Source of the DNA: a virus
Virus record (IMG/VR): IMGVR_UViG_3300025087_000044
Span: 35,114 to 99,113 of that record
DNA length: 64,000 nucleotides
Strand: one strand, 5' to 3'
In this document: positions 1 to 64,000 of the stretch, one piece after another
Numbering within the stretch: position 1 is the stretch's first letter
Layout: each line of letters begins with the position of its first letter
The notes under the pieces: model-generated
Told to the model about the DNA's origin: nothing
Database searches by the model: none
What the model saw: the letters and a program-made list of their open reading frames with translations, nothing else
Program-made: the position numbers and the translations under genes

Positions 1-75
1 GAAACAAAAACGCCCGAACGCCTGAACTTTTTGAAAGCGTTGAAAGCTAAGTGCGAGGAACTATTAAACTTGTAA
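1..75 (+). CDS. 3' end of an unidentified gene
   Basis: The window opens inside a reading frame whose last 24 residues end in KAKCEELLNL before TAA at 73-75. The start lies outside the window and too little remains to name it. A DnaA-box-like 9-mer and a promoter follow at once, so this is probably the last gene of an upstream transcription unit. Confidence 0.45.
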   Translation, partial: ETKTPERLNFLKALKAKCEELLNL

Positions 76-94
76 CTTTAGTCTTAAAACAGAC

Positions 95-103
95 TTATCC
101 ACA
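95..103 (+). promoter_or_regulatory. DnaA-box-type 9-mer TTATCCACA
   Basis: Perfect match to the bacterial DnaA box consensus TTATNCACA, 8 bp upstream of the -35 element at 112. The same 9-mer sits upstream of promoters at 6848, 12578, 16164 and 23369, and in reverse orientation before 47335. Confidence 0.5.
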
Positions 104-111
104 AAAACCTC

Positions 112-139
112 TTGCAATATCCGTTGAACGTGCTATACT
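112..139 (+). promoter_or_regulatory. sigma70-type promoter (TTGCAA-16-TATACT)
   Basis: TTGCAA at 112-117 and TATACT at 134-139 are 16 bp apart, with TGC before the -10. It stands in the gap between a gene end and the small gene at 164, so it probably drives the 164-1852 cluster and the structured RNA at 333-483. Confidence 0.55.
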
Positions 140-163
140 GGTTGTAGGAGATAACCAATTTAT

Positions 164-325
164 ATGATGACGCAAAAAGACATGATACGGCTTGCCCAGA
201 AGTCAGTAACGGCAAGACGGCGCAAGAACCGAATATACGCAATCAGCTTGAAGACCGGGCGGAGCGTACAGGAGCTGGTGAAGCTGGAGAATAAGGACGT
301 GGACATGATGTGGTGCAACCTTTAA
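164..325 (+). CDS. small basic protein, unknown
   Basis: 53 residues starting MMTQKDMIRLAQ, with a basic stretch TARRRKNR near residue 15 and no recognised domain. It is the first gene after the promoter at 112-139, with a GGAG-containing leader. The second ATG at 167 is an alternative start. A structured segment with no ORF follows its stop. Confidence 0.5.
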   Translation: MMTQKDMIRLAQKSVTARRRKNRIYAISLKTGRSVQELVKLENKDVDMMWCNL

Positions 326-332
326 AAAAATC

Positions 333-483
333 ACTGCTCTACTCCTATCGCAACCGCCACACCGCAATGATAGCAGGCGGAAGACAGGAAAGAGCGGTAA
401 GCTTAATCTCTGAATGAGCCAGATATGTGGAATAACTCCTAGCAGGGTGCGCTCCACATGTCTGGCGGATTAAGAGATTAAGC
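333..483 (+). ncRNA. structured RNA or leader of unknown class
   Basis: Stems visible by eye are GCTCT 336-340 with AGAGC 391-395, CCGCC 354-358 with GGCGG 376-380, an 11-bp stem GCTTAATCTCT 401-411 with 473-483, and inside it a 13-bp stem 419-431 with 453-465 containing one G-U pair. No ORF fits here. It lies between the small gene at 164 and the gene at 572, so it may be a stand-alone RNA or a cis-acting leader. No known family is recognised. Confidence 0.55.
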
Positions 484-571
484 AATATCAATAATCAATC
501 CTTTGGGTGGCAGGGGAGTCGGCGGTTAGTTGATTAGCCTCCTCTCCCGTTGCCCTAAGGACAGTAACAAT

Positions 572-823
572 ATGACAAAGAAAGAGTACATCGCCTTAGT
601 TGGCGACAGTCCAAGCTCGTTGTTTGGCGGCGATTGGAAGAACGAGCTGGCGGAGCTTGAAGACCTGGCAATACGAGATGGCGTAGCGAGACGGTGCGGA
701 TTAGTTCCTTGCGGGAAGAATTCCGAGGGTGAGCAGGAGTACATCGGCACGAAGCAAGAGTGGGACAGGTACGATGACGATAACGCTTCCGATGTGCTTT
801 ACGAGGAAGGAGCGGATAAATAA
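572..823 (+). CDS. hypothetical acidic protein
   Basis: 83 residues, start MTKKEYIALV at an ATG preceded by CTAAGGA, a fair Shine-Dalgarno sequence. The C-terminal third is acidic (DRYDDDNASD). No domain is recognised. It is followed two bases after the stop by the zinc-ribbon gene at 825, suggesting translation from one message. Confidence 0.6.
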   Translation: MTKKEYIALVGDSPSSLFGGDWKNELAELEDLAIRDGVARRCGLVPCGKNSEGEQEYIGTKQEWDRYDDDNASDVLYEEGADK

Positions 824-824
824 T

Positions 825-977
825 ATGTCCACCCATAGCGATTGGCAACGGTCGCAGTCCAATAGCAATTACGCCGAGTGCGAGGTGTGCGGCCGCCACC
901 TGCCAGCAGGAACTGTCTGTTACGGGAACGACGAAGGAGAATTTGTTTGTGAGAATTGCATGCCTGATAACGAATAA
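825..977 (+). CDS. small zinc-ribbon protein
   Basis: 50 residues with two CxxC knuckles (CEVCG and CENC) about 25 residues apart, typical of a single treble-clef or ribbon zinc fold. The start ATG follows the previous stop in a TAATATG context. It is one of two adjacent zinc-ribbon genes. Function unknown; nucleic acid or protein binding is possible. Confidence 0.55.
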   Translation: MSTHSDWQRSQSNSNYAECEVCGRHLPAGTVCYGNDEGEFVCENCMPDNE

Positions 978-981
978 CCAT

Positions 982-1221
982 ATGGATGACCAAAAAATAC
1001 TATGCCAACATTGCGGAACGGAAAAGGTATTCCACAACGGAGGAGTGCTTAACGGCAAAGGCTATCGGGCGTTCTTCTACTGCCCTGCATGCGAGATAGT
1101 TCAAAAGTACATGCCGATAGCACTAGGTGACAAGTGTCCTGTGTGTGGCGAGCCTGCTATATTGGGCAAGTATGGAGCGTACTGCAAGAATTGTTACATC
1201 AAGAATAAAACCAATAATTAA
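982..1221 (+). CDS. double zinc-ribbon protein
   Basis: 79 residues with four CxxC pairs (CQHC, CPAC, CPVC, CKNC), enough for two zinc ions. The first pair follows MDDQKIL. Such tandem ribbons in phages often resemble transcription-factor or topoisomerase zinc domains, but no specific family can be assigned. It lies 4 bp after the preceding zinc-ribbon gene. Confidence 0.6.
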   Translation: MDDQKILCQHCGTEKVFHNGGVLNGKGYRAFFYCPACEIVQKYMPIALGDKCPVCGEPAILGKYGAYCKNCYIKNKTNN

Positions 1222-1261
1222 GCCAATAGTCGCCAATTAGGCGCACGGCACAAAAAATAAT

Positions 1262-1852
1262 ATGGAAAACACATTCCTCCCAAGTACTTATGAGCCACCC
1301 GCGACCGAGAGCAAGTATTTGAAGATTGAGCAGGGCAAGACTAAGTTCCGAATCCTGTCGAACTCTATTCAAGGCTGGGTGGACTGGCAGGAAAAAGACG
1401 GCAAGCGAAAGCCTATCCGTACTCGAGAATGGCAACCTGCAATTGACCCCGAGCGTCCGTCAAAACATTTCTGGGCGTTCGCAGTGTGGGATTATGCCGC
1501 GCAATCCGTCAAAGTCATGGAGATAACGCAGAAGACCATTCAGCAGGCCATTCTAGAACTCTACAAGAGCGAGGATTGGGGCGACCCGAAAGGTTATGAC
1601 ATCGAGATAACACGTGAGGGCGAGAAAATGGAAACAAAGTACCACGTCATTCCGAAACCCCCGAAACCGCTTGACACTGTAGTGGCGGAAGCGAGAGACA
1701 GCATGAACGTTGACTTGGAACAGCTGTTTGTGGGAGGCGACCCGTTTGGTGAAGCCAGCCACAATGCCCCTGTGAGCCCCTACAATGCCCCAGGACGAAC
1801 GGAAGAGCCGTTACCTGAGGAATCGGTCACGGTGGCAGGAATTCCCTTCTAA
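1262..1852 (+). CDS. putative single-stranded DNA-binding protein
   Basis: 196 residues. The first 130 contain FRILSNSIQGW, a WxFxVWDY-like strand and VKVMEITQKTIQQAI followed by DWGDPKGYDIEI, an arrangement seen in phage OB-fold ssDNA-binding proteins. The C-terminal 40 residues are Pro/Glu-rich and disordered-looking and end in GIPF, resembling the IPF tip by which SSB recruits partners. It starts in an AATAATATG context. Assignment rests on overall pattern, not on a search; another OB-fold protein is possible. Confidence 0.6.
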   Translation: MENTFLPSTYEPPATESKYLKIEQGKTKFRILSNSIQGWVDWQEKDGKRKPIRTREWQPAIDPERPSKHFWAFAVWDYAAQSVKVMEITQKTIQQAILELYKSEDWGDPKGYDIEITREGEKMETKYHVIPKPPKPLDTVVAEARDSMNVDLEQLFVGGDPFGEASHNAPVSPYNAPGRTEEPLPEESVTVAGIPF

Positions 1853-1948
1853 ACGAAGTTTTAACTGCCCCTTTCCCGTTTTCGCAACTTTTATGCGACT
1901 GCACAATCAGTCCACCGGTGCGGAGACGGGGTGGGGCGGTATAATAAT

Positions 1949-2140
1949 ATGACCAACGATTTAATTTCAGAAACAATCAAAATAACAAAAGAAGAAACCG
2001 CGCTTAGTCCGCAAGAAGAATACGTTCTGGAACACGCTTTAAGATTTTTCGCCCAGAGAATAAGATACGACTTACTGGTCATTGCAGGCAAGGGCGAATA
2101 CGAAGACATGAGGCGTGAGGTGGAGAATTATTTTCAATAA
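1949..2140 (+). CDS. hypothetical helical protein
   Basis: 63 residues (MTNDLISETIKIT...), predicted mostly alpha-helical with LSPQEEYVLEHALRFFAQRI in the middle. The ATG lies in TAATAATATG, the start context common in this window. The next gene begins one base after its stop. No family recognised. Confidence 0.55.
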   Translation: MTNDLISETIKITKEETALSPQEEYVLEHALRFFAQRIRYDLLVIAGKGEYEDMRREVENYFQ

Positions 2141-2141
2141 T

Positions 2142-2603
2142 ATGCCAAAACTAAATGAATTTAAAGTAGGCGACAAAGTGAGACTTAATATTCCCGGAGA
2201 TAGTGATAATGGCAAAGAGGGTGTGGCTGGGTGCATTCATGATGATTGTTTGTACCTTGAATCAAATGAGTGGAATTTCAATGGCCTTCAATGCAAAGAA
2301 CACGGGTCTAAAAAATGTTGGATATGTGAAATTAATTCTAGTGGTGAAGTTAGTGCAAGTAGCAAGAATGGTGTTTTAGAACTAATTAACTCTAATATCA
2401 ACTTTATGAATCTCAAAGAAAAGTTCGTGCAAGTGTTTTTAAAAGAGCCTGAAAAATCTTTCCGCAAAGCGGAGATAACCAATGGAGATGGGATACTAAC
2501 AACTGACGGTCAAAGCGTCTTTCTTGGCTGGTTACTGAAAAAGCACGGTGATGAGTTTAAGACGGAAGTGGTTGATGAACTCTTGAAAGAAAAGGAGGCG
2601 TAA
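2142..2603 (+). CDS. hypothetical protein with SH3-like N-terminus
   Basis: 153 residues. The N-terminal part (FKVGDKVRLNIPGDS) looks like a KOW/SH3-type beta barrel opening, followed by a Cys-containing loop (CKEHGSKKCWIC) that could bind zinc. The C-terminal 60 residues (EPEKSFRKAEITNGDG) are helical. It may be two fused modules. Function unknown. Confidence 0.55.
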   Translation: MPKLNEFKVGDKVRLNIPGDSDNGKEGVAGCIHDDCLYLESNEWNFNGLQCKEHGSKKCWICEINSSGEVSASSKNGVLELINSNINFMNLKEKFVQVFLKEPEKSFRKAEITNGDGILTTDGQSVFLGWLLKKHGDEFKTEVVDELLKEKEA

Positions 2604-2604
2604 C

Positions 2605-2712
2605 ATGGCTATCAAGTTATCGTGGCAGGCGTGGCTGTTGCTCACAATGCAAGCCCGACTGGACTTGCTCTATGGCGAGTGCGCCGGGTACTGGACGCTT
2701 GACGTTATTTAA
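2605..2712 (+). CDS. small protein with strong ribosome binding site
   Basis: 35 residues (MAIKLSWQAWLLLTMQ...), with a hydrophobic first half that could be a short membrane segment. The start is supported by AAAGGAGGCG immediately upstream, one of the few strong Shine-Dalgarno sequences here. It begins 1 bp after the previous stop. Confidence 0.5.
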   Translation: MAIKLSWQAWLLLTMQARLDLLYGECAGYWTLDVI

Positions 2713-2721
2713 TCCTCACAC

Positions 2722-2741
2722 GCCCCTGTCATATCAGGGGC
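2722..2741. other. 7-bp inverted repeat
   Basis: GCCCCTG and CAGGGGC are separated by 6 bp just after the gene ending at 2712. An A-run, not a T-run, follows on the plus strand, so it lacks the usual layout of an intrinsic terminator. Confidence 0.4.
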
Positions 2742-2768
2742 TAAAAAAACTTTAACTGTACTAAACAT

Positions 2769-2858
2769 ATGAAAATCACAATCAAAGCGGAGCCAACCTG
2801 TGCAGAGCCGACCTGTGCAGAGCCAAAATTAAAATTGCGCAAAAAGCGGAGTTGTTAA
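2769..2858 (+). CDS. possible short peptide with internal repeat
   Basis: 29 residues beginning MKITIKAEPTCAEP and ending in basic KLRKKRSC. The CAEPT unit is encoded by a 15-bp direct repeat. No Shine-Dalgarno sequence and no known family. It may be spurious. Confidence 0.25.
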   Translation: MKITIKAEPTCAEPTCAEPKLKLRKKRSC

Positions 2859-2914
2859 AAACCTTAGGTATTATTATTGAGGAGTAAGAACTTAACTAAC
2901 TAACATAAAACAGT

Positions 2915-3373
2915 ATGCAAACAAAACAAGCAATTCAAGCAAGTGCGAATGTAGTGCGAATAACATCTATCTCTGCTGGCGATCTGTATAAAAGATTTGA
3001 CGAATCTTATGATGATAGGGTTTATTACGGAATTGTCAAAAAAGTCCATAATGACGGAGAAAAAACGGTAATTGAGGCAGTAGAATACAGATATTCATGG
3101 AACTCCTTGGAAGTGGATTATAAAATTATTAGAGGAGAAAAAGACTTTACTATTTTCCCCGCCACACAAGAAGAATTTAATCTTGAATTGGGTAAGGCAA
3201 AAAAGAAAAAAATTCAAGAAATAAAAGAATCAGAAGAAAAGATAGAAGAAAACAAAAAAGTCTTAGAAGAAATCAGCAAAATGGAATCGGGAGAACTAAT
3301 GGCAGGCCTAAAAAGCGTTAGCTATGCAGAATTAACGCAAGAACAATATAACGAAAGAATGCTTTTGAAATAA
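2915..3373 (+). CDS. hypothetical protein with C-terminal coiled coil
   Basis: 152 residues. Residues 15-90 look like a mixed alpha/beta domain (VVRITSISAGDLYKRF...). Residues 95-130 are a Lys/Glu-rich heptad-like stretch (KKKKIQEIKESEEKIEENKK) expected to form a coiled coil. The leader carries repeats of CTAA. Function unknown. Confidence 0.6.
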   Translation: MQTKQAIQASANVVRITSISAGDLYKRFDESYDDRVYYGIVKKVHNDGEKTVIEAVEYRYSWNSLEVDYKIIRGEKDFTIFPATQEEFNLELGKAKKKKIQEIKESEEKIEENKKVLEEISKMESGELMAGLKSVSYAELTQEQYNERMLLK

Positions 3374-3392
3374 CTAAATAATATAAAAAAGT

Positions 3393-3746
3393 ATGAATGA
3401 AGAACTAACAGTCAATGGAATTGAGTATGTTCCCAAGAGTTCAGTTGCGGAGAAGTTTGAAGGTTTGAAATATGTAATAGCAAGAACTTATTCGGCAGGC
3501 GTTTTTGCTGGATATTTAAAGAGTAGGAACGGCCTAGAAGGAGTTTTACTGAAGGCTCGCAGATTGTGGTATTGGGCTGGAGCGGCCAGTCTGTCTCAAT
3601 TGGCAATGGAAGGAACTTCGAAACCGACAGAATGTAAATTTCCGTGCGAAGTGGACGCAATCGAATTGACGCAGATTATTGAAATTTTGGATGTAACAAA
3701 AAAAGCTCAAGACTCAATTAACGCCGTAAAAATATGGAAAGAATAA
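3393..3746 (+). CDS. DUF6948-like protein
   Basis: 117 residues. The stretch YVIARTYSAGVFAGYL, the RRLWYWAGAASLSQLA core and the CKFP motif match what I recall of the phage DUF6948 family, whose function is unknown. In phage genomes this family is often followed by a Gly/Tyr/Ser-rich repeat gene, as here. The next gene overlaps its 3' end by 13 bp. The name rests on recall of the motif. Confidence 0.7.
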   Translation: MNEELTVNGIEYVPKSSVAEKFEGLKYVIARTYSAGVFAGYLKSRNGLEGVLLKARRLWYWAGAASLSQLAMEGTSKPTECKFPCEVDAIELTQIIEILDVTKKAQDSINAVKIWKE

Positions 3747-4021
3747 ATGACGGTTCCGGTTCCGGTTCCGGTGACGGTTACGGTTACGGTGACGGTGACG
3801 GTGACGGTTCCGGTTACGGTTACGGTGCCGGAACCGGTTCCGGTTCCGGTTACGGTGACGGTTACGGTGACGGTTCCGGTGACGGTTACGGTTACGGGGA
3901 CGATGACGGTTACGGTGACGGTTACGGTGACGGTTCCGGTTACGGTTACGGTGACGGTGACGGTGACGGTTCCGGTGACGGTGACGGTTCCGGTGACGGT
4001 TACGATTCCGGTAACGGTTAA
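3734..4021 (+). CDS. Gly/Tyr/Asp/Ser repeat protein
   Basis: 95 residues. After MERIND nearly every second residue is Gly, alternating with Ser, Asp or Tyr (GSGDGYGYGDG pattern), so it is low complexity with no folded domain expected. It overlaps the DUF6948-like gene by 13 bp. Because the DNA is a hexamer-like repeat, all six frames are poor in stops, so only the frame and the gene pairing support it as coding. Confidence 0.55.
   Translation: MERINDGSGSGSGDGYGYGDGDGDGSGYGYGAGTGSGSGYGDGYGDGSGDGYGYGDDDGYGDGYGDGSGYGYGDGDGDGSGDGDGSGDGYDSGNG
3752..4018. repeat. tandem GGTNNC hexamer-type repeat
   Basis: About 265 bp built almost entirely from GGTTCC, GGTTAC and GGTGAC half-units, giving an internal array that could expand or contract by slippage. 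It encodes the Gly-rich protein at 3734. Confidence 0.85.
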
Positions 4022-4068
4022 AATCCAGACCTGTTGGCGGAGCAGGCCAAAACCGCCTGATTAAATTT

Positions 4069-4230
4069 ATGAAACTTAAAACACATATCCCCTCACTGGT
4101 TTGTGCCGCGTTCTCGGCAGTAACCACTGGCAGCATGCTTGCGTATAACGTACCGCTTTGGTTAATAATCCCGATCGCTCTAGTGGGTTCTTTGTCTGTT
4201 GGTGTCGTAATGCTCATTATACTTGACTAG
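4069..4230 (+). CDS. small membrane protein
   Basis: 53 residues with two hydrophobic stretches: about 10-25 (VCAAFSAVTTGSML) and 30-50 (PLWLIIPIALVGSLSVGVVMLIIL). Probably a two-segment inner-membrane protein. It ends in TAG, showing that amber is a normal stop in this genome. Function unknown. About 155 bp after it hold no convincing gene. Confidence 0.55.
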   Translation: MKLKTHIPSLVCAAFSAVTTGSMLAYNVPLWLIIPIALVGSLSVGVVMLIILD

Positions 4231-4385
4231 CCCACCTTCATGCCGCAAACTTGGAGGCCGGGGGAGAGGAAATTAACTCGATTCCTCAACAGCCTGCAAA
4301 ATAACTTTACTCTACAGAACTGGCTCCTACCAACAAACAACAATGTCCAAACAATTCCTTGCACCACCACATTGAATAAAAAAAT

Positions 4386-4667
4386 ATGATTAAATTGAAA
4401 ATTGAATTTTTTGATAGAGTTTCACAAAGTGGAGAAACTGGATTTAGAAGCGCGGAAATTCAAATTCCAGATGAGGCAATGTTACTTTCTAACAAGCCAA
4501 CCTTTAATGGAGAAATTTCAAACGAACGCCATCAATTTGTTATGGATGAACTCGAAAGAATAGTTAATGAAACAGAGGGTGTCAATTATGGAGAAATTAG
4601 TGAGATTGAAAGCGATATCCCAATTAGACAAAGATTTGTAATTATAACATGTCGAAAAATTCAATAA
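4386..4667 (+). CDS. hypothetical protein
   Basis: 93 residues (MIKLKIEFFDRVS...), alternating beta-type stretches and an acidic helix (VMDELERIVNE). No family recognised. The following gene begins inside its last codons. Confidence 0.5.
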   Translation: MIKLKIEFFDRVSQSGETGFRSAEIQIPDEAMLLSNKPTFNGEISNERHQFVMDELERIVNETEGVNYGEISEIESDIPIRQRFVIITCRKIQ

Positions 4668-4840
4668 TAAAAAATCCTATGACACTTTCAGAATTAAAAA
4701 AACACTTGGAGGTGATACGTCTAAGAAATGGCGTTGATTCAGACAGAGACCATCAGGAAGTTGATGATATGCTTATCGGTTATATAAACGATGGCGAGGT
4801 AACTGAGTTGTTTGATTCAATTGAAAAGTGGTATTCCTGA
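4649..4840 (+). CDS. hypothetical small protein
   Basis: 63 residues from the ATG at 4649, or 53 from the ATG at 4679 (MTLSELKKHLEVIR), which avoids the overlap and is equally likely. The protein is acidic and helical, with no recognised domain. Confidence 0.45.
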   Translation: MSKNSIIKNPMTLSELKKHLEVIRLRNGVDSDRDHQEVDDMLIGYINDGEVTELFDSIEKWYS

Positions 4841-4878
4841 CCTAATAATAATTGGAAAATAAATTAAAATAAAATCTT

Positions 4879-4953
4879 ATGAGTAAATTCAAAGCGGGAA
4901 TGATTATCGAGAACGCTGACGAGGGTTCGACTCCCTCAGTTGACTTGCACTAA
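4879..4953 (+). pseudogene. truncated duplicate of the gene at 5132
   Basis: The first 13 codons (MSKFKAGMIIENA) nearly repeat the start of the 5132 gene (MSKFKAGMIIKNA) at DNA level, then the reading frame runs into a tRNA T-arm sequence and stops at TAA 4951. It looks like a recombination scar rather than a working gene. Confidence 0.6.
4919..4945 (+). pseudogene. tRNA 3'-end remnant
   Basis: GAGGGTTCGACTCCCTC at 4921-4937 is a perfect T-arm (5-bp stem, TTCGA loop), and AGTTGAC follows as an acceptor 3' strand would. No matching GTCAACT or anticodon arm lies upstream, so only the 3' part of a tRNA is present. Confidence 0.55.
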
Positions 4954-4971
4954 ATTTAATAGGAGAATAGT

Positions 4972-5130
4972 ATGACCGAAGAGCAAGAGTTTTTAGACAA
5001 AGAAATCCAAGTCTGCAATGACGAGATGGATAAGGCCATCAAGACCAGTTCCGCGGCGCAAGACGTATTGAAGTTCTACGCCCGGCGCAAAGAGTTTTTA
5101 ACTAAGATACTAAATTTAATAGGAGAATAA
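4972..5130 (+). CDS. hypothetical small helical protein
   Basis: 52 residues (MTEEQEFLDKEIQVCN...), helical and charged. The leader CTAAATTTAATAGGAGAATA before its ATG is repeated almost exactly at its own 3' end, where it encodes KILNLIGE and serves as the ribosome binding region of the next gene. This supports a tandem duplication of the leader. Confidence 0.5.
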   Translation: MTEEQEFLDKEIQVCNDEMDKAIKTSSAAQDVLKFYARRKEFLTKILNLIGE

Positions 5131-5131
5131 T

Positions 5132-5506
5132 ATGTCAAAATTCAAAGCGGGAATGATAATCAAGAACGCTGCAGGTAAGCGCAAGATACTCGGCCAGTGC
5201 GGTGAAGTGTTCTTTATTAGCGAGGAAGATGATTTTGAAACAGCAGTATCCGAGATATACACAGAAGAAGAATTGCTGAAAGTTAATTTTAAACCCGTCG
5301 AAGAGCCGTGGAAACCTGAGAAGAACAGAGAATATATTTTTCTTGACCTCGCTGGAGAACACGCTTCTACGATTTGGATAAATGGCAAAAGCGACAATTA
5401 TCTCCTCTCCATCGGCAACGTCTTTCCACCCGAGAACAACGAAGAACTCATTGCCGAGTACAAGCGCAAGTTGCAGGAGATGTTTAAGCCAGAGTCTTAC
5501 AAGTAA
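5132..5506 (+). CDS. hypothetical protein (parent of the 4879 fragment)
   Basis: 124 residues, opening MSKFKAGMIIKNAAGKRKIL, a short KOW-like beta start, then an acidic region and a C-terminal helix (EELIAEYKRKLQEMF). AGGAG lies 8 bp before the ATG. Its 5' end is duplicated 250 bp upstream. Function unknown. Confidence 0.6.
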   Translation: MSKFKAGMIIKNAAGKRKILGQCGEVFFISEEDDFETAVSEIYTEEELLKVNFKPVEEPWKPEKNREYIFLDLAGEHASTIWINGKSDNYLLSIGNVFPPENNEELIAEYKRKLQEMFKPESYK

Positions 5507-5514
5507 AAAATAAT

Positions 5515-5703
5515 ATGGAAAAAACATTTTGCGATATTTGCGGGGTGGAGATGAAGAAGCTAAACTATTACATTTACCGGCTAATGCACGAAAAACCGGG
5601 ACTTGATATGTGCGATTTTGCCGTGTCAAGCCATCTGGATGTCTGCCAAGATTGCTGTGAAAAATTCATTACAAAAGAAAACCGCGTTAATCAAGGGAAA
5701 TAA
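5515..5703 (+). CDS. small zinc-binding protein
   Basis: 62 residues with CDICG at the N-terminus and CQDCC near the C-terminus, a likely single zinc site. The last ten residues TKENRVNQGK recur at the end of the next, otherwise different protein. The start lies in AAATAATATG. Confidence 0.55.
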   Translation: MEKTFCDICGVEMKKLNYYIYRLMHEKPGLDMCDFAVSSHLDVCQDCCEKFITKENRVNQGK

Positions 5704-5708
5704 AAAAT

Positions 5709-5891
5709 ATGAAAAAAGGCCAACAATTGGCGTGTATATTGCGAGAACTTGCAGAAAACATTGCCATAATCAGAGACAAGGGGACTGATTGGAGCGAATG
5801 TATGTTTGATGATATCGAAGAAGTTTGTCGTGAGTTTGACAAAAGCGATAAATTCACAACCAAAGAGAATCGAGTTAATCAAGGGAAATGA
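5709..5891 (+). CDS. hypothetical small helical protein
   Basis: 60 residues, helical (QQLACILRELAENIAIIRD). It ends in the same TKENRVNQGK tail as the preceding gene, encoded by near-identical DNA. Its stop overlaps the ATGA start of the next gene, implying translational coupling. Confidence 0.5.
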   Translation: MKKGQQLACILRELAENIAIIRDKGTDWSECMFDDIEEVCREFDKSDKFTTKENRVNQGK

Positions 5892-6118
5892 TTATGACAA
5901 TATCAGATAAAGAATTGGGGGAAAAGCTTCTCAAGTGGATTAGGCGGTATCATCAATATTGCCATAAAGTTATGGTTGAGTTGCCCGATGGAAACATTAC
6001 AACGCAATACAAAGAAGGCGACCTTATGATATGCAAAGCTTGTAAAGATGAGATAGCTTTACTAGAAGAAGAAATAAACAAAAGAAATAAAAAGATAATT
6101 AAAAATAGACTTGTATGA
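5888..6118 (+). CDS. hypothetical protein with CxxC
   Basis: 76 residues from 5888, or 74 from the ATG at 5894. The middle contains MICKACKDE, a CxxC knuckle, followed by a charged helix (EEEINKRNKK). No family recognised. It is coupled to the previous gene through an ATGA overlap. Confidence 0.5.
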   Translation: MIMTISDKELGEKLLKWIRRYHQYCHKVMVELPDGNITTQYKEGDLMICKACKDEIALLEEEINKRNKKIIKNRLV

Positions 6119-6309
6119 AAACTGTCAAGTGTAAAAACTGTTATGATAAAAGTTTCGCCAGCGTTTATTAAGCTGACAGTTATGCCATGCCTGATTTTTA
6201 CGGCGATAAAAAATACCGAGTCCAAAAAGTGGGAATAAGAATTAAATACTGCACTTGCCTAAAAGGCAAACGCATGAAAGCTTATGACAAACAAATTAAA
6301 AAAAGATAA
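6115..6309 (+). pseudogene. possible frameshifted zinc-ribbon gene
   Basis: An 18-residue frame at 6115-6171 (MKTVKCKNCYDKSF) and a 40-residue frame at 6187-6309 (MPDFYGDKKYRV...YCTC) each carry half of a CxxC...CxC zinc site. Together they look like one small zinc-ribbon protein broken by a frame change. They could instead be two independent short peptides. Confidence 0.3.
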
Positions 6310-6637
6310 ATTCCTAAAAGCATGGCGATATCTTGAAAGTCTTAAATACTTTAATCCGCCCGAGATAGCTGGACTTTTCGGATTCGGCAATTTCGATATA
6401 ATGGTCAGCAGTGAGACGACCCCAAAAGGAACCAATGTTTACGTTGAATTGAACACGGGCAGTTGGAACGAGAAGTATAGTTGCTTTTCTCACGATTACA
6501 GACTAGACGTTTCATGTCCTACATTCGAGGATGCCATAATCGAGCTTGCCAAGAAATGCAAAAAGTTAGGCCGCAAGCTTAATCATTCAGTAAGCGAGAC
6601 GATAAAGTTCAAGAAAATAAAACATCTCCTAAAATGA
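6284..6637 (+). CDS. hypothetical protein
   Basis: 117 residues (MTNKLKKDKFLKAWRYLESL...), with a beta-rich middle (VYVELNTGSW) and a basic C-terminal helix. No domain recognised. It overlaps the next start as ATGA. Confidence 0.55.
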   Translation: MTNKLKKDKFLKAWRYLESLKYFNPPEIAGLFGFGNFDIMVSSETTPKGTNVYVELNTGSWNEKYSCFSHDYRLDVSCPTFEDAIIELAKKCKKLGRKLNHSVSETIKFKKIKHLLK

Positions 6638-6834
6638 GTTACGAATATCAAATGGTTCTCCTCGACGTTAAAGTTGAGGCGATAAACCAGAGGCGCGATA
6701 AGTTACTGAGAGGTGGAATCAGTTACGATAAATTGTGGTTGGATTTTAATCTTGAAAAGCTATATATCGAGGCAGAGCAAATCATACTAAAATTAAAGCA
6801 AATTACCACTTATCCACACAATTTCCAAAAATGA
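6634..6834 (+). CDS. hypothetical helical protein
   Basis: 66 residues, helical and charged, coupled to the gene before it by a 4-bp overlap. Its last codons contain a perfect TTATCCACA box (6810-6818) just before the promoter at 6848. It is the last gene before a 600-bp segment with no long ORF. Confidence 0.5.
   Translation: MSYEYQMVLLDVKVEAINQRRDKLLRGGISYDKLWLDFNLEKLYIEAEQIILKLKQITTYPHNFQK
6810..6818 (+). promoter_or_regulatory. DnaA-box-type 9-mer TTATCCACA
   Basis: Perfect TTATNCACA match inside the end of the 6634 gene, 29 bp before the -35 element at 6848. Confidence 0.4.
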
Positions 6835-6847
6835 CTTAAACAACCCC

Positions 6848-6875
6848 TTTACAAATCTATTCAATCTGCTACAAT
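6848..6875 (+). promoter_or_regulatory. sigma70-type promoter of the 6880-7280 RNA
   Basis: TTTACA 6848-6853, 16-bp spacer, TACAAT 6870-6875, with TGC before the -10 as in the other promoters here. It has the CCCC flank shared with promoters at 12578 and 16164. Transcription would begin near 6880, exactly where the first stem of the structured RNA begins. Confidence 0.6.
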
Positions 6876-6879
6876 TTAA

Positions 6880-7280
6880 TTAGGCAAAAAATAAGCTAAC
6901 CTTACAGAAAATAACTTTCTAGTGCCTAAACAATATAAGCGATGTCAAATCGTTTCGTGTGTTAATCTCATTTAAGATGTGTCTTGCCTTTAAAACGGCA
7001 GTACCAACACGGGTACATTTGACACACATCTTAGCTGAGATTTTTTGTTATTTATATCCTGTTCGGAATAAAAGAGATATAACGGTCACACGCTAACGCT
7101 ACGACCCAAACTGTCCCTCCCGATTCCGAGCAGGATATAGGTAACTATAGTCTTCCCCCAGAGTTGCTAGCTACTCTATAAGCGGACTTAAAAAGGCTTA
7201 TGTCAAGCTAATCCTTGGGCGTGCAGGAACCGCTCTAAATAGCCTGCCTTTATACGAGTTTCACCACAAAAGTCCTTTTA
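6880..7280 (+). ncRNA. large structured non-coding RNA, unknown class
   Basis: About 400 nt with no ORF behind its own promoter. Stems: TTAGGCA 6880-6886 with 6923-6929; a 17-bp helix with one internal loop, 6964-6982 with 7024-7042, holding two apical hairpins (TGCC/GGCA and GTACC/GGTAC); a 17-bp helix 7053-7069 with 7123-7139 (one G-U) closing a branched 53-nt loop; AGAGT/ACTCT near 7160-7177; and GGACTT 7184-7189 with 7270-7275, enclosing AGGCT/AGCCT. A T-run follows the second helix at 7041-7046, so a shorter transcript is possible. It is not tmRNA, RNase P RNA or 6S RNA by eye. Confidence 0.65.
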
Positions 7281-7389
7281 AATCAAATCGCTAATTTCTC
7301 TTATATAAATTGATATAAATATCTATTTAAAAAGAGTAATTATAAATAAAATTTTAACTCGGTAATGGTTGTATGGGGAGTGGGGGTAA

Positions 7390-7430
7390 TATAGCTATAT
7401 ATAGCCATTCCATAAACAAACAATATATTG
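7390..7430. promoter_or_regulatory. palindromes, possible operator of the ribbon-helix-helix genes
   Basis: TATAGCTATA at 7390-7399 and CAATATATTG at 7421-7430 are perfect 10-bp palindromes directly before the two ribbon-helix-helix-like genes. Proteins of that fold often bind such sites in their own promoters. Confidence 0.35.
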
Positions 7431-7440
7431 TCTAATATGT

Positions 7441-7611
7441 ATGCAGTTACATTCCAAAGAAGAACGATTGATTTTAAAGAAAAAGGTGTATGTAACTGAT
7501 GAGGTTTTTGAAACATTGTTAGTCGAAAAGAAAAGGCAAAAAATATCAATGGCAAAAATAGTTTGTAATTTGATAATAGAAAAATATGTTAATAGAGAAA
7601 ACAAAACTTGA
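7441..7611 (+). CDS. ribbon-helix-helix-like regulator
   Basis: 56 residues. KKKVYVTDEVFETLLVEKKRQKISMAKIVCNLIIEKYV fits, in pieces, the beta strand, helix A, turn and helix B pattern of CopG/Arc-type DNA-binding proteins. It overlaps the next, similarly built gene by 26 bp. The pair may be paralogues acting as heterodimers. The assignment is by pattern only. Confidence 0.45.
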   Translation: MQLHSKEERLILKKKVYVTDEVFETLLVEKKRQKISMAKIVCNLIIEKYVNRENKT

Positions 7612-7765
7612 AAGTAATGCAACAAGTATATTTAAAAAAAGAGTAAGAGTTAGTTTGAAAGATTATGCTTTTCTAGTAAAGACCAAAGGAAAGAAAAGTA
7701 TAGCAGGGCGATTGGAAGAGATAGTTAAATTCCATATTGAGAAAATATATAAAGAAAAAAAATAA
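7586..7765 (+). CDS. second ribbon-helix-helix-like regulator
   Basis: 59 residues with RVRVSLKDYAFLVKTKGKK then SIAGRLEEIVKFHIEKIY, again a short strand followed by two helices. It has the same layout as the 7441 gene but little identity. The RNase H gene begins 3 bp after its stop. Confidence 0.45.
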   Translation: MLIEKTKLESNATSIFKKRVRVSLKDYAFLVKTKGKKSIAGRLEEIVKFHIEKIYKEKK

Positions 7766-7768
7766 ATT

Positions 7769-8158
7769 ATGCACTTATATGTTGACGGATATACTATAGG
7801 AGCTAATCCTAGCAAAGTAGGCGGAGGATATGTCGTAATGGACGAAAGAAAGAACGTCTTATGGGAAGGAAAGTGCTTAAAGCCTAATTTTACGAACAAT
7901 GAAGCAGAGTTGATAGCCATTATGAGAGCCACCGAGCTTGCTCATCAAAACGATACCATTTTTACGGACAGCCATTGCGCTTGGTGCTGGGTAATCGGAG
8001 GCCATTGCAAGGCCAGGAGAGATTTAAATAAATACGCAGCCCAGTCCCAATGCAATATGTATGACAAGAACCTTACAATAAAGCAGATACCCAGAGAGAT
8101 AAATTTAGCGGGTATTTACTTGGAAGATAAAAAATATGGAACGATTATTCCAAGATGA
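7769..8158 (+). CDS. ribonuclease HI-like protein
   Basis: 129 residues with the RNase H fold signature: YVDGYTIGANPSKVGGG (first catalytic Asp at about residue 6), NNEAELIAI (catalytic Glu) and FTDSHCAW (second Asp). The fourth acidic residue, normally in an N..AD pattern near the end, is Gly here (EINLAGIYLE), so activity may be reduced or use another residue. Expected to cleave RNA in RNA-DNA hybrids, for example at replication primers. The next gene overlaps its end. Confidence 0.8.
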   Translation: MHLYVDGYTIGANPSKVGGGYVVMDERKNVLWEGKCLKPNFTNNEAELIAIMRATELAHQNDTIFTDSHCAWCWVIGGHCKARRDLNKYAAQSQCNMYDKNLTIKQIPREINLAGIYLEDKKYGTIIPR

Positions 8159-8378
8159 CAAATTCAAAACCGCGGATATTGCAAAAATGAACTTGAAGAC
8201 ATTGCAAATGTTCGAAGGATTCTGGACTGCCGTTTACGAGAGTGCAGGCAGGAACAATAATGAGAAAAAGTTTATTGAGGCTGAGTCTAATCTTATAAAA
8301 ATAAGAGAAGCGATGATGGCTCTAAAATTAAAAGAAACAAAACCCTATGGACAGAGAGAAGTACATAACTCGATTTGA
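8136..8378 (+). CDS. hypothetical helical protein
   Basis: 80 residues, helical and charged (KMNLKTLQMFEGFWTAVYES). It overlaps both the RNase H gene and the following gene, consistent with a tightly coupled operon. No family recognised. Confidence 0.5.
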   Translation: MERLFQDDKFKTADIAKMNLKTLQMFEGFWTAVYESAGRNNNEKKFIEAESNLIKIREAMMALKLKETKPYGQREVHNSI

Positions 8379-8673
8379 TATCGTAACCAAGCCTATGATG
8401 CTGGAGTTCATGTTCAAGCATAAGATATTCAATGCTCAGGACGTGATAGCTCTAGGCGTTGAGAATAGAACCGATAAGCGTAAGACCCCCGAAGGTCGAG
8501 CGAGAAAGATTGTTAAGTTCTTGGCCTATCTAATCGGGATGGGCTTTTTGAGAGCCAAGCCAGACAGCAATGTTTTAGAAGTTGATGAGTCATTCATTCC
8601 CAGAGACCAGCGAGAACCTGTTAAGATTGTAGAGCCTAAAAAGACAAAAAAAGTTAAAAAAAGACGAACGTAA
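8347..8673 (+). CDS. putative winged-helix protein
   Basis: 108 residues. Residues 10-80 (MLEFMFKHKIFNAQDVIALGV...KIVKFLAYLIGMGFLRA) resemble a helix-turn-helix plus wing arrangement. The C-terminal tail is strongly basic (KKTKKVKKRRT), consistent with nucleic-acid binding. Identity not established. Confidence 0.45.
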   Translation: MDREKYITRFDIVTKPMMLEFMFKHKIFNAQDVIALGVENRTDKRKTPEGRARKIVKFLAYLIGMGFLRAKPDSNVLEVDESFIPRDQREPVKIVEPKKTKKVKKRRT

Positions 8674-8690
8674 TAAATAGAGAAAATCTT

Positions 8691-9041
8691 ATGAATAAAG
8701 AAAAACTGTATGTGCCAATCGCAATCTTGATTGTTGGTGTTGTTCTCGGTACGTCTATTGTGTCGGTTCAAGTATTAAAACAGAAGTCCATTGAAAGACA
8801 GCAGCAAAGAGAATTGTTGTCCAAGGAAGAGCTGGATAGTAGAAGAATAAAAGAGGACAGGCGGAATGCAGAGCTTTTGGATGATTGCCTTGCAGGTGCT
8901 GACAGTGCATATTGGAATTATGTTGAGAATAACATGGAAGAGAAAAAAGACGGAACGTATTTTGGTGAGAATTGGAGATGGGATGAGGCGCAAAGCCGCA
9001 AAGACGCAAAAGAGAAAAGTTGTTTTACGCAATATAAATAA
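8691..9041 (+). CDS. membrane-anchored coiled-coil protein
   Basis: 116 residues: one N-terminal membrane segment (about 7-27, VPIAILIVGVVLGTSIVSV), then a charged helical region (KSIERQQQRELLSKEELDSRR) and a C-terminal domain with two Cys. Probably anchored in the inner membrane with the rest on one side. Function unknown. Confidence 0.55.
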   Translation: MNKEKLYVPIAILIVGVVLGTSIVSVQVLKQKSIERQQQRELLSKEELDSRRIKEDRRNAELLDDCLAGADSAYWNYVENNMEEKKDGTYFGENWRWDEAQSRKDAKEKSCFTQYK

Positions 9042-9042
9042 T

Positions 9043-9192
9043 ATGAATGTAATAAATAAAGAAAATTATAAAATTCCAGTCTTTAGTTGGTGTCCTGAGA
9101 TTGAAGACAGTGCAATGGAGCAGATTGACCATTTGGCACAGCTTCCTTTTGCAGTTAAACACATCTCAATCATGCCGGATTGTCACGCATGA
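9043..9192 (+). pseudogene. N-terminal fragment of a second RtcB
   Basis: 49 residues (YKIPVFSWCPEIEDSAMEQI...LPFAVKHISIMPDCHA) match the start of RtcB RNA ligases up to the PDCHxG motif, then stop at TGA. The sequence is clearly diverged from the complete RtcB at 9731, so it is a remnant of a separate copy and not a recent duplication. The HNH gene immediately downstream may have caused or accompanied the loss. Confidence 0.65.
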
Positions 9193-9214
9193 GCATTGTG
9201 TGCGAATATAATGT

Positions 9215-9727
9215 ATGAAAAATTCCCTACAAGCATTAAAAAACAGAAAAGAGAAAAGAAAGTTTTTAAAGAAGACAATAGACCAAAGTTCGTTTTCTCA
9301 CCACGTAGAAAGAGTTTGTAAGGATTGTGGAGAAATAAAAAAGTGCGATTGGATGAGTGAGTTTAATGCAAATGGAACACCTCAATATAGAGCAAGATGT
9401 AAGGAATGCCATAATAAGTTGATTAGAAAAAGAAGGGTGAAGCGTTGGCCGTATATATTAAAAAAGAAAAGAGACAATCAAAGGATTGTGAAACAGAGAT
9501 GCGTTGATTATCTTGGCGGAAAATGTTGTATGTGTGGATATGATAAAAGCATAAGAGCTTTAACCTTCCACCACAAAAACAGGAAAGATAAAGAAAAGGC
9601 GATTTCAGTTATGATAGTTAATAATTCTTTTCGGAAAATAAAAAAAGAATTAAAGAAATGTGTTTTGGTGTGTTTTAACCGTCACATGGAAATAGAAGAA
9701 GAGTATGTAAAGAATAACAGTAAATAG
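9215..9727 (+). CDS. HNH endonuclease (possibly decaying)
   Basis: 170 residues. An N-terminal zinc site (CKDCGEIKKC...CKECH) precedes an HNH domain with CCMCGYDKS, LTFHHKNRKDK and KKCVLVCFNRHMEIEE. The last motif normally reads CxxCH; here the second Cys is Arg, so one zinc ligand is missing. Free-standing homing endonucleases of this type spread by cutting alleles that lack them. It sits between a truncated and an intact rtcB. Confidence 0.75.
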   Translation: MKNSLQALKNRKEKRKFLKKTIDQSSFSHHVERVCKDCGEIKKCDWMSEFNANGTPQYRARCKECHNKLIRKRRVKRWPYILKKKRDNQRIVKQRCVDYLGGKCCMCGYDKSIRALTFHHKNRKDKEKAISVMIVNNSFRKIKKELKKCVLVCFNRHMEIEEEYVKNNSK

Positions 9728-9730
9728 CTT

Positions 9731-11860
9731 ATGTTTACCTATAAAAAAGATGGATTCAATGTTCCAGTCAAAAGTTGGATACCAGAAAAAGATTATTATT
9801 CTGACGTTGCTATGGTTGAACAGTGCGAGAATTTGGCAAGGTTGCCTTTTTCTTTCGGACACGTTGTCTTGTGTCCTGACGGACATGTTGGTTTCGGTTG
9901 CCCAATCGGTTCAGTCGTTGCAACTAAAGCTGTAATAATTCCCAATGTTTGTGGGGTAGATATTGGAGCTGTAGATAGGGATACTGAGATTTTAACTAAA
10001 AGTGGATGGATTACTATAGATAAATATAACAACATTGATGATGTCTTAATTTATGATAATTACAAGCAAACTTCCTTTTTTAGCAAGCCATTGTTGTATA
10101 TTGTAAAACCTTGTGAAGATTTTACGGAATACAAAAGCAAATATGGATTAGACCAGGTTTTGAGTGACGAGCATAGAATGTTGGTTTATGAAGGGTATGG
10201 AAAAGATAGAACAAACAATACTTATTTTTGTAAGGACTTTAGGGAAAAATTATCAAAATTAAAAAAACAAGATTATTATTCAGTAAGAACGACGTTCGCA
10301 ACAAATGAAAAGGGAATAAAATTAACAGATGAGCAGATAGCTATTATGGTAATGGTTTCTGCTGATGGTCATATTAGAAAACAGTCTAGTGTATATACAA
10401 ATGTAGAGATGCATTTTAAAAAGAGTAGAAAAATAAATCGTTGTAAGGTTTTGTTGAATAAAGCAAAAGTTAGTTTTAAAGAATATGACCACAGTGATAA
10501 GACAAAGTCAATAATCTTTAAGTTAGATTGGGAGTGTAAGAAAGAATTAACTGCTTTATATCTATGTAATCAGCATCAGGCAAAAGTTGTTTTTGACGAG
10601 TATTTGTATTGGGATGGAACCATTGATAAAAAAAGAAATCATAAAATGTATTCCACAACAAAGAAAGTAAACGCCGATGTTGTTCAGTATATATGTGCCG
10701 TGAATGGAGTTAGGGCTGGCATACATCTTCAAAGTTATAAAAATGAAAATTGGAATGATTCATATAGCGTGTATCAAACGAGAAACGAATATGTTGGATT
10801 CAGTCGTCCCCAAAAAATAAAGATACCAAACGGTAACAAGTATTGTTTTGTTGTTGAAACTGGATATTTTGTTGCTAGAAGGAATAACAAGATATTTGTT
10901 ACTGGAAACTGTGGAATGATTGCGGTTAAAACATCTCTTACTGAATTGGACAGAGAAACATTAAAAAAGATTCTTGGTAATATAAGACAAACGATTCCTG
11001 TAGGATTCGAACACCACAAAACAGACCAAGACATTACCCTCATGCCGAATTATGGGTTAGGAGCAGGTGGCGAAATAACAGGAAGAGAGTACATGTCAGC
11101 CCTAAGGCAGATTGGAACACTTGGTGGAGGTAATCATTTTATCGAAATCCAAAAAGGAGATGATGGGCATATCTGGATAATGATTCATTCGGGTTCGAGA
11201 AACTTAGGAAAGCAAGTTGCTGATTATTATAACAAAGTCGCTATTGAGTTAAACGAAAAATATCACTCCTCAGTACCTAATGAATGGCAGTTAGCGTTTT
11301 TGCCTGTTGACAGTCAAGAAGGACAGAATTATATTTCCGAGATGAATTATTGCGTTGAGTTTGCGTTGGCTAATAGACAGTTAATGATGAGCAGGATAAT
11401 TGATATTTTCTGCAAGCATACAGAATTGGCTGCTAAGGGTTGGGAACCGCCAATCAATATAGCTCACAATTATGCCAAGCAAGAAAATCATTACGGACAA
11501 AATTTATGGGTTCACAGAAAAGGAGCAACGTTAGCGCAAGACGGAACAATAGGAATAATCCCTGGCTCACAAGGTTCAAGTTCGTTCATCGTTAAGGGCA
11601 AGGGAAGTAAAGAATCATTTAATTCATGTTCACATGGTGCAGGAAGGCTTATGAGCAGAACCAAAGCCATGGCCACTCTTAACCTTGAAGATGAGATAAA
11701 GAAACTTGACGACCAAGGTATTTTGCATGCAATCAGAGGCAAGAAAGACCTTGATGAGGCAAGCGGTTCTTATAAGAACGTAGAAGAAGTAATGAACAAT
11801 CAATCTGATTTAGTGGATATTTTAGTAAAATTAAGCCCAATGGGTGTCGTGAAAGGATAG
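9731..11860 (+). CDS. rtcB: RNA-splicing ligase RtcB with intein
   Basis: 709 residues as translated; about 395 after removal of a 314-residue intein (residues 80-393). The extein ligates RNA 2',3'-cyclic phosphate to 5'-OH ends using GTP and Mn2+. Visible motifs are GVDIG-CGMIAV (rejoined metal-binding Cys), GGGNHFIEI, HSGSRNLG, NIAHNYA and SCSHGAGRLMSR with the guanylated His. All catalytic motifs are present, so the spliced enzyme should be active. With the RNA ligase at 13812 and phage tRNAs, a role in repairing cleaved tRNAs is likely. Confidence 0.93.
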   Translation: MFTYKKDGFNVPVKSWIPEKDYYSDVAMVEQCENLARLPFSFGHVVLCPDGHVGFGCPIGSVVATKAVIIPNVCGVDIGAVDRDTEILTKSGWITIDKYNNIDDVLIYDNYKQTSFFSKPLLYIVKPCEDFTEYKSKYGLDQVLSDEHRMLVYEGYGKDRTNNTYFCKDFREKLSKLKKQDYYSVRTTFATNEKGIKLTDEQIAIMVMVSADGHIRKQSSVYTNVEMHFKKSRKINRCKVLLNKAKVSFKEYDHSDKTKSIIFKLDWECKKELTALYLCNQHQAKVVFDEYLYWDGTIDKKRNHKMYSTTKKVNADVVQYICAVNGVRAGIHLQSYKNENWNDSYSVYQTRNEYVGFSRPQKIKIPNGNKYCFVVETGYFVARRNNKIFVTGNCGMIAVKTSLTELDRETLKKILGNIRQTIPVGFEHHKTDQDITLMPNYGLGAGGEITGREYMSALRQIGTLGGGNHFIEIQKGDDGHIWIMIHSGSRNLGKQVADYYNKVAIELNEKYHSSVPNEWQLAFLPVDSQEGQNYISEMNYCVEFALANRQLMMSRIIDIFCKHTELAAKGWEPPINIAHNYAKQENHYGQNLWVHRKGATLAQDGTIGIIPGSQGSSSFIVKGKGSKESFNSCSHGAGRLMSRTKAMATLNLEDEIKKLDDQGILHAIRGKKDLDEASGSYKNVEEVMNNQSDLVDILVKLSPMGVVKG
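9968..10909 (+). mobile_element. intein with LAGLIDADG endonuclease in RtcB
   Basis: 314 residues inserted exactly between Gly79 and the metal-binding Cys of GVDIGCGM. It begins AVDRDTEILTKSGW (block A, with Ala instead of Cys or Ser as residue 1) and ends NKIFVTGN before +1 Cys, with Gly instead of the usual penultimate His. LAGLIDADG-like motifs are IMVMVSADGHI and FDEYLYWDGTI. The Ala1 start suggests an alternative splicing mechanism in which the +1 Cys attacks directly. Confidence 0.88.
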
Positions 11861-11864
11861 ATTT

Positions 11865-12170
11865 ATGAGTTTAGAAACATTACTGTACGATAGTCTTAAA
11901 AAATCCAAACAGTTAAGCATGGATGAGCTTTATAGTCTTGGGAGGCCCCACAAGCAAAGTGCCGTTGAAAGAAAATTGCGAGCATTGGCTCAAAAAGGAC
12001 TTCTAAAGGCTCTGATTGGTTCCCACAACTCAAATATCGCGTATAGGGTCACGGAACGCACACAGGCCAATTTTGAGGCTTCTAGGCCCATTCTAAAACA
12101 AGAACCATTCCCCCTAGGACAGGGCGGTAATACAACCAAAGTCGTAAATCCACCAGAGATTTATGACTGA
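11865..12170 (+). CDS. putative winged-helix regulator
   Basis: 101 residues. Residues 5-65 (LYDSLKKSKQLSMDELYSLG...AVERKLRALAQKGLLKALIG) look like a winged helix-turn-helix with a recognition helix followed by a wing (IAYRVTER). The C-terminus is Pro/Gly-rich. It follows rtcB by 4 bp and may be in the same operon. Confidence 0.5.
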   Translation: MSLETLLYDSLKKSKQLSMDELYSLGRPHKQSAVERKLRALAQKGLLKALIGSHNSNIAYRVTERTQANFEASRPILKQEPFPLGQGGNTTKVVNPPEIYD

Positions 12171-12198
12171 TTTATATATTTATAACTAATTTAAAATT

Positions 12199-12441
12199 AT
12201 GAACAATGAAACGTCTAAAGAGGTCAAGCCATGTACTGCTGGCTTAGTGTTGGGTATCTTATCGGTAGTGTTTTTCTGGATGTCATTTTTTTGTCTCCCA
12301 ATGACAATCCTTGCAATCGTATTCGGTGCTATCGGAATTAAGAAAGAGCAACCGTATTCACTTGCCGCTCTTACTCTTGGTATTCTGTCTGGTTTCTTAA
12401 TGGCGATTATGTTACTTGTCCTTTTTTCAGTGGCAGCTTAA
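12199..12441 (+). CDS. small membrane protein, DUF4190-like
   Basis: 80 residues with two long hydrophobic stretches (GLVLGILSVVFFWMSFFCLP and LAALTLGILSGFLMAIML). The GLVLGILS repeat and the IAIVFGAIGI-type centre resemble DUF4190 membrane proteins. Function unknown. A tRNA gene follows. Confidence 0.6.
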   Translation: MNNETSKEVKPCTAGLVLGILSVVFFWMSFFCLPMTILAIVFGAIGIKKEQPYSLAALTLGILSGFLMAIMLLVLFSVAA

Positions 12442-12450
12442 CCCACGTAT

Positions 12451-12468
12451 CTGCTCCACGAGGAGCAG
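12451..12468. other. 7-bp hairpin before tRNA-Cys
   Basis: CTGCTCC 12451-12457 pairs with GGAGCAG 12462-12468, ending 4 bp before the tRNA. It might aid 5' processing or limit read-through; no T-run follows. Confidence 0.35.
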
Positions 12469-12472
12469 GTAT

Positions 12473-12543
12473 CACTTGGTAGCCAAATGGTAAGGCTATG
12501 GGTTGCAAACCCATGATTGCAGGTTCGATTCCTGCCCAGGTGT
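12473..12543 (+). tRNA. tRNA-Cys (GCA)
   Basis: Complete cloverleaf by eye: acceptor CACTTGG with CCAGGTG, D-arm GCC/GGC, anticodon stem TGGGT/ACCCA with loop TTGCAAA (anticodon GCA), T-arm GCAGG-TTCGATT-CCTGC and discriminator T, usual for tRNA-Cys. CCA is not encoded, so the host must add it. Confidence 0.93.
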
Positions 12544-12549
12544 TTGAAC

Positions 12550-12558
12550 TTATCCACA
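12550..12558 (+). promoter_or_regulatory. DnaA-box-type 9-mer TTATCCACA
   Basis: Perfect copy, 19 bp before the -35 element at 12578 and just downstream of tRNA-Cys. Confidence 0.45.
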
Positions 12559-12577
12559 TCAAAACCCCCAAAACCCC

Positions 12578-12606
12578 TTTACAATATTAAAAAACCATGC
12601 TATAAT
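12578..12606 (+). promoter_or_regulatory. sigma70-type promoter (TTTACA-17-TATAAT)
   Basis: TTTACA 12578-12583 and TATAAT 12601-12606 with a 17-bp spacer and CATGC before the -10. The flanks AAAACCCC and AACCATGC are shared with the promoter at 16164. It should drive 12640 to about 16053. Confidence 0.75.
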
Positions 12607-12639
12607 ACAAACATTAAAACATTTAAAATAAAAAAGAGT

Positions 12640-12774
12640 ATGGACTTCATCAAACATCTCAAAGATGAATTAAAAGAAGAGCGTTACAAGTGCCTGTTAG
12701 ACGGTATTAACGTTGGTTCAAAAGACGGATATTCCGCAAATGAAGAAGAATATGATATTCCAAAACACGGATGA
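12640..12774 (+). CDS. hypothetical small protein
   Basis: 44 residues (MDFIKHLKDELKEERYK...), helical N-terminus, first gene after the promoter at 12578. The start ATG is preceded by AAAGAG. It overlaps the next gene. No family recognised. Confidence 0.45.
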   Translation: MDFIKHLKDELKEERYKCLLDGINVGSKDGYSANEEEYDIPKHG

Positions 12775-12937
12775 AGCTTTAGCAGCTTTAGGAAATACGT
12801 TTAGGCGATTAGTATTGCATAGCGATGGCTCTTGGACTGCTAATTGCAGAAAGAAAGGTATTGTCTACGGACGTTTGTTTAAGGGAAATACGTCCCTTGA
12901 GGTTCTTCAAAAAATGTACGATAAAATAAAACAATAA
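12740..12937 (+). CDS. hypothetical small protein
   Basis: 65 residues from 12740, or 61 from the ATG at 12752, whose upstream AAGAAG is a plausible ribosome binding site. The region LVLHSDGSWTANCRKKGIVYGRLF is beta-rich. It overlaps the preceding gene in another frame. Function unknown. Confidence 0.5.
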   Translation: MKKNMIFQNTDEALAALGNTFRRLVLHSDGSWTANCRKKGIVYGRLFKGNTSLEVLQKMYDKIKQ

Positions 12938-12938
12938 T

Positions 12939-13634
12939 ATGCCAAGTTATTATTACATTGATGACGGAACAAGTACTGCAGGTTTTAGCAGAGTTGGAGT
13001 TTCCGAGTATAATAGTAAATCTGTTGGGTTCAAGTCCACGGTTGAAAATGGAATTGAGCCTACTCTTGCTTTCAATTTTATAAAGAAGAAATTTGGCATT
13101 CTTGAAGGCACTGTTCTAAAAAGAAGACTTGATAAATTAGAGAAAGCCTTTAGCGTTGCGGTTAGTAACGGACAGGACACACTGGCTAAAAAGTTTCTTA
13201 ATGAAGTGGTATTGCAGACAAAAGAAAGCGTTATTTATGCCAAGGGTATAAAGCTTTATGTTGAACGTGATGACGTTATGAAAGTAAAGAATAAGTTGAA
13301 AGACGGAAAGATTGCCGATACCAAGCTTGAGGATTATACCAAGATAGTTCCCGATGATGTTATAAAGATTAAAAACAAACTCGTTGACGTGTTTGATGGT
13401 TTCGTTGTTTATCATTATTACAATGATGCTCTTGAAGATAAGGTTTCTAAGGCTCAGAAGATTACTCCAGAGGAGAAGGCTAAAATGAAAGACCCGATAT
13501 TATTCGGCTATATCAATGAGAGTGATAGATTGTATTTTATCGCTGACTGGGAAAGTGATGAGTGTGATTTTACGTTTGATGAGATTGTTGAATTGGTCGG
13601 AGAGACAAGATTAAATAAATATCCAACATTATGA
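12939..13634 (+). CDS. hypothetical protein
   Basis: 231 residues (MPSYYYIDDGTSTAGFSR...). It has a Gly/Ser-rich N-terminus, a helical middle (VLKRRLDKLEKAFSVAVSNG) and an acidic C-terminus. No motif allows a name. Start context ACAATAATATG; it overlaps the next start as ATGA. Confidence 0.6.
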   Translation: MPSYYYIDDGTSTAGFSRVGVSEYNSKSVGFKSTVENGIEPTLAFNFIKKKFGILEGTVLKRRLDKLEKAFSVAVSNGQDTLAKKFLNEVVLQTKESVIYAKGIKLYVERDDVMKVKNKLKDGKIADTKLEDYTKIVPDDVIKIKNKLVDVFDGFVVYHYYNDALEDKVSKAQKITPEEKAKMKDPILFGYINESDRLYFIADWESDECDFTFDEIVELVGETRLNKYPTL

Positions 13635-13810
13635 GTGATGAAAACAAAACCTACTCTGGAAGCTGTGGTGGATGTTGTGTAAGTGCGGTTGTCTTTATCT
13701 TTATTGTCTGGGCGTGGTTGCTTGGCGTGCCTACTTTTTGGGGATATTTCAATCTTGATTTGTTTCCTCCTGGAATAAGTCTTAATAATATAAAGTACAT
13801 AGGAAACTGA
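13631..13810 (+). CDS. small cysteine-rich membrane protein
   Basis: 59 residues with a CGGCC cluster at residues 12-16 followed by a membrane segment (VSAVVFIFIVWAWLLGV). A 4-bp overlap couples it to the gene before. Function unknown. Confidence 0.5.
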   Translation: MSDENKTYSGSCGGCCVSAVVFIFIVWAWLLGVPTFWGYFNLDLFPPGISLNNIKYIGN

Positions 13811-13811
13811 T

Positions 13812-14459
13812 ATGCACTATTACCATAAAATAAATTCAATGTTCAAAAGAGAGTCTGTTAATGGCGGAAAGATATTGATTGGAGAATGGGCTACTCCAGA
13901 GTTCGGATGGTTACAGGATAATAAATGGGTATGGACAGAAAAAATTGACGGCACTAGCATTTTAATCCATTTTGACGGAGAAAAGATTACGTTTGGCGGA
14001 CACACCGTAAACTCTCAAATTCCATTTGCTTTAGTTGAGAAGTTGCATGAATTGTTTGATTCAAAACTGCAATTATTCAAGGATACATTTTTGCCCAATG
14101 AAGAAGGGCTTACCGATGTTACTTTTTACGGCGAGGGATACGGCGCGGGGATTCAAGGTGGAGGTGGAAAGTACCGTAAAGATAAAAGTTTTATAGGTTT
14201 CGATATTAGGATAGGTAATATATGGTTATTGAGAAAAGACGTTGAGGAGATATTCACTAAATTCCTAATTGATGTGGTTCCCATTGTGGGGTATGGAAAT
14301 TTAAATTCAGCCATTGAATTTGTTAGAAACGGATTCAAGTCCACGTTTGGAGATTTCATTGCCGAGGGGTTGGTGGTTAGGCCAGAAGTTGAGTTAAGGA
14401 CTAGGCGTGGAGACAGAATAATCACTAAGATAAAATACAAAGATTTTAAAGACCTTTAA
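13812..14459 (+). CDS. RNA ligase, Rnl2-like
   Basis: 215 residues with the ordered nucleotidyltransferase motifs of ATP-dependent RNA ligases: motif I WTEKIDGTSI (Lys adenylated, about residue 43), motif III-like FIGFDIRIG, motif IV AEGLVVRP and motif V IITKIKYKDF. The length is short, close to the adenylyltransferase core of the Rnl2 group without a long C-terminal domain. It seals 3'-OH to 5'-phosphate RNA ends. With RtcB it gives the phage two chemically different RNA-joining activities. Confidence 0.82.
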   Translation: MHYYHKINSMFKRESVNGGKILIGEWATPEFGWLQDNKWVWTEKIDGTSILIHFDGEKITFGGHTVNSQIPFALVEKLHELFDSKLQLFKDTFLPNEEGLTDVTFYGEGYGAGIQGGGGKYRKDKSFIGFDIRIGNIWLLRKDVEEIFTKFLIDVVPIVGYGNLNSAIEFVRNGFKSTFGDFIAEGLVVRPEVELRTRRGDRIITKIKYKDFKDL

Positions 14460-14472
14460 AAGAACAAAATTT

Positions 14473-15348
14473 ATGTTCATGCTAATCGACAAGATTCAAG
14501 AGCATTTAAACCGTAAGGCGGAAGAAGAACGCAAGAGAGATGACGGAAGTGCCAGAGTAAAAGACAGTTTCTGGTGCAGCGAGTGTGAAGCACCATTATT
14601 TGACCTTTATCATAAATGGATTGGAACTCCGCCAACTAATCCTTCAAGTGCTGAAGGCATGATGATAATGTCAACTGGCAAGATGGTAGAGATGTCATTA
14701 GTTGATACGCTGAATGACTTGGACCTGATAGAATTCAATCCGAAAGAACCGCAGGTAAGGGTTGATATGAAACGATTAGGAGTAAAGATTACGGGATACA
14801 TGGATGCAGTATTAAAAGACGGAAGAACCCCAGTTGAGGTAAAAAGTTTTTATGGAGACTATCAGGCAAAAGAATTGAAAGAAGGAAAAGCCAGAACGTC
14901 ATATCTCAAACAGCTTGGTTGTTACATGGATTTTATAGGGTCGGATATTGGACGATTGGTTTATATCAATCGAGGTACTGGTGAGTTGCTAGAATTCATT
15001 CTTGAAAGAAACGGATTAAAATTCAAATGTTTGGACATAGAGTTTGATTTGGAAGATACTTATAAGAGATGGGCAGAGTTGTATTACAATAATATCTTGC
15101 CAAGGAAAGAGCCTATCAGCGAATTCCGCTATAAGATAAAAGTTGAAGATATTGACTGGAGTCTTATAAGTAATGCTGATATCTCAAAGGCTAGGACTAA
15201 TAAAAAAGTAATAGGAGATTCTTGGCAAGTTGCTTATTCTCCATATAAATCTCTTATCATTGAGCGAGAGGGAAGTACTTTGGGCTATACAGAGGAAGAG
15301 TTAGAATTCATTTTAAACGCCACGAAAGGCTATAGTAAAAGAAAATAA
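14473..15348 (+). CDS. PD-(D/E)XK nuclease, Cas4/RecB-like
   Basis: 291 residues. The nuclease core is visible as GYMDAVLKDGRTPVEVKSF (motif II Asp and EVK) followed by YLKQLGCYM (QxxxY motif). A CSEC pair near residue 35 could bind zinc or be part of a cluster. Proteins like this act as phage exonucleases in recombination or replication. The next gene starts 2 bp after the stop. Confidence 0.75.
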   Translation: MFMLIDKIQEHLNRKAEEERKRDDGSARVKDSFWCSECEAPLFDLYHKWIGTPPTNPSSAEGMMIMSTGKMVEMSLVDTLNDLDLIEFNPKEPQVRVDMKRLGVKITGYMDAVLKDGRTPVEVKSFYGDYQAKELKEGKARTSYLKQLGCYMDFIGSDIGRLVYINRGTGELLEFILERNGLKFKCLDIEFDLEDTYKRWAELYYNNILPRKEPISEFRYKIKVEDIDWSLISNADISKARTNKKVIGDSWQVAYSPYKSLIIEREGSTLGYTEEELEFILNATKGYSKRK

Positions 15349-15350
15349 AT

Positions 15351-15545
15351 ATGAGAAATTATCTAGTTTATTCAGTTATCGTTCTGTCATTCTGCGTCTT
15401 GCTGTTGGGAATTCTTGAGGCAATAAACTTTAGCGACAACAGACAGCAGGATGAGCTTATTTTTGGAACGGTTAATAATGTTGACGGTCTAATTACGAAT
15501 GTAAATTTTCTGACTGATTTCATGTCTAAAGAATGTATAAAGTAA
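15351..15545 (+). CDS. small single-pass membrane protein
   Basis: 64 residues with one N-terminal membrane segment (YLVYSVIVLSFCVLLLGIL) and a soluble polar tail. It lies tightly between the nuclease and the zinc-finger gene. Function unknown. Confidence 0.55.
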   Translation: MRNYLVYSVIVLSFCVLLLGILEAINFSDNRQQDELIFGTVNNVDGLITNVNFLTDFMSKECIK

Positions 15546-15546
15546 T

Positions 15547-16053
15547 ATGCCTTACGGAATCCCTGTGATAACCGAATATTCCATATTATGCGAAGAGTGT
15601 GGAGTTAAGTTCAAGAAGTTAGTCCACGCTCACTTGAAACTGCACGGATTGACGATAACTGAATATAAAGAAAAATGGGGTTTCTGCATTACGCAGCCAC
15701 TAGAGGCTCTATACATCAAAAAATTAAGAAGGCATTATAATAAGATTTATAATGCGTCTAAATATCTAGTATCTGATTTTGCTTTTAAGAAAGGAGATGA
15801 TGGAAGAAAGACAAGGATAGTTTCAGAGCAAGAGAGGATAAGACTTGCAAGTATAGCTGTAAATGTCCAGAGTACTGAGAAATTCAGAAAGACAATATCC
15901 AAAGCGGCCAAGAAAGTCTGGGACAGGCCAGGTTACAAGAAGAAGTATTCCAAGAAAATGAAGAAGAAGTATTCTAAAGACAAAGGATTTAGTAAAAGGA
16001 TGGGCGAACAATCAAGTAAGTTCTGGGACAGTCATAAAAAGGCAACTCATTAA
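15547..16053 (+). CDS. MucR/Ros-like zinc-finger protein
   Basis: 168 residues. Residues 12-45 (ILCEECGVKFKKLVHAHLKLHGLTITEYKEKWG, given here in overlapping parts) contain a C-x2-C-x9-H-x4-H-type finger followed by the LT..EY..KW motif of MucR/Ros-type regulators. The C-terminal half is basic with repeated KKYSKKMKKKYSK and RMGEQSSKFW, like the DNA-contact repeats seen in homing nucleases. It may be a DNA-binding regulator. A terminator follows. Confidence 0.6.
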   Translation: MPYGIPVITEYSILCEECGVKFKKLVHAHLKLHGLTITEYKEKWGFCITQPLEALYIKKLRRHYNKIYNASKYLVSDFAFKKGDDGRKTRIVSEQERIRLASIAVNVQSTEKFRKTISKAAKKVWDRPGYKKKYSKKMKKKYSKDKGFSKRMGEQSSKFWDSHKKATH

Positions 16054-16071
16054 CCATGGTTGTCTTTTTTT
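16036..16071 (+). terminator. intrinsic terminator
   Basis: AAAAAGGCAAC pairs with GTTGTCTTTTT (stem 16041-16046 with 16059-16064, extended by A-T pairs) and is followed by a T-run to 16071, ending the 12.6-16 kb operon. Confidence 0.7.
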
Positions 16072-16092
16072 AACCATAACCCCCAAACGAAC

Positions 16093-16101
16093 TTATCCAC
16101 A
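16093..16101 (+). promoter_or_regulatory. DnaA-box-type 9-mer TTATCCACA
   Basis: Perfect copy 62 bp before the -35 element at 16164, just after the terminator. Confidence 0.45.
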
Positions 16102-16163
16102 CCCCTTTGTTAAATTACTAAATTTACACAAAAACAGACAATAGTCAAAACCCCTAAAACCCC

Positions 16164-16192
16164 TTTACAACCTTTAAAAACCATGCTATAAT
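16164..16192 (+). promoter_or_regulatory. sigma70-type promoter (TTTACA-17-TATAAT)
   Basis: TTTACA 16164-16169, 17-bp spacer, TATAAT 16187-16192. Spacer and flanks closely repeat those at 12578 and 23369. It serves the gene cluster from 16242. Confidence 0.75.
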
Positions 16193-16241
16193 ACTAATAT
16201 ACATATAAACAACATTTACAAACTAACTAACCAACAAATCT

Positions 16242-16496
16242 ATGAAAGCAATCAAAAAGCTTGGAGACATCAAAGAGAGCTTAGGGGTTGATTCAATTAG
16301 TAGGAAAGATGGAGTAATCACTATCAGAGAGGGTTTCTTCTACACTCATGGAAAAACAGTTGAAGGTTTAATAAAAAAGGTTAAGGCACTTTTCCCAGAG
16401 GCAGTAATAGTCTCAAGTGGAGAAAAGTGGTCTCCCTTTCATGGTGGTCAATCAATCGCTAGCGGTTCTCATTGGTGGGTGTCTTTTACAAACTAA
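16242..16496 (+). CDS. hypothetical protein
   Basis: 84 residues (MKAIKKLGDIKESLGV...), compact alpha/beta with VITIREGFFYTHG and SGSHWWVSF near the end. First gene after the promoter at 16164. No family recognised. Confidence 0.55.
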   Translation: MKAIKKLGDIKESLGVDSISRKDGVITIREGFFYTHGKTVEGLIKKVKALFPEAVIVSSGEKWSPFHGGQSIASGSHWWVSFTN

Positions 16497-16515
16497 TCAA
16501 CTAACCTAAAAAACT

Positions 16516-16716
16516 ATGAAATCAACAATCATGAAAGTAATCATCTTGTTAATGGTCGGAGCATTTTTTCTCTACATCTTCTCTGTAGGGATAAGACTCA
16601 CAGAGATTAAGGAATGTGAGAGATGGCAAAAACAAATCAAGGAGTATTCATTATTCACTCCCAACAACTGGCAAATCAACCAGTGTTTGAACTACGAAAT
16701 CAAATTAGAAAAATAA
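16516..16716 (+). CDS. small membrane protein
   Basis: 66 residues with one N-terminal membrane segment (VIILLMVGAFFLYIFSVGI) and a soluble C-terminus with two Cys (CERWQKQ, NQCLNYE) that could form a disulfide outside the cytoplasm. Function unknown. Confidence 0.5.
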   Translation: MKSTIMKVIILLMVGAFFLYIFSVGIRLTEIKECERWQKQIKEYSLFTPNNWQINQCLNYEIKLEK

Positions 16717-16732
16717 CACTCCACCAAACACT

Positions 16733-16912
16733 ATGAAAAACTATCTAATCAGCCACGACAAAACGCATTACAAAAGCAGAAAAGAGAAGGGAGTAAGATA
16801 CTGCACAATCAGGGAAGTTTCAGGGAGTGAAGTTATAGCTACCTGTGATTGTTTGGGATTCTTTTTCCACGGCCACTGCTGGCACTCTGACAGGCTTTTA
16901 CAAACTAACTAA
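16733..16912 (+). CDS. small SWIM-like zinc-finger protein
   Basis: 59 residues. YCTIREV...TCDCLGFFFHGHCWHSDRL fits the SWIM zinc pattern CxC-x(n)-CxH. A second SWIM domain occurs in the protein at 23435. The start context is CTATG with no strong Shine-Dalgarno sequence. Function unknown. Confidence 0.5.
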   Translation: MKNYLISHDKTHYKSRKEKGVRYCTIREVSGSEVIATCDCLGFFFHGHCWHSDRLLQTN

Positions 16913-16928
16913 CTAATATAAAAAAAGT

Positions 16929-17063
16929 ATGCCAAAAATCGACAACATCGAGTTATCAGAGGATGAGGTGTTAATGGCTGAGGACATTGGACTGGGAGAT
17001 TATGTGGATTACGATGACATTCCTTCAGTAGAGGAATACGAGAAAGGAGAAAAATCTATATGA
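16929..17063 (+). CDS. small acidic protein
   Basis: 44 residues, strongly acidic (LSEDEVLMAEDIGLGDYVDYDD), with hardly any basic residues until the last ten. Such proteins may mimic DNA or regulate partners, but nothing here proves a role. It is coupled to the next gene by an ATGA overlap. Confidence 0.45.
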   Translation: MPKIDNIELSEDEVLMAEDIGLGDYVDYDDIPSVEEYEKGEKSI

Positions 17064-17251
17064 GAGCCATAACCAACAAACAGGAGAAGTACATTATCAA
17101 TCTCATCAAGAAAGACCGTTCCATAAAAACCGTGGACGATTTAAAAGAAGAAGACTGGGTAGCGATAGGAGAAATGAATTATTCAGAGGTGTTGTGGGCT
17201 AATGTTAACGGGTTTATTTCGGACATGAGATTTAAATTACTAAACAATTAA
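17060..17251 (+). CDS. hypothetical small protein
   Basis: 63 residues (MRAITNKQEKYIINLIKKDR...), helical, beginning with the TxKQ.KYI..L pattern found in many small phage proteins of unknown role. Coupled to the acidic gene upstream. Confidence 0.5.
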   Translation: MRAITNKQEKYIINLIKKDRSIKTVDDLKEEDWVAIGEMNYSEVLWANVNGFISDMRFKLLNN

Positions 17252-17257
17252 GTTTAA

Positions 17258-17496
17258 CAAGAACTGGGAAAAAAAATAATTCCAGATTCTAAATCATATC
17301 GGACGCAATTACTCTGGCGACATAAATGGAAAATTTTGGTTCGCAGTGCAGTCCAGCGATGATGCTTCATTTTTCGGGGGAACGGAATGCGAGCCAAACC
17401 ATTATCGGCTCTTGGGCTGGAGACCACATTTTGATAGACAGCAAAAAACCACAGGGCTATGAAGAGGTCATTTTCGACCTTCAAGAAGACCGCTAA
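17258..17496 (+). pseudogene. frameshifted remnant of a phage gene
   Basis: No intact frame or ATG exists, but three frames in succession give KNWEKK, then NHIGRNYSGDINGKFWFAV and QSSDDASFFGG, then DSKKPQGYEEVIFDLQEDR to TAA at 17494. The middle part resembles a phage protein family with a YSGDIEGKFWFxVQ motif. The first break lies at an A8 run. Real decay or a sequence error cannot be told apart here. Confidence 0.5.
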
Positions 17497-17527
17497 TACC
17501 CAACTATCAAAAACCACCCAAACACCC

Positions 17528-17553
17528 CTTAAAACGCAATTTTAGGCCTCACA
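17528..17553 (+). repeat. dispersed repeat, diverged copy
   Basis: CTTAAAACGCAA, four changed bases, then AGGCCTCACA: a diverged copy of the 27-bp element found identically at 21133 and 31318. Confidence 0.5.
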
Positions 17554-17599
17554 ATCACCCTTAAATAACCTTTTATAACGTAAAAATAAACATCAATCT

Positions 17600-17896
17600 A
17601 TGAAAACAGCCACAGTTGAGTTGTATTACACTCCACCGTCAATCGAGCAATTCAATGAAGTTAGAGATGCGGCCATAATTCTATGGTCTAGCATAGGTGA
17701 CTATAATTACAAAAAAGAGAAGATTGGAAGTATTAAAGAGTTGGAAAACATTGAAGATAATTTTATGTTTATAGTGGCCATGTTCGACCAATCCAATCAG
17801 GTGTTATTGGCTGACTTATTGAGTGAAGACACAAAGAAGTCTATTCGTGAAAGGTTAATTGACGGAGGCATGCCCAAAGAACATATAGTATTTTAA
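17600..17896 (+). CDS. hypothetical protein
   Basis: 98 residues (MKTATVELYYTPPSIEQFNEVRDAA...), helical with an acidic middle. It ends DGGMPKEHIVF. No domain recognised. It lies behind the remnant at 17258 and the diverged repeat. Confidence 0.55.
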   Translation: MKTATVELYYTPPSIEQFNEVRDAAIILWSSIGDYNYKKEKIGSIKELENIEDNFMFIVAMFDQSNQVLLADLLSEDTKKSIRERLIDGGMPKEHIVF

Positions 17897-17914
17897 TAAT
17901 TAAAACAAAAACGT

Positions 17915-18085
17915 ATGAGCATGAGAATGTCGTTAGCTAAAGCTGGAGGAAAGGGGATTTGTTAGCTTTGTAAAGGCAAATTAAAAGAAGGAGAAACTCA
18001 ATTGGTGGTAGTTACTCCAAGTTCAAGAGCCAGATGGCATATCGGTTGCGTTGAGAAACTAATAAGAGATAATATGCACGAATAA
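17915..18085 (+). pseudogene. zinc-finger gene with internal amber codon
   Basis: The frame reads MSMRMSLAKAGGKGIC, TAG at 17963-17965, then LCKGKLKEGETQLVVVTPSS and RARWHIGC, ending at TAA 18083. The stop falls inside what would be the CxxC of a zinc site (C-stop-L-C). TAG ends other genes here, so a nonsense mutation is likelier than recoding. An amber-suppressing host would make a 56-residue protein. Confidence 0.5.
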
Positions 18086-18089
18086 AAAT

Positions 18090-18470
18090 ATGAAACATCT
18101 TATTTTAGACCAATTTGATGAGGATATAGGTTACGAAAAGTCAATGAATGTTGATGAGTGCAATTGGAACTCGGGAATCCACGATACTGATGCTCTTTGT
18201 CAGAAAGCATATATCAAGGGGCTTGAAAGGGGTAGGGAAATATCAATTGATTTGTTCGATAGCATGGACCCAACGATAGCCGAGATAGAATATATGTGTA
18301 ATGAAGTTGAAAAGTTAGTTTGTTCTCTTATGGATATCATTGAGAGATTGTCGCCGGAGGAATACCACAAATCTGATGTTATCTTAAAGTGCGATAAGTG
18401 GTTGAAGTGGGCTAACGAAGAGTCTGATGCGGTAGAATTAAAAGAATTTTTCGGATATGAAGAAAAATAA
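18090..18470 (+). CDS. hypothetical protein
   Basis: 126 residues, acidic and helical (YEKSMNVDECNW..., PTIAEIEYMCNEVEKLVCSL). No known domain. It overlaps the start of the following zinc-ribbon gene by 14 bp. Confidence 0.55.
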   Translation: MKHLILDQFDEDIGYEKSMNVDECNWNSGIHDTDALCQKAYIKGLERGREISIDLFDSMDPTIAEIEYMCNEVEKLVCSLMDIIERLSPEEYHKSDVILKCDKWLKWANEESDAVELKEFFGYEEK

Positions 18471-18768
18471 AAAATGTTGTGTCTGTTTAGTGAAGCCTGC
18501 CAAGCAAGGTGTATATTGCTATGGATGTTACAGTTCAATGCGATGGATTCTTGGAGATGACGAATACAAGAGAAAAAGAACTGAGTCCACTAAAAAGTGG
18601 GCGCTTAAAAACCCAGAGAAAAATAGAGCCATAATTGACCGTGCCAGAAGGAAGTATCTTAAACGGCCAGATGTCATAGTTAAGACAAAGGCCAAGAGGC
18701 ATGAAACGTACATTAAGAATAGGGATATAATCAGGGAATATAAGGCCAAAAACTTATCCCCAAATTGA
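18457..18768 (+). CDS. basic zinc-ribbon protein
   Basis: 103 residues. N-terminal CCVCLVKPAKQGVYCYGCYSS gives two CxxC knuckles (described in two overlapping halves: CCVCLVKPAK and YCYGC). The rest is strongly basic (RKRTESTKKWALKNPEKNR), as in proteins that bind nucleic acid, resembling the N-terminal part of some HNH proteins but without the HNH core. Confidence 0.55.
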   Translation: MKKNKKCCVCLVKPAKQGVYCYGCYSSMRWILGDDEYKRKRTESTKKWALKNPEKNRAIIDRARRKYLKRPDVIVKTKAKRHETYIKNRDIIREYKAKNLSPN

Positions 18769-18781
18769 GGGTTCTGCTCTA

Positions 18782-18810
18782 TTTACAATAACTAACAAAT
18801 GAGCTATAAT
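18782..18810 (+). promoter_or_regulatory. sigma70-type promoter (TTTACA-17-TATAAT)
   Basis: TTTACA 18782-18787, 17-bp spacer, TATAAT 18805-18810, just before the gene at 18824. A near DnaA box (TTATCCCCA) lies at 18753-18761. Confidence 0.65.
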
Positions 18811-18823
18811 ACCTTTATAAACT

Positions 18824-19087
18824 ATGAAAAATAAAGATGTGGCAGTCTTGGTTTCAGCAGGTTCTCTAGTGTTTGGATTGATGGGACTTATAGGAGTTGT
18901 AGTAAGTCCAGACTTTACCAGATTCAGCATGGCGTGTTGGATGATGGTTTCAGGACATGTAGGACTTAATTTCTCGGTAAAGACCCTTGAAGTTTCCAAT
19001 GAAGATGTTGCTGAGATAAGTAAAGTTATAAAATCAGCTAACGAAACTATTGAAAAGATAGAGAATAAAATCAAAAAGGTCGAATAA
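18824..19087 (+). CDS. small membrane protein
   Basis: 87 residues with two membrane segments (VAVLVSAGSLVFGLMGLIGV and FSMACWMMVSGHVGLNF) and a charged helical tail (ANETIEKIENKIKKVE). Its ATG lies only 14 bp after the -10 element, so the message has almost no leader. Function unknown. Confidence 0.55.
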   Translation: MKNKDVAVLVSAGSLVFGLMGLIGVVVSPDFTRFSMACWMMVSGHVGLNFSVKTLEVSNEDVAEISKVIKSANETIEKIENKIKKVE

Positions 19088-19119
19088 CATTTCAGTCTAA
19101 CAATTAACTAAAAAAACTT

Positions 19120-19863
19120 ATGACAGATGAATCAAAAAGCGTAGCGTTAACGGTAGAACAAGAGAAGCAACTCATTGCCGAGGCCAGAAGCAACTCTGGA
19201 GAAGGGATGAGACTAAGTCTAAAGTATGTTTCATTCAACGGAAAAGAGGGGACATATTACTTGAGTACAGGAATGAAGAATGAATCCGGAAAGACAATCA
19301 AGGAGGATTTGGGGCCGAATTACAGTGGGATAGTATTAAAGAACAGAAACAGAGTAAACGTATTCAATCCCAAAAACGCACTGGCCTCATTCAAGAGTGA
19401 TGAGTTCGATAACACCCAGACGGAGCAGATTAGTGTTTTTAACGGAAACAATCAACTTGTTGGCAGAGGGACTTACAAGGAGTTAAAAGAAAAAATCCCA
19501 GGTTTAACCATGGAAAAAGTGCTTTACATCAAGGAAGTCGGAGGTGACGAAGGACTTGTAAAGATGTCAGTTGGAGGTTCTTCAATGAAGCCATGGTTCG
19601 ATTATCTGAAAGTATTCCCTGCTGATGACACTTCGATAAGATACGTTACTATTTTCGGAGAAGAGTCTAAGAGCAATGATTTCGGTGATTTCCATTGTAT
19701 GAAGTTTTCAAAGGGAGAGTCTATTGATATTATTAAAGCATTGGATTGGCAGAGGTCTCTTAATATCGCTCTAAATGCTTTTAGCAGAAATGTTAATATC
19801 CCCTCAATGGTTGATGACAAGGAGGATTTAGAGGTTATTTCAGTAGAGGAGTGTCCATTCTAA
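19120..19863 (+). CDS. hypothetical protein with SSB-like acidic tail
   Basis: 247 residues, beta-rich (YVSFNGKEGTYYLSTGM, IVLKNRNRVNVFNPK). The C-terminus is acidic and ends EECPF, resembling the acidic xPF tip of ssDNA-binding proteins, as does the protein at 1262. An OB-fold DNA-binding role is possible, but no clear family is seen. Start in CTTATG. Confidence 0.45.
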   Translation: MTDESKSVALTVEQEKQLIAEARSNSGEGMRLSLKYVSFNGKEGTYYLSTGMKNESGKTIKEDLGPNYSGIVLKNRNRVNVFNPKNALASFKSDEFDNTQTEQISVFNGNNQLVGRGTYKELKEKIPGLTMEKVLYIKEVGGDEGLVKMSVGGSSMKPWFDYLKVFPADDTSIRYVTIFGEESKSNDFGDFHCMKFSKGESIDIIKALDWQRSLNIALNAFSRNVNIPSMVDDKEDLEVISVEECPF

Positions 19864-19919
19864 CCATTTCAATGGTAATGATAGGTCTGGGGTAGTGTTA
19901 GCATGGCATTATCCCAGAC
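19863..19919 (+). promoter_or_regulatory. two hairpins in the 19863-19938 leader
   Basis: ACCATT/AATGGT at 19863-19876 and GTCTGGG 19885-19891 with CCCAGAC 19913-19919. They separate the SSB-like gene from the next and may attenuate or protect the message. No T-run follows. Confidence 0.35.
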
Positions 19920-19937
19920 TAATCATTTATATAAAAT

Positions 19938-20318
19938 ATGACAAAAAAAGAAACAAGTGATTTCGGTGACGGATTTATTTATAATCTCATACTGTTTGCA
20001 GAGCATTTTGGAAGGATTGAAGATGAGATAAGTCAGGCAAGAGCTCTTGGAGGCAGAGATGATATGGCTGTGATGTTGTGGTGCAATGTAGCAAGCGACC
20101 ATTTAAGGGATATTAAATTTCCAAGCAAGTTTTTAGGGACTGACATGGAAAAGAAATTTTGGGAATTAAGAGATTATGTTCTTGACAGACGTGGATTAGA
20201 AAAAATTAGATTGTGTAAAATTAAAGACTTTGAAGTTATAAAGCGGATGACTAAAAATCTGGGCTTGCTTATAGATAAAGAGTTTGGTATAAAAGTAGAG
20301 AAGGCAGAGTACGAGTAA
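19938..20318 (+). CDS. hypothetical protein
   Basis: 126 residues (MTKKETSDFGDGFIYNLILF...), helical. The segment LGGRDDMAVMLWCNVASDHL is distinctive but unassigned. It ends in a charged tail. An HNH gene follows 31 bp later. Confidence 0.55.
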   Translation: MTKKETSDFGDGFIYNLILFAEHFGRIEDEISQARALGGRDDMAVMLWCNVASDHLRDIKFPSKFLGTDMEKKFWELRDYVLDRRGLEKIRLCKIKDFEVIKRMTKNLGLLIDKEFGIKVEKAEYE

Positions 20319-20349
20319 GGTTCAGTTTGAATACAGACTAAGCAATTAC

Positions 20350-20826
20350 ATGAAAAAGAATATCAACAAAAAGGTTTCTATAAATAGATGGAAACGCTTT
20401 AGTCCGTTGCAACAAGCAATGATTGAACGCAATAATCCATGTTTTACAATCACAATTAAACCCAAAAAGCAGAAGACAAAGCATTTAAAGCAAGACCCTA
20501 ACCAGAATCAGTTTTCGCTTTTTACTGGAACTTATGATGAATATTTAAAGTCTGATATTTGGCTGAAAATTAGAAATGAGGCTGTTAGACTGCAGAAGTG
20601 TTGTTATGTTTGTAGGTCTTTTGACTTCTTAACGGTACATCACAAGTGTTACGCACAAAAAGGAAGAGAAAAACAGAAGCATTTAGTTGTACTTTGCTGG
20701 AAGTGTCATAAAGCTGTACACAATTTAATGATAGACAACAAGACTATAAGTTTAAAAAATGCTCATGAAGAATATGCTAAACTGTGGAGACTAGGAATAA
20801 GAAAATATGAAGCTTTAGATGGATAA
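20350..20826 (+). CDS. HNH endonuclease
   Basis: 158 residues. The basic N-terminus is followed by YLKSDIWLKIRNEAVRLQ, CCYVCRS, LTVHHKCYAQKGRE and HLVVLCWKCHKAVHNL. This gives a complete HNH core with both CxxC zinc pairs and the HH catalytic motif. The Y.xSxxWxxxR lead-in is typical of stand-alone HNH nucleases. Either a homing endonuclease or a phage DNA-processing nuclease. Confidence 0.8.
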   Translation: MKKNINKKVSINRWKRFSPLQQAMIERNNPCFTITIKPKKQKTKHLKQDPNQNQFSLFTGTYDEYLKSDIWLKIRNEAVRLQKCCYVCRSFDFLTVHHKCYAQKGREKQKHLVVLCWKCHKAVHNLMIDNKTISLKNAHEEYAKLWRLGIRKYEALDG

Positions 20827-20867
20827 GTTTTTGTTATATAGCGTTGTGAGCGTTGACTTAAGAACGT

Positions 20868-20993
20868 ATGGACGATTACGAAAAAGCAAAAAGACAGCAA
20901 AAAAAAGAAGAGAGCAGTCCTACTGTTATGTTTAAGGATTTATTAACCCAAGAAGAATTGGATATGTTGAGTAAGTTCTTTTCAGAAGAGTAG
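20868..20993 (+). CDS. small acidic helical protein overlapping a tRNA
   Basis: 41 residues (MDDYEKAKRQQKKEESSPTV...DMLSKFFSEE). Its last three codons and stop form the 5' acceptor strand of tRNA-Ile. It may be a real peptide or a by-product of the tRNA sequence. Confidence 0.4.
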   Translation: MDDYEKAKRQQKKEESSPTVMFKDLLTQEELDMLSKFFSEE

Positions 20994-21056
20994 CTCAGTT
21001 GGTAGAGTGTCCGCCTGATACGCGGAGTGTCGCTGGTTCGAGTCCCAGCTCTTCTA
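20984..21056 (+). tRNA. tRNA-Ile (GAT)
   Basis: Acceptor AGAAGAG with CTCTTCT, D-arm GCTC/GAGT region with AGTTGGTAGA loop, anticodon stem TCCGC/GCGGA with loop CTGATAC (anticodon GAT), T-arm CTGG-TTCGAGT-CCAG, discriminator A. No encoded CCA. It overlaps the end of the 20868 gene. Confidence 0.93.
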
Positions 21057-21069
21057 TAAACAAAAAACT

Positions 21070-21513
21070 ATGACAAAAACAAAGGCAGTAGACGTTTCAC
21101 ATAATAACTCTCAACTTCAAGAGTCAACCCCTCTTAAAACGCAAAATCAGGCCTCACAGGATGATTTCTACTATAGTCCATTACAGGGTAGGGAGATTTC
21201 AAAGATTATTGCCCTATTCCACAAGACAATCAATCCAGTAATAGAGTTCGGCAATAAGACCCAGAGAAATGCTTGTCAGTTCCTTATTGAAAAGTTCGGA
21301 TACGAAAAGACGGAAAAAATGAGTAAATACGCTATCTCCATACAAGGAGAGAAATATGCTCCAACAGTTACCTCGCCTTGGGATTTAAAGCAGAAGCTTG
21401 CCAAGGTTTTTGTGTTTTATAAGAAGAGTTTGAGTATTGAGAAACCGTCTAAACAAGGAAAAAACTATGATGTCATTGACAAAAAAGCAGATGGTAATCT
21501 GCTTGAGGAATAG
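21070..21513 (+). CDS. putative replication-organiser-like protein
   Basis: 147 residues. The core IIALFHKTINPVIEFGNKTQ, RNACQFLIEKFGYEKTEKM and KYAISIQGEKYAPTVTSP, then DLKQKLAKVFVFYKK, resembles the C-terminal domain of phage replisome-organiser or DnaD-related proteins (NKTQR, APTxTSPxxLxxK). Codons 19-28 are encoded by the dispersed repeat, so the N-terminus may be a later addition. Identity is by pattern only. Confidence 0.5.
   Translation: MTKTKAVDVSHNNSQLQESTPLKTQNQASQDDFYYSPLQGREISKIIALFHKTINPVIEFGNKTQRNACQFLIEKFGYEKTEKMSKYAISIQGEKYAPTVTSPWDLKQKLAKVFVFYKKSLSIEKPSKQGKNYDVIDKKADGNLLEE
21133..21159 (+). repeat. 27-bp dispersed repeat, copy inside a gene
   Basis: CTTAAAACGCAAAATC then AGGCCTCACAG, identical over 27 bp to 31318-31344. 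Here it encodes LKTQNQASQ within the 21070 gene. Confidence 0.75.
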
Positions 21514-21868
21514 TTTAGAGATATATATTGACGCTGAGATTGCAGAAACTTTAATGGACGATTTGCACAGTGGAAGGATAAAGGGATTTATCAAAATTGC
21601 AGGAAGAATGCTTAATGTTGTTGATATTTCTGCCGTAGTTCCACCAGAGGATATGATTGACTTGTCTAAGAGAAGGAATGGGCAATGGAGATGCGATAAA
21701 GGAGTCTGGCATGACAGGGGGACGAAATGCGATTGCATAGATAATGATTTGCTTGAAAGGAACAAACGGATAGCCCAAGCTATAAAAGATTGTGGTAAGT
21801 GTCATGATGGGTATGTTCAAGACAGTGAGTGTTTCGTAACTAAGTGCGATTGCATAAAAAATTTATAA
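21467..21868 (+). CDS. hypothetical cysteine-rich protein
   Basis: 133 residues from an ATG preceded by AAGGAA. The C-terminal half carries WRCDKGVWHDRGTKCDC, CGKCHDGYVQ and TKCDCIKNL, a likely two-zinc site with CxC and CxxC pairs. The N-terminal half (IYIDAEIAETLMDDLHSGR) is helical. It overlaps the preceding gene by 47 bp. Confidence 0.55.
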   Translation: MMSLTKKQMVICLRNSLEIYIDAEIAETLMDDLHSGRIKGFIKIAGRMLNVVDISAVVPPEDMIDLSKRRNGQWRCDKGVWHDRGTKCDCIDNDLLERNKRIAQAIKDCGKCHDGYVQDSECFVTKCDCIKNL

Positions 21869-21869
21869 T

Positions 21870-22172
21870 ATGTCTTGTGAGTTTTCTTCTAAGACTAGAG
21901 AGTTATGGTTTTGGCAAAGAGAGTGTCTTGTTTGCGGAAACAACAGGGTATTAGAACTTCATCACATTCTGGGACGGGTGTCCTCGAGGCCATTAAACAG
22001 TATTCTTATTTGTCATAACTGTCATTCTGATGGAAAGATAACAAACAGAGAGGTGAGGATTAAATATCTCATGATTACAAAAAGATTTTTGCTAACCACG
22101 GGTTATAATGTAAAGGCTATTGATAAAAAGTTTATAGAGTATGCTGAGAAAATGTTAAATTTTAGCTATTAA
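21870..22172 (+). CDS. HNH endonuclease, small
   Basis: 100 residues. CLVCGNNRVLELHHILGRVS, SRPLNSILICHNCHSDG shows a compact HNH core with the HH pair and two CxxC zinc pairs, similar to small phage recombination or NinG-like HNH proteins. It starts two bases after the preceding stop in ATAATATG. Confidence 0.75.
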   Translation: MSCEFSSKTRELWFWQRECLVCGNNRVLELHHILGRVSSRPLNSILICHNCHSDGKITNREVRIKYLMITKRFLLTTGYNVKAIDKKFIEYAEKMLNFSY

Positions 22173-22183
22173 AATCAAAAACT

Positions 22184-22528
22184 ATGAAGACAACAGAAAC
22201 GTTTCACACGCAATTGATTTCTGTCAATGTGAAAAAGAAAGGCGAGGCTAGGATTACGTTCGCCTGCGATAAAGAGGCTTTCATGAAACTTGAGGAGTTG
22301 AGGTCTGCTGAGTTACCACTTGATTTTTGGGTGGAAGGAGCTGAGCTTGAGAAGTTAAGTGGAGCTATTGTTTCCATAACCAGCACTTCAAGCGGCAGTT
22401 TTCCAAGAAAGTTTGTCATTGAAACTCCTGAAAGCGAGAAGATGAGGGTTGCCGAATTGACTTCATTGATGGGTGCTGAACTTAATATCATTATGGAGAT
22501 TATGCAAGAAGATAAACTAGCTTTATAA
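22184..22528 (+). CDS. hypothetical protein
   Basis: 114 residues, beta-rich (FHTQLISVNVKKKGEARITF, PLDFWVEGAELEKLSG). No family recognised. Part of the 21.0-23.3 kb early cluster. Confidence 0.55.
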   Translation: MKTTETFHTQLISVNVKKKGEARITFACDKEAFMKLEELRSAELPLDFWVEGAELEKLSGAIVSITSTSSGSFPRKFVIETPESEKMRVAELTSLMGAELNIIMEIMQEDKLAL

Positions 22529-22532
22529 AAAT

Positions 22533-22862
22533 ATGAATCAAATCAATGAAGTTGAACAAAAAGAGAAAGAGGTCGCTGAGTTTGTTAGGGGCAGGATAGA
22601 GAAGATGGGAGTAGAGATAAAGCAGTGCAGATTTTGCGGCGAGGATATATTTTTCATGAAGACCAACAGAGGTAAGATTGTTCCTGTTTCATTCAATCTT
22701 GTAATTCATTTTTACGATTGTCCTAAAGGTCAAGATTATTACAGCGAGGCTCCCCAGCCTCTTGAGCAACCCTCCTATTCCAGCATAAACAAGCGAAAGT
22801 CCGTTTACTCTTCTAGAGAGCAAGAACGATATGGTGGAAGAGGCTTTAGGGCTGGGTATTAA
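22533..22862 (+). CDS. zinc-ribbon protein
   Basis: 109 residues. Residues 25-65 (IKQCRFCGEDIFFMKTNRGK...PVSFNLVIHFYDCP) resemble a short zinc ribbon whose second half ends in H...C. The remainder is a polar, Gly/Arg-rich tail (REQERYGGRGFRAGY). Function unknown. Confidence 0.55.
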   Translation: MNQINEVEQKEKEVAEFVRGRIEKMGVEIKQCRFCGEDIFFMKTNRGKIVPVSFNLVIHFYDCPKGQDYYSEAPQPLEQPSYSSINKRKSVYSSREQERYGGRGFRAGY

Positions 22863-22865
22863 ATT

Positions 22866-23264
22866 ATGATTATTATAAGCAATGAAAACAAGTACGGCCA
22901 TTGCAAGAGAGGAAAGTATGATGTCAACGGAACAGAGATATTCTTTAGGAGCGAATGGGAGTATAAGTATGCAATGTATCTTGATTTCCTAAAAAGAAAG
23001 AAGCAGATAGTTTGTTGGGAATACGAACCCTGCACGTTTTTTTTTGAGGCTATCAAGCAAGGAACACGGAGTTATCTTCCAGATTTCAGGATAACCAATA
23101 ACGATAAGTCACAAGAGTATCACGAGATTAAGGGATATATGGATTCCAAGAGTAAGACTAAACTCAATAGGATGAAGAAGTATTATCCTTGCGAGAAGGT
23201 CATCTTGATTGATGGTCCAGCATATAAATCTATCATGAGGTACGAAAATGTCTACGGAATATAG
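22866..23264 (+). CDS. DUF1064-like PD-(D/E)XK endonuclease
   Basis: 132 residues. FRSEWEYKYAMYLDFLKR, WEYEPCTFFFE, TRSYLPDFRI and EYHEIKGYMDSKSKTK form the ordered motifs of phage DUF1064/endonuclease I-type nucleases: catalytic Glu, PDF with Asp, then E-x-K. Such enzymes resolve branched DNA. It is the last gene before the promoter at 23369. Confidence 0.75.
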   Translation: MIIISNENKYGHCKRGKYDVNGTEIFFRSEWEYKYAMYLDFLKRKKQIVCWEYEPCTFFFEAIKQGTRSYLPDFRITNNDKSQEYHEIKGYMDSKSKTKLNRMKKYYPCEKVILIDGPAYKSIMRYENVYGI

Positions 23265-23275
23265 AGATTGTGGAC

Positions 23276-23284
23276 TTATCCACA
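23276..23284 (+). promoter_or_regulatory. DnaA-box-type 9-mer inside a palindrome
   Basis: TTATCCACA, here forming the right half of TGTGGA-CTTA-TCCACA, a 6-bp inverted repeat, 84 bp before the -35 element at 23369. Confidence 0.45.
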
Positions 23285-23368
23285 GTATTTTAGTTTGACT
23301 AATTAAGGTTAAGTTGTACAATATAAATGACGTTTGGTTTATGCACACTCAAAACCCCCAAAAAGACC

Positions 23369-23397
23369 TTTACAACCTATAAAAACAATGCTATAAT
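23369..23397 (+). promoter_or_regulatory. sigma70-type promoter (TTTACA-17-TATAAT)
   Basis: TTTACA 23369-23374, 17-bp spacer, TATAAT 23392-23397, with the spacer AACCTATAAAAACAATGC close to that of the promoter at 16164. It drives the genes from 23435. Confidence 0.75.
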
Positions 23398-23434
23398 TAC
23401 AATATAAAACAATAAAACAACGAACAAAAACAGT

Positions 23435-24607
23435 ATGTCTTATGTAGAAAAAAATAGTCTTTTCGGTGATGTTGAAAGAAGGTCAGTCGATGATTTAACT
23501 GGAAAGATAAGTAAGATAATCCATAAGCCAGAGATTGTTAAAGTAGAGTCGTTTTCGCAAAGTGGGTTGTTTTATGAGGTTGATATAAAAAACTCAACCT
23601 GTTCCTGTCCAGCATTTCAAACAAACAAGAGAATCCCATGTAAACATCTTAATAAGGCATTCGGATTTAATTTTGAAAAGCAAGAAATTCCTTTGTCTCT
23701 CATAAAATCCTTGGTTCAAAAGGCTGTCAGAAGAAGAGAAGTTGAGGTCGCTATCAGGTCTTCTAAGTTAATGATGTCCATGGATTTAAATCAGTTTTTA
23801 AGAAGATGGTTAATAATTATAATAGAAGATGCTATTTTACACCCAGATATTGGTTTTATAGCTAAAATTCTCAATAGTGGAAAAGGTTTTCGTGATTTGT
23901 CTACTCAAGAAAAAGATGTAATAATAAATTGTGTTTTTCAGGTTGCAGAATCAGAAGAGAGAGACGTGTGGGTAACTAGAGATAGACCATATCTTGACAA
24001 TGATGGAAATGATATAGTTTTGCGAGGAAAAAATTCAGAGTATAAAGTTGTTTCGTTGCCAGATAATATAAAAGACATGCTGTTTGGTATAAAATACAGA
24101 TGTGGAATTGGTGGCATGAGAGGAGATATTGTATTCATGAATAATTATTATTATTTATGGGTTGATAGGTTTGTTAATCTTGGCTGGACATTCGACGATG
24201 TGTGTAAGTTTTTTAAAAAATCTAGTTTGAAGTTCGATGATGTTTGTATGTTGGAGAAAAAAGACATTATTCCAGAAGCTGCTGATTTTCATTGCACTCC
24301 TCTTTTAAGAATAATGCTTAAAAAAGAATACTTTGTGGATTTACTTCAAAAGTATTATCCAAACCAAATACTAGAAGATTTGAAAGGGATAGAAGGAGTT
24401 GCTGGTTCTTTTTTGTGGAGACAGATGAGTTGTATAAATTTAAAAAGAATTTATGATGGTTCACAAAACATGCAAGCTGTATGGTATTCTTGTGATGGAG
24501 GCGAAAAGTTTGATAGAAAAATAGATGAGTATATTTTTAGTGTTATTAAAAATGAGGTATATAGAATAATGAATTGGTACATAAATAAAGCAGTTACTCT
24601 AAAATAA
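23435..24607 (+). CDS. SWIM zinc-finger protein with RarA/MgsA-like helical region
   Basis: 390 residues. A SWIM finger at about 50-75 (TCSCPAFQTNKRIPCKHLNK). Residues 90-150 (SLVQKAVRRREVEVAIRSSK, then LNQFLRRWLIIIIEDAILHP) resemble the C-terminal helical region of clamp-loader-like RarA/MgsA proteins (KAIRRGD...LRRLLIIASEDxGLA). Both features suggest a role around replication forks or DNA binding. The remainder is unassigned. Confidence 0.55.
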   Translation: MSYVEKNSLFGDVERRSVDDLTGKISKIIHKPEIVKVESFSQSGLFYEVDIKNSTCSCPAFQTNKRIPCKHLNKAFGFNFEKQEIPLSLIKSLVQKAVRRREVEVAIRSSKLMMSMDLNQFLRRWLIIIIEDAILHPDIGFIAKILNSGKGFRDLSTQEKDVIINCVFQVAESEERDVWVTRDRPYLDNDGNDIVLRGKNSEYKVVSLPDNIKDMLFGIKYRCGIGGMRGDIVFMNNYYYLWVDRFVNLGWTFDDVCKFFKKSSLKFDDVCMLEKKDIIPEAADFHCTPLLRIMLKKEYFVDLLQKYYPNQILEDLKGIEGVAGSFLWRQMSCINLKRIYDGSQNMQAVWYSCDGGEKFDRKIDEYIFSVIKNEVYRIMNWYINKAVTLK

Positions 24608-24608
24608 C

Positions 24609-25190
24609 ATGGGAAGATATTGCATTCATTACGAGAACATTCACGGGAGTGCTATTTCTAATATAGGAGATAGACTTGTTGAGTATCTAAAACTTAAAGG
24701 ACACGATGTTGTTGTTGATTTTAAATTTAACAATCTTAATGATGTTAATATAATAAATCTTCTTCCTCATCATCATAATAAAATTAAAGACCTTGGAAGA
24801 TTCATTAAGATTAAAGACATGGTAACTGTTTTTACTCCAAATTTCGAAGAATATAGTCCTAATGAACGATGTTCTTTTTTAGTTAATGGTGTTTATAATA
24901 AGATAGTGTTTACTTCGTTGTTTTCTTATGAAGAGGCGATTAAGTTTTGTAAAAGTTATTTCTCTCCGTCTGTGTGTCTTGACATGTTTAAAAACTTCGT
25001 GTTGCTTTACAATGGAATAGATACTGAGCATATAAAAAGTTCAATGTCTAACAATAGAAATTCTTTCATAGTTCCCTTCAACAGAAAGAATAATCAACAA
25101 AAAAATTATAAGTTGCATTGTGAACTAAGTAGTTCTATTAAAACCTATCTGTCTGTGAAAGGATTTGACACAAAGCATACTTTTTTGTGA
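24609..25190 (+). CDS. glycosyltransferase, N-terminal half
   Basis: 193 residues. MGRYCIHYENIHGSAISNIG and DRLVEYLKLKGHDVVVDF look like the first Rossmann half of a GT-B enzyme, with VFTPNFEEYSPNER and VYNKIVFTSLFSYEEAIKF following. It stops at TGA 25188 directly after the heptamer T-TTT-TTG. The matching C-terminal half continues in the -1 frame at 25187. Confidence 0.6.
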   Translation: MGRYCIHYENIHGSAISNIGDRLVEYLKLKGHDVVVDFKFNNLNDVNIINLLPHHHNKIKDLGRFIKIKDMVTVFTPNFEEYSPNERCSFLVNGVYNKIVFTSLFSYEEAIKFCKSYFSPSVCLDMFKNFVLLYNGIDTEHIKSSMSNNRNSFIVPFNRKNNQQKNYKLHCELSSSIKTYLSVKGFDTKHTFL

Positions 25191-25579
25191 ATAATTTTTT
25201 TGTAAAATCTCTTGATTGCGTAGACGATGTTTATAATTGTATGTTCCAGTATTCATCAAGGGAAGATTATGTCAATTACATAAAGAATGTTGGGTTTTTT
25301 GTGTCAACTTCTAATTACGAAAGTTTTGGACTTTATTATTTAGAGTTATTGGCTAGTGGTGTTGTTGGTGTGTTTGTAGATAAGCCTTGGATTAGGAAAT
25401 TGCTTCCAGATTATAAATATATAGTAAACAAAAATCACGTTGTGTCTGTAGTAGGACAGCTTCATTCTGATTACGTAGCGGCTAATAAGTACATTCACGA
25501 TGATGTTATCCCTTTCATAAAATTAAAATATAACGACACTGTTTTTTATGAGTCACTGATAAGTCTTTTTAAATTATGA
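25187..25579 (+). CDS. glycosyltransferase, C-terminal half (GT4-like)
   Basis: 130 residues in the -1 frame relative to the gene before it. FFVSTSNYESFGLYYLELLA followed by SGVVGVF is the nucleotide-sugar-binding signature of GT4 family enzymes (ExFG...EALA.G.P). A GTG at 25187 could serve as its own start, overlapping the upstream stop. Otherwise it is expressed by -1 frameshifting or lost through an indel. Confidence 0.6.
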   Translation: MNNFFVKSLDCVDDVYNCMFQYSSREDYVNYIKNVGFFVSTSNYESFGLYYLELLASGVVGVFVDKPWIRKLLPDYKYIVNKNHVVSVVGQLHSDYVAANKYIHDDVIPFIKLKYNDTVFYESLISLFKL

Positions 25580-25647
25580 GAGTATTATACATTCCGTTCT
25601 TCTCCAACAGTAGCAATCATAATGGTTGTAGTATCTATAAACCATGA
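25576..25647 (+). pseudogene. detached N-terminus of the next glycosyltransferase
   Basis: 23 residues (MRVLYIPFFSNSSNHNGCSI, then YKP) that look like the first strand of a GT-B fold. The stop overlaps the next start as ATGA and the next frame is -1. It probably belonged to the enzyme at 25644 before an indel in or near the T8 run at 25649-25656. Confidence 0.4.
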
Positions 25648-27017
25648 AGATTTTTTTTAGGGCATGGGTTGATTCGGATGAAAGTGTATTTGTTTATTTC
25701 CTTGTCCCAGACAATGTTAAGTATTCTTATGACGATGACGCTCTTAATCACCCAAGAATAAAGAAGATTCCAGTGCCAATGATTGGAAGAGACCAGTATG
25801 ACGAGAAAGTTATTGTGCCAGAAAGTCTTTATGCTCTATTCAACACAGACGTTGGCAAGTATTACTATGATTTGGTGTTCTGTGATAAGGCTCAGATAGC
25901 AAATCTTGTTAAGATAATGTTAAGTAGAAAGTTTAAGGTAAATAGCTTTGACACTCTGCCCTATGTTACATTGACTCAGTTTTTAATAAAAAAAGAGGGT
26001 AGATTTCAAAACATACTAGATGAAATTGAGTTTAGTCATTGTCTTGGGTGGATGTCTGGATACAATCTTTTTGAGAATGAAAGAAATGCTAGTCAATGCC
26101 TTAGTGTTGCTAAGAAATACTTACTGCCAACTCATGTAATGAAGATTAAGGAAAAGTCTAAAATTCAAAACATTTATGGATTAAACACGAAGGTTTTGGA
26201 TAAGTATTATACTGGAAACACTTATAAGGCTGGAGAAGAGATTAGAATAAATTTTGCCAATAGAGCAGCAATTCATTACAAGTTAGAGGAAATTCTTGAT
26301 GTTGTTGATTACATTTTTAAAAGTGGAATAAACATAAGATTCATAATAACCACTCCAACCATTGCTCTTGGAATGTATGCTCACAAAAGAATAAGTGAAA
26401 TGAAGAGAAATGGAATGAAGATTGATGTTCATTGTGGCTTGAGTCAGCCTCAGTTTTATGAGATAGCAGCTACTTGTCATTTCTTTATTTCAGCAATAGA
26501 TGAGTTGCAGTCCCCTAATGCTTATATGGAACAGCTTTATCTTGGACAGGTTGGCTTGTTCCCTAAACATAATTGGGTTGATGGATTTTTCAAAGACTAT
26601 CCATATAGATGGAACAATTTAAAAGATGCGTTTGTCACCTTGAAAGAGTTTTCTCAAAATCCAGTGCCAATGATTGAAAGAAATTTGATTGAGAGAAACA
26701 AGTTAAAGGAAGAGTATGATATATCACAAAACTCAGTAAAAGTTCTTGACTGGCTAAAGAAAGATGTTTTGCCTCTTTACACTTCAACTAGCGACTCACA
26801 AACAGACTTAGTAAGAGAGTGTGTAGAAAAGGCTGGTTTTCCAAATAACATTACCATAACCGAGTTTGCTGAAATGCTAAAGAAATACTCAGCAACTAAA
26901 ATAGACTTGTATGAGCCAACCTTTAGGCGAGTAAACAAGTTTGACTATATAAAGTCACTTATGTCGCTTGGCTATAAAGATACCTGTGAAGAGGAATTAA
27001 CATTTATTAAAACTTAA
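25644..27017 (+). CDS. glycosyltransferase-like protein
   Basis: 457 residues. The central part (EEILDVVDYIFKSGINIRFI, CGLSQPQFYEIAATCHFFIS, NAYMEQLYLGQVGLFPKHNW) has the layout of a GT-B donor domain: a strand-helix with nucleotide binding and an EQL.LGQVG-type helix. The C-terminal 90 residues are helical. It begins 1 residue into an ATGA overlap with the fragment at 25576, which may be its original N-terminus. Acceptor and donor unknown. Confidence 0.6.
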   Translation: MKIFFRAWVDSDESVFVYFLVPDNVKYSYDDDALNHPRIKKIPVPMIGRDQYDEKVIVPESLYALFNTDVGKYYYDLVFCDKAQIANLVKIMLSRKFKVNSFDTLPYVTLTQFLIKKEGRFQNILDEIEFSHCLGWMSGYNLFENERNASQCLSVAKKYLLPTHVMKIKEKSKIQNIYGLNTKVLDKYYTGNTYKAGEEIRINFANRAAIHYKLEEILDVVDYIFKSGINIRFIITTPTIALGMYAHKRISEMKRNGMKIDVHCGLSQPQFYEIAATCHFFISAIDELQSPNAYMEQLYLGQVGLFPKHNWVDGFFKDYPYRWNNLKDAFVTLKEFSQNPVPMIERNLIERNKLKEEYDISQNSVKVLDWLKKDVLPLYTSTSDSQTDLVRECVEKAGFPNNITITEFAEMLKKYSATKIDLYEPTFRRVNKFDYIKSLMSLGYKDTCEEELTFIKT

Positions 27018-27026
27018 CTTTAAACT

Positions 27027-27731
27027 ATGTCCACTGAAATTAAACAGAATCAGCTTATAGACATTAACTTGTTAGAGCCAGCAGAGTTCAATCCTAACAA
27101 GATGCCTGACAAGAAATTTAATAAGTTGGTCGAGAGAATAGCAGAACAGGGATTCAAGGACCCAATTAGTGTTGTTCCTCTTGAGGATGGTAGATATAGG
27201 ATTATTGAAGGAGAACATAGATGGCGTGCTGGAAAGTATTTGGATATGTCTCAAGTGCCAGTTTTTATACACACAGACTGGGATGATGATAAGCAAAAGT
27301 TTGAGATAGTTAAGAGTAACATTCTCAAAGGAGAGATTGATGTAGAGAAATTCACTAAACTTGTCAATGGTCTAAACGACAAATATGAAAACGATATTTT
27401 GTCAGACATGATGGGGTTCACTGATGAGGCTGAGTTTGGGAAGTTCTACGAGAAAGTTCGTTCTGGCTTGCCAGATGAATTGAAAGACAAACTCGATGCT
27501 GTTAAAGATGAGATTAAAACAATAGACGACCTTAGCAATATCCTGAACCGCTTGTTTAGAGAGTATGGCTCAACTTTAGAGCAAGGTTTCATGATGTTTG
27601 ACTATGGCGGCAAGGACAATATCTGGATTAAGTGTAATGACCATTTATGGAAAAAAGTTGTTGAAATAAAAAACAAGTGTACTGCTGAAAGCAAGGACAT
27701 CAACGATACATTCATTGAGTACTTGAAATAA
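27027..27731 (+). CDS. ParB-like nuclease-domain protein
   Basis: 234 residues. Residues 8-75 (DINLLEPAEFNPNKMPDKKF, LVERIAEQGFKDPISVVPLE, YRIIEGEHRWRAGKYL) are a ParB N-terminal domain, with the GEHRWRA box that in ParB binds CTP. In phages, such proteins commonly sit just before the terminase. It lacks a clear helix-turn-helix DNA-binding domain. Confidence 0.8.
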   Translation: MSTEIKQNQLIDINLLEPAEFNPNKMPDKKFNKLVERIAEQGFKDPISVVPLEDGRYRIIEGEHRWRAGKYLDMSQVPVFIHTDWDDDKQKFEIVKSNILKGEIDVEKFTKLVNGLNDKYENDILSDMMGFTDEAEFGKFYEKVRSGLPDELKDKLDAVKDEIKTIDDLSNILNRLFREYGSTLEQGFMMFDYGGKDNIWIKCNDHLWKKVVEIKNKCTAESKDINDTFIEYLK

Positions 27732-27732
27732 T

Positions 27733-27894
27733 ATGAAAACAACAACAGAAGAACAATCTAAAGTAGTTGAAGATAAAATAACGGGACGCTCAACTGCAAC
27801 TGGTGAATTGTTTTTAGAAAGAAGTAAATTGGCTAAAATAATTGTTGAATTGTTTGACAGGATAGAAGAACTTGAGAATAAGTTGCGTCAATAA
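27733..27894 (+). CDS. small helical protein overlapping tRNA-Gly
   Basis: 53 residues (MKTTTEEQSKVVEDKITGRS...), ending in a coiled-coil-like IIVELFDRIEELENKLRQ. Its last codons encode the 5' acceptor strand of tRNA-Gly. Start in GAAATAATATG. Confidence 0.5.
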   Translation: MKTTTEEQSKVVEDKITGRSTATGELFLERSKLAKIIVELFDRIEELENKLRQ

Positions 27895-27956
27895 TTCATG
27901 GGTTAGAATCTGAGATTTCCAATCTCGGTAAAAGGGTTCAAGTCCCTTTTGACGCT
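27885..27956 (+). tRNA. tRNA-Gly (TCC)
   Basis: Acceptor GCGTCAA with TTGACGC (7 pairs), D-arm ATTC/GAAT, anticodon stem TGAGA/TCTCG with loop TTTCCAA (anticodon TCC), T-arm AAGGG-TTCAAGT-CCCTT, discriminator T, no encoded CCA. It begins inside the end of the 27733 gene and lies 39 bp before the hammerhead ribozyme. Confidence 0.9.
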
Positions 27957-27962
27957 TCGTGG

Positions 27963-27989
27963 GTATCCATGAGGTTGTACGCAGGATAC
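27963..27989 (+). other. hairpin between tRNA-Gly and hammerhead
   Basis: GTATCC 27963-27968 pairs with GGATAC 27984-27989. Its loop holds GAGGTTG 27971-27977, which is complementary to CAACCTC 28091-28097 beyond the ribozyme, so a pseudoknot enclosing the ribozyme is possible. Confidence 0.45.
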
Positions 27990-27995
27990 ATCTAG

Positions 27996-28073
27996 CACTC
28001 CAATTAAAAGCGACTGATGAGAGAGTAACCCTCTCGAAACTCATGAGAGTCTCGCGGAGTAGCCCTAGGAGTG
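27996..28073 (+). ncRNA. type I hammerhead self-cleaving ribozyme
   Basis: All core elements are present in order: outer stem I CACTCC 27996-28001 with GGAGTG 28068-28073; inner stem I GCGA 28010-28013 with TCGC 28052-28055; CTGATGA 28014-28020; stem II GAGAG/CTCTC with TAACC loop; GAA 28036-28038; stem III ACTC/GAGT with ATGA loop; cleavage-site C at 28051. The internal loop of stem I could make the usual tertiary contact with loop II. Cleavage would fall between 28051 and 28052 and separate tRNA-Gly from the message downstream. Confidence 0.93.
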
Positions 28074-28112
28074 GAATAACTGGCTACCAGCAACCTCTTT
28101 AGCAAATAGTAC

Positions 28113-28129
28113 CTTACACAACTTACTGG
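28113..28129 (+). repeat. left arm of 17-bp inverted repeat
   Basis: CTTACACAACTTACTGG, the exact reverse complement of 28563-28579. The two arms flank only the ORF at 28155. Confidence 0.85.
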
Positions 28130-28154
28130 CTAATACCACAAGGTCAAAACAAAT

Positions 28155-28547
28155 ATGCCCTTGCGTTATAATCGTATGGATAAGAATATAAGTGAAATGT
28201 TGAATTGCTTCATGGACAGCAATCTTAGAATAAAGGAAAGCTCAGAAATTGATGTTCCTAAAAGAACTGGAGATACGGGGTTTGACGGGGACGTGTGTTC
28301 TTATGCAGTAGGAGGCTTTCCGGTTCCTAGTGGTACAGTCCCTATGACTGGTTGGAATTGGTGGCAAGATTATTATTACCCCAATGTAATAAGAGAAGTC
28401 TATCCTGTATACGTCCAAGAAAGAACAATTGATTCCGGCAAGAAAGCCTATGAGATAATTAAAGCTCTCAATGACAAGAAGATTATCAAACTGGACAAGG
28501 TGTCAGACTTTGTTGAAGCTATGGACTTATTGATTAAAATGTTGTAG
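28155..28547 (+). CDS. hypothetical protein inside an inverted repeat
   Basis: 130 residues. The middle is aromatic and Gly/Pro-rich (YAVGGFPVPSGTVPMTGWNW, then WQDYYYPNVIREVYPVYV). The C-terminal helix (YEIIKALNDKKIIKLDKVSD) is conserved-looking. No family recognised. It lies between the hammerhead ribozyme and the terminase and is flanked by a perfect 17-bp inverted repeat. It ends in TAG. Confidence 0.55.
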   Translation: MPLRYNRMDKNISEMLNCFMDSNLRIKESSEIDVPKRTGDTGFDGDVCSYAVGGFPVPSGTVPMTGWNWWQDYYYPNVIREVYPVYVQERTIDSGKKAYEIIKALNDKKIIKLDKVSDFVEAMDLLIKML

Positions 28548-28562
28548 ACTAAACAGCTAACT

Positions 28563-28579
28563 CCAGTAAGTTGTGTAAG
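28563..28579 (-). repeat. right arm of 17-bp inverted repeat
   Basis: CCAGTAAGTTGTGTAAG, exact reverse complement of 28113-28129. In RNA the two arms would pair and loop out about 430 nt containing the ORF at 28155. Confidence 0.85.
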
Positions 28580-28617
28580 TTTAGATAAAATACGTTTAAG
28601 TGGTTTAAATATAATAT

Positions 28618-29517
28618 ATGGAAGAAGTTGTCAATCCCAAAATAAGTACCGAGGCAAGGATAGGGTATACCGTTAAGGCAAATCAATGGAGTGCTAAAGG
28701 TGGATTGATAAGTCATCTCATGAAGACTGAGCCTGGATTTAGAGAGTTCTTTCATGAAGAGATAATGAAGAAGAGTATTCCTGTTGGAGTGTTTATTGCT
28801 AGAATGAGAGAAAAGTTTCCCAAGCTTGATGAAGAGATGTATCCGTGTGAAGCTACGGTATATAACTATAAGAGGAAGTTAAAGAAAGATTTGAATGACG
28901 ACGCTAACATTGGCCTTGCCATGAAGAGCGAGATAAAGATATTGCAGACGATGGATGGGTTTAATTTCTTCGAAGAGGTGAAAGACATCTATGATAAGAT
29001 ATGTTTTTCAGTAGATATAGCAGAGAAAGCCATTGCTCACATAGTGGATTTGATGGAGAGGACTAAGTTGCCGCCACAACCATTGTGGGATGCCTTGCTT
29101 AACATGAAGGAGTTATTGAAAGCAAGGTCAGAGCATCTTAGTGAGTTGGATAAGTTGAGTGTGAGGTTCGGACTTATGCCAGCCAGAGAAGAACGCAATA
29201 TCATTTTTGCCCAGCAGAACAACATCATGACAATGAATGACGAGCAGGTTGATGTCATGGGTAAGATTGGATTGAAAGTAGAAGATTTTGAAGACGATAA
29301 TCTTGAGAAGACTATGAGTAAAGTAATGGGATATTATTCAAAAACGTATGGAATTGGAGAACAACAATCTGGAGCAATCCTTGTTGAAGGACAGTCAGTT
29401 CAGGATGATGGACCAGAAGAAACGCTCCAACCAGATGAAGATATTGGAAATGATAGTCCAAATGGAGAAGATAAAACTGGAAGGGAAGCGGAGCCTATGG
29501 AAGAAGAGTTACTTTGA
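28618..29517 (+). CDS. putative terminase small subunit
   Basis: 299 residues, directly before the large terminase. The N-terminal third (GLISHLMKTEPGFREFFHEE, ATVYNYKRKLKKDLND) looks like a DNA-binding helical domain. The centre is helical (IVDLMERTKLPPQPLWDALL) and the last 50 residues are acidic (DDGPEETLQPDEDIG). Gene position and architecture fit a small terminase, which would recognise packaging DNA. No direct motif proves it. Confidence 0.55.
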   Translation: MEEVVNPKISTEARIGYTVKANQWSAKGGLISHLMKTEPGFREFFHEEIMKKSIPVGVFIARMREKFPKLDEEMYPCEATVYNYKRKLKKDLNDDANIGLAMKSEIKILQTMDGFNFFEEVKDIYDKICFSVDIAEKAIAHIVDLMERTKLPPQPLWDALLNMKELLKARSEHLSELDKLSVRFGLMPAREERNIIFAQQNNIMTMNDEQVDVMGKIGLKVEDFEDDNLEKTMSKVMGYYSKTYGIGEQQSGAILVEGQSVQDDGPEETLQPDEDIGNDSPNGEDKTGREAEPMEEELL

Positions 29518-30985
29518 TTGGGTAAAGGACAACTGGTCAAGCAGGGGAAATAAGTTGGATTTCAATAATAGAAAATATCTTGAGCAGGTTTATAAAGACC
29601 AAAGCCAAGAGATTGTCTATAAGAAATCTGCTCAGGTGGGAATAACTGAAAGGATGGTGTCAGAGGCGGTATGGCTTCCGGACCAGATGCCAAACAATTC
29701 ACTTTATCTATTTCCGACTTCGACTACCATGTCAGACTTGGTTCAGGAGCGTGTGGATATGCCATTGAACAACTCTGATTTCTTGCGAGAGATTTCAGCA
29801 AGAGCCAAGAAGTTAATGGGCAAGCAGGCGGACAACGTGGGATTGAAGCGGATGTCCAAAGGCTATATCTATTTCAGAGGAAGCAATAGTCCTGCAATGA
29901 TTACCTCTGTTTCAGCTGATGCCATATTCGTTGATGAGCTGGACAGGATGACAATGGAGAACGTTCCTTATTTTGATAAACGGTTATTGAATTCCGATTT
30001 AAAATGGAAGCGTTGGGCAAGCACACCAACCGTTCCAGGTTACGGGATAGACAAGAAATGGATGGAAAGCGACCAGCATATTTATCTGGTTAAGTGCAGC
30101 CATTGCAATGAGATTCAAGAACTTACATTCTGGGATAATGTTGACGATGTTAATGAAACGGTTATCTGCAAGCGATGTCATAACATTATCATTCCATGGA
30201 CGTTGAGCGGTGAATGGGTCAAGACCAAGGAGTCAGAGGTTAGAGGATATTACATCAACCAACTTTATTCGCCTAAACTTGATTTGCATGACATGATTAA
30301 GGCTTCAATAAAGACTTCCGATTCAGATGTACAGCAATTTTACAATCAGAACTTAGGTCTTCCGTACGAGCCTAAAGGAGCAAAGTTGAACAATGCTGAT
30401 ATCCAGAGTTGTATCAGAGATTATGTTTATCCAGCCAACGAAGAAACTGAATTTATCGGGATTGATGTAGGTAAGGTGTTTCATGTTGTGGTGTTGGGAG
30501 TTAATCGGTTCTTGGATGCACAGTCGTTTAGGACAAAAGAAGAACTGATAAACTTCCTTTCGGGTAGGAATTTCAAAGGAATGGTAATTGACGCATTGCC
30601 CGAGACCAGAGTTTCACAAGAGGTTGTAAGTTCATTCTCAGGCCGAGCACATTATTGTTTCTATGCTTTTTCAAAACCAAGTACTGATGAATGGTGGAAG
30701 GTTGATGAGGACAAGGTGGGTACGGACAGGACTTTATCATTAGACGTTCTATTCAACCGTATTAAGACGCAAGACTTAGAGATGCCCAAGAACATCTTGG
30801 AGCATACTGAATTCATTGCTCACTTAAAGTCAACGTCAAGGATAGTTGATATGGAAGGTTCAAAACCCGTGGTTGAGTATAAAGAAACAAGTGCCGACCA
30901 TTATCTGCACGCCATGAATTATGCCAATTTGGCAAAAGACATATTCGAAAAGACTAATTCAGAACCTGTAATAATGTTCATATAG
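29462..30985 (+). CDS. terminase large subunit, GpA-like
   Basis: 507 residues from the ATG at 29462; longer starts back to 29348 would overlap the previous gene by 170 bp. DQSQEIVYKKSAQVGITERM is the adenine/Walker-A-like region, SVSADAIFVDELDRM is Walker B with the catalytic Glu, and IGIDVGKVFHVVVLGV begins the RNase H-like nuclease. A zinc knuckle (CSHCNEI...CKRCHN) lies between. These are features of GpA-type terminases, which package DNA into proheads and cut it. The protein is somewhat shorter than lambda gpA. Confidence 0.85.
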   Translation: MEKIKLEGKRSLWKKSYFDWVKDNWSSRGNKLDFNNRKYLEQVYKDQSQEIVYKKSAQVGITERMVSEAVWLPDQMPNNSLYLFPTSTTMSDLVQERVDMPLNNSDFLREISARAKKLMGKQADNVGLKRMSKGYIYFRGSNSPAMITSVSADAIFVDELDRMTMENVPYFDKRLLNSDLKWKRWASTPTVPGYGIDKKWMESDQHIYLVKCSHCNEIQELTFWDNVDDVNETVICKRCHNIIIPWTLSGEWVKTKESEVRGYYINQLYSPKLDLHDMIKASIKTSDSDVQQFYNQNLGLPYEPKGAKLNNADIQSCIRDYVYPANEETEFIGIDVGKVFHVVVLGVNRFLDAQSFRTKEELINFLSGRNFKGMVIDALPETRVSQEVVSSFSGRAHYCFYAFSKPSTDEWWKVDEDKVGTDRTLSLDVLFNRIKTQDLEMPKNILEHTEFIAHLKSTSRIVDMEGSKPVVEYKETSADHYLHAMNYANLAKDIFEKTNSEPVIMFI

Positions 30986-30986
30986 T

Positions 30987-31292
30987 ATGATTAGAGAAAA
31001 AGAGATAGTTTCATCAGTTTCAAAAGCATTGAATGTCCAAGAACGTCTCGTGAAGCGTGTCTTGTCCGAGGTTAAAGAAGAGATAATCAAAGGACTTGAG
31101 AGTGACGAGAAAGTAAGGATTGTAGGACTTGGAACATTCAGAGTTAGTGTAAGCAAGAAGAGGATGGTATTGGACTTGCGGTCAAAGCAACGTATTTCAG
31201 TCAATCCCAAGAATCTTGTTAAGTTTTATCCGTCTATAGTGCTTAAACGAAAATTCGGGCTTTTAAAGCCATTCAAGCGTCCAAACACATAA
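30987..31292 (+). CDS. HU/IHF-like DNA-binding protein
   Basis: 101 residues. VRIVGLGTFRVSVSKKRMVL then SKQRISVNPKNLVKFYPS matches the beta-arm region of HU/IHF proteins (VxLxGFGxFxV...P.T...I.I). The N-terminal half supplies the two helices. It is expected to bend DNA, perhaps in packaging or replication. It follows the large terminase by one base. Confidence 0.8.
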   Translation: MIREKEIVSSVSKALNVQERLVKRVLSEVKEEIIKGLESDEKVRIVGLGTFRVSVSKKRMVLDLRSKQRISVNPKNLVKFYPSIVLKRKFGLLKPFKRPNT

Positions 31293-31317
31293 ACCCTAAC
31301 ATTATCATTCAAGAGGC

Positions 31318-31344
31318 CTTAAAACGCAAAATCAGGCCTCACAG
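31318..31344 (+). repeat. 27-bp dispersed repeat, intergenic copy
   Basis: Identical to 21133-21159. Here GAGGCC 31313-31318 and GGCCTC 31335-31340 make it a hairpin, placed directly before the gene at 31359. Confidence 0.75.
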
Positions 31345-31358
31345 CACCATTTAAACCT

Positions 31359-31508
31359 ATGAAACCAACACCTAAAAAGATTAAACGGTTAAAAGGATTG
31401 AAGAAAGCCAAAAATGTTTGGCATAACAACATTCCAGTTGCAAAGAGTTTCGGGCTTCCTGCTCCTACTGTTTCGAGAAAGATTCAAACTAAAAAGAAGT
31501 CAGTTTAA
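31359..31508 (+). CDS. small basic protein
   Basis: 49 residues, strongly basic (MKPTPKKIKRLKGLKKAKNV...SRKIQTKKKSV) with a central SFGLPAPTVSRK that could be a helix-turn-helix fragment. May bind nucleic acid. No family recognised. Confidence 0.45.
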   Translation: MKPTPKKIKRLKGLKKAKNVWHNNIPVAKSFGLPAPTVSRKIQTKKKSV

Positions 31509-31510
31509 TT

Positions 31511-31641
31511 ATGTCTTTAAGAAAAGTGTTTATTCCGTGGAACAAGGGACTGAAAACTGGTGCTTAAGTTGTCATATAAAAACAAACAAGAATAGAGATT
31601 GTTGGAAGGATTATTTTAACAAAATGTTGTTATGCGTATAG
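31511..31641 (+). pseudogene. remnant of an HNH homing endonuclease
   Basis: An 18-residue frame MSLRKVFIPWNKGLKTGA resembles the NUMOD3-like start of the HNH protein at 53905 (AWNKGKK). In an overlapping frame, ENWCLSCHIKTNKNRDCWKD, then YFNKM matches the end of HNH nucleases (compare LCNVCHSKTNSNREYW at 53500). The HNH core between them is gone, so this looks like an internal deletion. Confidence 0.55.
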
Positions 31642-32249
31642 AAACATCTTGGGACGACGGGACTAAGACTGACATAAGATTGGCAGAACTTCTTTTGAAG
31701 TACGATATTCCTGCCATTTTCTTTATTCCGAGCAATCATGAGTTGACAATTGAGCAGATTAAATGGCTTGATAAGAGCGGATTTGAGATAGGGGGACACA
31801 CAGTACATCACTTTCATGACCTGAAGTTAAGGCCAACTGATGTGATTTTCCATGAGATTTACGATAATAAGTTAGACCTTGAGCAGATTCTTGGGAAAGA
31901 GTTGCGGTGGTTCTGTTATCCCCGAGGAAGACATAGCGACCAGACTGATTTATTGGTTGAGGGTTGTGGATACAAGTATGCAAGGACTACTGTCGTAGGA
32001 GTAACAGATGCAAGGTCTAGCTTTGTTAAGCATACTTCAGTCCATGTGTTTGATGGCAGGGAAGAGTATAAGCCAGAGAGTGATTGGTTGGAATATGCCA
32101 AACGAATATTTCTTGAAGCTAGGAACCGTGGTGCTGGCGTGTTTCATTTGTGGGGTCACTCACGAGAAGTTGAAAAATGGTCGCAATGGTCGCGACTTGA
32201 GGAGTTCTTTATTTGGATGAAAGCAAACTGTTTTAATGATGAGGCATAA
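31632..32249 (+). CDS. polysaccharide deacetylase, NodB-like
   Basis: 205 residues with all NodB-homology motifs: TSWDDGTKTD (DD pair), IGGHTVHH (metal-binding HxxxH), WFCYPRGRH and VFHLWGHS. It removes acetyl groups from N-acetylated sugars using a divalent metal. No signal peptide, so it acts in the cytoplasm on a precursor or is used after lysis. It opens the glycan island. Confidence 0.88.
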   Translation: MRIETSWDDGTKTDIRLAELLLKYDIPAIFFIPSNHELTIEQIKWLDKSGFEIGGHTVHHFHDLKLRPTDVIFHEIYDNKLDLEQILGKELRWFCYPRGRHSDQTDLLVEGCGYKYARTTVVGVTDARSSFVKHTSVHVFDGREEYKPESDWLEYAKRIFLEARNRGAGVFHLWGHSREVEKWSQWSRLEEFFIWMKANCFNDEA

Positions 32250-32284
32250 ACCTTTTCCTGAAATGCTTGTCATTCGGGAGAGAA

Positions 32285-32354
32285 CGAGGGGCTTTGCCTC
32301 TGCGTGCTGGCGTAACTGCCTTTGGGTAATGCCCAACAACAAATACGCCCCTCG
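32285..32354 (+). promoter_or_regulatory. structured RNA element before a glycosyltransferase
   Basis: CGAGGGGC 32285-32292 pairs with GCCCCTCG 32347-32354. Inside, TGGG 32323-32326 pairs with CCCA 32332-32335, and GGC/GCC 3-bp helices are possible. The element ends 28 bp before the ATG at 32383 and may be a leader, a processing site or a stem that separates genes. No known riboswitch is recognised. Confidence 0.5.
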
Positions 32355-32382
32355 TCATTAGAACGGTTAAATAAATTTATTT

Positions 32383-33249
32383 ATGAATATCTATTTACCA
32401 AACACGTCTAAGATGGACCTTGGCGGTGGCTGGACATTTCGACGCGGACTAATCAAAGCCTCTAAAGACGCAGGTTTTAATATCGTAAACACTTGGAAAG
32501 AGTGTGATGTGATTCTTATTACTGGAGCAACCATGACTGACAGGTCTGAGATGCAGGAGGCTAAGAAGAATGGTAAAAAGATTTTCTTTCGGATAGACAA
32601 CATGCCTAAAGATTCCAACAACAGAGGAACAGCATTTTCAAGAATGAGGGATTTCTCTCTGATTGCAGATGGATTTATTTTTCAGAGTGAGTGGGCAAAG
32701 GATTATGTGGGACATTGGATTAACTGGACTGTCAAGGCTCCCAATTTTTATAACAACAAAGTTATCTATAACGGAGTTGATTCCGATTATTTCTTTTGTA
32801 ATGACAATCCTGAAGAACGCAAGGGTAATAAGTATCTGTACGTCAGATATAACCGTGACGAGAACAAACGATTTCCCGAAGCGGCTATGGATTTCTATAA
32901 AGTTGCCAGAAAATATAAAGATGTAGAGTTTGTAATAGTTGGTAAGTTCAGTCAAGAGAACATGGATTACAACTTTGATTTTTTTAATGGAGAGGAGATA
33001 AGTTATATTCCGCCAGTAGAAGACCCAGCAGTAATGGGAACAATCATGCGTCAGTGCAAGTATCTGTATTTCCCCGCCTATGCAGATGCTTCACCAAATT
33101 CTTTGGCGGAGGGAATGGCCTGCGGATTGAAACCATTACTTATCAATCCTGAAGGAGGTTCAGTTGAAGTTGAGAAGTTGTGGAGTAATGGCAACAAATA
33201 CAGTATTCACGATATGGCTAAAGATTATTTTAATTTTATAAATAACTAA
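32383..33249 (+). CDS. glycosyltransferase, GT4-like
   Basis: 288 residues. GGGWTFRRGLIKASKDAGF at the start, KVIYNGVDSDYFF and KYLYFPAYADASPNSLAEGM, ACGLKPLLIN near the end (ExxACG signature) show a GT-B fold with a GT4-type donor-binding loop. It transfers a sugar from a nucleotide donor to an unknown acceptor. Cytoplasmic. Confidence 0.82.
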   Translation: MNIYLPNTSKMDLGGGWTFRRGLIKASKDAGFNIVNTWKECDVILITGATMTDRSEMQEAKKNGKKIFFRIDNMPKDSNNRGTAFSRMRDFSLIADGFIFQSEWAKDYVGHWINWTVKAPNFYNNKVIYNGVDSDYFFCNDNPEERKGNKYLYVRYNRDENKRFPEAAMDFYKVARKYKDVEFVIVGKFSQENMDYNFDFFNGEEISYIPPVEDPAVMGTIMRQCKYLYFPAYADASPNSLAEGMACGLKPLLINPEGGSVEVEKLWSNGNKYSIHDMAKDYFNFINN

Positions 33250-33257
33250 ACAAATCT

Positions 33258-33734
33258 ATGGGAACTGATTTCGTGTTGAAAGAGTATCTGTTGGAGCATT
33301 TTAACAAAGTGTATGGCGAGGTAATTGATGAGATTCTTTTAAGCCTCATTAAGTTTGAGTCAATTAAGGATTATTCTGCATCGGTCAATGCTGAGATTTT
33401 GGCTTATGACGAAGTTGCATTGAGGGCCGACTTGAAAGCGGTATCGGATGAGTTTGATGTAGTCAAGGCTGAGTACGATGAGAAGATTAAGAATGATTCA
33501 TTGACTGAGGAAGAGAAAGTTAAGTACATGGAATTGAATGGGAAAAAAGAGGAATTGAACAACAAGATTGATTCTCTTTTGAGGGCGCGTTCGATTGCAG
33601 ATAAAAACTTGCGGAACATCAGCGAGCAGATGTTTCATTTTAGGAGTGTCATTGGACTATATGACAAGATGTCTTTGTTGTTGGTTGAGGACAATAAAGA
33701 AGAGGCTGCCGAAGAAACTGCTAAAGTTGAATAA
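33258..33734 (+). CDS. hypothetical coiled-coil protein
   Basis: 158 residues, almost wholly helical and charged (LRADLKAVSDEFDVVKAEYD, MELNGKKEELNNKIDSLL), with an acidic tail. It could be a scaffold, structural or assembly protein. It stands within the glycan island 9 bp after a glycosyltransferase. Function unknown. Confidence 0.5.
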   Translation: MGTDFVLKEYLLEHFNKVYGEVIDEILLSLIKFESIKDYSASVNAEILAYDEVALRADLKAVSDEFDVVKAEYDEKIKNDSLTEEEKVKYMELNGKKEELNNKIDSLLRARSIADKNLRNISEQMFHFRSVIGLYDKMSLLLVEDNKEEAAEETAKVE

Positions 33735-33737
33735 AAT

Positions 33738-34592
33738 ATGCTCATGGTTACGGGAAATTTGGGATTTATCGGAATGCACCTCGCTTCTGAATTAAAGAAG
33801 CGAGGCATTCTGTTTGTCGGCTATGATTTAGCTGACGGGAACGATATAAGAGATTCTCAAAATCTTGATGCGTTCTTTGAAAGAAATCAAATCACTCACG
33901 TTATTCACATGGCGGCTCTGGCTGGAGTAAGGAGAGGTGAAGAGTATCCAGATGATTATATCTCCACTAATATCAAAGGAACGCTAAATGTAGTAAGGAT
34001 GTGCGAGAAGTATAAGATTAAACATCTTGTTTCGTTTTCCAGTTCATCTGTTTATGGAAACGGAAATCCGCCCATATCAGAAGACCACCCTAAAAATCCA
34101 GTAAGTATTTATGGAATGACTAAGTTGATGGGTGAGAAGTTAGTTGAAAACGCTAAGATTGCACAAAAGACAATAGTTATTCCATTTACTGTCTATGGAG
34201 AGAACGGCCGTAAAGATGAAGTAATCTATAAATGGTTGGAACAACACAAGAATGGGCTTCCCATTACTATTTATGGAGACGGTGAGTCCATTCGCGGATA
34301 TGTTAATGTCCATGACTTAGTGGAAACTGTAGTTAAGCTTGTTGAGGAATACGAAGGTAAGTGGAGTTGCGAGAGTTTTAATCTTGGCGGAAATGAGCAA
34401 GTGAGATTGGCTGAACTGTTTAGTGTATTCACGGATAACATAAAAGGTTTAAAGTGGGTAATGCTTGACATGCCGGCCAGCGATGTAGTGTGTAATTACG
34501 CAGATACGAGAAAAGCATATAATGTTCTTGGATTCAGGCCTAGATTGATGTTTTACGAGAATGTTAAAAAAATAATCAAAAGAGAATTATGA
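33738..34592 (+). CDS. NAD-dependent sugar-nucleotide epimerase/dehydratase
   Basis: 284 residues. An extended short-chain dehydrogenase: TGNLGFIGMHLA (NAD-binding, TGxxGxxG), HMAALAGVRRG, SFSSSSVYG (catalytic Ser), YGMTKLMGEK (Tyr-x3-Lys), and VNVHDLV. The pattern is closest to UDP-glucose or UDP-glucuronate 4-epimerases. Placed next to the UDP-glucose dehydrogenase, it could turn UDP-glucuronate into UDP-galacturonate. Confidence 0.85.
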   Translation: MLMVTGNLGFIGMHLASELKKRGILFVGYDLADGNDIRDSQNLDAFFERNQITHVIHMAALAGVRRGEEYPDDYISTNIKGTLNVVRMCEKYKIKHLVSFSSSSVYGNGNPPISEDHPKNPVSIYGMTKLMGEKLVENAKIAQKTIVIPFTVYGENGRKDEVIYKWLEQHKNGLPITIYGDGESIRGYVNVHDLVETVVKLVEEYEGKWSCESFNLGGNEQVRLAELFSVFTDNIKGLKWVMLDMPASDVVCNYADTRKAYNVLGFRPRLMFYENVKKIIKREL

Positions 34593-34792
34593 CAAAGTCA
34601 CAAATCAATAAAATAACAAAGGTTTTTAATCCGAGTTATAACGAAGTTACTGAGATGTATGAGTTCTGCTTGAATGTTGAATTCAAACTTACTAATGAAT
34701 TTTTCAAGAAAGCTGACTATGATAAAGTCATTGCACTAATTAAGAAGATAGTTGCTACCGGAATAAAAGAAGAATTTAATAAAATAAAATAA
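34589..34792 (+). CDS. small hypothetical protein
   Basis: 67 residues (MTKSQINKITKVFNPSYNEV...), amphipathic. It begins inside the stop of the epimerase (ATGA) and ends 4 bp before the dehydrogenase, so it belongs to that unit. Function unknown. Confidence 0.5.
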   Translation: MTKSQINKITKVFNPSYNEVTEMYEFCLNVEFKLTNEFFKKADYDKVIALIKKIVATGIKEEFNKIK

Positions 34793-34796
34793 TTTT

Positions 34797-36734
34797 ATGA
34801 AACCAACAATAGGATTCGTAGGGCAAGGGTTCATAGGTTCAGCTTACTCTGATGACTTTGAAAGGAGGGGGTATAAAGTCATCAGATATAGTTTAGATAA
34901 GTTTGTTGAAAACAAGGAAAAGATTGCTGAGTGCGATATTACGTTTATTGCAGTCCCTACGCCCTCAACTCCTGACGGGTTTGATTATTCCATAGTTGAG
35001 AACGTGTTGCAGCTTATCGGTAAAGAAAAGATTGCTGTCATAAAGTCAACTGTTCTGCCGGGAACTACTGAAAAACTGCAAGAAAAGTATCCTGATATTT
35101 ACTTGTTTCATTCGCCAGAGTTTTTGACTGAAAAGACTGCTATTTATGACGCAGCCAATCCTGCAAGAAACATAGTTGGATATACCGAGAAATCATTTTC
35201 CAAATCACAGAATGTAATGAATGTATTGCCTCCTGCTCCATTTGAATCAATCGTTCCTGTTAAAGAGGCTGAACTAGTAAAGTATGCAGGAAACTGCTGG
35301 TTCTATTTTAAGATTGTGTTTATGAATACTGTTTATGATTTGAGCCAAAAGTTAGGTATTGATTACGAGAGCGTTATCAACATGATGGCAGCTGACAAGC
35401 GAATAGGCAGAAGTCATCTTGACGTTGTCCATCAGGGTGGCAGAGGAGCAGGTGGCCGCTGTTTATTGCCGGACACTAAAATAATTACAGAAAAAGGAAT
35501 TAAAAACATTTGTGATATTGAAATTGGCGAGAGAGTGCTGACTCACACTGGAGTATTTAAAAAGGTAATCAATACTTCAAAAAGAGAAATCAATGAATTG
35601 ATAAATGTAATTAAGTGTCAGGGTACTCAGCCGTTTTATGTGACAAATGAGCACCCTGTATTTTCAGCTTTATCGAATAGAAAATATTGTGGTGTTAAAA
35701 AAAGAAAATTAACTAATGGAAACAAAGACAAGATAAAGTTAGATTTTAATTTATCAGAAAGTCTTAGTATTGGAGACTATATTTGTTTCCCAAAGTTTGT
35801 TCAAAAATCAGTTAGTTTTAAGATAGATGGATTAGAATTAAAATCAGAGCAAGATAAACTAGATTTTATGAGATTGGCTGGGTATTATATAGCTGAAGGT
35901 TGCAATGACAGAAAAAGAGTTAGTTTTGGGTTTAATATAAACGAGGTTGAGTATCACAAAGATGTTACTGGCATAATAAAGAGACTATTTGATTATGATG
36001 CGTGCATCAATAAAGATGTTAAACGTCACCAATATAATATAAGAATCAATTCTGTTAAAATGTCTAAAATGTTTCGAGATTTGTTCGATAGACTTTCTCA
36101 AAATATACACATACCAAACGAATGGCTATTGTTTGAAGATAAGTATCTTAAAGAATTGTTGAGAGGCTATTTTAGGGGAGATGGAAGTTTTAGTAAAAAC
36201 GTTTTTACTTCTGCCACTATATCATTTAAGCTTGACGAGCAACTAAGGTTCTTGCTTTATCGTTTTGGGATAGTTTACAATTCTCATCACAAGAATGAAA
36301 AGGTTGACAAGAATGGACTGTGTCATAAAAAATCTTATTATATTTGTGTTAGCAGTATAGATGAAACTCAGAAGATAGCAGATATTACTGGTTATGATTT
36401 TGTAAAAGATGTTAAACTGATTAGGCATACTGCTTTTGTTAAGGATAATTATTTGCTTAGGTCTATCAGAGAGATAGAAAAAATTAAATATACTGGTTTG
36501 GTTTATAATCTTGAAGTAGAAGGTGATAATTCCTACGTTGGACTAGATGGAGTTTGGCACAATTGCTTCGTCAAGGATATGGCAGCGTATGCAGAGATGT
36601 ATGAGGAGTATGTTGGCGAAGACATGATGGGCAATGATTTGCTTATTATAATCCAGCAAAAGAACATAGAATTGTTGCGTTCTTCTGGTAAGGATTTGGA
36701 TTTGGTTAATGGAGTTTACGGAGAAAAAATATGA
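34797..36734 (+). CDS. UDP-glucose/GDP-mannose dehydrogenase with intein
   Basis: 645 residues as translated, 277 after intein removal. N-extein IGFVGQGFIGSAYSDDF is the NAD-binding GxGxxG. IAVPTPSTPDG, TVLPGTTEKL, HSPEFLTE and KYAGNCW are typical of the family. The intein (residues 222-589) sits exactly at the catalytic Cys: GAGGR-[intein]-CFVKD rebuilds the GAGGRCFVKD active site. The product oxidises UDP-glucose to UDP-glucuronate or a related substrate. At 277 residues it lacks the usual third domain, so it is shorter than normal. Confidence 0.9.
   Translation: MKPTIGFVGQGFIGSAYSDDFERRGYKVIRYSLDKFVENKEKIAECDITFIAVPTPSTPDGFDYSIVENVLQLIGKEKIAVIKSTVLPGTTEKLQEKYPDIYLFHSPEFLTEKTAIYDAANPARNIVGYTEKSFSKSQNVMNVLPPAPFESIVPVKEAELVKYAGNCWFYFKIVFMNTVYDLSQKLGIDYESVINMMAADKRIGRSHLDVVHQGGRGAGGRCLLPDTKIITEKGIKNICDIEIGERVLTHTGVFKKVINTSKREINELINVIKCQGTQPFYVTNEHPVFSALSNRKYCGVKKRKLTNGNKDKIKLDFNLSESLSIGDYICFPKFVQKSVSFKIDGLELKSEQDKLDFMRLAGYYIAEGCNDRKRVSFGFNINEVEYHKDVTGIIKRLFDYDACINKDVKRHQYNIRINSVKMSKMFRDLFDRLSQNIHIPNEWLLFEDKYLKELLRGYFRGDGSFSKNVFTSATISFKLDEQLRFLLYRFGIVYNSHHKNEKVDKNGLCHKKSYYICVSSIDETQKIADITGYDFVKDVKLIRHTAFVKDNYLLRSIREIEKIKYTGLVYNLEVEGDNSYVGLDGVWHNCFVKDMAAYAEMYEEYVGEDMMGNDLLIIIQQKNIELLRSSGKDLDLVNGVYGEKI
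35460..36563 (+). mobile_element. intein with LAGLIDADG endonuclease in the sugar dehydrogenase
   Basis: 368 residues starting CLLPDTKIIT and ending GLDGVWHN, followed by +1 Cys, the standard class 1 splicing residues. NEHPVF is block B, LAGYYIAEGC and LRGYFRGDGSF are the two LAGLIDADG motifs. Insertion at the catalytic Cys codon makes splicing essential for activity. Confidence 0.92.
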
Positions 36735-37696
36735 GCAACGAATATAAGCCAAAGATTTCAGCTTTCTGCTTGACAACAAACTCATTGTCAAATGGTTATC
36801 CTGTTATGGAAAGCATAAGAAGTTGGCTCCCAGTATTGGATGAGCTTATTGTTATTGATGGCGGTTCAACCGATGATACAATCAAAGAGATAAACAAGAT
36901 AGGAGACAGTAAGATTAAAATCATCTGCGATTCTGAAACTTTATGGGAAGATGACTGGATTTATTCAAGAATGGGAAAGAACTTCAATCGAGGGTTGCAA
37001 GAATGTACTGGAGATATTGTAATCAAGTTCGATATTGATTATGTGCTTCACGAGAATGGCACACTCCCTAAGTATTTCAGGGGCAGTTGTTATAACTTTG
37101 CCAATAACAGTTCTCAGGTAGCACTTGCAGTTACTAGATTGAATTTTGTTCTTGCTGACAGGTACTTTGTTAAGTCTGAAAGAACGTTGGGGATAGACAG
37201 AAGAAAGTTGGAACACGCCTCTGGAGTGAAGGTTGTGTTCGGAATGGATACGGAAAGATGGGGATTCGGGTATGACTTCATAGTCCCTAAATTTGAAGAG
37301 AATGGGATATGGTTTGGAGATATGATAAGGAATAGTGGAAACCAGTGCGTTCCCAAGGGCGGGGCCGTGTATAATTATGACAATGTATTCTCAACGATTG
37401 AAGAGGTTAAACGTAAAAGATTAAAGCATTACAAGGCTGAGTTAAGACAACGTGATTTAAAGTATAATAATGCAAGCGTGTCTTCAGGCGTACATACTTA
37501 TCAGCAAGTATGCGATAACAATGATTTTGCATGGGAGCATTATGAGAATATGTGTCTAGCTAATTTAAGACGAGGACAGACTAGGATGGCTATAGCTGAA
37601 CACCCTAAAGTTATTCAAGATTCACTCATTAAGCTTTCTCACAAATGCCAAGGTTATGATTTCTTTGGAAGAGCAGAGAAAGCAAGTTATTACTAA
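36731..37696 (+). CDS. glycosyltransferase family 2-like
   Basis: 321 residues. LTTNSLSNGYPVMESIRSW, LDELIVIDGGSTDDTIKEI and VIKFDIDYVL show the GT-A layout: IDGGSTDDT and the metal-binding DxD-like DID. The C-terminal half is a large unassigned acceptor domain. It overlaps the dehydrogenase as ATGA. Confidence 0.8.
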   Translation: MSNEYKPKISAFCLTTNSLSNGYPVMESIRSWLPVLDELIVIDGGSTDDTIKEINKIGDSKIKIICDSETLWEDDWIYSRMGKNFNRGLQECTGDIVIKFDIDYVLHENGTLPKYFRGSCYNFANNSSQVALAVTRLNFVLADRYFVKSERTLGIDRRKLEHASGVKVVFGMDTERWGFGYDFIVPKFEENGIWFGDMIRNSGNQCVPKGGAVYNYDNVFSTIEEVKRKRLKHYKAELRQRDLKYNNASVSSGVHTYQQVCDNNDFAWEHYENMCLANLRRGQTRMAIAEHPKVIQDSLIKLSHKCQGYDFFGRAEKASYY

Positions 37697-37698
37697 AT

Positions 37699-38286
37699 AT
37701 GTCAAGCGTTTCGAGAGTTCAACTTGAATCATGGTTACGTACTATTGACGTAAAGTGCAATAGATTGCTTGATATTGGTGGAAGTCAGAATGAGATTAAG
37801 GGAAGAACTATGAGTTGGGATGTAGGTGATTATGTTATTCATGATTTGCAAATTCCTCACGAGAACAAGATTTCTCCAAGTTTAATGTTTGATTTGAATT
37901 ATGAAATTGAAAATTTAGAGTTGTTAGATTCTTGTGATTTTGATATTGCTTTTATGATAGAGGTATTGGAATATGTATGGAATCCGGTACAGGCATTCAA
38001 GACTATAAACAAGATGATGAGAATGAATGGCCTATTGTATCTATCTTCTCATTTTGTTTATAAGTGTCATCCACCCGAGGGATTAGATTGTTTAAGATAT
38101 ACTCCATTCGGAATAGAGAAGATTCTCTCAGAAACAGGATTTTCCATTATAGATAAGATTGACAGGATATCAGATACCGGCTTGCTTTCAGCTTTTTATC
38201 AAGGTGATAGGATGAGAGGGAAAACTGACGTTGATGACAATGTTACTGGTTCACTTATTAAATGCGTTAAGATAAGAAATTTATGA
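37699..38286 (+). CDS. SAM-dependent methyltransferase
   Basis: 195 residues. LLDIGGSQNEIKG is motif I (binding of the SAM Gly loop), CDFDIAFMIEVLEYVWNP motif II-III. The second half (LLYLSSHFVYKCHPPEGLDC) is typical of class I enzymes acting on small molecules or sugars. It overlaps the next methyltransferase by 4 bp. Confidence 0.75.
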   Translation: MSSVSRVQLESWLRTIDVKCNRLLDIGGSQNEIKGRTMSWDVGDYVIHDLQIPHENKISPSLMFDLNYEIENLELLDSCDFDIAFMIEVLEYVWNPVQAFKTINKMMRMNGLLYLSSHFVYKCHPPEGLDCLRYTPFGIEKILSETGFSIIDKIDRISDTGLLSAFYQGDRMRGKTDVDDNVTGSLIKCVKIRNL

Positions 38287-38915
38287 GTGATTTAATTCCA
38301 AAAGAAGTGTGGGCTTCACGAGATAAGGCAAGTGCATGGATTGATAGGGCTGAGAAGATAAAAAACAGTATTCCCGAAGACGTGAATACTGATATTCAGT
38401 CAATCCATTCTTTTATAGACGATGTAAGGAAATGTGATTTTAAATCTTTTCTTGAAGTTGGAGCAGGAAATGGAAGGTTGATTGGCTCTTTATCGAAAAA
38501 GTTAAGGAAACGAGAGTTTGCGTCCATTGATATAAATCCTTATTTGTCAGAGTATGTTTCCACTAAATATCAGAGAGTTGATTCTTATGTGGGAGACGTG
38601 ATTAAACTTCCTTTTGATAATGATACGTTTGATTTAGTTTATACTTATCAGGTGTTACAGCACGTTCCGCCTTCCGATGTTAATACTGCATTGCATGAAA
38701 TGATAAGAGTGTGCAAGAAGGAAGTATGGATAATGGAGGGACATGACCCTGAGTATAGCCATTGTATGAATGGATTCATGAGAAAAGGAACTGATGGAGG
38801 GACATTCGTTTATCGGTTCGATGAGATGGTTTCTTGCTACGAGACATCGATTCCTAGTTCAGAAAAATTAAAGGACATGGGCGTTAAGTTATATAAAATT
38901 AAAAAATATGCTTAA
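38283..38915 (+). CDS. SAM-dependent methyltransferase
   Basis: 210 residues, class I fold: FLEVGAGNGRLIGSLSKKL (motif I), VGDVIKLPFDNDTFDLVYTY (motif II-III), QVLQHVPPSDVNTALHEMIR. A Methyltransf_11-type protein. In this island it probably methylates a sugar or a nucleotide-linked sugar. Confidence 0.82.
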   Translation: MSDLIPKEVWASRDKASAWIDRAEKIKNSIPEDVNTDIQSIHSFIDDVRKCDFKSFLEVGAGNGRLIGSLSKKLRKREFASIDINPYLSEYVSTKYQRVDSYVGDVIKLPFDNDTFDLVYTYQVLQHVPPSDVNTALHEMIRVCKKEVWIMEGHDPEYSHCMNGFMRKGTDGGTFVYRFDEMVSCYETSIPSSEKLKDMGVKLYKIKKYA

Positions 38916-39594
38916 AAAATTATTTCTAGTTCCTTATTGCGGTGATTTGCCCAATTGGATGGATAAGTATAAAGACAACATTGAAAAGTTAAAGCAATAC
39001 GGATTCGAGTGGAAGATAATAACAGACATTGAAGATTTCAAACAGAGAGTACGGGACAAGTTAAGAGTTGAGCCTTGTATTCCACCTAATACCATTAAGA
39101 TGAGTGATTTTCACCCAGCCATGGGATTGCTTTATGAAGAAGAATTAAAAGGTTACGACTTTTGGGGATACACAGACCTTGATATCGTGTATGGGCGGCT
39201 GGACAAATACGTGACTGATGAACTGCTTAATGCCGTTGATGTATTCAGTAATGATGAGAATGAGATGTGCGGCCCATTTAGTTTGTTGCGTAATTGCAGT
39301 AAGGTTAATAATCTTTTTAAGGATAAGGCTAACTGGAAACAGATAATGGAGGATGGGTATATTTATATATTCAATGAGGACGGAAGAGATGGTGATTTCG
39401 GATTTACTAGTTTAGTTAACAATGAGGTTAGAGTGGGTCATCTAAGAAGACGGTCTGCTCATTGGATGAGTAATGAAAGAAGTTCATTTGAACTTGAAAT
39501 GAAGAAAGACGGCTCATTGTTTAATTGCGGTGATGAGACCATGATGTTCCACTTCAACGACAGCAAAAAATATCCAGAGATAATATATGAATAG
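38908..39594 (+). CDS. DUF6625-like glycosyltransferase
   Basis: 228 residues. LKGYDFWGYTDLDIVYGRLD contains the FWGYxDxDxxxG motif of DUF6625 and related GT-A enzymes, where the D-x-D binds the metal. LFLVPYCGDLPNWMDKY starts the fold. It overlaps both neighbours by 8 bp, so the run 38283-41209 is one translationally coupled unit. Confidence 0.75.
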   Translation: MLKKLFLVPYCGDLPNWMDKYKDNIEKLKQYGFEWKIITDIEDFKQRVRDKLRVEPCIPPNTIKMSDFHPAMGLLYEEELKGYDFWGYTDLDIVYGRLDKYVTDELLNAVDVFSNDENEMCGPFSLLRNCSKVNNLFKDKANWKQIMEDGYIYIFNEDGRDGDFGFTSLVNNEVRVGHLRRRSAHWMSNERSSFELEMKKDGSLFNCGDETMMFHFNDSKKYPEIIYE

Positions 39595-40105
39595 TATAAA
39601 TTTAGACATTAAAGGTTGGATGAGCGAAGAGGAACTGCTCTGGCTTCACGAAAGAGCTAAAGAGATGAGTTCTATTGTTGAGATTGGGAGTTGGATGGGC
39701 AGGAGTACTTATGCTTTGTTGACTGGTTGCAAGGGAAATGTTATTGCAGTTGACCATTTTCTTGGAAACAAGGAAGAGCAGTTTATGTTAGACTTGGCAA
39801 AAGATGATTATGTATATAAAGAATTCATCAAGAATGTGGGAATGTTTGATAATCTAATAGTTGAAAGGAATAGCAGTCTTGAAACTGCTGATAAGTATAA
39901 AGACAAAGCATTCGATATGGTGTTCATTGACGGTTCTCATCTTTATAGGGCAGTGATAAATGACATAAGAGCGTGGAGTCCAAAAACATTAAAGTTAATC
40001 TGCGGCCACGATTATGACTTTCCAGACGTGAAGATGGCCGTTGGCGAGTGCATGAAAATCGATGGTTGTATTGGGTCAATCTGGTATAAATATCTAAACG
40101 TATGA
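39587..40105 (+). CDS. SAM-dependent methyltransferase (Methyltransf_24-like)
   Basis: 172 residues. IVEIGSWMGRSTYALLTGCK (motif I), VIAVDHFLGNKEEQF and FDMVFIDGSHLYRAVINDIR match class I methyltransferases of the Methyltransf_24 type, which often act on sugars or phenols. ATGA-coupled to the next gene. Confidence 0.8.
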   Translation: MNSINLDIKGWMSEEELLWLHERAKEMSSIVEIGSWMGRSTYALLTGCKGNVIAVDHFLGNKEEQFMLDLAKDDYVYKEFIKNVGMFDNLIVERNSSLETADKYKDKAFDMVFIDGSHLYRAVINDIRAWSPKTLKLICGHDYDFPDVKMAVGECMKIDGCIGSIWYKYLNV

Positions 40106-40764
40106 TAGAGGTCTGCATGTGCATATATAAAAGGGTTGGAAGATTGAAAGAAATAGTAGAAATGTTCAAGCGTCAAACAAGACAAGACTTTAATCTTAAC
40201 ATTTGGAATAACAGTGGACAGAAGTTATCCATTGACTTCCCCAAGGAAAGACTGATGATAGTTGATTCTCCTAAAAACATAGGAGCCATAGGTAGATTCA
40301 ATCTTGTGAAGCTAGTTAAGGGCAATGTCATTGTTTTCATAGACGACGATGAGCTTATTGATGATGATTTCATTGATTACAATTATAATAAGTATTGTGA
40401 ATTTGGAGATGATTGCGTTTTGGGTTGGTATAACAAGATATTTAAGTCGAATGATTACAGAGACGAGGAAATATTCCTTCCGGAAGGTACGTTAGTTGAT
40501 TACATAGGCACAGGAGGAATGATTCTTAATCGTAAATTGTTCGATGATAATTGTTCATTGTATGACATAAAATGTAAGTGCGAACTGGCAGAGGACTTGT
40601 ATCTGTGTTTCATTGCCAAGTCAAATGGTTACAAGTTAATAGCCATAGATAAAAAATGTGAACAGATAAATGACGGACAAAATTTCACCAGCAAGTTGCC
40701 GCACAATTATAAGACTGATGCTTTGAATGAGTTAATAAGCAAAGGATTTAAGATAGGAGGATAA
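40102..40764 (+). CDS. glycosyltransferase family 2
   Basis: 220 residues. VCMCIYKRVGRLKEIVEMFK, then KGNVIVFIDDDELIDDDF (DDD metal-binding) and YIGTGGMILNRKLFDD, the GT-A fold with the ED..LC motif (ELAEDLYLCF). Short, single-domain enzyme. Donor unknown. Confidence 0.82.
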   Translation: MIEVCMCIYKRVGRLKEIVEMFKRQTRQDFNLNIWNNSGQKLSIDFPKERLMIVDSPKNIGAIGRFNLVKLVKGNVIVFIDDDELIDDDFIDYNYNKYCEFGDDCVLGWYNKIFKSNDYRDEEIFLPEGTLVDYIGTGGMILNRKLFDDNCSLYDIKCKCELAEDLYLCFIAKSNGYKLIAIDKKCEQINDGQNFTSKLPHNYKTDALNELISKGFKIGG

Positions 40765-40765
40765 T

Positions 40766-41209
40766 ATGAAAAAGAAACTGCTTATAGTTGCCCATTTTGA
40801 CGATGAGATACTGTGGTTCAATCCTTATAAGTTTGACAAGATAGTTGTTTGTTTCCTTGGCAGAGATGATAAGCCTGGGTTCGATGTGAAAAGACTTGCC
40901 GTATTCGCTGAGCATCCGTTAAAGGAAAAGATGGAATGTCTTAATATAAACGAACAAGATGATTGTGCTGAAAAAGCTATAAATGATTATCTCATTGGCA
41001 ATGGTAGGAAATTTGACTTTATCCACACTCATAATTCAAAAGGAGAATACGGCCACAAGCACCATTTAATGGTTCATTCCATAGTTAAGAGGCTATTCCC
41101 TGATGAGATTGTTGAAAGTTGTCTTGACAACACCAACAGCAAAGACAGATGGTTCGTAAGCATTAAAAATATATATCTAAAATATGGATGCTGGACTTGG
41201 AAAAAGTAA
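40766..41209 (+). CDS. PIG-L/LmbE family deacetylase
   Basis: 147 residues. IVAHFDDEILWF (AHxDDE zinc motif) and FIHTHNSKGEYGHKHHLMVH (H-x-x-H-H) give the catalytic zinc site of N-acetylglucosaminyl deacetylases of the PIG-L/LmbE type. It is shorter than most family members. With the NodB enzyme at 31632 it gives two unrelated deacetylases in the island. GGAGG precedes the start. Confidence 0.85.
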   Translation: MKKKLLIVAHFDDEILWFNPYKFDKIVVCFLGRDDKPGFDVKRLAVFAEHPLKEKMECLNINEQDDCAEKAINDYLIGNGRKFDFIHTHNSKGEYGHKHHLMVHSIVKRLFPDEIVESCLDNTNSKDRWFVSIKNIYLKYGCWTWKK

Positions 41210-42248
41210 ATGTTTTTACGAAAGAGATATTGATAAGTTGATTAAGTATGATGACTTCGGCAGGAAGTCAAGGCTCTTAGTGTCCAAGGAAAACATTGAG
41301 AGCGTTGGACTTGAATACCATGAAGGAAGATGTATAAAAATAAAAGTAAGCCCTGATTTTATTGGTAATTTAGATAAAGTTAGAAAGCTATCATTAGTTG
41401 GCCAGTATTTGTGTTACAGGGGGCTGAGTCCAAAGATTTATGACTGCGGAGTTGTAACTGTCGGTGGCATTGAGTATCCTTATTTTGACGTTGAGTATAT
41501 AGCTAACAAGAAAAATTCAAATGACACAAACAAAATCAAGGATGAGGTGCGTAAAGAACTTAACAAGCTTGATTGGATTACTAAGGTTTATGAAGTTGAT
41601 TTAATTAACCAAGATAATTACATCGGAAATAAGTATATAGACTTCCATGGATTTGAAATTGACGATGACAAATTTTACAGATGGATTGTTGGATTGATAA
41701 ACAACAACACGCATTGGGGACATAAGAATGAAGCTGGAAACAAATTCGCTTATCAGGATTTTGATGGAGTAATCGGCAAGAGAAGGATTGAAGATAGGAT
41801 TGTTTCACTTGGCGCGGATAAGATTGATTATCGTGGAAAGACCGTGCTTGACATAGGATGCAATCTTGGGTTGATTGCAAATTACGCCATGGAATCAGGA
41901 GCAAGTCGGTCTGTTGGTGTGGACTTAAAGCCAGTTATAGAGGCCGCTGACATGTACAAATTGCACAAAGGATACAAGACTGAACTATATTATTCAGAAC
42001 TAACGGATAAGAACATCACGCAGTACGGAAAATTTGATATAGTGTTTTTCTTAGCCATGAGTTACTCGCTTGGAATCCCCAAGGAGTTGGCTGAAATTAC
42101 TGAAGAGTTGCTTGTTTATGAAGGGCATGACAGAGAAGATAAAGAAAAAACATCAACAAAGCTTAACGCCATATTTAAGAGGGTTGTTTTTGCGGGATTC
42201 ACTAATGACAGAGGAAAGCGGCCTACATTTATTTGTTACAAAAAATAG
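41184..42248 (+). CDS. two-domain protein with methyltransferase C-terminus
   Basis: 354 residues. The N-terminal 170 residues (LDWITKVYEVDLINQDNYIG, NKYIDFHGFEI) resemble a kinase-like or sugar-binding domain. Residues 215-354 have VLDIGCNLGLIANYAMESGA (motif I) and KFDIVFFLAMSYSLGI, a class I methyltransferase. A fusion of a modifying module to a methyltransferase. It overlaps the deacetylase by 26 bp. Confidence 0.7.
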   Translation: MDAGLGKSKCFYERDIDKLIKYDDFGRKSRLLVSKENIESVGLEYHEGRCIKIKVSPDFIGNLDKVRKLSLVGQYLCYRGLSPKIYDCGVVTVGGIEYPYFDVEYIANKKNSNDTNKIKDEVRKELNKLDWITKVYEVDLINQDNYIGNKYIDFHGFEIDDDKFYRWIVGLINNNTHWGHKNEAGNKFAYQDFDGVIGKRRIEDRIVSLGADKIDYRGKTVLDIGCNLGLIANYAMESGASRSVGVDLKPVIEAADMYKLHKGYKTELYYSELTDKNITQYGKFDIVFFLAMSYSLGIPKELAEITEELLVYEGHDREDKEKTSTKLNAIFKRVVFAGFTNDRGKRPTFICYKK

Positions 42249-42249
42249 T

Positions 42250-42816
42250 ATGACTAAGTACAATTTTGGATGTGGAAATAAATACGAGAAAGGATATGTC
42301 AATGTTGATGCTTTGAATTGGTCAGTTCCTCCGGATGTGTTGTGGGATTTGTCTAAAGTCCCTTATGAATTCGCTGATGATAATTCAGCAGACGAGATAT
42401 TGGCTATAGAGGTTCTTGAGCATTTATCATTCAGGGATACTGTAAAGGTTCTTGGTGAGTGGAAGCGAATCCTAAAGGTTAACGGAAAGCTTACAATCCA
42501 AGTCCCTGATTGCGGAAAGATGATGGAGTATTATGTTGATGGAAAGATATGCTCATGTGTTGAGCATAAGCCTAAAGATGAGTTTGAGGGGTACGGTAAG
42601 GAGTCTTGCTTTGAGTGTGGTGGAAGAGGAAGGATAAATCCAACTCGATGGCTATATGCTTTTACAGGTGCACAAAAGACCGGAACTGCGGATATTCACA
42701 AGAACATCTTTACCAAGCAGATATTGTCCAACGTGTTTGATGTTTGTAAATTTCGTTCTTATGAAATAAAAAGTGATAAAAGGGGTTGGAAACTAATTGC
42801 TGAGGCAACTAAATAA
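42250..42816 (+). CDS. SAM-dependent methyltransferase with zinc knuckles
   Basis: 188 residues. YNFGCGNKYEKGYVNVDA (motif I-like), ADEILAIEVLEHLSFRDTVK (motif III) and a CSCVEHKPKD...ESCFECGGRG zinc-binding insert. The start at 42250 follows the previous stop by one base. Belongs to the methyltransferases that pair with glycosyltransferases in phage and capsule clusters. Confidence 0.75.
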   Translation: MTKYNFGCGNKYEKGYVNVDALNWSVPPDVLWDLSKVPYEFADDNSADEILAIEVLEHLSFRDTVKVLGEWKRILKVNGKLTIQVPDCGKMMEYYVDGKICSCVEHKPKDEFEGYGKESCFECGGRGRINPTRWLYAFTGAQKTGTADIHKNIFTKQILSNVFDVCKFRSYEIKSDKRGWKLIAEATK

Positions 42817-42817
42817 T

Positions 42818-43294
42818 ATGACAATCAGAGATATTGCTAAAGTTACAAACTGGGAAGACGTTAAACGTTCAATCAAATATCATTATCCAGATGACCACAA
42901 TGATTACGAGAAACTGTTTTTATCCTTTCCTAACAGAAAGAAGAAGAAAGTTAAGATTGGAGAGTCACTCGTTGTACATGGAGGGATTGATGTTAATTCA
43001 GAGTGGTTCAAGGTTCACGGAAGGCATTACTTGGAGAGTTTAGAGACTGGAGATGAGAAGCAGTATTACGGCATTAACATAAAGAATGAAGGAGATGAGC
43101 AGTCTTGGTCATTGATGTTTGTGGATTATGATTGTCTTGTTAATGTACCTATAAATGAAGTTACTCTGAAATGTTTCATGTTTGCGGATATACTTGCTCA
43201 TTTCATTTGGGAGATAACGTATTTAGGAGGAGAGAAGGAAATGAAGAAGAAGCGTACTGAATTTGATAAGACAATTAAATCAATTAAAAAATAA
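42818..43294 (+). CDS. hypothetical protein
   Basis: 158 residues (MTIRDIAKVTNWEDVKRSIK...), alpha/beta with VKIGESLVVHGGIDVNSEW and MFVDYDCLVNVPINEVTLKC, then a basic tail. No known domain. It lies in the glycan island between a methyltransferase and a double glycosyltransferase. Confidence 0.55.
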   Translation: MTIRDIAKVTNWEDVKRSIKYHYPDDHNDYEKLFLSFPNRKKKKVKIGESLVVHGGIDVNSEWFKVHGRHYLESLETGDEKQYYGINIKNEGDEQSWSLMFVDYDCLVNVPINEVTLKCFMFADILAHFIWEITYLGGEKEMKKKRTEFDKTIKSIKK

Positions 43295-43298
43295 CTCT

Positions 43299-44963
43299 AT
43301 GAAGATTTGCATAGTCGTAGATTCCCCTTCTTGGGCCATAGGAAAACTTGCCATTGCCAAGGTTAAGCATAACTCTCATCACCAGTTCGAGTATCTTGTT
43401 GTCCACCCCAGGGATGCAGGAGAAAAGCCGATTCAAGATGCTTTTATTGAGAAGATTAGAGCATTTGACCCGCAGATAATCCATTTCGAGTATTTCAGAA
43501 CGGCTTCACAACTTCTAGTAGCGTTTCCCGAATTGAAGAAGTACAAGATAATGCTTACTCATCATAACCAGAGGGACAAGAAAGCTTTACTGTCTGCTGA
43601 CTGGGAGGTTCTTGGCGTTAATCAAAACATCACGCATACAGAGAAATGCAAAAAGATATTGGTTGAAAGAGGCAATCAGAAACACGTTGATGTAATCAAG
43701 CATGGAGTGGATAGCGATTTGTTCATTTTTTCAGACAAAGAACCAGAAGAGTTCACTGTTGGATATGTTGGACGTATAGTGCCATGGAAGAGGTTGAAAG
43801 ATGTGGCAGAGATATGTCATGAGTTGAAAGTCCCTTTAATGTTTATGGGAATGAGAGACAAGGAAGATTACTGGCAGACTATTTCTGACGAGGCAAAGAA
43901 TTCAATAAACTTTTCATTCATGGATTGCAAGGACGAAGAGAGAATTGATTTCTACAGAAACATAACGTGTTGCGTTAGTTTCTCTGATGATGGATACGAA
44001 GAGGGGCCATTATCCTTTTTTGAGGCCATGTTCAGTGGAGTGCCTGTGATTACCACGCCTAACGGGACAGCGGCTGAGTTTGGTAAGGATAACGAGAATT
44101 GCCTCATGGTTGGATTCGGAGACAGGGAAGCATTAAAGACTTCCATTATAAAGTTAAGAGATGACTTTGAGTTAAGGAAAAAGTTAAGAAACAATGCCTG
44201 GGATTTTATCAAAAATTACAACGAGAAACGAATGGCCTATGATTATTCAAGAGCTTATAATAAATTGATGTTTGGCGACAATGACTTAGTTTCTGTAATT
44301 CTGCCCACTTACAACAGAAAGGAACAAGTTATATCAATTCTCAACAGGATAAAGGAACAGACATATAAAGCCATTGAAGTTATCATTGCCGATGACGGGT
44401 CGGATGAAGAAGGTTTTATGGATGATATAAACAGATGGAAGTATTCCAATAATGATTTGACTGTCAAGATTGTGCATACAGGCAATGATATAATCAGAAA
44501 AACAGGAAAGAAGGCATACGGATTAGCCATGGCTAGGAATATGGCAGTGTGCGAATCAGAAGGAAGATTCCTTATGTTCTTAGACAGTAGAATCCTTCCT
44601 GACATAAACGCCGTAGAAGATTTTGTTGTATTTGCCAAGGGACAGCTTGCCATTGACGGCAAGAAGAAGATGTGGTATTTCGGAAACAAGGGCAATGGAA
44701 AGTCAACTTTCGTAGAGAACTTTTCTTTCGTTGAGCGAGATGCGTTTATTAAATTCGGAATGTTTAATGAACGGATAACAGCTTATGGCGGTATGAGTCA
44801 AGACATAAGAATGAGATGGCCAAAGACCAATGATAATGAATTTATGTTCTTGAGCGATATAAACGCTACTGAGATGATAAGCGCACACAAGCGTGGCGAT
44901 GAGCGTAGAAAAGACATTATAGACATGAAGTTCTTATTATATCGTTTGAACTTATTAACATAG
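43299..44963 (+). CDS. bifunctional glycosyltransferase (GT4-GT2 fusion)
   Basis: 554 residues. Residues 1-320 are GT-B: VGYVGRIVPWKRLKDVAEI, SDDGYEEGPLSFFEAMFSGV and PVITTPNGTAAEFG form the GT4 donor-binding half. Residues 325-554 are GT-A: VSVILPTYNRKEQVISIL, VIIADDGSDEEG and GRFLMFLDSRI. Two transferase domains on one chain imply two sequential sugar additions by the same protein. Confidence 0.85.
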   Translation: MKICIVVDSPSWAIGKLAIAKVKHNSHHQFEYLVVHPRDAGEKPIQDAFIEKIRAFDPQIIHFEYFRTASQLLVAFPELKKYKIMLTHHNQRDKKALLSADWEVLGVNQNITHTEKCKKILVERGNQKHVDVIKHGVDSDLFIFSDKEPEEFTVGYVGRIVPWKRLKDVAEICHELKVPLMFMGMRDKEDYWQTISDEAKNSINFSFMDCKDEERIDFYRNITCCVSFSDDGYEEGPLSFFEAMFSGVPVITTPNGTAAEFGKDNENCLMVGFGDREALKTSIIKLRDDFELRKKLRNNAWDFIKNYNEKRMAYDYSRAYNKLMFGDNDLVSVILPTYNRKEQVISILNRIKEQTYKAIEVIIADDGSDEEGFMDDINRWKYSNNDLTVKIVHTGNDIIRKTGKKAYGLAMARNMAVCESEGRFLMFLDSRILPDINAVEDFVVFAKGQLAIDGKKKMWYFGNKGNGKSTFVENFSFVERDAFIKFGMFNERITAYGGMSQDIRMRWPKTNDNEFMFLSDINATEMISAHKRGDERRKDIIDMKFLLYRLNLLT

Positions 44964-44968
44964 TAAAT

Positions 44969-46018
44969 ATGGATACAATAAAAATTTTAAATTATTCCTG
45001 GCATTTATCACATCAGAATTCTCTTTTTTCCATTCCAGCAACTGAATGGTCGTGGCTCACTCAGTATAAACGTCAGTATGGTACTGGAGTAAGAGGTGAT
45101 ATTCTTAAAAAGTATAATGTAAAGTCGGTTCCTTTTTTCGAGAAAGGAAAATATGACGCAGTACTGCTTCATCTTGACCAGCAATGTTTCGAGGATAGTC
45201 TTTGGGAGAGAGGAAAGGGAAGTTTGTTTCGAGAGGTTAACAGTTCTGTTTATGGAGTGCCTAAGATTGTAATCATGCACGGAACGCCTTTTTATCCCGA
45301 GATGTTTCCTTCTGATATTCAAGATTTCAATTATAAAGAGTTGGGCTTTGAAGAGTCGCAGATAAACATGAGCAGCGAACTTATCAATCGATTTAAAGAT
45401 GCGGTTAAAGACTTTGATAAGATAGTGTTCAATTCAAGACGAGCCAAGAGCCAATGGGGATTTGACAATGACGCTAGAGCTATTGCAATCTGGCATGGAC
45501 TTGAAGCTACTGATTGGCTTGACCTTCCCAAGGAGCCTCGTGTAGTTACTATGATTAGTCCTGGAGGGTTAGATAGTTATTACGATAGGACATTTTTAAA
45601 AGCCGTTAAGGACAAATTGTCAGAAAAAGACATAATGCACTGTCATATTACGGTTGATGTGCAGTTCAAGTCATTCGATGAGTACCGAGATTTCCTCGGA
45701 AGAAGTCTTATTTATTTCAATCCCACAAAAGAGAGTCCGATGCCAAGGTCGAGAACAGAGGCTATGCTTTCAGGTTGTTGCGTTGTTACTACGTTCAATC
45801 AAGATTCTGAATTATTTATGAAAGACGGAGTTAATGGATTCAAGGCTATCCGCAATCCTGATTATGTAGTAACTCTCATAGAGGGTCTTATAAAAAATTA
45901 TCAAAAGGCCATAGAAGTTGGACAGGAGGGCAAGAAGACTGCACTTGAGTTGTTTTCCAAGGACAGGTTCGAGTCCCAGTGGAGAGGCCTCCTTGAGGAG
46001 GTTACACATAAGCCCTAA
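44969..46018 (+). CDS. glycosyltransferase, GT4-like
   Basis: 349 residues. IVIMHGTPFYPEMFPSDIQD, FDKIVFNSRRAKSQWGF, FNPTKESPMPRSRTEAMLSG and CCVVTTFNQDSELF form a GT-B fold with the EA.L.G signature. The 3' end runs into the CTAACCCCTCTC repeats, whose first unit overlaps its stop. Confidence 0.8.
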   Translation: MDTIKILNYSWHLSHQNSLFSIPATEWSWLTQYKRQYGTGVRGDILKKYNVKSVPFFEKGKYDAVLLHLDQQCFEDSLWERGKGSLFREVNSSVYGVPKIVIMHGTPFYPEMFPSDIQDFNYKELGFEESQINMSSELINRFKDAVKDFDKIVFNSRRAKSQWGFDNDARAIAIWHGLEATDWLDLPKEPRVVTMISPGGLDSYYDRTFLKAVKDKLSEKDIMHCHITVDVQFKSFDEYRDFLGRSLIYFNPTKESPMPRSRTEAMLSGCCVVTTFNQDSELFMKDGVNGFKAIRNPDYVVTLIEGLIKNYQKAIEVGQEGKKTALELFSKDRFESQWRGLLEEVTHKP

Positions 46019-46050
46019 CCCCTCTCCTAACCCCTCTCTTAACCCCTCTA
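46015..46050. repeat. three 12-bp tandem repeats
   Basis: CTAACCCCTCTC, CTAACCCCTCTC and TTAACCCCTCTA in tandem at 46015-46050, the first overlapping the TAA of the glycosyltransferase. Confidence 0.7.
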
Positions 46051-46099
46051 TTTTGCTCTACAACGAATGATAATCATAAAAACATAATCCTATATCAAT

Positions 46100-46999
46100 A
46101 TGGAAGATTTAACTTCTAAAATCAATTGTGGAATCCTTACTTTCGACCAATTCCACGGGCGCAAGAAAAACACGGGAAGTTCCAGGATAAGGGGCGAGTG
46201 GTTGTTAAAATACTGGCCTGAGGCTGAGTATTTTATTCAAGGCAAGAGTTATAAGTCTGTTATTTACCAGAAGGCGTATTTCACGGACCATGCCAAGGCG
46301 TTCAATTATTGTCTTGATAGTGATGGTAGTTACAAGAAACCTGTAAAGATTCTTGACATTACAGACCCTGATTATTTGTGGTGGCAGGGGCGTGTTATTG
46401 AGATGGCCAATGAATGTGACGCAATAACCACATCAACTGAAGCGTTGGTAGATGATTTTAGAAATTTTTTCCCCAACAAGCGAGTTAAATGGATTAAGGA
46501 TAGAATGGACTTAGAGTTCCACAACGAGAAGAAAGTCCACGTTGGAGATGCAAGGAGAGTTGTTTGGTTTGGGTATTCCTCTAATTTCGAGATGTTGCTC
46601 CCTGTTCTTACGTTCCTAGAAAAGCTTGGATTAACCTTGATTGTGATTTCCGATAGGCCATTTACGGCTCCGTCCCATTACGATATAAACATAGAAAATT
46701 ATCAGTGGGATATTGAAACAGTTAATCGAGATATTATCAAAGGAGATATTGCAATAAATCCTCAAAGCAAATCGGGAAAGTGGAGATATAAGAGTGAGAA
46801 CAAGACAATTACAGCCAATCTTCTGGGAGTTCCGGTAGCTAAGGATTTAGCTGATTTGAAACGTCTTATAGATTGTGATGAACGTATAAAAGATGCCGAA
46901 GAATCACGTAAAATAGCGATAGAACAATATGACGTTCGCCAAAGTGTATCAGAGTATAAGGCTCTCATTGATGAGATTTATCTCGAGAAGAATAGTTAA
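46100..46999 (+). CDS. glycosyltransferase-like protein
   Basis: 299 residues. ILTFDQFHGRKKNTGSSRIR, then RVVWFGYSSNFEMLLPVLTF and LLGVPVAKDLADLKRLIDCD, with a GT-B-like Rossmann arrangement (WFGY nucleotide-binding strand, DITDPDYLWW). It is the last large gene of the glycan island. Donor and acceptor unknown. Confidence 0.65.
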   Translation: MEDLTSKINCGILTFDQFHGRKKNTGSSRIRGEWLLKYWPEAEYFIQGKSYKSVIYQKAYFTDHAKAFNYCLDSDGSYKKPVKILDITDPDYLWWQGRVIEMANECDAITTSTEALVDDFRNFFPNKRVKWIKDRMDLEFHNEKKVHVGDARRVVWFGYSSNFEMLLPVLTFLEKLGLTLIVISDRPFTAPSHYDINIENYQWDIETVNRDIIKGDIAINPQSKSGKWRYKSENKTITANLLGVPVAKDLADLKRLIDCDERIKDAEESRKIAIEQYDVRQSVSEYKALIDEIYLEKNS

Positions 47000-47054
47000 G
47001 TTAAGCGAGTCTGAAATAAGCAGTTTATTTTTAGAGCGTATTTTAATAAAGATT

Positions 47055-47306
47055 ATGAAATCAACACGATTAGAATATATCTGGTATTGCGTTAGAGTCT
47101 CTTGCGGCTCAATCGTGTTAAAGAGTAATGAGTTAGTATTGCCTAAAAACAAAAAGTACGAGTGCAAGAGATGTCTTGCCCAGTACACAGGTCTTGAACT
47201 TATGCGGAATAATAAACGCAATATAAAGAAATTTGCTGATAGTTTAGCCAAACAGACTGTGGATAACTCTACTTGTTGTCAATCCAATAATAATGTTGTA
47301 CAGTAA
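47055..47306 (+). CDS. small zinc-binding protein
   Basis: 83 residues from the ATG at 47055 (MKSTRLEYIWYCVRVSCGSI...). YCVRVSC and YECKRCLAQYTG suggest a zinc ribbon. The C-terminus is polar (NNVVQ). Its 3' part contains a reverse DnaA-type box (47258-47266). It precedes the late promoter. Confidence 0.45.
   Translation: MKSTRLEYIWYCVRVSCGSIVLKSNELVLPKNKKYECKRCLAQYTGLELMRNNKRNIKKFADSLAKQTVDNSTCCQSNNNVVQ
47258..47266 (-). promoter_or_regulatory. DnaA-box-type 9-mer, reverse orientation
   Basis: TGTGGATAA, the reverse complement of TTATCCACA, 68 bp before the -35 element of the promoter at 47335. Confidence 0.4.
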
Positions 47307-47334
47307 AGATACAATATATAACCTAGGTAACGTA

Positions 47335-47364
47335 TTGCATTTGTTTTCGAGCAAATGCTATAAC
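47335..47364 (+). promoter_or_regulatory. late-gene promoter with internal palindrome
   Basis: TTGCAT 47335-47340, 18-bp spacer, TATAAC 47359-47364 with TGC before the -10. Within it GCATTTG 47337-47343 and CAAATGC 47352-47358 form a perfect inverted repeat covering the -35 and spacer, the layout of a repressor operator. It drives the head operon (portal, protease, capsid). Confidence 0.6.
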
Positions 47365-47417
47365 AAGCACCTAACTCAAGAGTGAAAGCTTAGTTTTCAT
47401 TTTTAAGTGGGGTGCTT
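47365..47417 (+). promoter_or_regulatory. leader hairpin that pairs with the portal ribosome binding region
   Basis: AAGCACC 47365-47371 at the expected transcript start pairs with GGTGCTT 47411-47417, which covers the GGGGTG region before the portal ATG at 47428. An inner stem TGAAA/TTTCA also forms. It may control translation of the first late gene. Confidence 0.5.
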
Positions 47418-47427
47418 TTGCGTATAT

Positions 47428-49614
47428 ATGAATATATTTCAATCCATAAGACAAGGATTATCTAATTTTAGGAGCAAAGATGCTCCCAAGATTAACAATG
47501 TAGATAATTCTTTTGTTAAAAGTGTTGGATATTCAGAAGAAGTTGCTGGAAGTAGTCAGGAAGAGTTATTGAGTTCCATTAAAGGTTGGTCGTATACTTG
47601 TATCTCGGCCATAGCAGACCAGATAGCTTCCATTGATTTGAAGTTGTATAGATTAAAGCCTGACGGCTCGGCTGATGAAGTTGTGGACAGCCCGATTTTA
47701 GATGTTTTGTATAAGGTCAATGATTTCACTACAAGATTTGACCATTTTTGGATAACGCAAGCGTTCCTTGAGGCTGTTGGAGAGGCGTATTGGTATTTGG
47801 ATATTAACAATGGAATTGTTGATAACATTTATTTTTTACAACCAGATAAAGTTGAGCCTATCATTGACAAGACTAGAATAATCGCAGGATATAATTATAG
47901 TGTCAATGGAAGTAAGATTGCCTTGCCGTTGGAACGGGTTGTGTTTTTCAAGCTACCCAACCCAGCTAATCCGTTTAGAGGCTTTGGAACAATGGAGGCT
48001 GCTGCAAAAACCATTGACCTTGACAACTATTCAGAAACGTGGAACAGAAACTTTTTCAAAAACTCTGCCAGACCACATAGTATCTTAAAAGTAAAGAATC
48101 AGAATTTGTCAAAAGAGCAGATGGAAAAGTTAAAATCTTCTATCGCATTATCATATCAAGGGCTTGAGAAGGCGCATGGAACTATGATTCTTTTTGGTGA
48201 TATGGAAGTAACTCCATTTGGAACCGCTCCCAAGGACATGGATTACGTAAGACAGCAAGAATTCGCAAGAGATAAGATTCTCGGTATATTCAGAGTGCCA
48301 AAGGAAGTAGTTGCTCAAACTTCAACGTCTAGTTTTGCGGCTGCAAAGACGGCTCAATATGCTTTTGCCAAATGGACAATCCAGCCTAAAATGGAACGGC
48401 TTATTCAGCAAATGAATGAGTTTTTTATCCCGATGTTTGCTGATTCTGAAGGATTGTATCTTGATTACACTAATCCCATTCCGGAAGATGATAATTACAA
48501 ATTGAGTCTTTACAATTCAGGAATAGTAAACGGGTGGATGACAGTAAACGAAGTTAGGAGTATGGAGAATCTTCCTTCTGTTGATGGTGGAGATGAGTTG
48601 AGAGCTAACGCGCCTGTGTTGCCGTTGGGATACGGATACACCCCTAATAAATCAATTAAAATCAACCAAGAACGATGCAAGGAGATAAAGTCAAGAAACA
48701 AGGAATACTATCAAGTAGAGGGTGAGAAGTTGAAATTGTTAAACAAGATAAAGAACCAGTTGCGGAAAGACATTTCCAATAAGATGAAGAAAAAAGATGC
48801 TGAGATTAGCGTTAAAAAAAAGTCATGGGAAATCGAGACGAAGATGGCTTTTTATCAGATAAAGAGCGTTATTTACGACAAGAATGTTATCAAGGCATAC
48901 AAGCTTCAATCAAAAGTGTTTAAAGAGCAGAAAGTTGAGGTTCTGAGTAAGTTTAAAGAAAATTACCCGCAAGAAAAAGCTCTTGATATAAACAAATTGA
49001 TTGCTTTGTTATTGCTGGACAAAAAGAAAGAGGCTAAGCGGTATAAAGATGCCATGTCTGCCTTGTTCTCAGATATATTCAATTCAAGCGCAACTGCTAC
49101 GTCAGACTTCATGAGAGAGAATCACGATGCAGACGTTGACACGTCAGAAATTACTCCTGAAAAATATATCAAGAAAGCCACGTCTAAAGTTGCCGGCAAG
49201 ATAACTGACACTACTAATAGTTTGATAAGGGGCAGATTGTCTGAAGGAATCGCTAATGGAGAGAGTAACGAAAAACTTGCCAAGAGAATTTCCGATTTAT
49301 TTGACGAAGCAGAGCAGGGCAGGGCTATGTCTATAGCAAGAACCGAGACAGCCAGATACAGCGAGCAAGCCACTCTCGATGTTTATAAAGAATCAGGAGT
49401 TGTTGACGGAAAGGAATGGGTTGTCAACCCTGACGCTTGTGAGTTTTGTCAAGAAATGGATGGAAAAACAGTATCGTTAGAGGAAGGCTTCGCAGGTAAG
49501 GGTGACGACCTTGAAGGTGTTGATGGAGGCGAGATAACAAATAGCTGGGACACGTTAGACACTCCACCGCTTCACCCGCAATGCAGATGCTTAATAGCTC
49601 CAATTTTTAAATAG
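47428..49614 (+). CDS. portal protein fused to MuF-type head morphogenesis domain
   Basis: 728 residues. Residues 1-400 are an HK97-like portal (SYTCISAIADQIASIDLKLY, NPFRGFGTMEAAAKTIDLDN, FGTAPKDMDYVRQQEFARDK, ILGIFRVPKEVVA), forming the dodecameric DNA entry ring. Residues about 600-728 are MuF/SPP1 gp7-like (SIARTETARYSEQATLDVYK, ACEFCQEMDGKTV, DTPPLHPQCRCLIAP). The two are separate genes in most phages, so this is a fusion. The middle (430-580) is helical. Confidence 0.88.
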   Translation: MNIFQSIRQGLSNFRSKDAPKINNVDNSFVKSVGYSEEVAGSSQEELLSSIKGWSYTCISAIADQIASIDLKLYRLKPDGSADEVVDSPILDVLYKVNDFTTRFDHFWITQAFLEAVGEAYWYLDINNGIVDNIYFLQPDKVEPIIDKTRIIAGYNYSVNGSKIALPLERVVFFKLPNPANPFRGFGTMEAAAKTIDLDNYSETWNRNFFKNSARPHSILKVKNQNLSKEQMEKLKSSIALSYQGLEKAHGTMILFGDMEVTPFGTAPKDMDYVRQQEFARDKILGIFRVPKEVVAQTSTSSFAAAKTAQYAFAKWTIQPKMERLIQQMNEFFIPMFADSEGLYLDYTNPIPEDDNYKLSLYNSGIVNGWMTVNEVRSMENLPSVDGGDELRANAPVLPLGYGYTPNKSIKINQERCKEIKSRNKEYYQVEGEKLKLLNKIKNQLRKDISNKMKKKDAEISVKKKSWEIETKMAFYQIKSVIYDKNVIKAYKLQSKVFKEQKVEVLSKFKENYPQEKALDINKLIALLLLDKKKEAKRYKDAMSALFSDIFNSSATATSDFMRENHDADVDTSEITPEKYIKKATSKVAGKITDTTNSLIRGRLSEGIANGESNEKLAKRISDLFDEAEQGRAMSIARTETARYSEQATLDVYKESGVVDGKEWVVNPDACEFCQEMDGKTVSLEEGFAGKGDDLEGVDGGEITNSWDTLDTPPLHPQCRCLIAPIFK

Positions 49615-49633
49615 ATAATAATTGTATAACAGT

Positions 49634-52327
49634 ATGGACAAGAAATACTTAAAAGCGATAACCAAAAGACAGAAGAATGGTTCACTGCTTGCGATTGCGT
49701 CAACTGAGAATAAGGATAGAGTCGGAGATTCTTTGAAAGCTGAAGATTGGGATTTTAAGCATTTTCAAAATAATCCAGTCCTTCAGGCAGGCCATGATTA
49801 CAGGCCTCAGTATACGATTGGAATTGCAGAGAATCTTAAGGTTGAGAACGGACAAGTTACGTTCACGCCAAAGTTTCATAACATCACAAAACTTGCCCAA
49901 GAGATAAGCAAGATGTATGAAGAGGGTTTTTTGACTGCTTGGAGTGTTGGCTTTATTCCCAAGGAATCTAACGTAGAAATCAAGAAGAATCAACTGCTTG
50001 AGGTTTCAGCAGTTGCCGTTCCTGCCAACCCTTATGCTTTGACTTCTTTAAAGAGTTGCAAGAAAGAATTGGAGAGTGTTGATAATGATGTTATAGAAAA
50101 TATAAAAGAGTGGGTAACTAAAGAATATGACGAGTTAACTGAACAGCCAGTCGAAGAGCCAGTTGTTGAAGCACCCGAAGAAGGTGTTGATGAAAAGATT
50201 TGGGATGATTCTGAAACAGAGGTAAGGTATAGAGTCAAAAACCCTGAATTATTCGAGCAAGATTCTTTTAGAACCATTGCCATAAAAGAAGACAAGCCAT
50301 CAATCAATGCTGTTATTGGAAAGCTCATCGGAGAAGAGTCAACAACTATCCAATCGCTTGTTTTCTCTAAAGATGAGGGCCGGACGTTAGAAGATGCGAA
50401 AACTTGGGTTGAAGAACATCCTGACATTAAAGCTATAGGAGAAGAGGACGTTCCATTGCCTGACGAAACGGTCCCTGAAGACATGCCAATGGATAAGCCT
50501 GCCGAAGACGCAGAAGAGTCTGAAAGCGATAAGCCTGAAATGATGAAGATGCAAACGGGAGAAACCAATGGACACACGCACGAGGCTGAGTTCGGTAAAG
50601 AATCTGGAAACGGAAAAACCAATGAAGTTGAAATGCACTATCATGACATTGAAAATTTTATTGTAAAAGAAGCTGGAGAAGTTGCTCACACTCATTCATT
50701 AGATGTTCAGCCTGAAGAGGGGAATGAAGATGAGGAGGTTGTGATAGAAGAGACTGGCTTGAGGGAGTTTAAGTATAAGGAGAGATGGAACAAGTCGTTA
50801 TCAAAATCGTTCGACATTGAAAATGCTCCGTCGATAACAAATAGCCCGATGTTTAAGATTTACACAAAGTATCTTGAGTGCAGCGTGAAGGACGTATTTG
50901 TTAATAGTACATTCGTTCCGTCTCCGATGATTGGAAATTACTTAAATGCTGTAAAGAATATATTGTCTGGATATAACTTGAAAGGCACTAGGGGATATGA
51001 TTTGTGGAGTGGAAATGAAATTCCACCATTATCTGAAGTCATTAAATTGAACTCATCTAGTTCAGACGACTTCCTTGTTCAAGGAACTCAGTATTACGAA
51101 AACGAAGGAAAGGGTTTTGTTGTACAGTATCAGCCAGTCTGGGGAGGAATGAGTGTCGACATATTGACTTCCAGAAATGACAAGGATTTCAATAAGAACA
51201 TAAAGAAGTTAATTGAAGATTACGCAGAGAAGAACAATAAACTAAAAGGAGAAATGTTTGCTCTAAGCGGTGAGTTCTTGGTTAAGACTGATGAACGGTT
51301 TGATGATATTGTGCTAGATGCAGTAGTTAAGAAATCAATCGTGAACACATCTAGTCAGATGGTTAAGAAGGGCATTGAGTTCGCCAGTCGAGGAATGATA
51401 TTCATGGGACCGCCAGGAACAGGGAAGACTAAAACGTGCAGAGCCATAATGAATAGTTCTGATTCTACGTTCATCTGGGTATCAAGCAAGGATTTAAGGG
51501 CTTACGGAGCGGTTGAATGTATAAGTTTGGCTTATTCTTTAGCTAGGAAGATTGCTCCTGCAATCATCTTGTTTGAAGATATTGATACATGGATTAAGGA
51601 TTATGTTATTGATGCGTTGAAGACTGAACTTGACGGGCTTAATTCCACCAAAGCTATCCTTACAATCCTTACGTCAAACAATCCTGAGAACCTGCCTGAT
51701 TCATTGATTGACAGACCAGGAAGATTCCATGAAGTGCTTGAATTCGGACTTCCTAATAAGGCATTGAGGTCAGAGATGATTGTAAAATTCATAGGAGATT
51801 CCATTGATTCAGTTGACACGGATAATCTTAACAAGGTTATTGATGACACAGAAGGAATGTCAGGTGCACATATTAAAGAGTTGGTTGAATACGCCAAAGT
51901 GATATCGGAAGAAGAAGCGGTCAGTCTTGATGTGGCTTTAGTAAAGAGTCTTGACAAGATAAAGAAACAGAGAGAGTTGATAAGCACTATACAGTCAAAG
52001 GCATTTAATCTGAAATTAAAGGAAGGAAGAGTATTGTCAACTAAAAACATTGAAGTAATTAACCAAGCGATAACTGCTCAAAAGAACTCAGTTCAGGTAC
52101 TTGAGAAACTTTTAGAAGAGTCATCAGCAATGAATGACGCTTCCAAAGCTCAAAAACCCTTTAACAAGAACGAGAGTTTAGCTAAAGGTCGGACAGAACC
52201 CCAAAAACGGATGGAGCAGAAAACCATAGGTCAGATGGAGACATCAGACCAAATAGTTTTACGGGTTCTACAAAAAATAGCGGGGCAATCTTGCTACGCT
52301 TTAAACAAGTTGAATAGAAAAATATGA
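49634..52327 (+). CDS. HK97-type prohead protease fused to an AAA+ ATPase
   Basis: 897 residues. Residues 10-135 are the prohead protease: TENKDRVGDSLKAEDWDF, QAGHDYRP (catalytic His about 54), FLTAWSVGFIP (catalytic Ser about 104) and SAVAVPANPYA. Residues 140-360 are acidic and disordered-looking with HTHEAE, MH-YHD and AHTHSL clusters. Residues about 385-560 are an unassigned domain. Then a AAA+ module: GPPGTGKTKT Walker A (about 592), IILFEDID Walker B and LTSNNPENLPDSLIDRPGRF with the arginine finger. The ORF is continuous through all parts, which is unusual for a capsid protease. Confidence 0.88.
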   Translation: MDKKYLKAITKRQKNGSLLAIASTENKDRVGDSLKAEDWDFKHFQNNPVLQAGHDYRPQYTIGIAENLKVENGQVTFTPKFHNITKLAQEISKMYEEGFLTAWSVGFIPKESNVEIKKNQLLEVSAVAVPANPYALTSLKSCKKELESVDNDVIENIKEWVTKEYDELTEQPVEEPVVEAPEEGVDEKIWDDSETEVRYRVKNPELFEQDSFRTIAIKEDKPSINAVIGKLIGEESTTIQSLVFSKDEGRTLEDAKTWVEEHPDIKAIGEEDVPLPDETVPEDMPMDKPAEDAEESESDKPEMMKMQTGETNGHTHEAEFGKESGNGKTNEVEMHYHDIENFIVKEAGEVAHTHSLDVQPEEGNEDEEVVIEETGLREFKYKERWNKSLSKSFDIENAPSITNSPMFKIYTKYLECSVKDVFVNSTFVPSPMIGNYLNAVKNILSGYNLKGTRGYDLWSGNEIPPLSEVIKLNSSSSDDFLVQGTQYYENEGKGFVVQYQPVWGGMSVDILTSRNDKDFNKNIKKLIEDYAEKNNKLKGEMFALSGEFLVKTDERFDDIVLDAVVKKSIVNTSSQMVKKGIEFASRGMIFMGPPGTGKTKTCRAIMNSSDSTFIWVSSKDLRAYGAVECISLAYSLARKIAPAIILFEDIDTWIKDYVIDALKTELDGLNSTKAILTILTSNNPENLPDSLIDRPGRFHEVLEFGLPNKALRSEMIVKFIGDSIDSVDTDNLNKVIDDTEGMSGAHIKELVEYAKVISEEEAVSLDVALVKSLDKIKKQRELISTIQSKAFNLKLKEGRVLSTKNIEVINQAITAQKNSVQVLEKLLEESSAMNDASKAQKPFNKNESLAKGRTEPQKRMEQKTIGQMETSDQIVLRVLQKIAGQSCYALNKLNRKI

Positions 52328-55300
52328 GTAAGAAAATTACAATCAACGGTAAAACCTACATCGAAGATGAGGGAGCCGCTCCTGAAACAACGGAGGAAGA
52401 AGTGAAGGAAGAAGGTGTAAGCGAGGAAGTGATTGACGAAACAGCACAGAAGATTCTCAAATCCTTGGGTATTGATGAGTTGAGAAAGTCAATTGCTGAG
52501 CTCAAACAGGCCACAAGCAAAGATAACGGGATTGACGCTAAGACCGCCTCTCTAATTGACCTTGCAGGCTTGATGAAGAAAGATGTCAATCAGTTGACAG
52601 TACAAGAGAAAATCATCGGATTCTTTCAGGCCATGGTTCAGAACAACCAGACCGTCATGAAAGCTTTGTCCGAGGGTTAGATAGCAGAAGCCCTCATTAA
52701 AATCGGTGAATTGCTGGGAACTCCTTTTTCAAAGGACAATCAGCAGCCAAGCTTTCGCTTAAATGGCGACTGAAGGTTCAACGACTAGGTCTTGAAACTG
52801 CGTATAGCAGAATATAACAGACCCAAGAGTGCCGATTACTAGCTCGTTAACAATTAAACTTGACTAATTCTCATAATTACTTTAAAATTATTGTATAATA
52901 ATTAAATTGTATTTATGAGAAAGATTCTCCAAAAGATAAAAACTGCCAGAGGAATTGGCTATGTAATGGAATGCGTTAATTGTCATAAGCCTTTCAGAAT
53001 AAAAAAATGGGATTATGACAATTTAAGAAAGGGAACTTATTGTTCTAACAGCTGTCGAGGTGAGTATCAACGTGTTTCTCTTGTTGGAAAACTTAATCCT
53101 AATTGGAAGGGTGGAAAGGTTCAGATAAAATGTATGGTTTGCGGAACAAGGGTTATGATTAAAGTTAAAGATGCAAAAAGGGGTGGTAAGTATTGTAGCA
53201 AACGGTGTAAAGACTATGACAACAGTAGAGTTGTTAAAATGAATTACGCAAACAATCCTGGACTAAGAGACAAGACAAAGCACGTTGGCGATAAAAACGG
53301 AAGATGGCTGTGTGGAAAGTCGTTTGAACCTTATACAACCTCTTTTAACGAACATACTAAGAACATTGTTAAAGACAGAGACAATAGAGTCTGTATGATT
53401 TGTGGAGTTAACGAAAAAGACCTAAGAGAGTCTTTAAACGTTCATCACATTGATTATGATAAAAAGAATAGCAACATTAACAATCTCATTTCATTGTGTA
53501 ATGTGTGTCATTCTAAAACAAATTCAAACAGAGAGTATTGGAGAAATTATTTGTCAAGTTTAATTGTTAACTAGCAGTAATGATATAGTCTGAACTGCAT
53601 AGTAATATGCAGATGCAACAAAATTAAAAAAGTTGCGATAACATAATGACTGCTGCCGATGGAGGATATCTTTTCCCTAAACGATTCATTGGGGCATACT
53701 AAATAAGTATGAAAATTGGGTGAACTGCTGGAACGTCCACTAAGTGGATAATCAGCAACCAAGCTAAAGGTTAAAATCTTTAGAAGGCTCAACGACTAGA
53801 GGGTGAAACTTGTTAAAAGAATATAATCCCTCCACGAGTGCCCAACTTCTTGAATTTGTAGCTGATATGTTGTATAATGTAATTATAATAAATAATTAAA
53901 TTATATGCGTAAAGGCTCTAAGATGACATTAGAACAGAGAAAAAGAGTTAGTCTTGCTCATTTTGGACATCCTGCATGGAATAAGGGTAAAAAGATGCCA
54001 GAATGGTGGGGAAGATTGTCTTCAGAAAGAGTATTAGCTGGAATAGGAGGAATGAAGGGAAGACATCACTCAGACAAGACCAAAGAAAAACAGAGAAAAT
54101 CCAATAAGACAAAACTACTTTGGCAAAATCCTGATTATAGAAAGATGATGTCCGAAAAGCACAAATGGCTTACTGGAAAAAATAATCCTGCTTATATTGA
54201 CGGAAGAAAGCCTCTAGTAATGAGAGTAAGAAATTCAGAAAAATATGAGAAATGGATTAAGTCTGTTTTCGAGAGAGATGATTACACTTGTCAAGACTGC
54301 AACGTTAGAGGTGGTAAATTAGAAGCACATCACATCAAAGGTTTTTCTAAGATATTTTCAGAAAATAACTTTAAAACCTTTGAGCAAGTAATGGACTGTG
54401 AAGAAATGTGGAATATGGACAATGGATTAACTCTCTGTAAAAAATGTCATAGCAAGATAAGTACAAGAAGATGATATAGTCTGACCACTAGATATACATA
54501 AAACTAGTGAAGCAAAAGATAAAGAACTTTTGCGATAACATAAATGGATGAGTTTGTTTCCGAGGTAGTTCGCGATTTGTCCAACGAGATGTATATGCGT
54601 AAACAACATTGCGCCCTTGCGTAAGCAAGGATAATCGGGTTAAACGGGGAAACTCCCTAACAAGGACAATCCCGTAGCAAGCATGAGGTTAAAATCTTAT
54701 GACGCTCTAACGACTAGATAGTGAACCTCTTAATTGAGAACATAACCTATCCACGAGTGCCCGACATTAGCTCTTTACAACTTAGATAGTTGAGACTCAA
54801 GAAATTTGATATGTTCTTGAAGACATTTAATAAATGTTTTCTCACCATTTCCCTTTTTGTCTGTTATCACAAGGTTTTCTGGGCGATTGTCATTTCTAAT
54901 GCCGTTTAGATGGTGAACAACATCTTGTTTAGTTAATTGCTTGTTATATTTAATAGAAGCTATTAAACGATGTTCGGGAACGTATCCATTAGAATCTGAT
55001 AAATAATGATTACGCATTTTTACTTTAACATATCCGTCTGCTGTATTAAACTTGCCCCCACGCCACATTGGATTACCTGATAACATCTGTCTTTTAGAGA
55101 TTGTTGCTCCACGTTCAGGAAGTTTATAGTTACAAGATGCGCATCTAAGATTTTTCTTGGGAATTTGTTTATTGCAATCAATGCAAAAATTAACAATCTT
55201 TTTTCTCAACATATTATCTAAGTTTAATTATTATATATATATTGTATATGTATAATCATTATAAGTAAAGTTCAAGTGAAGATATAGTCTGAACGCTACA

Positions 55301-57518
55301 GTAATGTAGTGACATAGAAGATAAAGAACTTCTATTATAACAAAATTGAATGAAGTTACGGTGGTTCCGATGAAGAGGGACATCATGAAGATTCCGACAT
55401 TGACATCTGGCCCGAAAGTAGCTTGGACGGCTGAGAATGCCGCGAAAAGCACAACGACAGCTACGTTCGATGAGGCGACTTTGACCGTCAAAAAGATGGC
55501 CGCCATAAAAATACATTGTGGCACTATACTGAAAAGTATAGTTAAAAATTCGGTAAATTGCTGGAAAACCCTGTTTCAAAACAGGACAATCAGCAGCCAA
55601 GCTTTGGCTTAAATGGCCAATGAAGGTTCAGAGACTAGGTGGTGAAACTATATATATAGAATATATCCACTCACGAAAACCGAATATCTATTTTGAACTT
55701 TGACAATTGACAATTACACTCTCATTATATATAATACAATTATTTATAAACTAATTGTGATATTGTATGAGAGAAAGAATAATCCTTGATAAAAAGACAA
55801 ACAGACTTGGAACGCTAAGTTATTTTGTGAAATGTGTTATGTGCGGAAAAGAGTTCTGGATAACAGAAAGTCAATTCAAAGACGGAAGAGGCCTTTACTG
55901 TTCACAGAAATGTTATCACTCTGACCCATTAGTAATTGATAATTTCAACAAAAGTTTTGCTTCGTTTAAAAAGGGAAAAGCTTCATGGAGTAAAGGGTTG
56001 ACTAAAGAAACTAGTATAATTATAAAACGAATGGCAGAAAAAAGAATTGGTGATAAGCATCCGTTATGGAAAGGAGGAAGAGCCAAAATGACTGGCGGAT
56101 ATATCGGTGTATTGATTCCAGAGCATCCAGATGCCAATGTTAACGGACGAGTTTTAGAACATAGATTGGTAATGGAAAAGAAACTTGGAAGAAGACTTGT
56201 TCATTACGAAGAGGTCCATCATAGAAACGGAATTAAAACTGATAACAGACCAGAAAACTTAGAGCTTGTATTGAAGTACAAACATCAAGGAGAAATTCAA
56301 TGTCCATATTGTCAATGTATGTTTAAAATAAAATAGATAATGATATAGTCCGACCTTACAGGAAACTGTAAGAAGCAGAAGATAAAGAGCTTTTGCGATA
56401 ACAAATTGAATGTACATCTCGGACGAATTGGTAGAAGATTCTGATAGCATCGACATCGTTAAGTTCATTGTTACTTTGTTCTCTGAAGCGATTGGAACCG
56501 AAGAAGACCGTGTTATCACAGCGGGTAACGGAACTACTGAGCCTACCGGCTACAATACTTCCGCCAATCCTGGAACGATAGCATGTTCTGGCAACTTGAG
56601 TTATGCCAACATGGTAGACCTCGAGTACACTTTGCCTGCGAAATATCATCGCAATGCAAAGTTCTTCGCGCACAGGAACAACATTCGAGAACTCCGCAAG
56701 ATGGTGGATTCCAATTCACGTCCTTTGTGGAGCGACCCGATTGCTCCTGGCCAGCCCCCGACATGGCACGGATTAAGTGGTAGTCCCTGTTATGCGTAAT
56801 CATAACAGAAAAGACGGTGAATTGCTGGAAAACCCTGTTTCAAAACAGGGCAATCAGCAGCCAAGCTTTACCAGTAATGGTTTAGAAGGTCCAACGACTA
56901 GGGGATGAGTCCACGTAGTGGATGATAATTTCCCCCAAGAGTGCCGTCCACCTTGAAAAAGGTGATGATATAGTCTGAACACTGACTATAAATAAAATCA
57001 GTGAAGCAAGAAATAAAGAGTTCTTGCGATAACATAATTGACCAAGTCGTTGAAGACAACAATCTGCCTGAGTCAGTTATCGCCTTTGGCGATTTGAAGC
57101 AGGCTTATTGGTTGGGCGACCGCAAGTCTATGACAGTGAAGGTAACTCAGGACACTGAGACTGCATTAACTGGTACATCGTACAAGTGCAGTATAAAGAG
57201 GATGAATTGCTGGGAAGCCCTGAAATGGGTTATCAGCAGCCTAGCTTTGCCAGTAATGGCTTAGAAGGTTCAGAGCATAGAGTCCGAGTCCCTCCGGGAC
57301 GATAATGACTCCACGAGCGTCCTCAATCCATTAGTTTAATGGATTATGATATATGCCGACCACCAGATATGAATAAAACTGGTGAAAAGTCAGATAAAAA
57401 ACTGGCTTGTTAAAAATATTTAGTTGTCCATGACCAAACAGCTGTCCGTGTTGTTTCTCGCATTGCAGGTAATGTAGTTAATCCGTACGCTATCAAGAAA
57501 CTTACAAACATTCCGTAG
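52324..57518 (+). CDS. HK97-fold major capsid protein gene in seven exons
   Basis: Exons: 52324-52677, 53649-53678, 54547-54600, 55349-55506, 56409-56773, 57041-57166, 57427-57518, total 1179 nt = 392 residues plus TAG. Joined, the product has an N-terminal scaffold/delta-like helical domain (1-115), then ALSEG-TAADGGYLFP-DEFVSEVV, the E-loop region, NNLPESVIAFGDLKQAYWLG, DTETA-FHDQTAVRVVSR and IAGNVVNPYAIKKLTNIP, all hallmarks of HK97-type capsids. The start overlaps the protease stop as ATGA. About 77% of the gene is intron. Confidence 0.93.
52678..53648 (+). mobile_element. group I intron 1 (with HNH ORF)
   Basis: P1 pairs exon GAGGGT with GCCCTC at 52690-52695 (U-G at the splice site). 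The core has AATTGCTGG, AATCAGCAGCCAAGC and GAAGGTTCAACGACTA (P3, P4, P7 regions). It ends GATAACATAATG with the terminal G at 53648. An HNH ORF fills the distal part. Confidence 0.9.
52915..53574 (+). CDS. HNH homing endonuclease in intron 1
   Basis: 219 residues. Two zinc-ribbon repeats (ECVNCHKPF...CSNSCRG; CMVCGTRV...CSKRCKD), then an HNH core: RVCMICGVNEKDLRESLNVH, HIDYDKKNSNINNLISLCNV, CHSKTNSNREYW. It is expected to cut intronless capsid alleles near the intron site and so spread the intron. A TATAAT at 52894 precedes the ATG but its -35 is weak. Confidence 0.88.
   Translation: MRKILQKIKTARGIGYVMECVNCHKPFRIKKWDYDNLRKGTYCSNSCRGEYQRVSLVGKLNPNWKGGKVQIKCMVCGTRVMIKVKDAKRGGKYCSKRCKDYDNSRVVKMNYANNPGLRDKTKHVGDKNGRWLCGKSFEPYTTSFNEHTKNIVKDRDNRVCMICGVNEKDLRESLNVHHIDYDKKNSNINNLISLCNVCHSKTNSNREYWRNYLSSLIVN
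53850..53878 (+). promoter_or_regulatory. promoter of the intron 2 HNH gene
   Basis: TTGAAT 53850-53855, 17-bp spacer, TATAAT 53873-53878, 27 bp before the ATG at 53905 and inside the intron. Confidence 0.6.
53905..54474 (+). CDS. HNH homing endonuclease in intron 2
   Basis: 189 residues. A basic NUMOD3-like N-terminus (SLAHFGHPAWNKGKKMPEWW, MKGRHHSDKTKEKQRKSNKT), then an HNH core: DYTCQDCNVRGGKLEAHHIK and MDNGLTLCKKCHSKIS, with two CxxC pairs. Part of intron 2; a related remnant lies at 31511. Confidence 0.88.
   Translation: MRKGSKMTLEQRKRVSLAHFGHPAWNKGKKMPEWWGRLSSERVLAGIGGMKGRHHSDKTKEKQRKSNKTKLLWQNPDYRKMMSEKHKWLTGKNNPAYIDGRKPLVMRVRNSEKYEKWIKSVFERDDYTCQDCNVRGGKLEAHHIKGFSKIFSENNFKTFEQVMDCEEMWNMDNGLTLCKKCHSKISTRR
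54775..55212 (-). CDS. HNH homing endonuclease, antisense in intron 3
   Basis: 145 residues and the only convincing minus-strand gene of the window. FCIDCNKQIPKKNLRCASCN is an N-terminal zinc ribbon. GYVPEHRLIASIKYNKQLTK, DVVHHLNGIRNDNRPENLVI is the HNH core with HH and N. Its end overlaps intron core sequence, so its own mRNA would be antisense to the spliced message. Confidence 0.85.
   Translation of the reverse strand: MLRKKIVNFCIDCNKQIPKKNLRCASCNYKLPERGATISKRQMLSGNPMWRGGKFNTADGYVKVKMRNHYLSDSNGYVPEHRLIASIKYNKQLTKQDVVHHLNGIRNDNRPENLVITDKKGNGEKTFIKCLQEHIKFLESQLSKL
55241..55269 (-). promoter_or_regulatory. minus-strand promoter of the intron 3 HNH gene
   Basis: Read on the minus strand: TTTACT (55269-55264), 17-bp spacer, TACAAT (55246-55241), about 29 bp before its ATG at 55212. 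Confidence 0.5.
55707..55735 (+). promoter_or_regulatory. perfect consensus sigma70 promoter of the intron 4 HNH gene
   Basis: TTGACA 55707-55712, 17-bp spacer, TATAAT 55730-55735, an exact match to the consensus in both elements and spacing, 31 bp before the ATG at 55767 and inside the intron. Confidence 0.75.
55767..56336 (+). CDS. HNH homing endonuclease in intron 4
   Basis: 189 residues. A CVMCGKEFW...YCSQKCYH zinc ribbon at the N-terminus, a basic linker (FKKGKASWSKGLTKETSIII), then LEHRLVMEKKLGRRLVHYEE, VHHRNGIKTDNRPENLELVL (HNH core) and a final CPYCQCMFK zinc knuckle. Confidence 0.88.
   Translation: MRERIILDKKTNRLGTLSYFVKCVMCGKEFWITESQFKDGRGLYCSQKCYHSDPLVIDNFNKSFASFKKGKASWSKGLTKETSIIIKRMAEKRIGDKHPLWKGGRAKMTGGYIGVLIPEHPDANVNGRVLEHRLVMEKKLGRRLVHYEEVHHRNGIKTDNRPENLELVLKYKHQGEIQCPYCQCMFKIK
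56774..57040 (+). mobile_element. group I intron 5 (no ORF)
   Basis: 267 nt. P1 pairs exon GGAT with GTCC at 56783-56786. P2 is the hairpin CTGTTATG/CATAACAG. Core AATTGCTGGAAAACCCTG to CAGCAGCCAAGC is near identical to intron 4. Ends CGATAACATAATTG with G at 57040. Confidence 0.85.
57167..57426 (+). mobile_element. group I intron 6 (no ORF)
   Basis: 260 nt. P1 pairs exon ACTGCAT with GTGCAGT at 57186-57192, seven pairs with U-G at the splice site. Core GAATTGCTGGGAAGCCC, ATCAGCAGCCTAGC, GAAGGTTCAGAGCATA. Ends TATTTAGTTG with G at 57426. Its P7 region departs from the others. Confidence 0.83.
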
Positions 57519-57617
57519 TCCTAAGTTTGTTGATGGTTTTTGGGGCTGGGTAGAAATACCTAGCCCTCTAACCCCCAATAAACACCTCTCTTAAGGCTCA
57601 AAATTGACCTCTAACGT

Positions 57618-57773
57618 ATGAAAGACACAATACATATAATAATCTACTCAGAGACTAACAATGACCTTATAAACGTCATTCCCAAAAAGAAGAAACGCAA
57701 TAGTAATCTGTTTAAGGCTGGAACATTTAAGAACGCTAAAACTAGAGCTTTTAATAAAAAACCTAACTTATAA
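57618..57773 (+). CDS. small basic protein
   Basis: 51 residues (MKDTIHIIIYSETNNDLINV...), a short hydrophobic start then a basic KKKKRNSN tail. It lies between the capsid gene and the structural genes. Function unknown. Confidence 0.4.
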   Translation: MKDTIHIIIYSETNNDLINVIPKKKKRNSNLFKAGTFKNAKTRAFNKKPNL

Positions 57774-57777
57774 CAAT

Positions 57778-59100
57778 ATGGGAGAGTATTCTCAAGAACT
57801 ACCAAACATGCACCCTGCTACAGGCAGGGTCATTAAGGAAGATGGAACCACTAAGAACATAGCGGATGCCATTATTACGGACATTAACGGGAACGAAGCG
57901 GTGAGGACCACAGCTACCATGTCTGGAGATGTCAATGTTGACCAGACTTCAATCAATGTTAACGCCTACGTTGGAAAACCGCTTGGAACCAATGGGGATT
58001 TTGTTACTGCCAGGACCGGTGACACTACGTTTACTTGCGCAACTTTGCCTGTTGGAGTTGCCGCTATAAAGAGCGAGGACATTGAGTTAATCAGGCAGAT
58101 AAGTGCAGCTGGAGTAGTGGTTGCTTCTTACAGTAGGGATGATGTAACCATAACGGTTGCAGGCACAGACCCGACTACGGTTACCGTTGCAGGTGCTGTT
58201 TTTGGAGCGACTGATACGATTATTGTTTATACCAACATCAGTAAGACTAATTTTATAGCGTCATCGTCAAAGCCTGCTGCCGTCGCGACTGGTGCTATTG
58301 TACGTCCTTATTTTGACATATACGGCAGGCAGCGAGTGTATGACGAGGGTGGTGGAGGAGTTGGTGGAGGCGGTTTCATGACTTACGTGTTTGATTCATT
58401 GAATTCTTTTAGGCTTGGAACTACGCTCTATGTCGCAGCTACTCAGTTTTCCGTGAGCGGACATAATTTCACTCCCAATCCAGCTGCTTTGATTAAGATT
58501 GACAGATTCAGTTCTGCCGGTGCTTATCAGGAGACTATAACTCCATATTCTCATGTCATTGCTGTTTCAACGACAAGCGGAGTGTCTACATATACGGTAA
58601 CTGGAATGGCTGCTTCTGCCGGTGATACATTTGTCGTGTACCAGCAAGGTCCTGAAAGAACCATAACAAATTCAAGTGATTCGCAGAGAATTGACAACAT
58701 CAACCCGCTATCGTATCAGACTATTCCTGACAGCTGGGTAGATACAACCAATGTAGCCGCGGCTACGGTATATTATCCGTCTGCTTTAGGTTATTCCAAT
58801 GACGGTACAAAAGACGAATCGACATCGTATAAATTCATTGACGCGGACGGCACTATTACCTTAACGCATGAATCCACTAATGATGAAGACCAGACCAACG
58901 CGGATTGGGTTGATGATACCAAGGCGTTGTACGATAGGAACGCGGACGCTACGGGAGCTTCTTCGTTCACGGTGACTAACGGTACGATGACGGGAATCTT
59001 AGATTCGGATAATAACAGCGCAAGGTTTAGTCGTTGGAAAGTGGTGTATTCAGGCTCGACCAATACCGCTATCCTTAAATCCAAGAGAAAGGCTTTGTAA
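57778..59100 (+). CDS. virion structural protein, beta-rich
   Basis: 440 residues, rich in Thr, Ser, Val and Gly with many beta strands (VVASYSRDDVTITVAGTDPT, TVAGAVFGATDTIIVYTNIS). A Gly run (EGGGGVGGGGF) sits near residue 195. Composition, length and its place after the capsid suggest a decoration, tail or fibre protein. No family recognised. The DNA is higher in GC than the glycan island. Confidence 0.55.
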   Translation: MGEYSQELPNMHPATGRVIKEDGTTKNIADAIITDINGNEAVRTTATMSGDVNVDQTSINVNAYVGKPLGTNGDFVTARTGDTTFTCATLPVGVAAIKSEDIELIRQISAAGVVVASYSRDDVTITVAGTDPTTVTVAGAVFGATDTIIVYTNISKTNFIASSSKPAAVATGAIVRPYFDIYGRQRVYDEGGGGVGGGGFMTYVFDSLNSFRLGTTLYVAATQFSVSGHNFTPNPAALIKIDRFSSAGAYQETITPYSHVIAVSTTSGVSTYTVTGMAASAGDTFVVYQQGPERTITNSSDSQRIDNINPLSYQTIPDSWVDTTNVAAATVYYPSALGYSNDGTKDESTSYKFIDADGTITLTHESTNDEDQTNADWVDDTKALYDRNADATGASSFTVTNGTMTGILDSDNNSARFSRWKVVYSGSTNTAILKSKRKAL

Positions 59101-59116
59101 TTAACAATATAATTAT

Positions 59117-59659
59117 ATGAAAGGCATAGGACTAAATTCACCGATTCCAGCATTGCCGGTAACGAACTCCATCAATTCGATTACGCGGCGGACAGGTGGT
59201 CTATTGGTGACAAAAACTATCACGTGCAATGGTGACGGAGCGCAAGCTGATAATGTTTTTTCCCTAACCGGCACTGTTGATGTTGTTGGTATTTACGGAG
59301 TTTGCACAGAAGCGACGAATGCCACGGACTTGGCAGCTTGTTCACTCGCTCTATATGACGGAACTGCCACTTTAGAATTGACGGACAGCGGCACGCCGCT
59401 TGATTGTTCAGGCATCAACGTAGGAGACGTTGTGTTTAAAAACGGAGCGTCTGCGACAGTGGCTTTGGCGCGAAACAATAATGACGCAGGAGCTTTAACG
59501 GATTTAGCATCTAATGTTATTGTCAGGCTTACTAAGAAACTGGCAGTTGCGACTTATATTCAGTTCTTATTCAATGGAGATGCTGACACGGATGTTGATA
59601 TGAAATGGTATGTTATTTATATTCCGAGAACTGATGATGGCGCGCTAGCTGCTGTCTAA
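59117..59659 (+). CDS. hypothetical virion-associated protein
   Basis: 180 residues, beta-rich and low in charge (GGLLVTKTITCNGDGAQADN, VFSLTGTVDVVGIYG). Contains Cys in a C..C..C spacing. Probably a small structural or head-tail connector protein. The next gene begins 21 bp later. Confidence 0.5.
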   Translation: MKGIGLNSPIPALPVTNSINSITRRTGGLLVTKTITCNGDGAQADNVFSLTGTVDVVGIYGVCTEATNATDLAACSLALYDGTATLELTDSGTPLDCSGINVGDVVFKNGASATVALARNNNDAGALTDLASNVIVRLTKKLAVATYIQFLFNGDADTDVDMKWYVIYIPRTDDGALAAV

Positions 59660-59680
59660 CTTATTTAACATTACAATTTT

Positions 59681-59914
59681 ATGAACGATGTAAACGCAGT
59701 GGCTTCCGAGCCGTTGGAGAAGACAGAAGATAAGCGGGCTGAAATTAAAGCCAACTTATTGAAAGAGTGGGACGAGGCGACTGACCGCCGTGCTTTGGCA
59801 AATTCCGTAATGGAGGGTTACATCTTCGGCAAGTACGCCAATAACGAGCATTACCCCATTGACTACTTTGTGGAGATTATCGCTGAGATAGACGCGGAAA
59901 ACGCTAACAAATAA
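59681..59914 (+). CDS. hypothetical small acidic protein
   Basis: 77 residues (MNDVNAVASEPLEKTEDKRA...), helical and acidic (ANLLKEWDEATDRRALANSV). No family recognised. Start in TTATG. It lies between two beta-rich proteins. Confidence 0.5.
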   Translation: MNDVNAVASEPLEKTEDKRAEIKANLLKEWDEATDRRALANSVMEGYIFGKYANNEHYPIDYFVEIIAEIDAENANK

Positions 59915-59917
59915 ATT

Positions 59918-60466
59918 ATGCTGTTGAATAAATACTCAACACCGGCCGAACGCGCCCGAGGCTGTACGTTCTCAGAACGATTCAGCAATGCTATTGATAT
60001 TGCCAAAAACGGAGGTACGATTACGGGAGTGCTTACTTATAATGACGGCGGAGCATTGTTTTCAGGCAGTCAAAAGGTTGTTTATAACACCAAGCTGGGA
60101 ATCAAGACAATCTCATTCTGGATAACGCTCACAACCACCACGCAGGAGATTATCAAGTTGACCTCTTCGCACAGCATTTCCGTTTCAGCGGGTACGTTAG
60201 CCGCTACGGGGTTTGCTTCTCCGACAATCAGAGTGAATGGCGTGGCAACGACTACTATAACCACGGCTAAGAGCTTTGTTGAGATAGACACGGCGACCGC
60301 GATTGACTGTAATGATATTCAGGTTGGATATATTACAGGTTATGGCAACTTCATAATGGACGACTTGAAATTCTGGACGGCGCAGCTCACAACGCAAGAG
60401 GCGTTGGATTACTTCGCTAACGCGACTTACACGTACGTTATAAATTGCAGGTGCATTACCCGATGA
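59918..60466 (+). CDS. LamG-like protein, N-terminal part
   Basis: 182 residues. FSNAIDIAKNGGTITGVLTY, IKTISFWITLTTTTQEIIKL, FIMDDLKFWTAQLTTQEALD and YFANATYTYV follow the concanavalin/LamG layout (DDxxxW.xxL...EA..Y). The frame then breaks at about 60430-60441. The next gene continues in the -1 frame with the following part of a LamG domain, so this is probably one protein split by an indel. Confidence 0.6.
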   Translation: MLLNKYSTPAERARGCTFSERFSNAIDIAKNGGTITGVLTYNDGGALFSGSQKVVYNTKLGIKTISFWITLTTTTQEIIKLTSSHSISVSAGTLAATGFASPTIRVNGVATTTITTAKSFVEIDTATAIDCNDIQVGYITGYGNFIMDDLKFWTAQLTTQEALDYFANATYTYVINCRCITR

Positions 60467-61077
60467 CAATGGAGTACCACGACCCGACCAACTTGAAAGT
60501 GCTGGACGCTTCAGGTCGTGGCAATCACGCCACGTATGTTAGCGGGCTAGTGAAGAAACAGTGCAGAGGGTATCAGTTCTCAACGGCGGTGAGCAAGTAC
60601 TTGACCGTTCCAACAACGGTTAATATCACGTCATCGGCAACGGGTTTCACGTTGAGTTTCTTTTTGTTGCTGAATACCACAGCGGTATTAAATCAGCGTG
60701 TTATCTGGCAGAAGAGCGCGACTGATGGAATGAAGATTTTAAAGGCTGGCGCGACCACATCGCTTCAAGCGGAAATGATTAGTGGAGGAAGTCTTACCTC
60801 TCAATTAGCAACTGGCGCAGTTGGTGACGGCAGGCCTGTGAACTTCACACTGGTGCATGACGGTACTATCCAGACGTGGTATGTCAATGGCGTACAAGTA
60901 TCGCAAGACACAGCCGCCGCATACGGCTCTACAACCAATGCTATGACAATCGGTGCAGGTGACGGCGTAATGGTGGACGGCGAGATGTACGATTTCAAGT
61001 GTTCATACGAGAACTGGACACCGCTCCAGATACTGGATAATTATCTGACTACGAGAAAGCAGTTAAACATGATTTAA
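60445..61077 (+). CDS. LamG-like protein, C-terminal part
   Basis: 210 residues from a TTG at 60445 in the -1 frame of the gene before. VHYPMTMEYHDPTNLKVLDA, SGRGNHATYVSGLV, GFTLSFFLLLNTTAVLNQRV, FTLVHDGTIQTWYVNGVQVS are a typical LamG/laminin-G-like beta-sandwich. Probably a receptor-binding or fibre protein. No good start codon or ribosome binding site is visible, supporting a frameshifted origin. Confidence 0.6.
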   Translation: MQVHYPMTMEYHDPTNLKVLDASGRGNHATYVSGLVKKQCRGYQFSTAVSKYLTVPTTVNITSSATGFTLSFFLLLNTTAVLNQRVIWQKSATDGMKILKAGATTSLQAEMISGGSLTSQLATGAVGDGRPVNFTLVHDGTIQTWYVNGVQVSQDTAAAYGSTTNAMTIGAGDGVMVDGEMYDFKCSYENWTPLQILDNYLTTRKQLNMI

Positions 61078-61078
61078 T

Positions 61079-61720
61079 ATGCAGAGTATAAATTGGGAAG
61101 ATAAAACAGTTGGAAGGTTGAGGGTAGTAAAACGAGTAGAGTCTGATAAGCGAGGTCAATCTCGTTGGTTGTGTCGTTGTTTATGTGGAAATAAAAAGAT
61201 AATTTATGGATATAATTTACACAATGAACACACTAAAAGCTGTGGTTGTATAACCAAGGAAAAGGCAATAATGTGGGCAAAAGAAAGATTTGTAACTCAC
61301 GGAAGCACAGGAACTAATCTGTATAAAGTATGGTTGGGGATGAGATGCAGATGTTATCAAAAAACAGCTTCAGGATATGAAAGATATGGCGGACGAGGAA
61401 TAGAAATAAGTGATAGTTGGCAGATTTTTGATAATTTTAAAAAAGATATGGAAGCTGGATTTTTTAAGGGATTAACTTTGGATAGGATAAATAATGATGG
61501 CAATTATTGTAAAGAAAATTGTCGATGGGCTACTCCTAAAGAACAAGCAAATAATAGAAGTAATAATCGTAGATTGATTTACGATGGTAAAAGTTTAACG
61601 ATTAGCCAATGGGCGAAAGAATTAGACATGGCGGTTACTACCCTATGGAAAAGATTTAAAAAAGGATTACCGGTTAGTCTTGTTTTGAGTAAGGAAAAGC
61701 ATTTGAATCAATACGCTTAA
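61079..61720 (+). CDS. AP2/HNH-type homing endonuclease, free-standing
   Basis: 213 residues. SRWLCRCLCGNKKIIYGYNL then HTKSCGC is the N-terminal zinc module, LTLDRINNDGNYCKENCRWA and TPKEQANNRSNN the HNH-like core, and YDGKSLTISQWAKELDMAVT, TLWKRFKKGLP an AP2-like DNA-binding end. It sits between two LamG-like genes and begins one base after the previous stop. Confidence 0.8.
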   Translation: MQSINWEDKTVGRLRVVKRVESDKRGQSRWLCRCLCGNKKIIYGYNLHNEHTKSCGCITKEKAIMWAKERFVTHGSTGTNLYKVWLGMRCRCYQKTASGYERYGGRGIEISDSWQIFDNFKKDMEAGFFKGLTLDRINNDGNYCKENCRWATPKEQANNRSNNRRLIYDGKSLTISQWAKELDMAVTTLWKRFKKGLPVSLVLSKEKHLNQYA

Positions 61721-61731
61721 TTATTACTTAT

Positions 61732-63459
61732 ATGGCACAATCAGTATTAGCAAAATTAAAAGCTGAGGGGGTGCTAAAACTCTGGCGCGCATACCGTGCC
61801 GGTCATTTTCAGGATTTGGGTGACAGCAATCACGGCACACCGACATCGGTGGTATTGGGATACAGAGGCGCTTCATTCCCATTGATTACCTCGCTCGAAA
61901 CGATTGCGGATAGCTCCAATTTAAGGCTGACTACGGGAACGGTTATAGTTTTTGGTAATTTCAATTCGCAGACGGCGACTGAAACGCTGGTCTCCAAAAA
62001 AGACGCAGGCGGAACGATGTATGATTTATATCTTAACGCCACGCAATTGGTGTTTTCTGATGGGACTAATAACAGAACGATTACCACAAGCTTGAATAAC
62101 AAGCGGTGTATCGGCGTTACCTTTGCTACAGGCGGAACGCCTATCGGGTATGTTGATGGGCTGTCAATTGGTAATTTTTCGGGTGCTGTAACAATAGCGG
62201 CCGATGACGCGCCATTGATTCTGGGTAATATCTATTCCGGGTCGCAGAACTCACAGAATACCATTGCTGATGTATTGCTATGCAGTCGCGTATTGACCGC
62301 TTCCGAGATGGCGGCAGTTTGCGCCGAGTTGAATAATACCACGTGGCCGACAATGCCATTCTCCAGATTCAATCGCGACAAGGACAATCAGTTCTACGAT
62401 TATGATATGGAGGGTTCTGGGATTTCGGGGTTCTGGGAGGCCGGTAATAACGCTACGGTAACGAAAGAAACCACAACTCCGCACAGTGGATTGCAGTGTT
62501 TGAGGGTGGCCCGGTCTGACACCAACGCTGCGTATGCCAAGAACAGTGTCAGCTCCCTAAGATACCCTGTAGGTGAGTACGTTAAGGTGTGGGGCTGGTT
62601 CAGAGGTGATGGTACGAACTACGCTTACGTTAATTTCAATGGTGTAACGGTAGCGACCTCGACTACGGCGAATACGTGGCAGTATTTCGAGTTTGTCGGT
62701 ACGGCTAAGCTGGCCTCAAGCTTCAATCCGATACGGTTCTTATGCAGTGCGACTGTTTCAGGCGGTTACGCAGAGTTCGATGATGTCGGCTTAATGACGT
62801 TTTCCAAGAAGAATTTCAAAACTGACTGGGGTGTTAAGGCGAGTATCGCAGCGGAAGGCGGCGTAGTTTCACAATATCTCGACCGGAGTAATTTCATGTT
62901 TGGGGATGCTACAGCGCGCTACAAGGTATCAACGGACACTATCCAAGGCAAGCTGGTCAAGGTAATAGAATGTACCACGGCCGGGCTATTGTCGCTTCCG
63001 ACCTCGATATTCGGTGAAAGCAGTACATCAGAGGCGGCGTATGGTACGTGGGAGGGCTGGGCGTACAAGGGGAGTGACGCTGGAACTATGAATATAGCGT
63101 TCATCTGCGATTCGCCAACGAGCATAGCTGGCAGCGGCTACAAGCTGGCGTTCACAGCAACGGAGACGGTGCAGATAGCGCGGTTGACCGGTACGGTGCA
63201 TTTGGAGACCGCGGCTGCGTATATCACTATCAACACGTGGTACAAATGGAAGATAACCAGAACCATTTTGGGCGTAACTTGTCTCTGGCTGAATGACGTA
63301 TTGGTGAGCGTTACCGGCGGCAGCGGCACTAATCCGTACACAAGCACGGCTTATACTTCCAGCACGCACGTGGTTTTGGACTTTAACGCAGGTGATAAGC
63401 TGGCCATTGCCGATGTCGGCGGTAATTATTCATTCAGGAAATATCTTAATGTAATTTAA
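61732..63459 (+). CDS. LamG/carbohydrate-binding-type virion protein
   Basis: 575 residues. Two beta-sandwich-like parts: 1-230 (LRLTTGTVIVFGNFNSQTAT, NNKRCIGVTFATGGTPIGYV, IADVLLCSRVLTASEMAAVC, LamG-like) and 240-575 (CLRVARSDTNAAYAKNSVSS, NTWYKWKITRTILGVTCLWL). Length and place suggest a tail fibre or receptor-binding protein that contacts glycans. No transmembrane segment. Confidence 0.65.
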   Translation: MAQSVLAKLKAEGVLKLWRAYRAGHFQDLGDSNHGTPTSVVLGYRGASFPLITSLETIADSSNLRLTTGTVIVFGNFNSQTATETLVSKKDAGGTMYDLYLNATQLVFSDGTNNRTITTSLNNKRCIGVTFATGGTPIGYVDGLSIGNFSGAVTIAADDAPLILGNIYSGSQNSQNTIADVLLCSRVLTASEMAAVCAELNNTTWPTMPFSRFNRDKDNQFYDYDMEGSGISGFWEAGNNATVTKETTTPHSGLQCLRVARSDTNAAYAKNSVSSLRYPVGEYVKVWGWFRGDGTNYAYVNFNGVTVATSTTANTWQYFEFVGTAKLASSFNPIRFLCSATVSGGYAEFDDVGLMTFSKKNFKTDWGVKASIAAEGGVVSQYLDRSNFMFGDATARYKVSTDTIQGKLVKVIECTTAGLLSLPTSIFGESSTSEAAYGTWEGWAYKGSDAGTMNIAFICDSPTSIAGSGYKLAFTATETVQIARLTGTVHLETAAAYITINTWYKWKITRTILGVTCLWLNDVLVSVTGGSGTNPYTSTAYTSSTHVVLDFNAGDKLAIADVGGNYSFRKYLNVI

Positions 63460-63472
63460 CCATAAAGGGGAT

Positions 63473-63781
63473 ATGGAACAAGAAAGCACACATAGCAAAG
63501 TCAATACAGACATCATCTTGGAACGGTTGACCAATCTAATCACGGTCAATTCCAAGGAGCATGAAGTGATTGAGAAGACGCGCGATGATTATCGTGTCGA
63601 ATTGCTCGGCGCGGTGAGTGATGTTAAGGCGGCCGTGATAGGGCTGGACGCAAGAGTACTGAAGCTGGAGAAGTGGCAGATAGGGTTCGTTGCCAAGTTC
63701 TCTACGTATTCCGCACTGGCGTTATTTCTGGGCAGTGTTCTGGCTAATCTGGCGATTTCGTTCGTTTCACGATATTTATAA
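63473..63781 (+). CDS. holin-like or XhlA-like protein
   Basis: 102 residues. The first 70 are a coiled-coil-like helix (LERLTNLITVNSKEHEVIEK, AVIGLDARVLKLEKWQIG), then one hydrophobic segment (YSALALFLGSVLANLAISFV). This matches the layout of XhlA-type proteins that work with holins and lysins. It lies at the end of the structural genes, where lysis genes are expected. Confidence 0.6.
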   Translation: MEQESTHSKVNTDIILERLTNLITVNSKEHEVIEKTRDDYRVELLGAVSDVKAAVIGLDARVLKLEKWQIGFVAKFSTYSALALFLGSVLANLAISFVSRYL

Positions 63782-63795
63782 AAGGAGGAATGTAA

Positions 63796-63996
63796 ATGAG
63801 TTTGGACGATGTTCTGCAACCGATTACTAAAACCATTCGGTACACGAGCATGCGCAAGAAGAGGTGCGCTAACTGCAATCGCGAGGTACTTCATGAACTG
63901 GCTGAAACTGATACTTATAGTGCTTCCTATTGCCTTGCTTGCAAGTTTGAAACACTGGTTTGGAAGAAAGCGAGGAAAGGAGATGTGCGACCGTGA
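63796..63996 (+). CDS. small zinc-ribbon protein
   Basis: 66 residues with CANCNREV and CLACKFET, two CxxC pairs about 24 residues apart. AAAGGAGG lies 8 bp before the ATG, a good Shine-Dalgarno sequence. It shares its last third with an overlapping membrane ORF in another frame. Confidence 0.55.
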   Translation: MSLDDVLQPITKTIRYTSMRKKRCANCNREVLHELAETDTYSASYCLACKFETLVWKKARKGDVRP

Positions 63997-64000
63997 CCAA
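63893..64000 (+). CDS. overlapping membrane ORF running off the window
   Basis: From the ATG at 63893, in another frame inside the zinc-ribbon gene: MNWLKLILIVLPIALLASLK, then HWFGRKRGKE, open to the end of the window. A signal-anchor followed by basic residues, the look of a small lysis or spanin-type protein. It may simply be a chance frame. Confidence 0.35.
   Translation, partial: MNWLKLILIVLPIALLASLKHWFGRKRGKEMCDRDQ

Follow-up and report, generated by a model that had tools for sequence, protein, structure and literature searches.

Introduction

A G-rich run lies near the RNA II hybrid site of ColE1. The RNA II promoter stands 550-555 bp from the ColE1 origin, and RNA II forms a persistent hybrid that is cleaved by RNase H, as stated in the excerpted text of two reports (PMC5043065, PMC11012335). 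In phage T4, oriF and oriG consist of a phage promoter and an A+T-rich unwinding element, and the viral RNase H very likely processes the oriF R-loops and makes the oriF primer; the minimal origins measure ~100 bp, and no hairpins like those reported below are described in the portion of the source cited here (PMC3016281). HK022 put RNAs, according to the relevant section of PMC9378689, are two-stem RNAs located just downstream of early promoters or, for putR, ~270 nt downstream. ROOL and GOLLD RNAs are often found near tRNA islands and form nanocages, according to the passages drawn from PMC12286853.

The window analysed here is a 64,000-nt stretch of DNA comprising bases 35114-99113 of a 99113-base virus record (G000). 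A first-pass annotation had read positions 6880-7280 of this window as a structured RNA of ~400 nt with its own promoter; our analysis partly supports that reading and partly confirms the observation behind it. The stretch is probably transcribed, non-coding and structured, with its own promoter. Its best explanation, which we hold tentatively as possible rather than probable, is, by analogy with ColE1 RNA II or T4 oriF, a pre-primer-like transcript that would enter an R-loop origin.

Features of the locus and comparison with described systems

The features considered are listed below in window coordinates.

6810-6818, + strand: TTATCCACA box, DnaA-box-like, 38 nt before the -35 element
6848-6875, + strand: promoter TTTACA-N16-TACAAT with TG before the -10 element (sigma70-type scan, family pattern)
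6882-7440, + strand: stretch predicted to be transcribed and untranslated, 559 nt long, the next ATG ORF of at least 50 aa starting at 7441
6964-7042, + strand: hairpin 1, 19-nt arms, three-way top with apical hairpins 6985-7000 and 7001-7016, z -7.4
7041-7046, + strand: T6 tract at the foot of hairpin 1, from its sequence a possible atypical terminator or pause
7047-7145, + strand: hairpin 2, 23-bp stem and 53-nt top, z -9.4
7147-7284, + strand: remainder of the reported element, structure at chance level (z +0.2 for 7147-7300)
7285-7360, no strand assigned: A+T-rich stretch, unwinding-element-like, 70-nt GC 12.9%
7360-7458, no strand assigned: lowest point of the detrended cumulative G-C skew around the inferred 81-kb circle
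7375-7386, + strand: G-rich run on the transcript strand, GGGG at 7375-7378 and GGGGG at 7382-7386
7769-8158, + strand: RNase HI-like gene (PHROG, Pfam and PDB profile matches)

Like ColE1 RNA II, the locus has a promoter ~500 nt upstream of the proposed origin, a structured non-coding transcript predicted to enter it and a G-rich run near the proposed hybrid site, the run starting ~493 nt from the predicted transcript start. Unlike ColE1, the host replicon would be a phage of ~81 kb (inferred size) rather than a small plasmid, it carries its own RNase HI-like gene, and a consensus scan of the - strand inside 6880-7300 found no RNA I-like antisense promoter. Rfam and plasmid BLASTN, the sole sequence comparisons, gave no likeness to RNA II. 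As in T4 oriF and oriG, a phage promoter is followed by an A+T-rich unwinding stretch and a viral RNase H gene is present; unlike in T4, the proposed origin comes with large hairpins, and the promoter class differs, that of T4 being MotA. The element shares with ROOL and GOLLD that it is phage-encoded, non-coding and structured. It differs from them in that no model matched at E <= 10, only ~180 nt are significantly structured and no tRNA gene occurs within 5 kb (the nearest, at 12473, is 5.2 kb away). A compact, ornate RNA of 400 nt of the ROOL/GOLLD type is not supported.

The source record joins two phages

Judged from its alignments to two sister records, the 99-kb record is a mosaic in which a phage A is joined to a phage B near window 6110-6152; this is relevant to all users of the record, whether the element proves to be part of an origin or a leader. 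The sister record G002 (42171 bases, of which 40000 were compared) is, as far as compared, identical to record bases 1-32806 and 33665-35200 and to window 1-5745. Because it passes from window 5745 straight into record base 1, phage A may be regarded as a circle of ~40.9 kb. At 92% identity, window 5746-6109 represents a variant of record 1-358, and the record end (window 63457-64000) is again phage-A-like, at 96% and inverted. G001, the other sister record (23641 bases), differs from the window as far as ~6151; from there to window 6347, where G001 ends, the two are near-identical, with three mismatches in 196 nt as counted from the alignment. The start of G001 continues the phage-A-like record end after a 16-nt gap. 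Tail genes lie on G001 and the phage B terminase and portal on the window, and an apparent second terminase and portal, those of phage A, were read from the translations of record bases 20001-35200; a tblastn search of the phage collection with the phage A portal returned nothing. Phage B, to whose part of the record the element belongs and which is known only from metagenomes, would then measure ~81 kb (window 6.15-64 kb plus G001), an overlap-based reconstruction possibly across strains. The 81-kb circle requires another record, G001, joined by the 196-nt overlap with its three mismatches at one end and by abutting matches at the other, and this dependence counts against the origin reading given below.

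An exceptionally long untranslated run behind a family promoter

The absence of an ORF noted in the first-pass annotation holds for + strand frames of at least 50 aa, none of which occurs between 6835 and 7440. A 66-aa ORF ends at 6834 and the next ATG ORF starts at 7441, leaving a gap of ~600 nt, and the sole + strand ORF of at least 20 aa inside 6880-7280 is a 45-aa GTG frame at 6959-7096. The sigma70-type promoter reported just upstream was likewise recovered, at 6848-6875. A generic sigma70 scan is uninformative alone (four sites against 5.3 expected). The strict pattern TT[TG]ACA-N16-18-TA[TC]AAT, composed after a looser scan had revealed sites, matches six positions on the + strand of the window (6848, 12578, 16164, 18782, 23369 and 55707) and none on its - strand; the looser scan also gave two - strand sites in the window, and the 6848 promoter was absent from its list. 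The 6848 copy strays further from the consensus than its siblings, having a weaker -10 element (TACAAT) and a 16-nt spacer, and the 41 nt around it are 85% identical to positions 14896-14936 of the sister contig L017.

The family layout consists of a TTATCCACA-like box, AAAACCCC-type repeats and TTTACA-N16/17-TGCTATAAT. The box, or a one-base variant of it, lies 28-93 nt upstream in five of the six strict window promoters, and several family promoters have the repeats directly 5' of the -35 element. Family boxes were located at window 6810, 12550, 16093, 18754 and 23276/23339 and at L017 14830 and 19718, and the layout recurs in this sister contig at 14902 and, in a looser form, at 19751. The TTATCCACA box is not origin-specific, because it is present at most family promoters. 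The distances from box to promoter (28, 28, 30, 38, 71, 72 and 93) look by eye like helical-turn spacing, and in phage A a promoter-like site after a box at window 95 resembles the phage-B family.

The distance from the predicted start to the next ATG ORF of at least 50 aa is 559 nt at the element, compared with 127, 43, 7, 31 and 25 nt at the five further strict matches in the window, of which the 127 nt is an overestimate since a 44-aa ORF starts at 12640, and with 62 nt at the L017 14902 promoter. The 559-nt untranslated run is therefore exceptional against the 7-127 nt at six other family promoters. The transcript start at 6882 is a predicted position, assumed to lie ~7 nt past the -10 element.

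Two adjacent long hairpins exceed chance

The two long helices of the first-pass annotation, one of them with two apical hairpins, were confirmed. The arms of hairpin 1 (6964-6982/7024-7042) form 17 Watson-Crick pairs, one G-U pair and one mismatch over 19 positions and enclose the two apical hairpins (z -7.4), and those of hairpin 2 (7047-7069/7123-7145) form 20 Watson-Crick and three G-U pairs over 23 positions (z -9.4). Among 40 dinucleotide shuffles of the whole window, none had two centres of at least 15/17 within 100 nt, the mean being 0.6 centres per shuffle; among a further 40, none contained a 20/23 Watson-Crick arm and three contained a 17/19 arm. The 64 kb itself holds three centres with at least 15/17 Watson-Crick pairs (span 110, strand-neutral), two of which are these hairpins. 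The MFE z for 6880-7300 was -6.65, and a scan of 320 non-overlapping 200-nt windows, each compared with 30 shuffles, placed the window at 7001 4th, next after one at 56801 that belongs to a group I intron. Two adjacent long hairpins in 6964-7145 thus exceed chance.

The flanks gave z values of -1.8 for 6882-6963, +0.2 for 7147-7300 and -0.04 for 7147-7407. Because z is near 0 after 7147, the significant structure covers ~180 nt (6964-7145), and the extent of ~400 nt first given to the structured RNA was overstated; the several shorter helices reported with it are not supported by these flanking values. The proposal that transcription starts exactly at a first stem (~6881-6886/6923-6928) fared weakly: the centroid of 6880-7300 contains the stem, as does the MFE of 6882-7042, but it is missing from the MFE of 6880-7300 and from two other folds. 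A candidate loop-junction pseudoknot (GUCAA 6944-6948/UUGAC 7019-7023) was rejected, since such a match arose in 62 of 500 shuffles and is hence no evidence. The first apical hairpin (window 6987-6998) has the 12-mer CCTTTAAAACGG in common with L017 14620-14631, where it lies, by eye, inside a terminator-like hairpin of the sister contig.

The imperfect positions bear on the strand that the structure serves. Of the five non-Watson-Crick arm positions, four read as G-U on the + strand and the fifth is a U-C mismatch; there is no A-C, which would correspond to G-U on the - strand. By hand calculation, this bias has p ~0.003 under uniform mismatches and ~0.06 under transitions only, and it modestly favours a + strand RNA. 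It argues against a reading at the DNA level, in which the inverted repeats would be a cruciform, a binding site or the remnant of an inserted element with no RNA function. The same holds for the family promoter directed into the element and for the comparison of the element with the window and the compared loci, which found no related copy beyond the shared promoter and short pieces (the best other window piece being 31 nt, E 0.05). In favour of the DNA-level reading, both strands could form the stems (- strand z -3.8 for 6880-7300 and -4.85 for 6882-7407), and ~600 nt of non-coding DNA stand within a gene-dense phage. Two identical 12-nt copies of AGGCAAAAAATA in direct orientation (6882-6893 and 7534-7545) also bracket the region, although 6600-7700 contains ten two-copy families in all and short pairs of such kind are often due to chance. 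This repeat is unlikely to be a target-site duplication, because its second copy is inside the ORF 7441-7611. On balance, we consider an explanation by DNA repeats alone distinctly improbable.

The transcript may continue beyond the hairpins

A consensus terminator scan found no terminator-like site in 6500-7800, so the element may head a longer transcript. The main rival explanation takes the element as a cis-acting structured leader of the operon from 7441 on, which might work by antitermination on the passing RNA polymerase as HK022 put does, as an attenuator through the T6 tract, or through processing or stability elements such as RNase III-type substrates. The element does stand at the head of the operon, and no strict family promoter occurs between 6876 and 12578, so the downstream genes may depend on the 6848 promoter. 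Furthermore, the T6 tract follows hairpin 1, and two adjacent stem-loops in the nascent RNA past a phage promoter reproduce the put layout, as far as the cited section describes it (PMC9378689). That likeness is one of layout; the pair covers 182 nt here against ~70 nt for put, and each hairpin (79 and 99 nt, with stems of 19 and 23 nt) is larger than a whole put RNA. A leader would also leave the skew minimum unexplained. We regard this explanation as somewhat unlikely; if it were true, a group of phages not studied before would have a large leader element that belongs to no known family.

Alternatively, the element could be a stand-alone, trans-acting non-coding RNA of the phage, ending near 7050, 7150 or 7400. 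Its own promoter, the lack of an ORF of at least 50 aa and the strong local structure would suit such an RNA, as would a longer fold that pairs the 5' and 3' ends (6883-6902 with 7384-7406). This end-closing fold had three sampled pairs at 0.87-0.99 when 6882-7407 was folded and helix means of 0.64-0.75 when 6882-7440 was folded. The missing terminator-like site, the chance-level structure past 7147 and the lack of a homologue in the searched data speak against a stand-alone RNA, which we judge unlikely.

Searches for homologues and RNA families

The Rfam search that the first-pass annotation had proposed gave no credible match to the element at the gathering score or at E <= 10, in agreement with its statement that no match is recognised, and by this comparison the two large hairpins would appear to be of no known family. 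Gathering-score matches to Rfam 15 in the window were tRNA genes at 12473, 20984 and 27885 and introns at 55497 and 56764, with none from the group I intron or other Rfam 15 families at the element; at E <= 10 there were four sub-threshold matches, all on the - strand. Neither the ROOL model (RF03087) nor the GOLLD model (RF02032) gave anything in the record at E <= 10. Of the 14 control genomes, the former gave a signal in 0 and the latter in 5, none above the cut-off, so neither result is proof of absence.

With the element as BLASTN query, 50,697 phage and 72,556 plasmid records returned just 25-41-nt pieces with E of at least 2. Searches through neighbouring genes also yielded no relatives: the RNase HI neighbour search of viral contigs gave six pattern matches and 0 relatives, the search with the 8347-8673 protein in genome contigs 499 matches and 0 relatives, and the search with the 6284-6637 protein 15 matches, one of which is the sister contig that ends at 6347, short of the element. 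The phage-B portal search collected 24 loci with a top identity of 44%, and when the element was compared with 27 records (those containing these 24 portal loci and three sister records), two matched: G001 through the shared promoter and G005 through a 20-nt piece (E 0.009). DNA patterns taken from the element occurred in 3, 44, 2 and 17 viral contigs and in one genome contig, and BLASTN of the element against the pattern loci gave only the pattern stretch or short pieces, the best being 30 nt of the AT-rich part (E 0.001). The covariance model R1 represents a single sequence (two identical rows) and carries no covariation information. Applied to 37 sources at E <= 10, it recovered only the element, the inverted reading of the element on the - strand and two pieces (E 1.8 and 4.2), and on 17 pattern loci one piece (E 0.57), the 44 loci of the 16-mer pattern and some overlapping sister loci being left out of these runs. 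No homologue of the element was therefore found across the phage, plasmid, viral-contig and genome-contig searches.

The 16-mer TTAAAACGGCAGTACC occurs in 44 viral contigs (L046-L089, e.g. L052, L061 and L088). Counted by eye, 27 of them have it in the context ..CCCAAATTTTT..TATAGGATATT, mostly just 5' of an ATG, and 10 in a second context; the former is possibly a conserved upstream element of those phages.

Base composition and GC skew near 7.4 kb

An A+T-rich stretch lies downstream of the promoter, as in T4-type origins. Its 70-mer of 12.9% GC ties for the lowest in phage B with those at 52847, 55199 and L017 6520, and these equally deep AT troughs count against the origin reading.

Computed from all bases, the detrended cumulative skew of the inferred phage-B circle is lowest at 7360 and highest at 51637, ~54% of the way round; of 1000 shuffles of 1-kb blocks, 1 reached this range. 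With coding bases only, the minimum was at 7458 and the maximum at 44819; with the third codon positions of 88 + strand ORFs of at least 90 aa, they were at 8080 and 52500, and the range was reached in 0 of 2000 gene-order shuffles. The three stretches used contain no - strand ATG ORF of at least 200 aa, so gene direction is not the cause of the skew. GC3 skew differs between the 10 genes upstream and the 10 downstream (Mann-Whitney p 0.012). The unmasked minimum is partly owed to the C-richness of the element itself: once the element and a C-rich gap of G001 were masked, the minimum lay at 7458 (-36.7), in a near tie with 17656 (-31.4), which counts against an origin here. In 2-kb block deletions, the minimum stayed at 7 kb in 32 of 41 cases and shifted to 17 kb in the other 9, and in the window alone, without G001, it lies at 17656. 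The best two-arm fit picks out an upstream patch of low skew, from L017 11.8 kb to L018 1.6 kb, and no clean two-arm genome; among the 383 two-arm fits at most 15% off the best, 111 place the low-to-high switch at window 6-8 kb, the commonest bin. Overall, the skew gives moderate support to an origin in or near 7.4 kb.

Downstream genes and phage-B protein content

The genes from 7441 on comprise two small ORFs (7441-7611 and 7586-7765), the RNase HI-like gene and others. The RNase HI-like protein matched profiles in PHROG (1.8e-8), Pfam (RNase_H, 2.9e-6, above the cut-off) and PDB (RNase H, 2e-4), its NCBIfam matches being far under the cut-offs, and it has 37% identity over the first 74 residues to proteins of five phage records. 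Inspected by eye, it presumably retains the first three acidic residues, and the last conserved Asp looks replaced. Family searches and single-sequence models, the latter of limited confidence, left a reading of the two small ORFs as ribbon-helix-helix regulators unsupported.

Of the phage-B proteins scanned (59 against PHROGs and 6 more against Pfam only), none received a name as helicase, primase, replicative polymerase or initiator, and the lack of a named initiator, helicase and replicative polymerase counts against the origin reading. 'Clamp loader' is among the matches of 49622-52327 and of L017 16604-17764, of which the latter has better AAA-ATPase matches, and PHROGs named a ParB-like protein (27027-27731) and a Holliday-junction-resolvase-like protein (22866-23264).

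A possible transcript-primed R-loop origin

The promoter, the structured non-coding transcript, the AT stretch, the G-run, the RNase H gene and the probable skew switch match the logic of a transcript-primed origin, and it is for this reason that an R-loop origin is our preferred reading. Direct computation shows the hairpins and the promoter family, as well as the composition features and where the skew minimum falls on the inferred circle; from them we infer transcription, R-loop formation, priming and any role of the RNase HI-like protein, in the following order. The TTATCCACA/TTTACA-family promoter would start a transcript at ~6882, the first part of which would fold into the two adjacent long hairpins. 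RNA polymerase would then cross the A+T-rich stretch and the G-rich run, ~7285-7390, where the RNA would most likely remain paired with the template as an R-loop. RNase H, possibly the phage's own RNase HI-like protein, encoded ~380 nt further on, would trim the hybrid RNA, and the trimmed RNA may prime or open a phage replication origin.

A narrower version, in which a phage R-loop origin is primed by its own structured pre-primer of ~500 nt, a counterpart of ColE1 RNA II with its own promoter and a phage RNase HI, appears doubtful. A limited search of the literature on phage origins, GC skew, structured RNA and R-loops found no phage origin of such kind among the titles listed. If the R-loop origin reading were true, a structured RNA with no known relatives would mark, and probably prime, a phage origin, providing a testable case of RNA-primed and possibly initiator-free replication outside T4 and ColE1-type plasmids. 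A family promoter, hairpins, an AT trough, RNase H and a skew minimum could then serve as marks for origins in metagenomic phages.

Other observations in the window

The RtcB RNA ligase gene at 9731-11860 encodes ~300 aa of other sequence after its N-terminal part, RtcB being matched in three stretches, and by reading only this interruption is intein-like. The same phage also carries an Rnl2-like RNA ligase (13812-14459) and three tRNA genes. The region 52699-57272 contains two group I introns (55497-55739 and 56764-57001), several HNH endonuclease genes and repeated segments of 77-121 nt. A non-coding, hairpin-rich gap lies at 32249-32383 (GACGAGGGGC...GCCCCTCGT); the 200-nt window at 32201 has z -5.9, and 32245-32390 folds modestly (z -2.5). 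In phage A, window 401-600 is the strongest fold of the 320 scanned (z -6.2), and its positions 401-483 match the opposite strand of the same place at 72%, that is, they form a hairpin.

Follow-up and report, generated by a model that had tools for sequence, protein, structure and literature searches.

Hammerhead ribozymes cleave RNA to leave 2′,3′-cyclic phosphate and 5′-OH ends, and the role of those found in bacteria and phages is an open question. The tRNA cluster of phage T4 also encodes two stable non-coding RNAs, C and D, of unknown function. Type I hammerheads have been described in phages including PaP3 and Bcep176, by a search in which mispairs next to the catalytic core were a ground for rejecting matches (Perreault et al. 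2011, PMC3088659), and theta ribozymes of tailed gut phages have been proposed to process tRNA 3′ trailers (Kienbeck et al. 2024, PMC10879173).

Here we analyze an RNA encoded in a 64,000-nucleotide stretch of viral DNA (the window; bases 35114–99113 of a 99,113-base virus record), for which a sequence-only reading had proposed a type I hammerhead that cuts between tRNA-Gly and the packaging genes. Comparison with relatives strongly supports that proposal and sets the predicted ribozyme within a larger conserved RNA. We consider it probable that this RNA represents a new class of structured phage RNA, with a double-pseudoknot core that functions independently of the hammerhead, with direct and circularly permuted forms carried by phages that are not related to one another, in their operons and tRNA arrays, and with the hammerhead as a module that can be acquired or lost. 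An RNA that occurs with the hammerhead, without it, and in permuted form bears on the question of what bacterial and phage hammerheads do, and the class would supply a structured RNA family that Rfam 15 lacks.

Genomic setting and hammerhead domain

The window carries, in order, a 53-aa ORF (27733–27894), tRNA-Gly, and the RNA, followed by two ORFs that have no family match and then by the terminase. The tRNA (27885–27956, plus strand; anticodon UCC, no encoded CCA) was called by ARAGORN and matches Rfam RF00005 at 55.3 bits; the stop codon of the 53-aa ORF lies inside its 5′ acceptor strand, giving a 10-nt overlap of mRNA and tRNA. The first ORF 3′ of the RNA encodes 130 aa and has no family match (28155–28547, plus strand), and the terminase large subunit (29348–30985, plus strand) matches phrog_675 (1e-93) and PF05876. 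A blastn search of the window against phage records returned no match, and no relatives of the terminase were found in IMG/VR when it was used as the query. Elsewhere the window holds two group I introns (RF00028; 55497–55739 at 59.4 bits and 56764–57001 at 78.9 bits), a UDP-glucose dehydrogenase gene with an intein (34797–36734; LAGLIDADG and Hint domains), and a gene for an RtcB RNA ligase split by an intein-like insert (9731–11860; best NCBIfam match “intein-containing RctB family protein”).

All parts of the RNA described below lie on the plus strand. The hammerhead core comprises C3–A9, which reads CUGAUGA (28014–28020), and G12, A13, and A14 (28036–28038), the latter conserved among relatives. 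Stem I pairs GCGA (28010–28013) with UCGC (28052–28055), stem II (28021–28035) pairs GAGAG (28021–28025) with CUCUC (28031–28035) across the loop UAACC, and stem III pairs ACUC (28039–28042) with GAGU (28047–28050), that is, A15.1–U16.1 plus CUC/GAG, across the loop AUGA. All core letters are thus present at 28014–28051, and the three stems follow type I order, as had been claimed, with the open end in stem I, and stems I, II, and III covary among relatives. C17 (28051) closes a GUC triplet, which fits the cleavage predicted by the sequence-only reading, between 28051 and 28052. The downstream product would begin with a 5′-OH on the 3′ strand of stem I, followed by a conserved GGAG (28052–28059); the GCGGAG within this stretch is kept in members of the family that have no hammerhead.

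A scan for the hammerhead architecture over the two strands of the 64-kb window found exactly one site, where ∼0.003 per window would be expected by chance (1 in 300 dinucleotide-Markov copies of the window). The searches for members relied on conserved letters, so part of the conservation at those letters follows from the way members were selected, a limit from which pair covariation and the core count of the following scan are exempt. When only letters outside the hammerhead core were asked for, 33 distinct members were recovered, and the core was canonical in 31; CUGAUGA was invariant in these except at N7, which was U, C, or A, and position 17 was C (15), A (14), or U (2), never G. A free N7 and the avoidance of G at position 17 are known rules of the hammerhead ribozyme. 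The two exceptions, L173 and L174, are decayed in appearance. Pair 10.1–11.1 is GC in 25, AA in 12, and UU in 4 of 42 parsed members.

A conserved double-pseudoknot RNA

The conserved unit spans ∼140 nt (27958–28098) and extends well past the hammerhead. Its layout, read from the 42 distinct parsed members, runs 5′ to 3′ through an optional outer stem P0 of up to 19 bp, CGUGG, a hairpin H1 with one strand of pseudoknot PK1 in its loop, GCAG, AUCU, stem Ia, stem I, and the hammerhead; after the hammerhead come GGAG, the first strand of pseudoknot PK2, the 3′ strand of Ia, GAAUAAC, the second PK2 strand, CCAG, the second PK1 strand, and the 3′ strand of P0. In the window, H1 pairs GUAUCC (27963–27968) with GGAUAC (27984–27989), and in relatives it is 100% paired, with covariation at 4 of 6 pairs. 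PK1 joins GAGGUUG in the H1 loop (27971–27977) to CAACCUC (28091–28097), with two-sided changes at 7 of 7 pairs and 98–100% pairing, and PK2 joins UAGCC (28060–28064) to GGCUA (28082–28086), with two-sided changes at 5 of 5 pairs and 99–100% pairing. Stem Ia, an outer extension of stem I, pairs CACUCC (27996–28001) with GGAGUG (28068–28073) and covaries at 5–6 of 6 pairs. Many unpaired letters of the core are invariant, and the conserved ones cluster around the two pseudoknots; GAAUAAC (28074–28080), for example, is nearly unchanged throughout. A possible further helix, formed by CGUGG and CCAG, found no support, as both motifs are invariant, or broken in divergent members.

The sequence-only reading had noted that the loop at 27971–27977 can pair with 28091–28097; this pairing is exact, is PK1, and covaries at all seven base pairs in two independent sets of relatives. 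Its extent for the element, 27996–28073, holds for the hammerhead with its stem extension and falls short of the conserved unit, and its distance of 39 bp from tRNA-Gly likewise applies to the hammerhead domain, whereas the RNA as a whole starts 2 nt past the tRNA end at 27956. It contained neither PK2 nor the larger double-pseudoknot RNA, the relatives without a hammerhead or in permuted form, or the expected pairing of the cut halves.

The first relative, L002, was the single IMG/VR match to a strict pattern; the hammerhead is the same, and the H1 loop and the downstream strand have changed together (GUGCCCC/GGGGCAC). Looser patterns in IMG/VR yielded dozens of members, and a covariance model, R1, was built from 16 of them with the window left out. 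R1 found the window RNA as its sole match in the 64 kb, at 120.9 bits and E = 7e-35, a rough value given the short calibration. Across the 16 seed sequences, 99.1% of cells were paired and 27 of 36 pairs showed two-sided changes. Among 29 sequences outside the model, including the window copy, 97.7% of cells were paired, compared with 67.6% in shuffled and 33–43% in slid controls; 29 of 35 pairs had changed on both sides, with covariation again at 7/7 pairs of PK1 and 5/5 of PK2. Because the pseudoknots were left out of the model, the alignment does not lean towards them. When helix partners were swapped, none of 500 shuffles gave helices as long as the real ones, for each of H1, PK1, PK2, Ia, stem I, and P0.

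These results bear on whether the site could be a non-functional sequence that resembles a hammerhead by chance or through decay. The point in favor of that reading is that no Rfam model matches at cut-off. The comparison with the Rfam hammerhead models, a check whose failure the sequence-only reading had named as refuting its proposal, was formally negative: the best in-register match in the window, obtained by searching a narrow stretch at E up to 10, was RF03152 (RAGATH-1 hammerhead) at 14.2 bits, far under its cut-off of 56.3, and a sibling RNA in an E. coli prophage matches RF00163 in register at 24.7 bits (E 4.5e-4), also under cut-off. Taken alone, these scores would be unconvincing; since the family-specific model succeeds, however, they appear to reflect the narrowness of the Rfam models. 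Chance origin was rejected on the basis of the Markov copies, the independent model match, and the pair covariation, and with core conservation added, absence of function through chance or decay becomes extremely improbable. The hammerhead is real by every available sequence test, and its cleavage activity is predicted.

Genomic context and a possible role in processing

The RNA is single copy in all 50 member records; an apparent second copy in the record of L058 corresponds to two contig ends. A survey of the Burkholderia anthina family found it in 1 of 300 genomes, the seed genome itself, and it therefore looks like a phage or prophage element, not a host RNA. The nearest ORFs are on the same strand upstream at 25 of 38 loci and downstream at 30 of 45, a modest enrichment, and, by mechanical ORF calls, a same-strand ORF ends 6–25 nt 5′ of the RNA at 11 loci and starts at most 100 nt 3′ of it at 18. 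The RNA abuts a tRNA 3′ end in the window and in L078, L088, L182, and L187, and many members have no tRNA neighbor. Adjoining genes encode terminases, portal, helicase, RtcB, and proteins without known function, and because they differ so widely, no single gene or mRNA is served.

We give roughly even chances to a reading in which the RNA is a processing and end-protection element, placed between operon segments and between the tRNAs of phage arrays, with its halves held by the pseudoknots. By position, the window RNA would lie in one transcript, downstream of a ParB-like gene, the small ORF, and tRNA-Gly and upstream of the packaging genes. The compact core consists of H1, stem Ia, and the two pseudoknots, with the type I hammerhead on the end of stem Ia. 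After transcription, the hammerhead would cut past C28051, so that the upstream piece, tRNA plus H1, would end in a 2′,3′-cyclic phosphate and the downstream mRNA would begin with a 5′-OH at UCGCGGAG, before GCGGAG. PK1, stem Ia, and stem I would then hold the two pieces together and bury the new ends. Comparison establishes the fold, its covariation, the conserved hammerhead core, one copy per phage, and the variants; we infer that such cleavage may occur in the cell, with the halves staying together, and that the resulting processing or protection may benefit the phage. Beside this comparative evidence, points for the role are the intercistronic sites, the abutment of tRNA 3′ ends, a tRNA–RNA interval in the window that is free of promoter- or terminator-like sites, and a permuted form in which the predicted cut would release the whole core; the modest same-strand enrichment and the widely differing neighbors count against it. 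The core also persists without the hammerhead and may therefore do its main job without cleavage.

Ends of this kind might serve as RtcB substrates, and the RNA would then be rejoined or circularized after cleavage, an outcome we regard as very unlikely. The window phage does encode RtcB, and in L081 an RtcB gene (618–1775) starts 28 nt past the RNA (450–589), but RtcB is absent from 46 of 50 member records, and the difference between 4 of 50 and 0 of 42 control contigs falls short of significance (Fisher test, one-sided, about 0.08, computed by hand). We therefore rejected an RtcB partnership as weak. With one hammerhead per genome, moreover, no unit is excisable, and excision of an RNA circle by paired hammerheads is ruled out by single copy everywhere.

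Members without the hammerhead and permuted forms

About nine members, mostly in phage tRNA arrays, have no hammerhead and retain the rest of the RNA, including H1, Ia, PK1, PK2, and the motifs GCGGAG, GAAUAAC, and CCAG; a scan with shorter spacing recovered L182–L184 and L186–L192. L089, which has the hammerhead, and L184 and L190, which do not, are close relatives with near-identical RNA elsewhere, and the hammerhead has therefore been gained or lost as a module. Their contrast also offers ready-made natural controls for what cleavage adds. Three contigs with hammerhead-less copies carry other RNA genes: L182, a 7.1-kb IMG/VR contig with 27 tRNA genes, has a bacterial class A RNase P RNA (2968–3382, 266 bits) near the copy; L186 has a Y-RNA-like match directly 5′ of it (YrlA, 1982–2122, 45 bits, under cut-off); and L188, a phage contig with 20 tRNAs, has a CUA-anticodon tRNA called as tRNA-Pyl (6860–6933).

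In the permuted form, the order is hammerhead, 3′ half of the core, a closed P0 hairpin, H1, and Ia, and the predicted cut would free a complete core with a 5′-OH at GCGCGGAG. This form lies between capsid and tail genes in Enterobacter phage SDFMU_EhYP, adjoins tRNA-Met in Pectobacterium phages, is found just 3′ of a tRNA on Acinetobacter plasmids of 100–160 kb, and sits, unannotated, between the antiterminator Q and holin lysis genes in E. coli prophages. About 15 of 5,426 complete E. coli genomes have a match covering at least 80% of the query, and the presence of the RNA in these prophages makes it amenable to study in a laboratory host.

These variants bring in the main rival of the processing element: the double-pseudoknot core may be a stable non-coding RNA in its own right that acts in trans, for instance by blocking a host or defense factor, with the hammerhead at its edge as an optional maturation device. 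We hold this possible, if tentatively. It would account for the retention of helices and motifs in hammerhead-less members, for L089 differing from L184 and L190 in the presence of the hammerhead alone, and for a permuted form whose cleavage would leave the core intact; the many invariant unpaired letters, a P0 of up to 19 bp, and the constant single copy fit as well, and such an RNA might be made inside operons and tRNA arrays by analogy with T4 RNAs C and D. On the other side, cleavage of the direct form, as in the window, would split the core in two, the RNA does not resemble RNAs C and D, and terminators of its own are generally absent (upstream at 2 of 56 loci, downstream at 4 of 57). A stand-alone transcription unit between terminators was seen at only a few loci.

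The position of conserved unpaired letters around two pseudoknots joined directly to a ribozyme, often 5′ of a gene, would also suit a natural aptazyme, with transcript cleavage turned on or off when a ligand or protein is bound by the core. The downstream genes are, however, unrelated to one another and the core survives without the ribozyme, and we consider this explanation unlikely.

Comparison with known families

Rfam 15 has no model for the RNA as a whole, and searches at E up to 10 give only the weak in-register hammerhead matches. The open-access literature, as distinct from subscription papers and supplements, describes phage hammerheads, theta ribozymes, and permuted hammerheads, but not the present RNA. 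The catalytic motif is already known, and the RNA containing it is absent from Rfam 15 and the open-access literature, although an earlier description may exist.

Like the present RNA, T4 RNAs C and D are non-coding and come from a phage tRNA array, but they show no resemblance to it in sequence or architecture. With theta ribozymes (PMC10879173) it appears to share a self-cleaving nature, a source in tailed phages, and frequent tRNA-gene neighbors. Theta ribozymes have an HDV-like fold, however, whereas here the covarying fold is that of a hammerhead, no HDV-like Rfam match appears at E up to 10, the predicted cut is ∼95 nt beyond the tRNA, and many members lack a neighboring tRNA; the RNA thus falls outside the HDV-like group.

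Hammerheads of types SGC and CSG (Eckert et al. 2023, PMC10085705) likewise combine several pseudoknots with a rearranged relative. In those, the catalytic blocks themselves are reordered, whereas here they follow the classical order CUGANGA–GAAA–UH in direct and permuted forms alike, with circular permutation confined to the outer domain, which separates the RNA from the non-circularly permuted types. RAGATH-1 (RF03152) is the sole Rfam hammerhead model in register with the window, and it too has a hairpin 5′ of stem I. That hairpin does not match H1, the model has no counterpart of the 3′ pseudoknot half, and the score of 14.2 against 56.3 bits sets the RNA outside this family as well.

With type I hammerheads (RF00163; PMC3088659), the window RNA shares core letters, type I order, stems I–III, and triplet rules. 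The PaP3 and Bcep176 hammerheads were compared and are not members of the present family. Unlike RF00163 hammerheads, the one described here has a stem I of only 4 bp followed by an asymmetric loop in which one PK2 strand lies, and pair 10.1–11.1 is an AA or UU mispair in 16 of 42 members; the rejection of core-adjacent mispairs in the 2011 search may be one reason why the class was missed. Above all, it is embedded in a conserved double-pseudoknot RNA, and the window carries the full set of features that distinguish this family, namely H1 with PK1, Ia, PK2, CGUGG, GCAG, AUCU, GCGGAG, GAAUAAC, and CCAG, together with its 120.9-bit match to the 16-member model.
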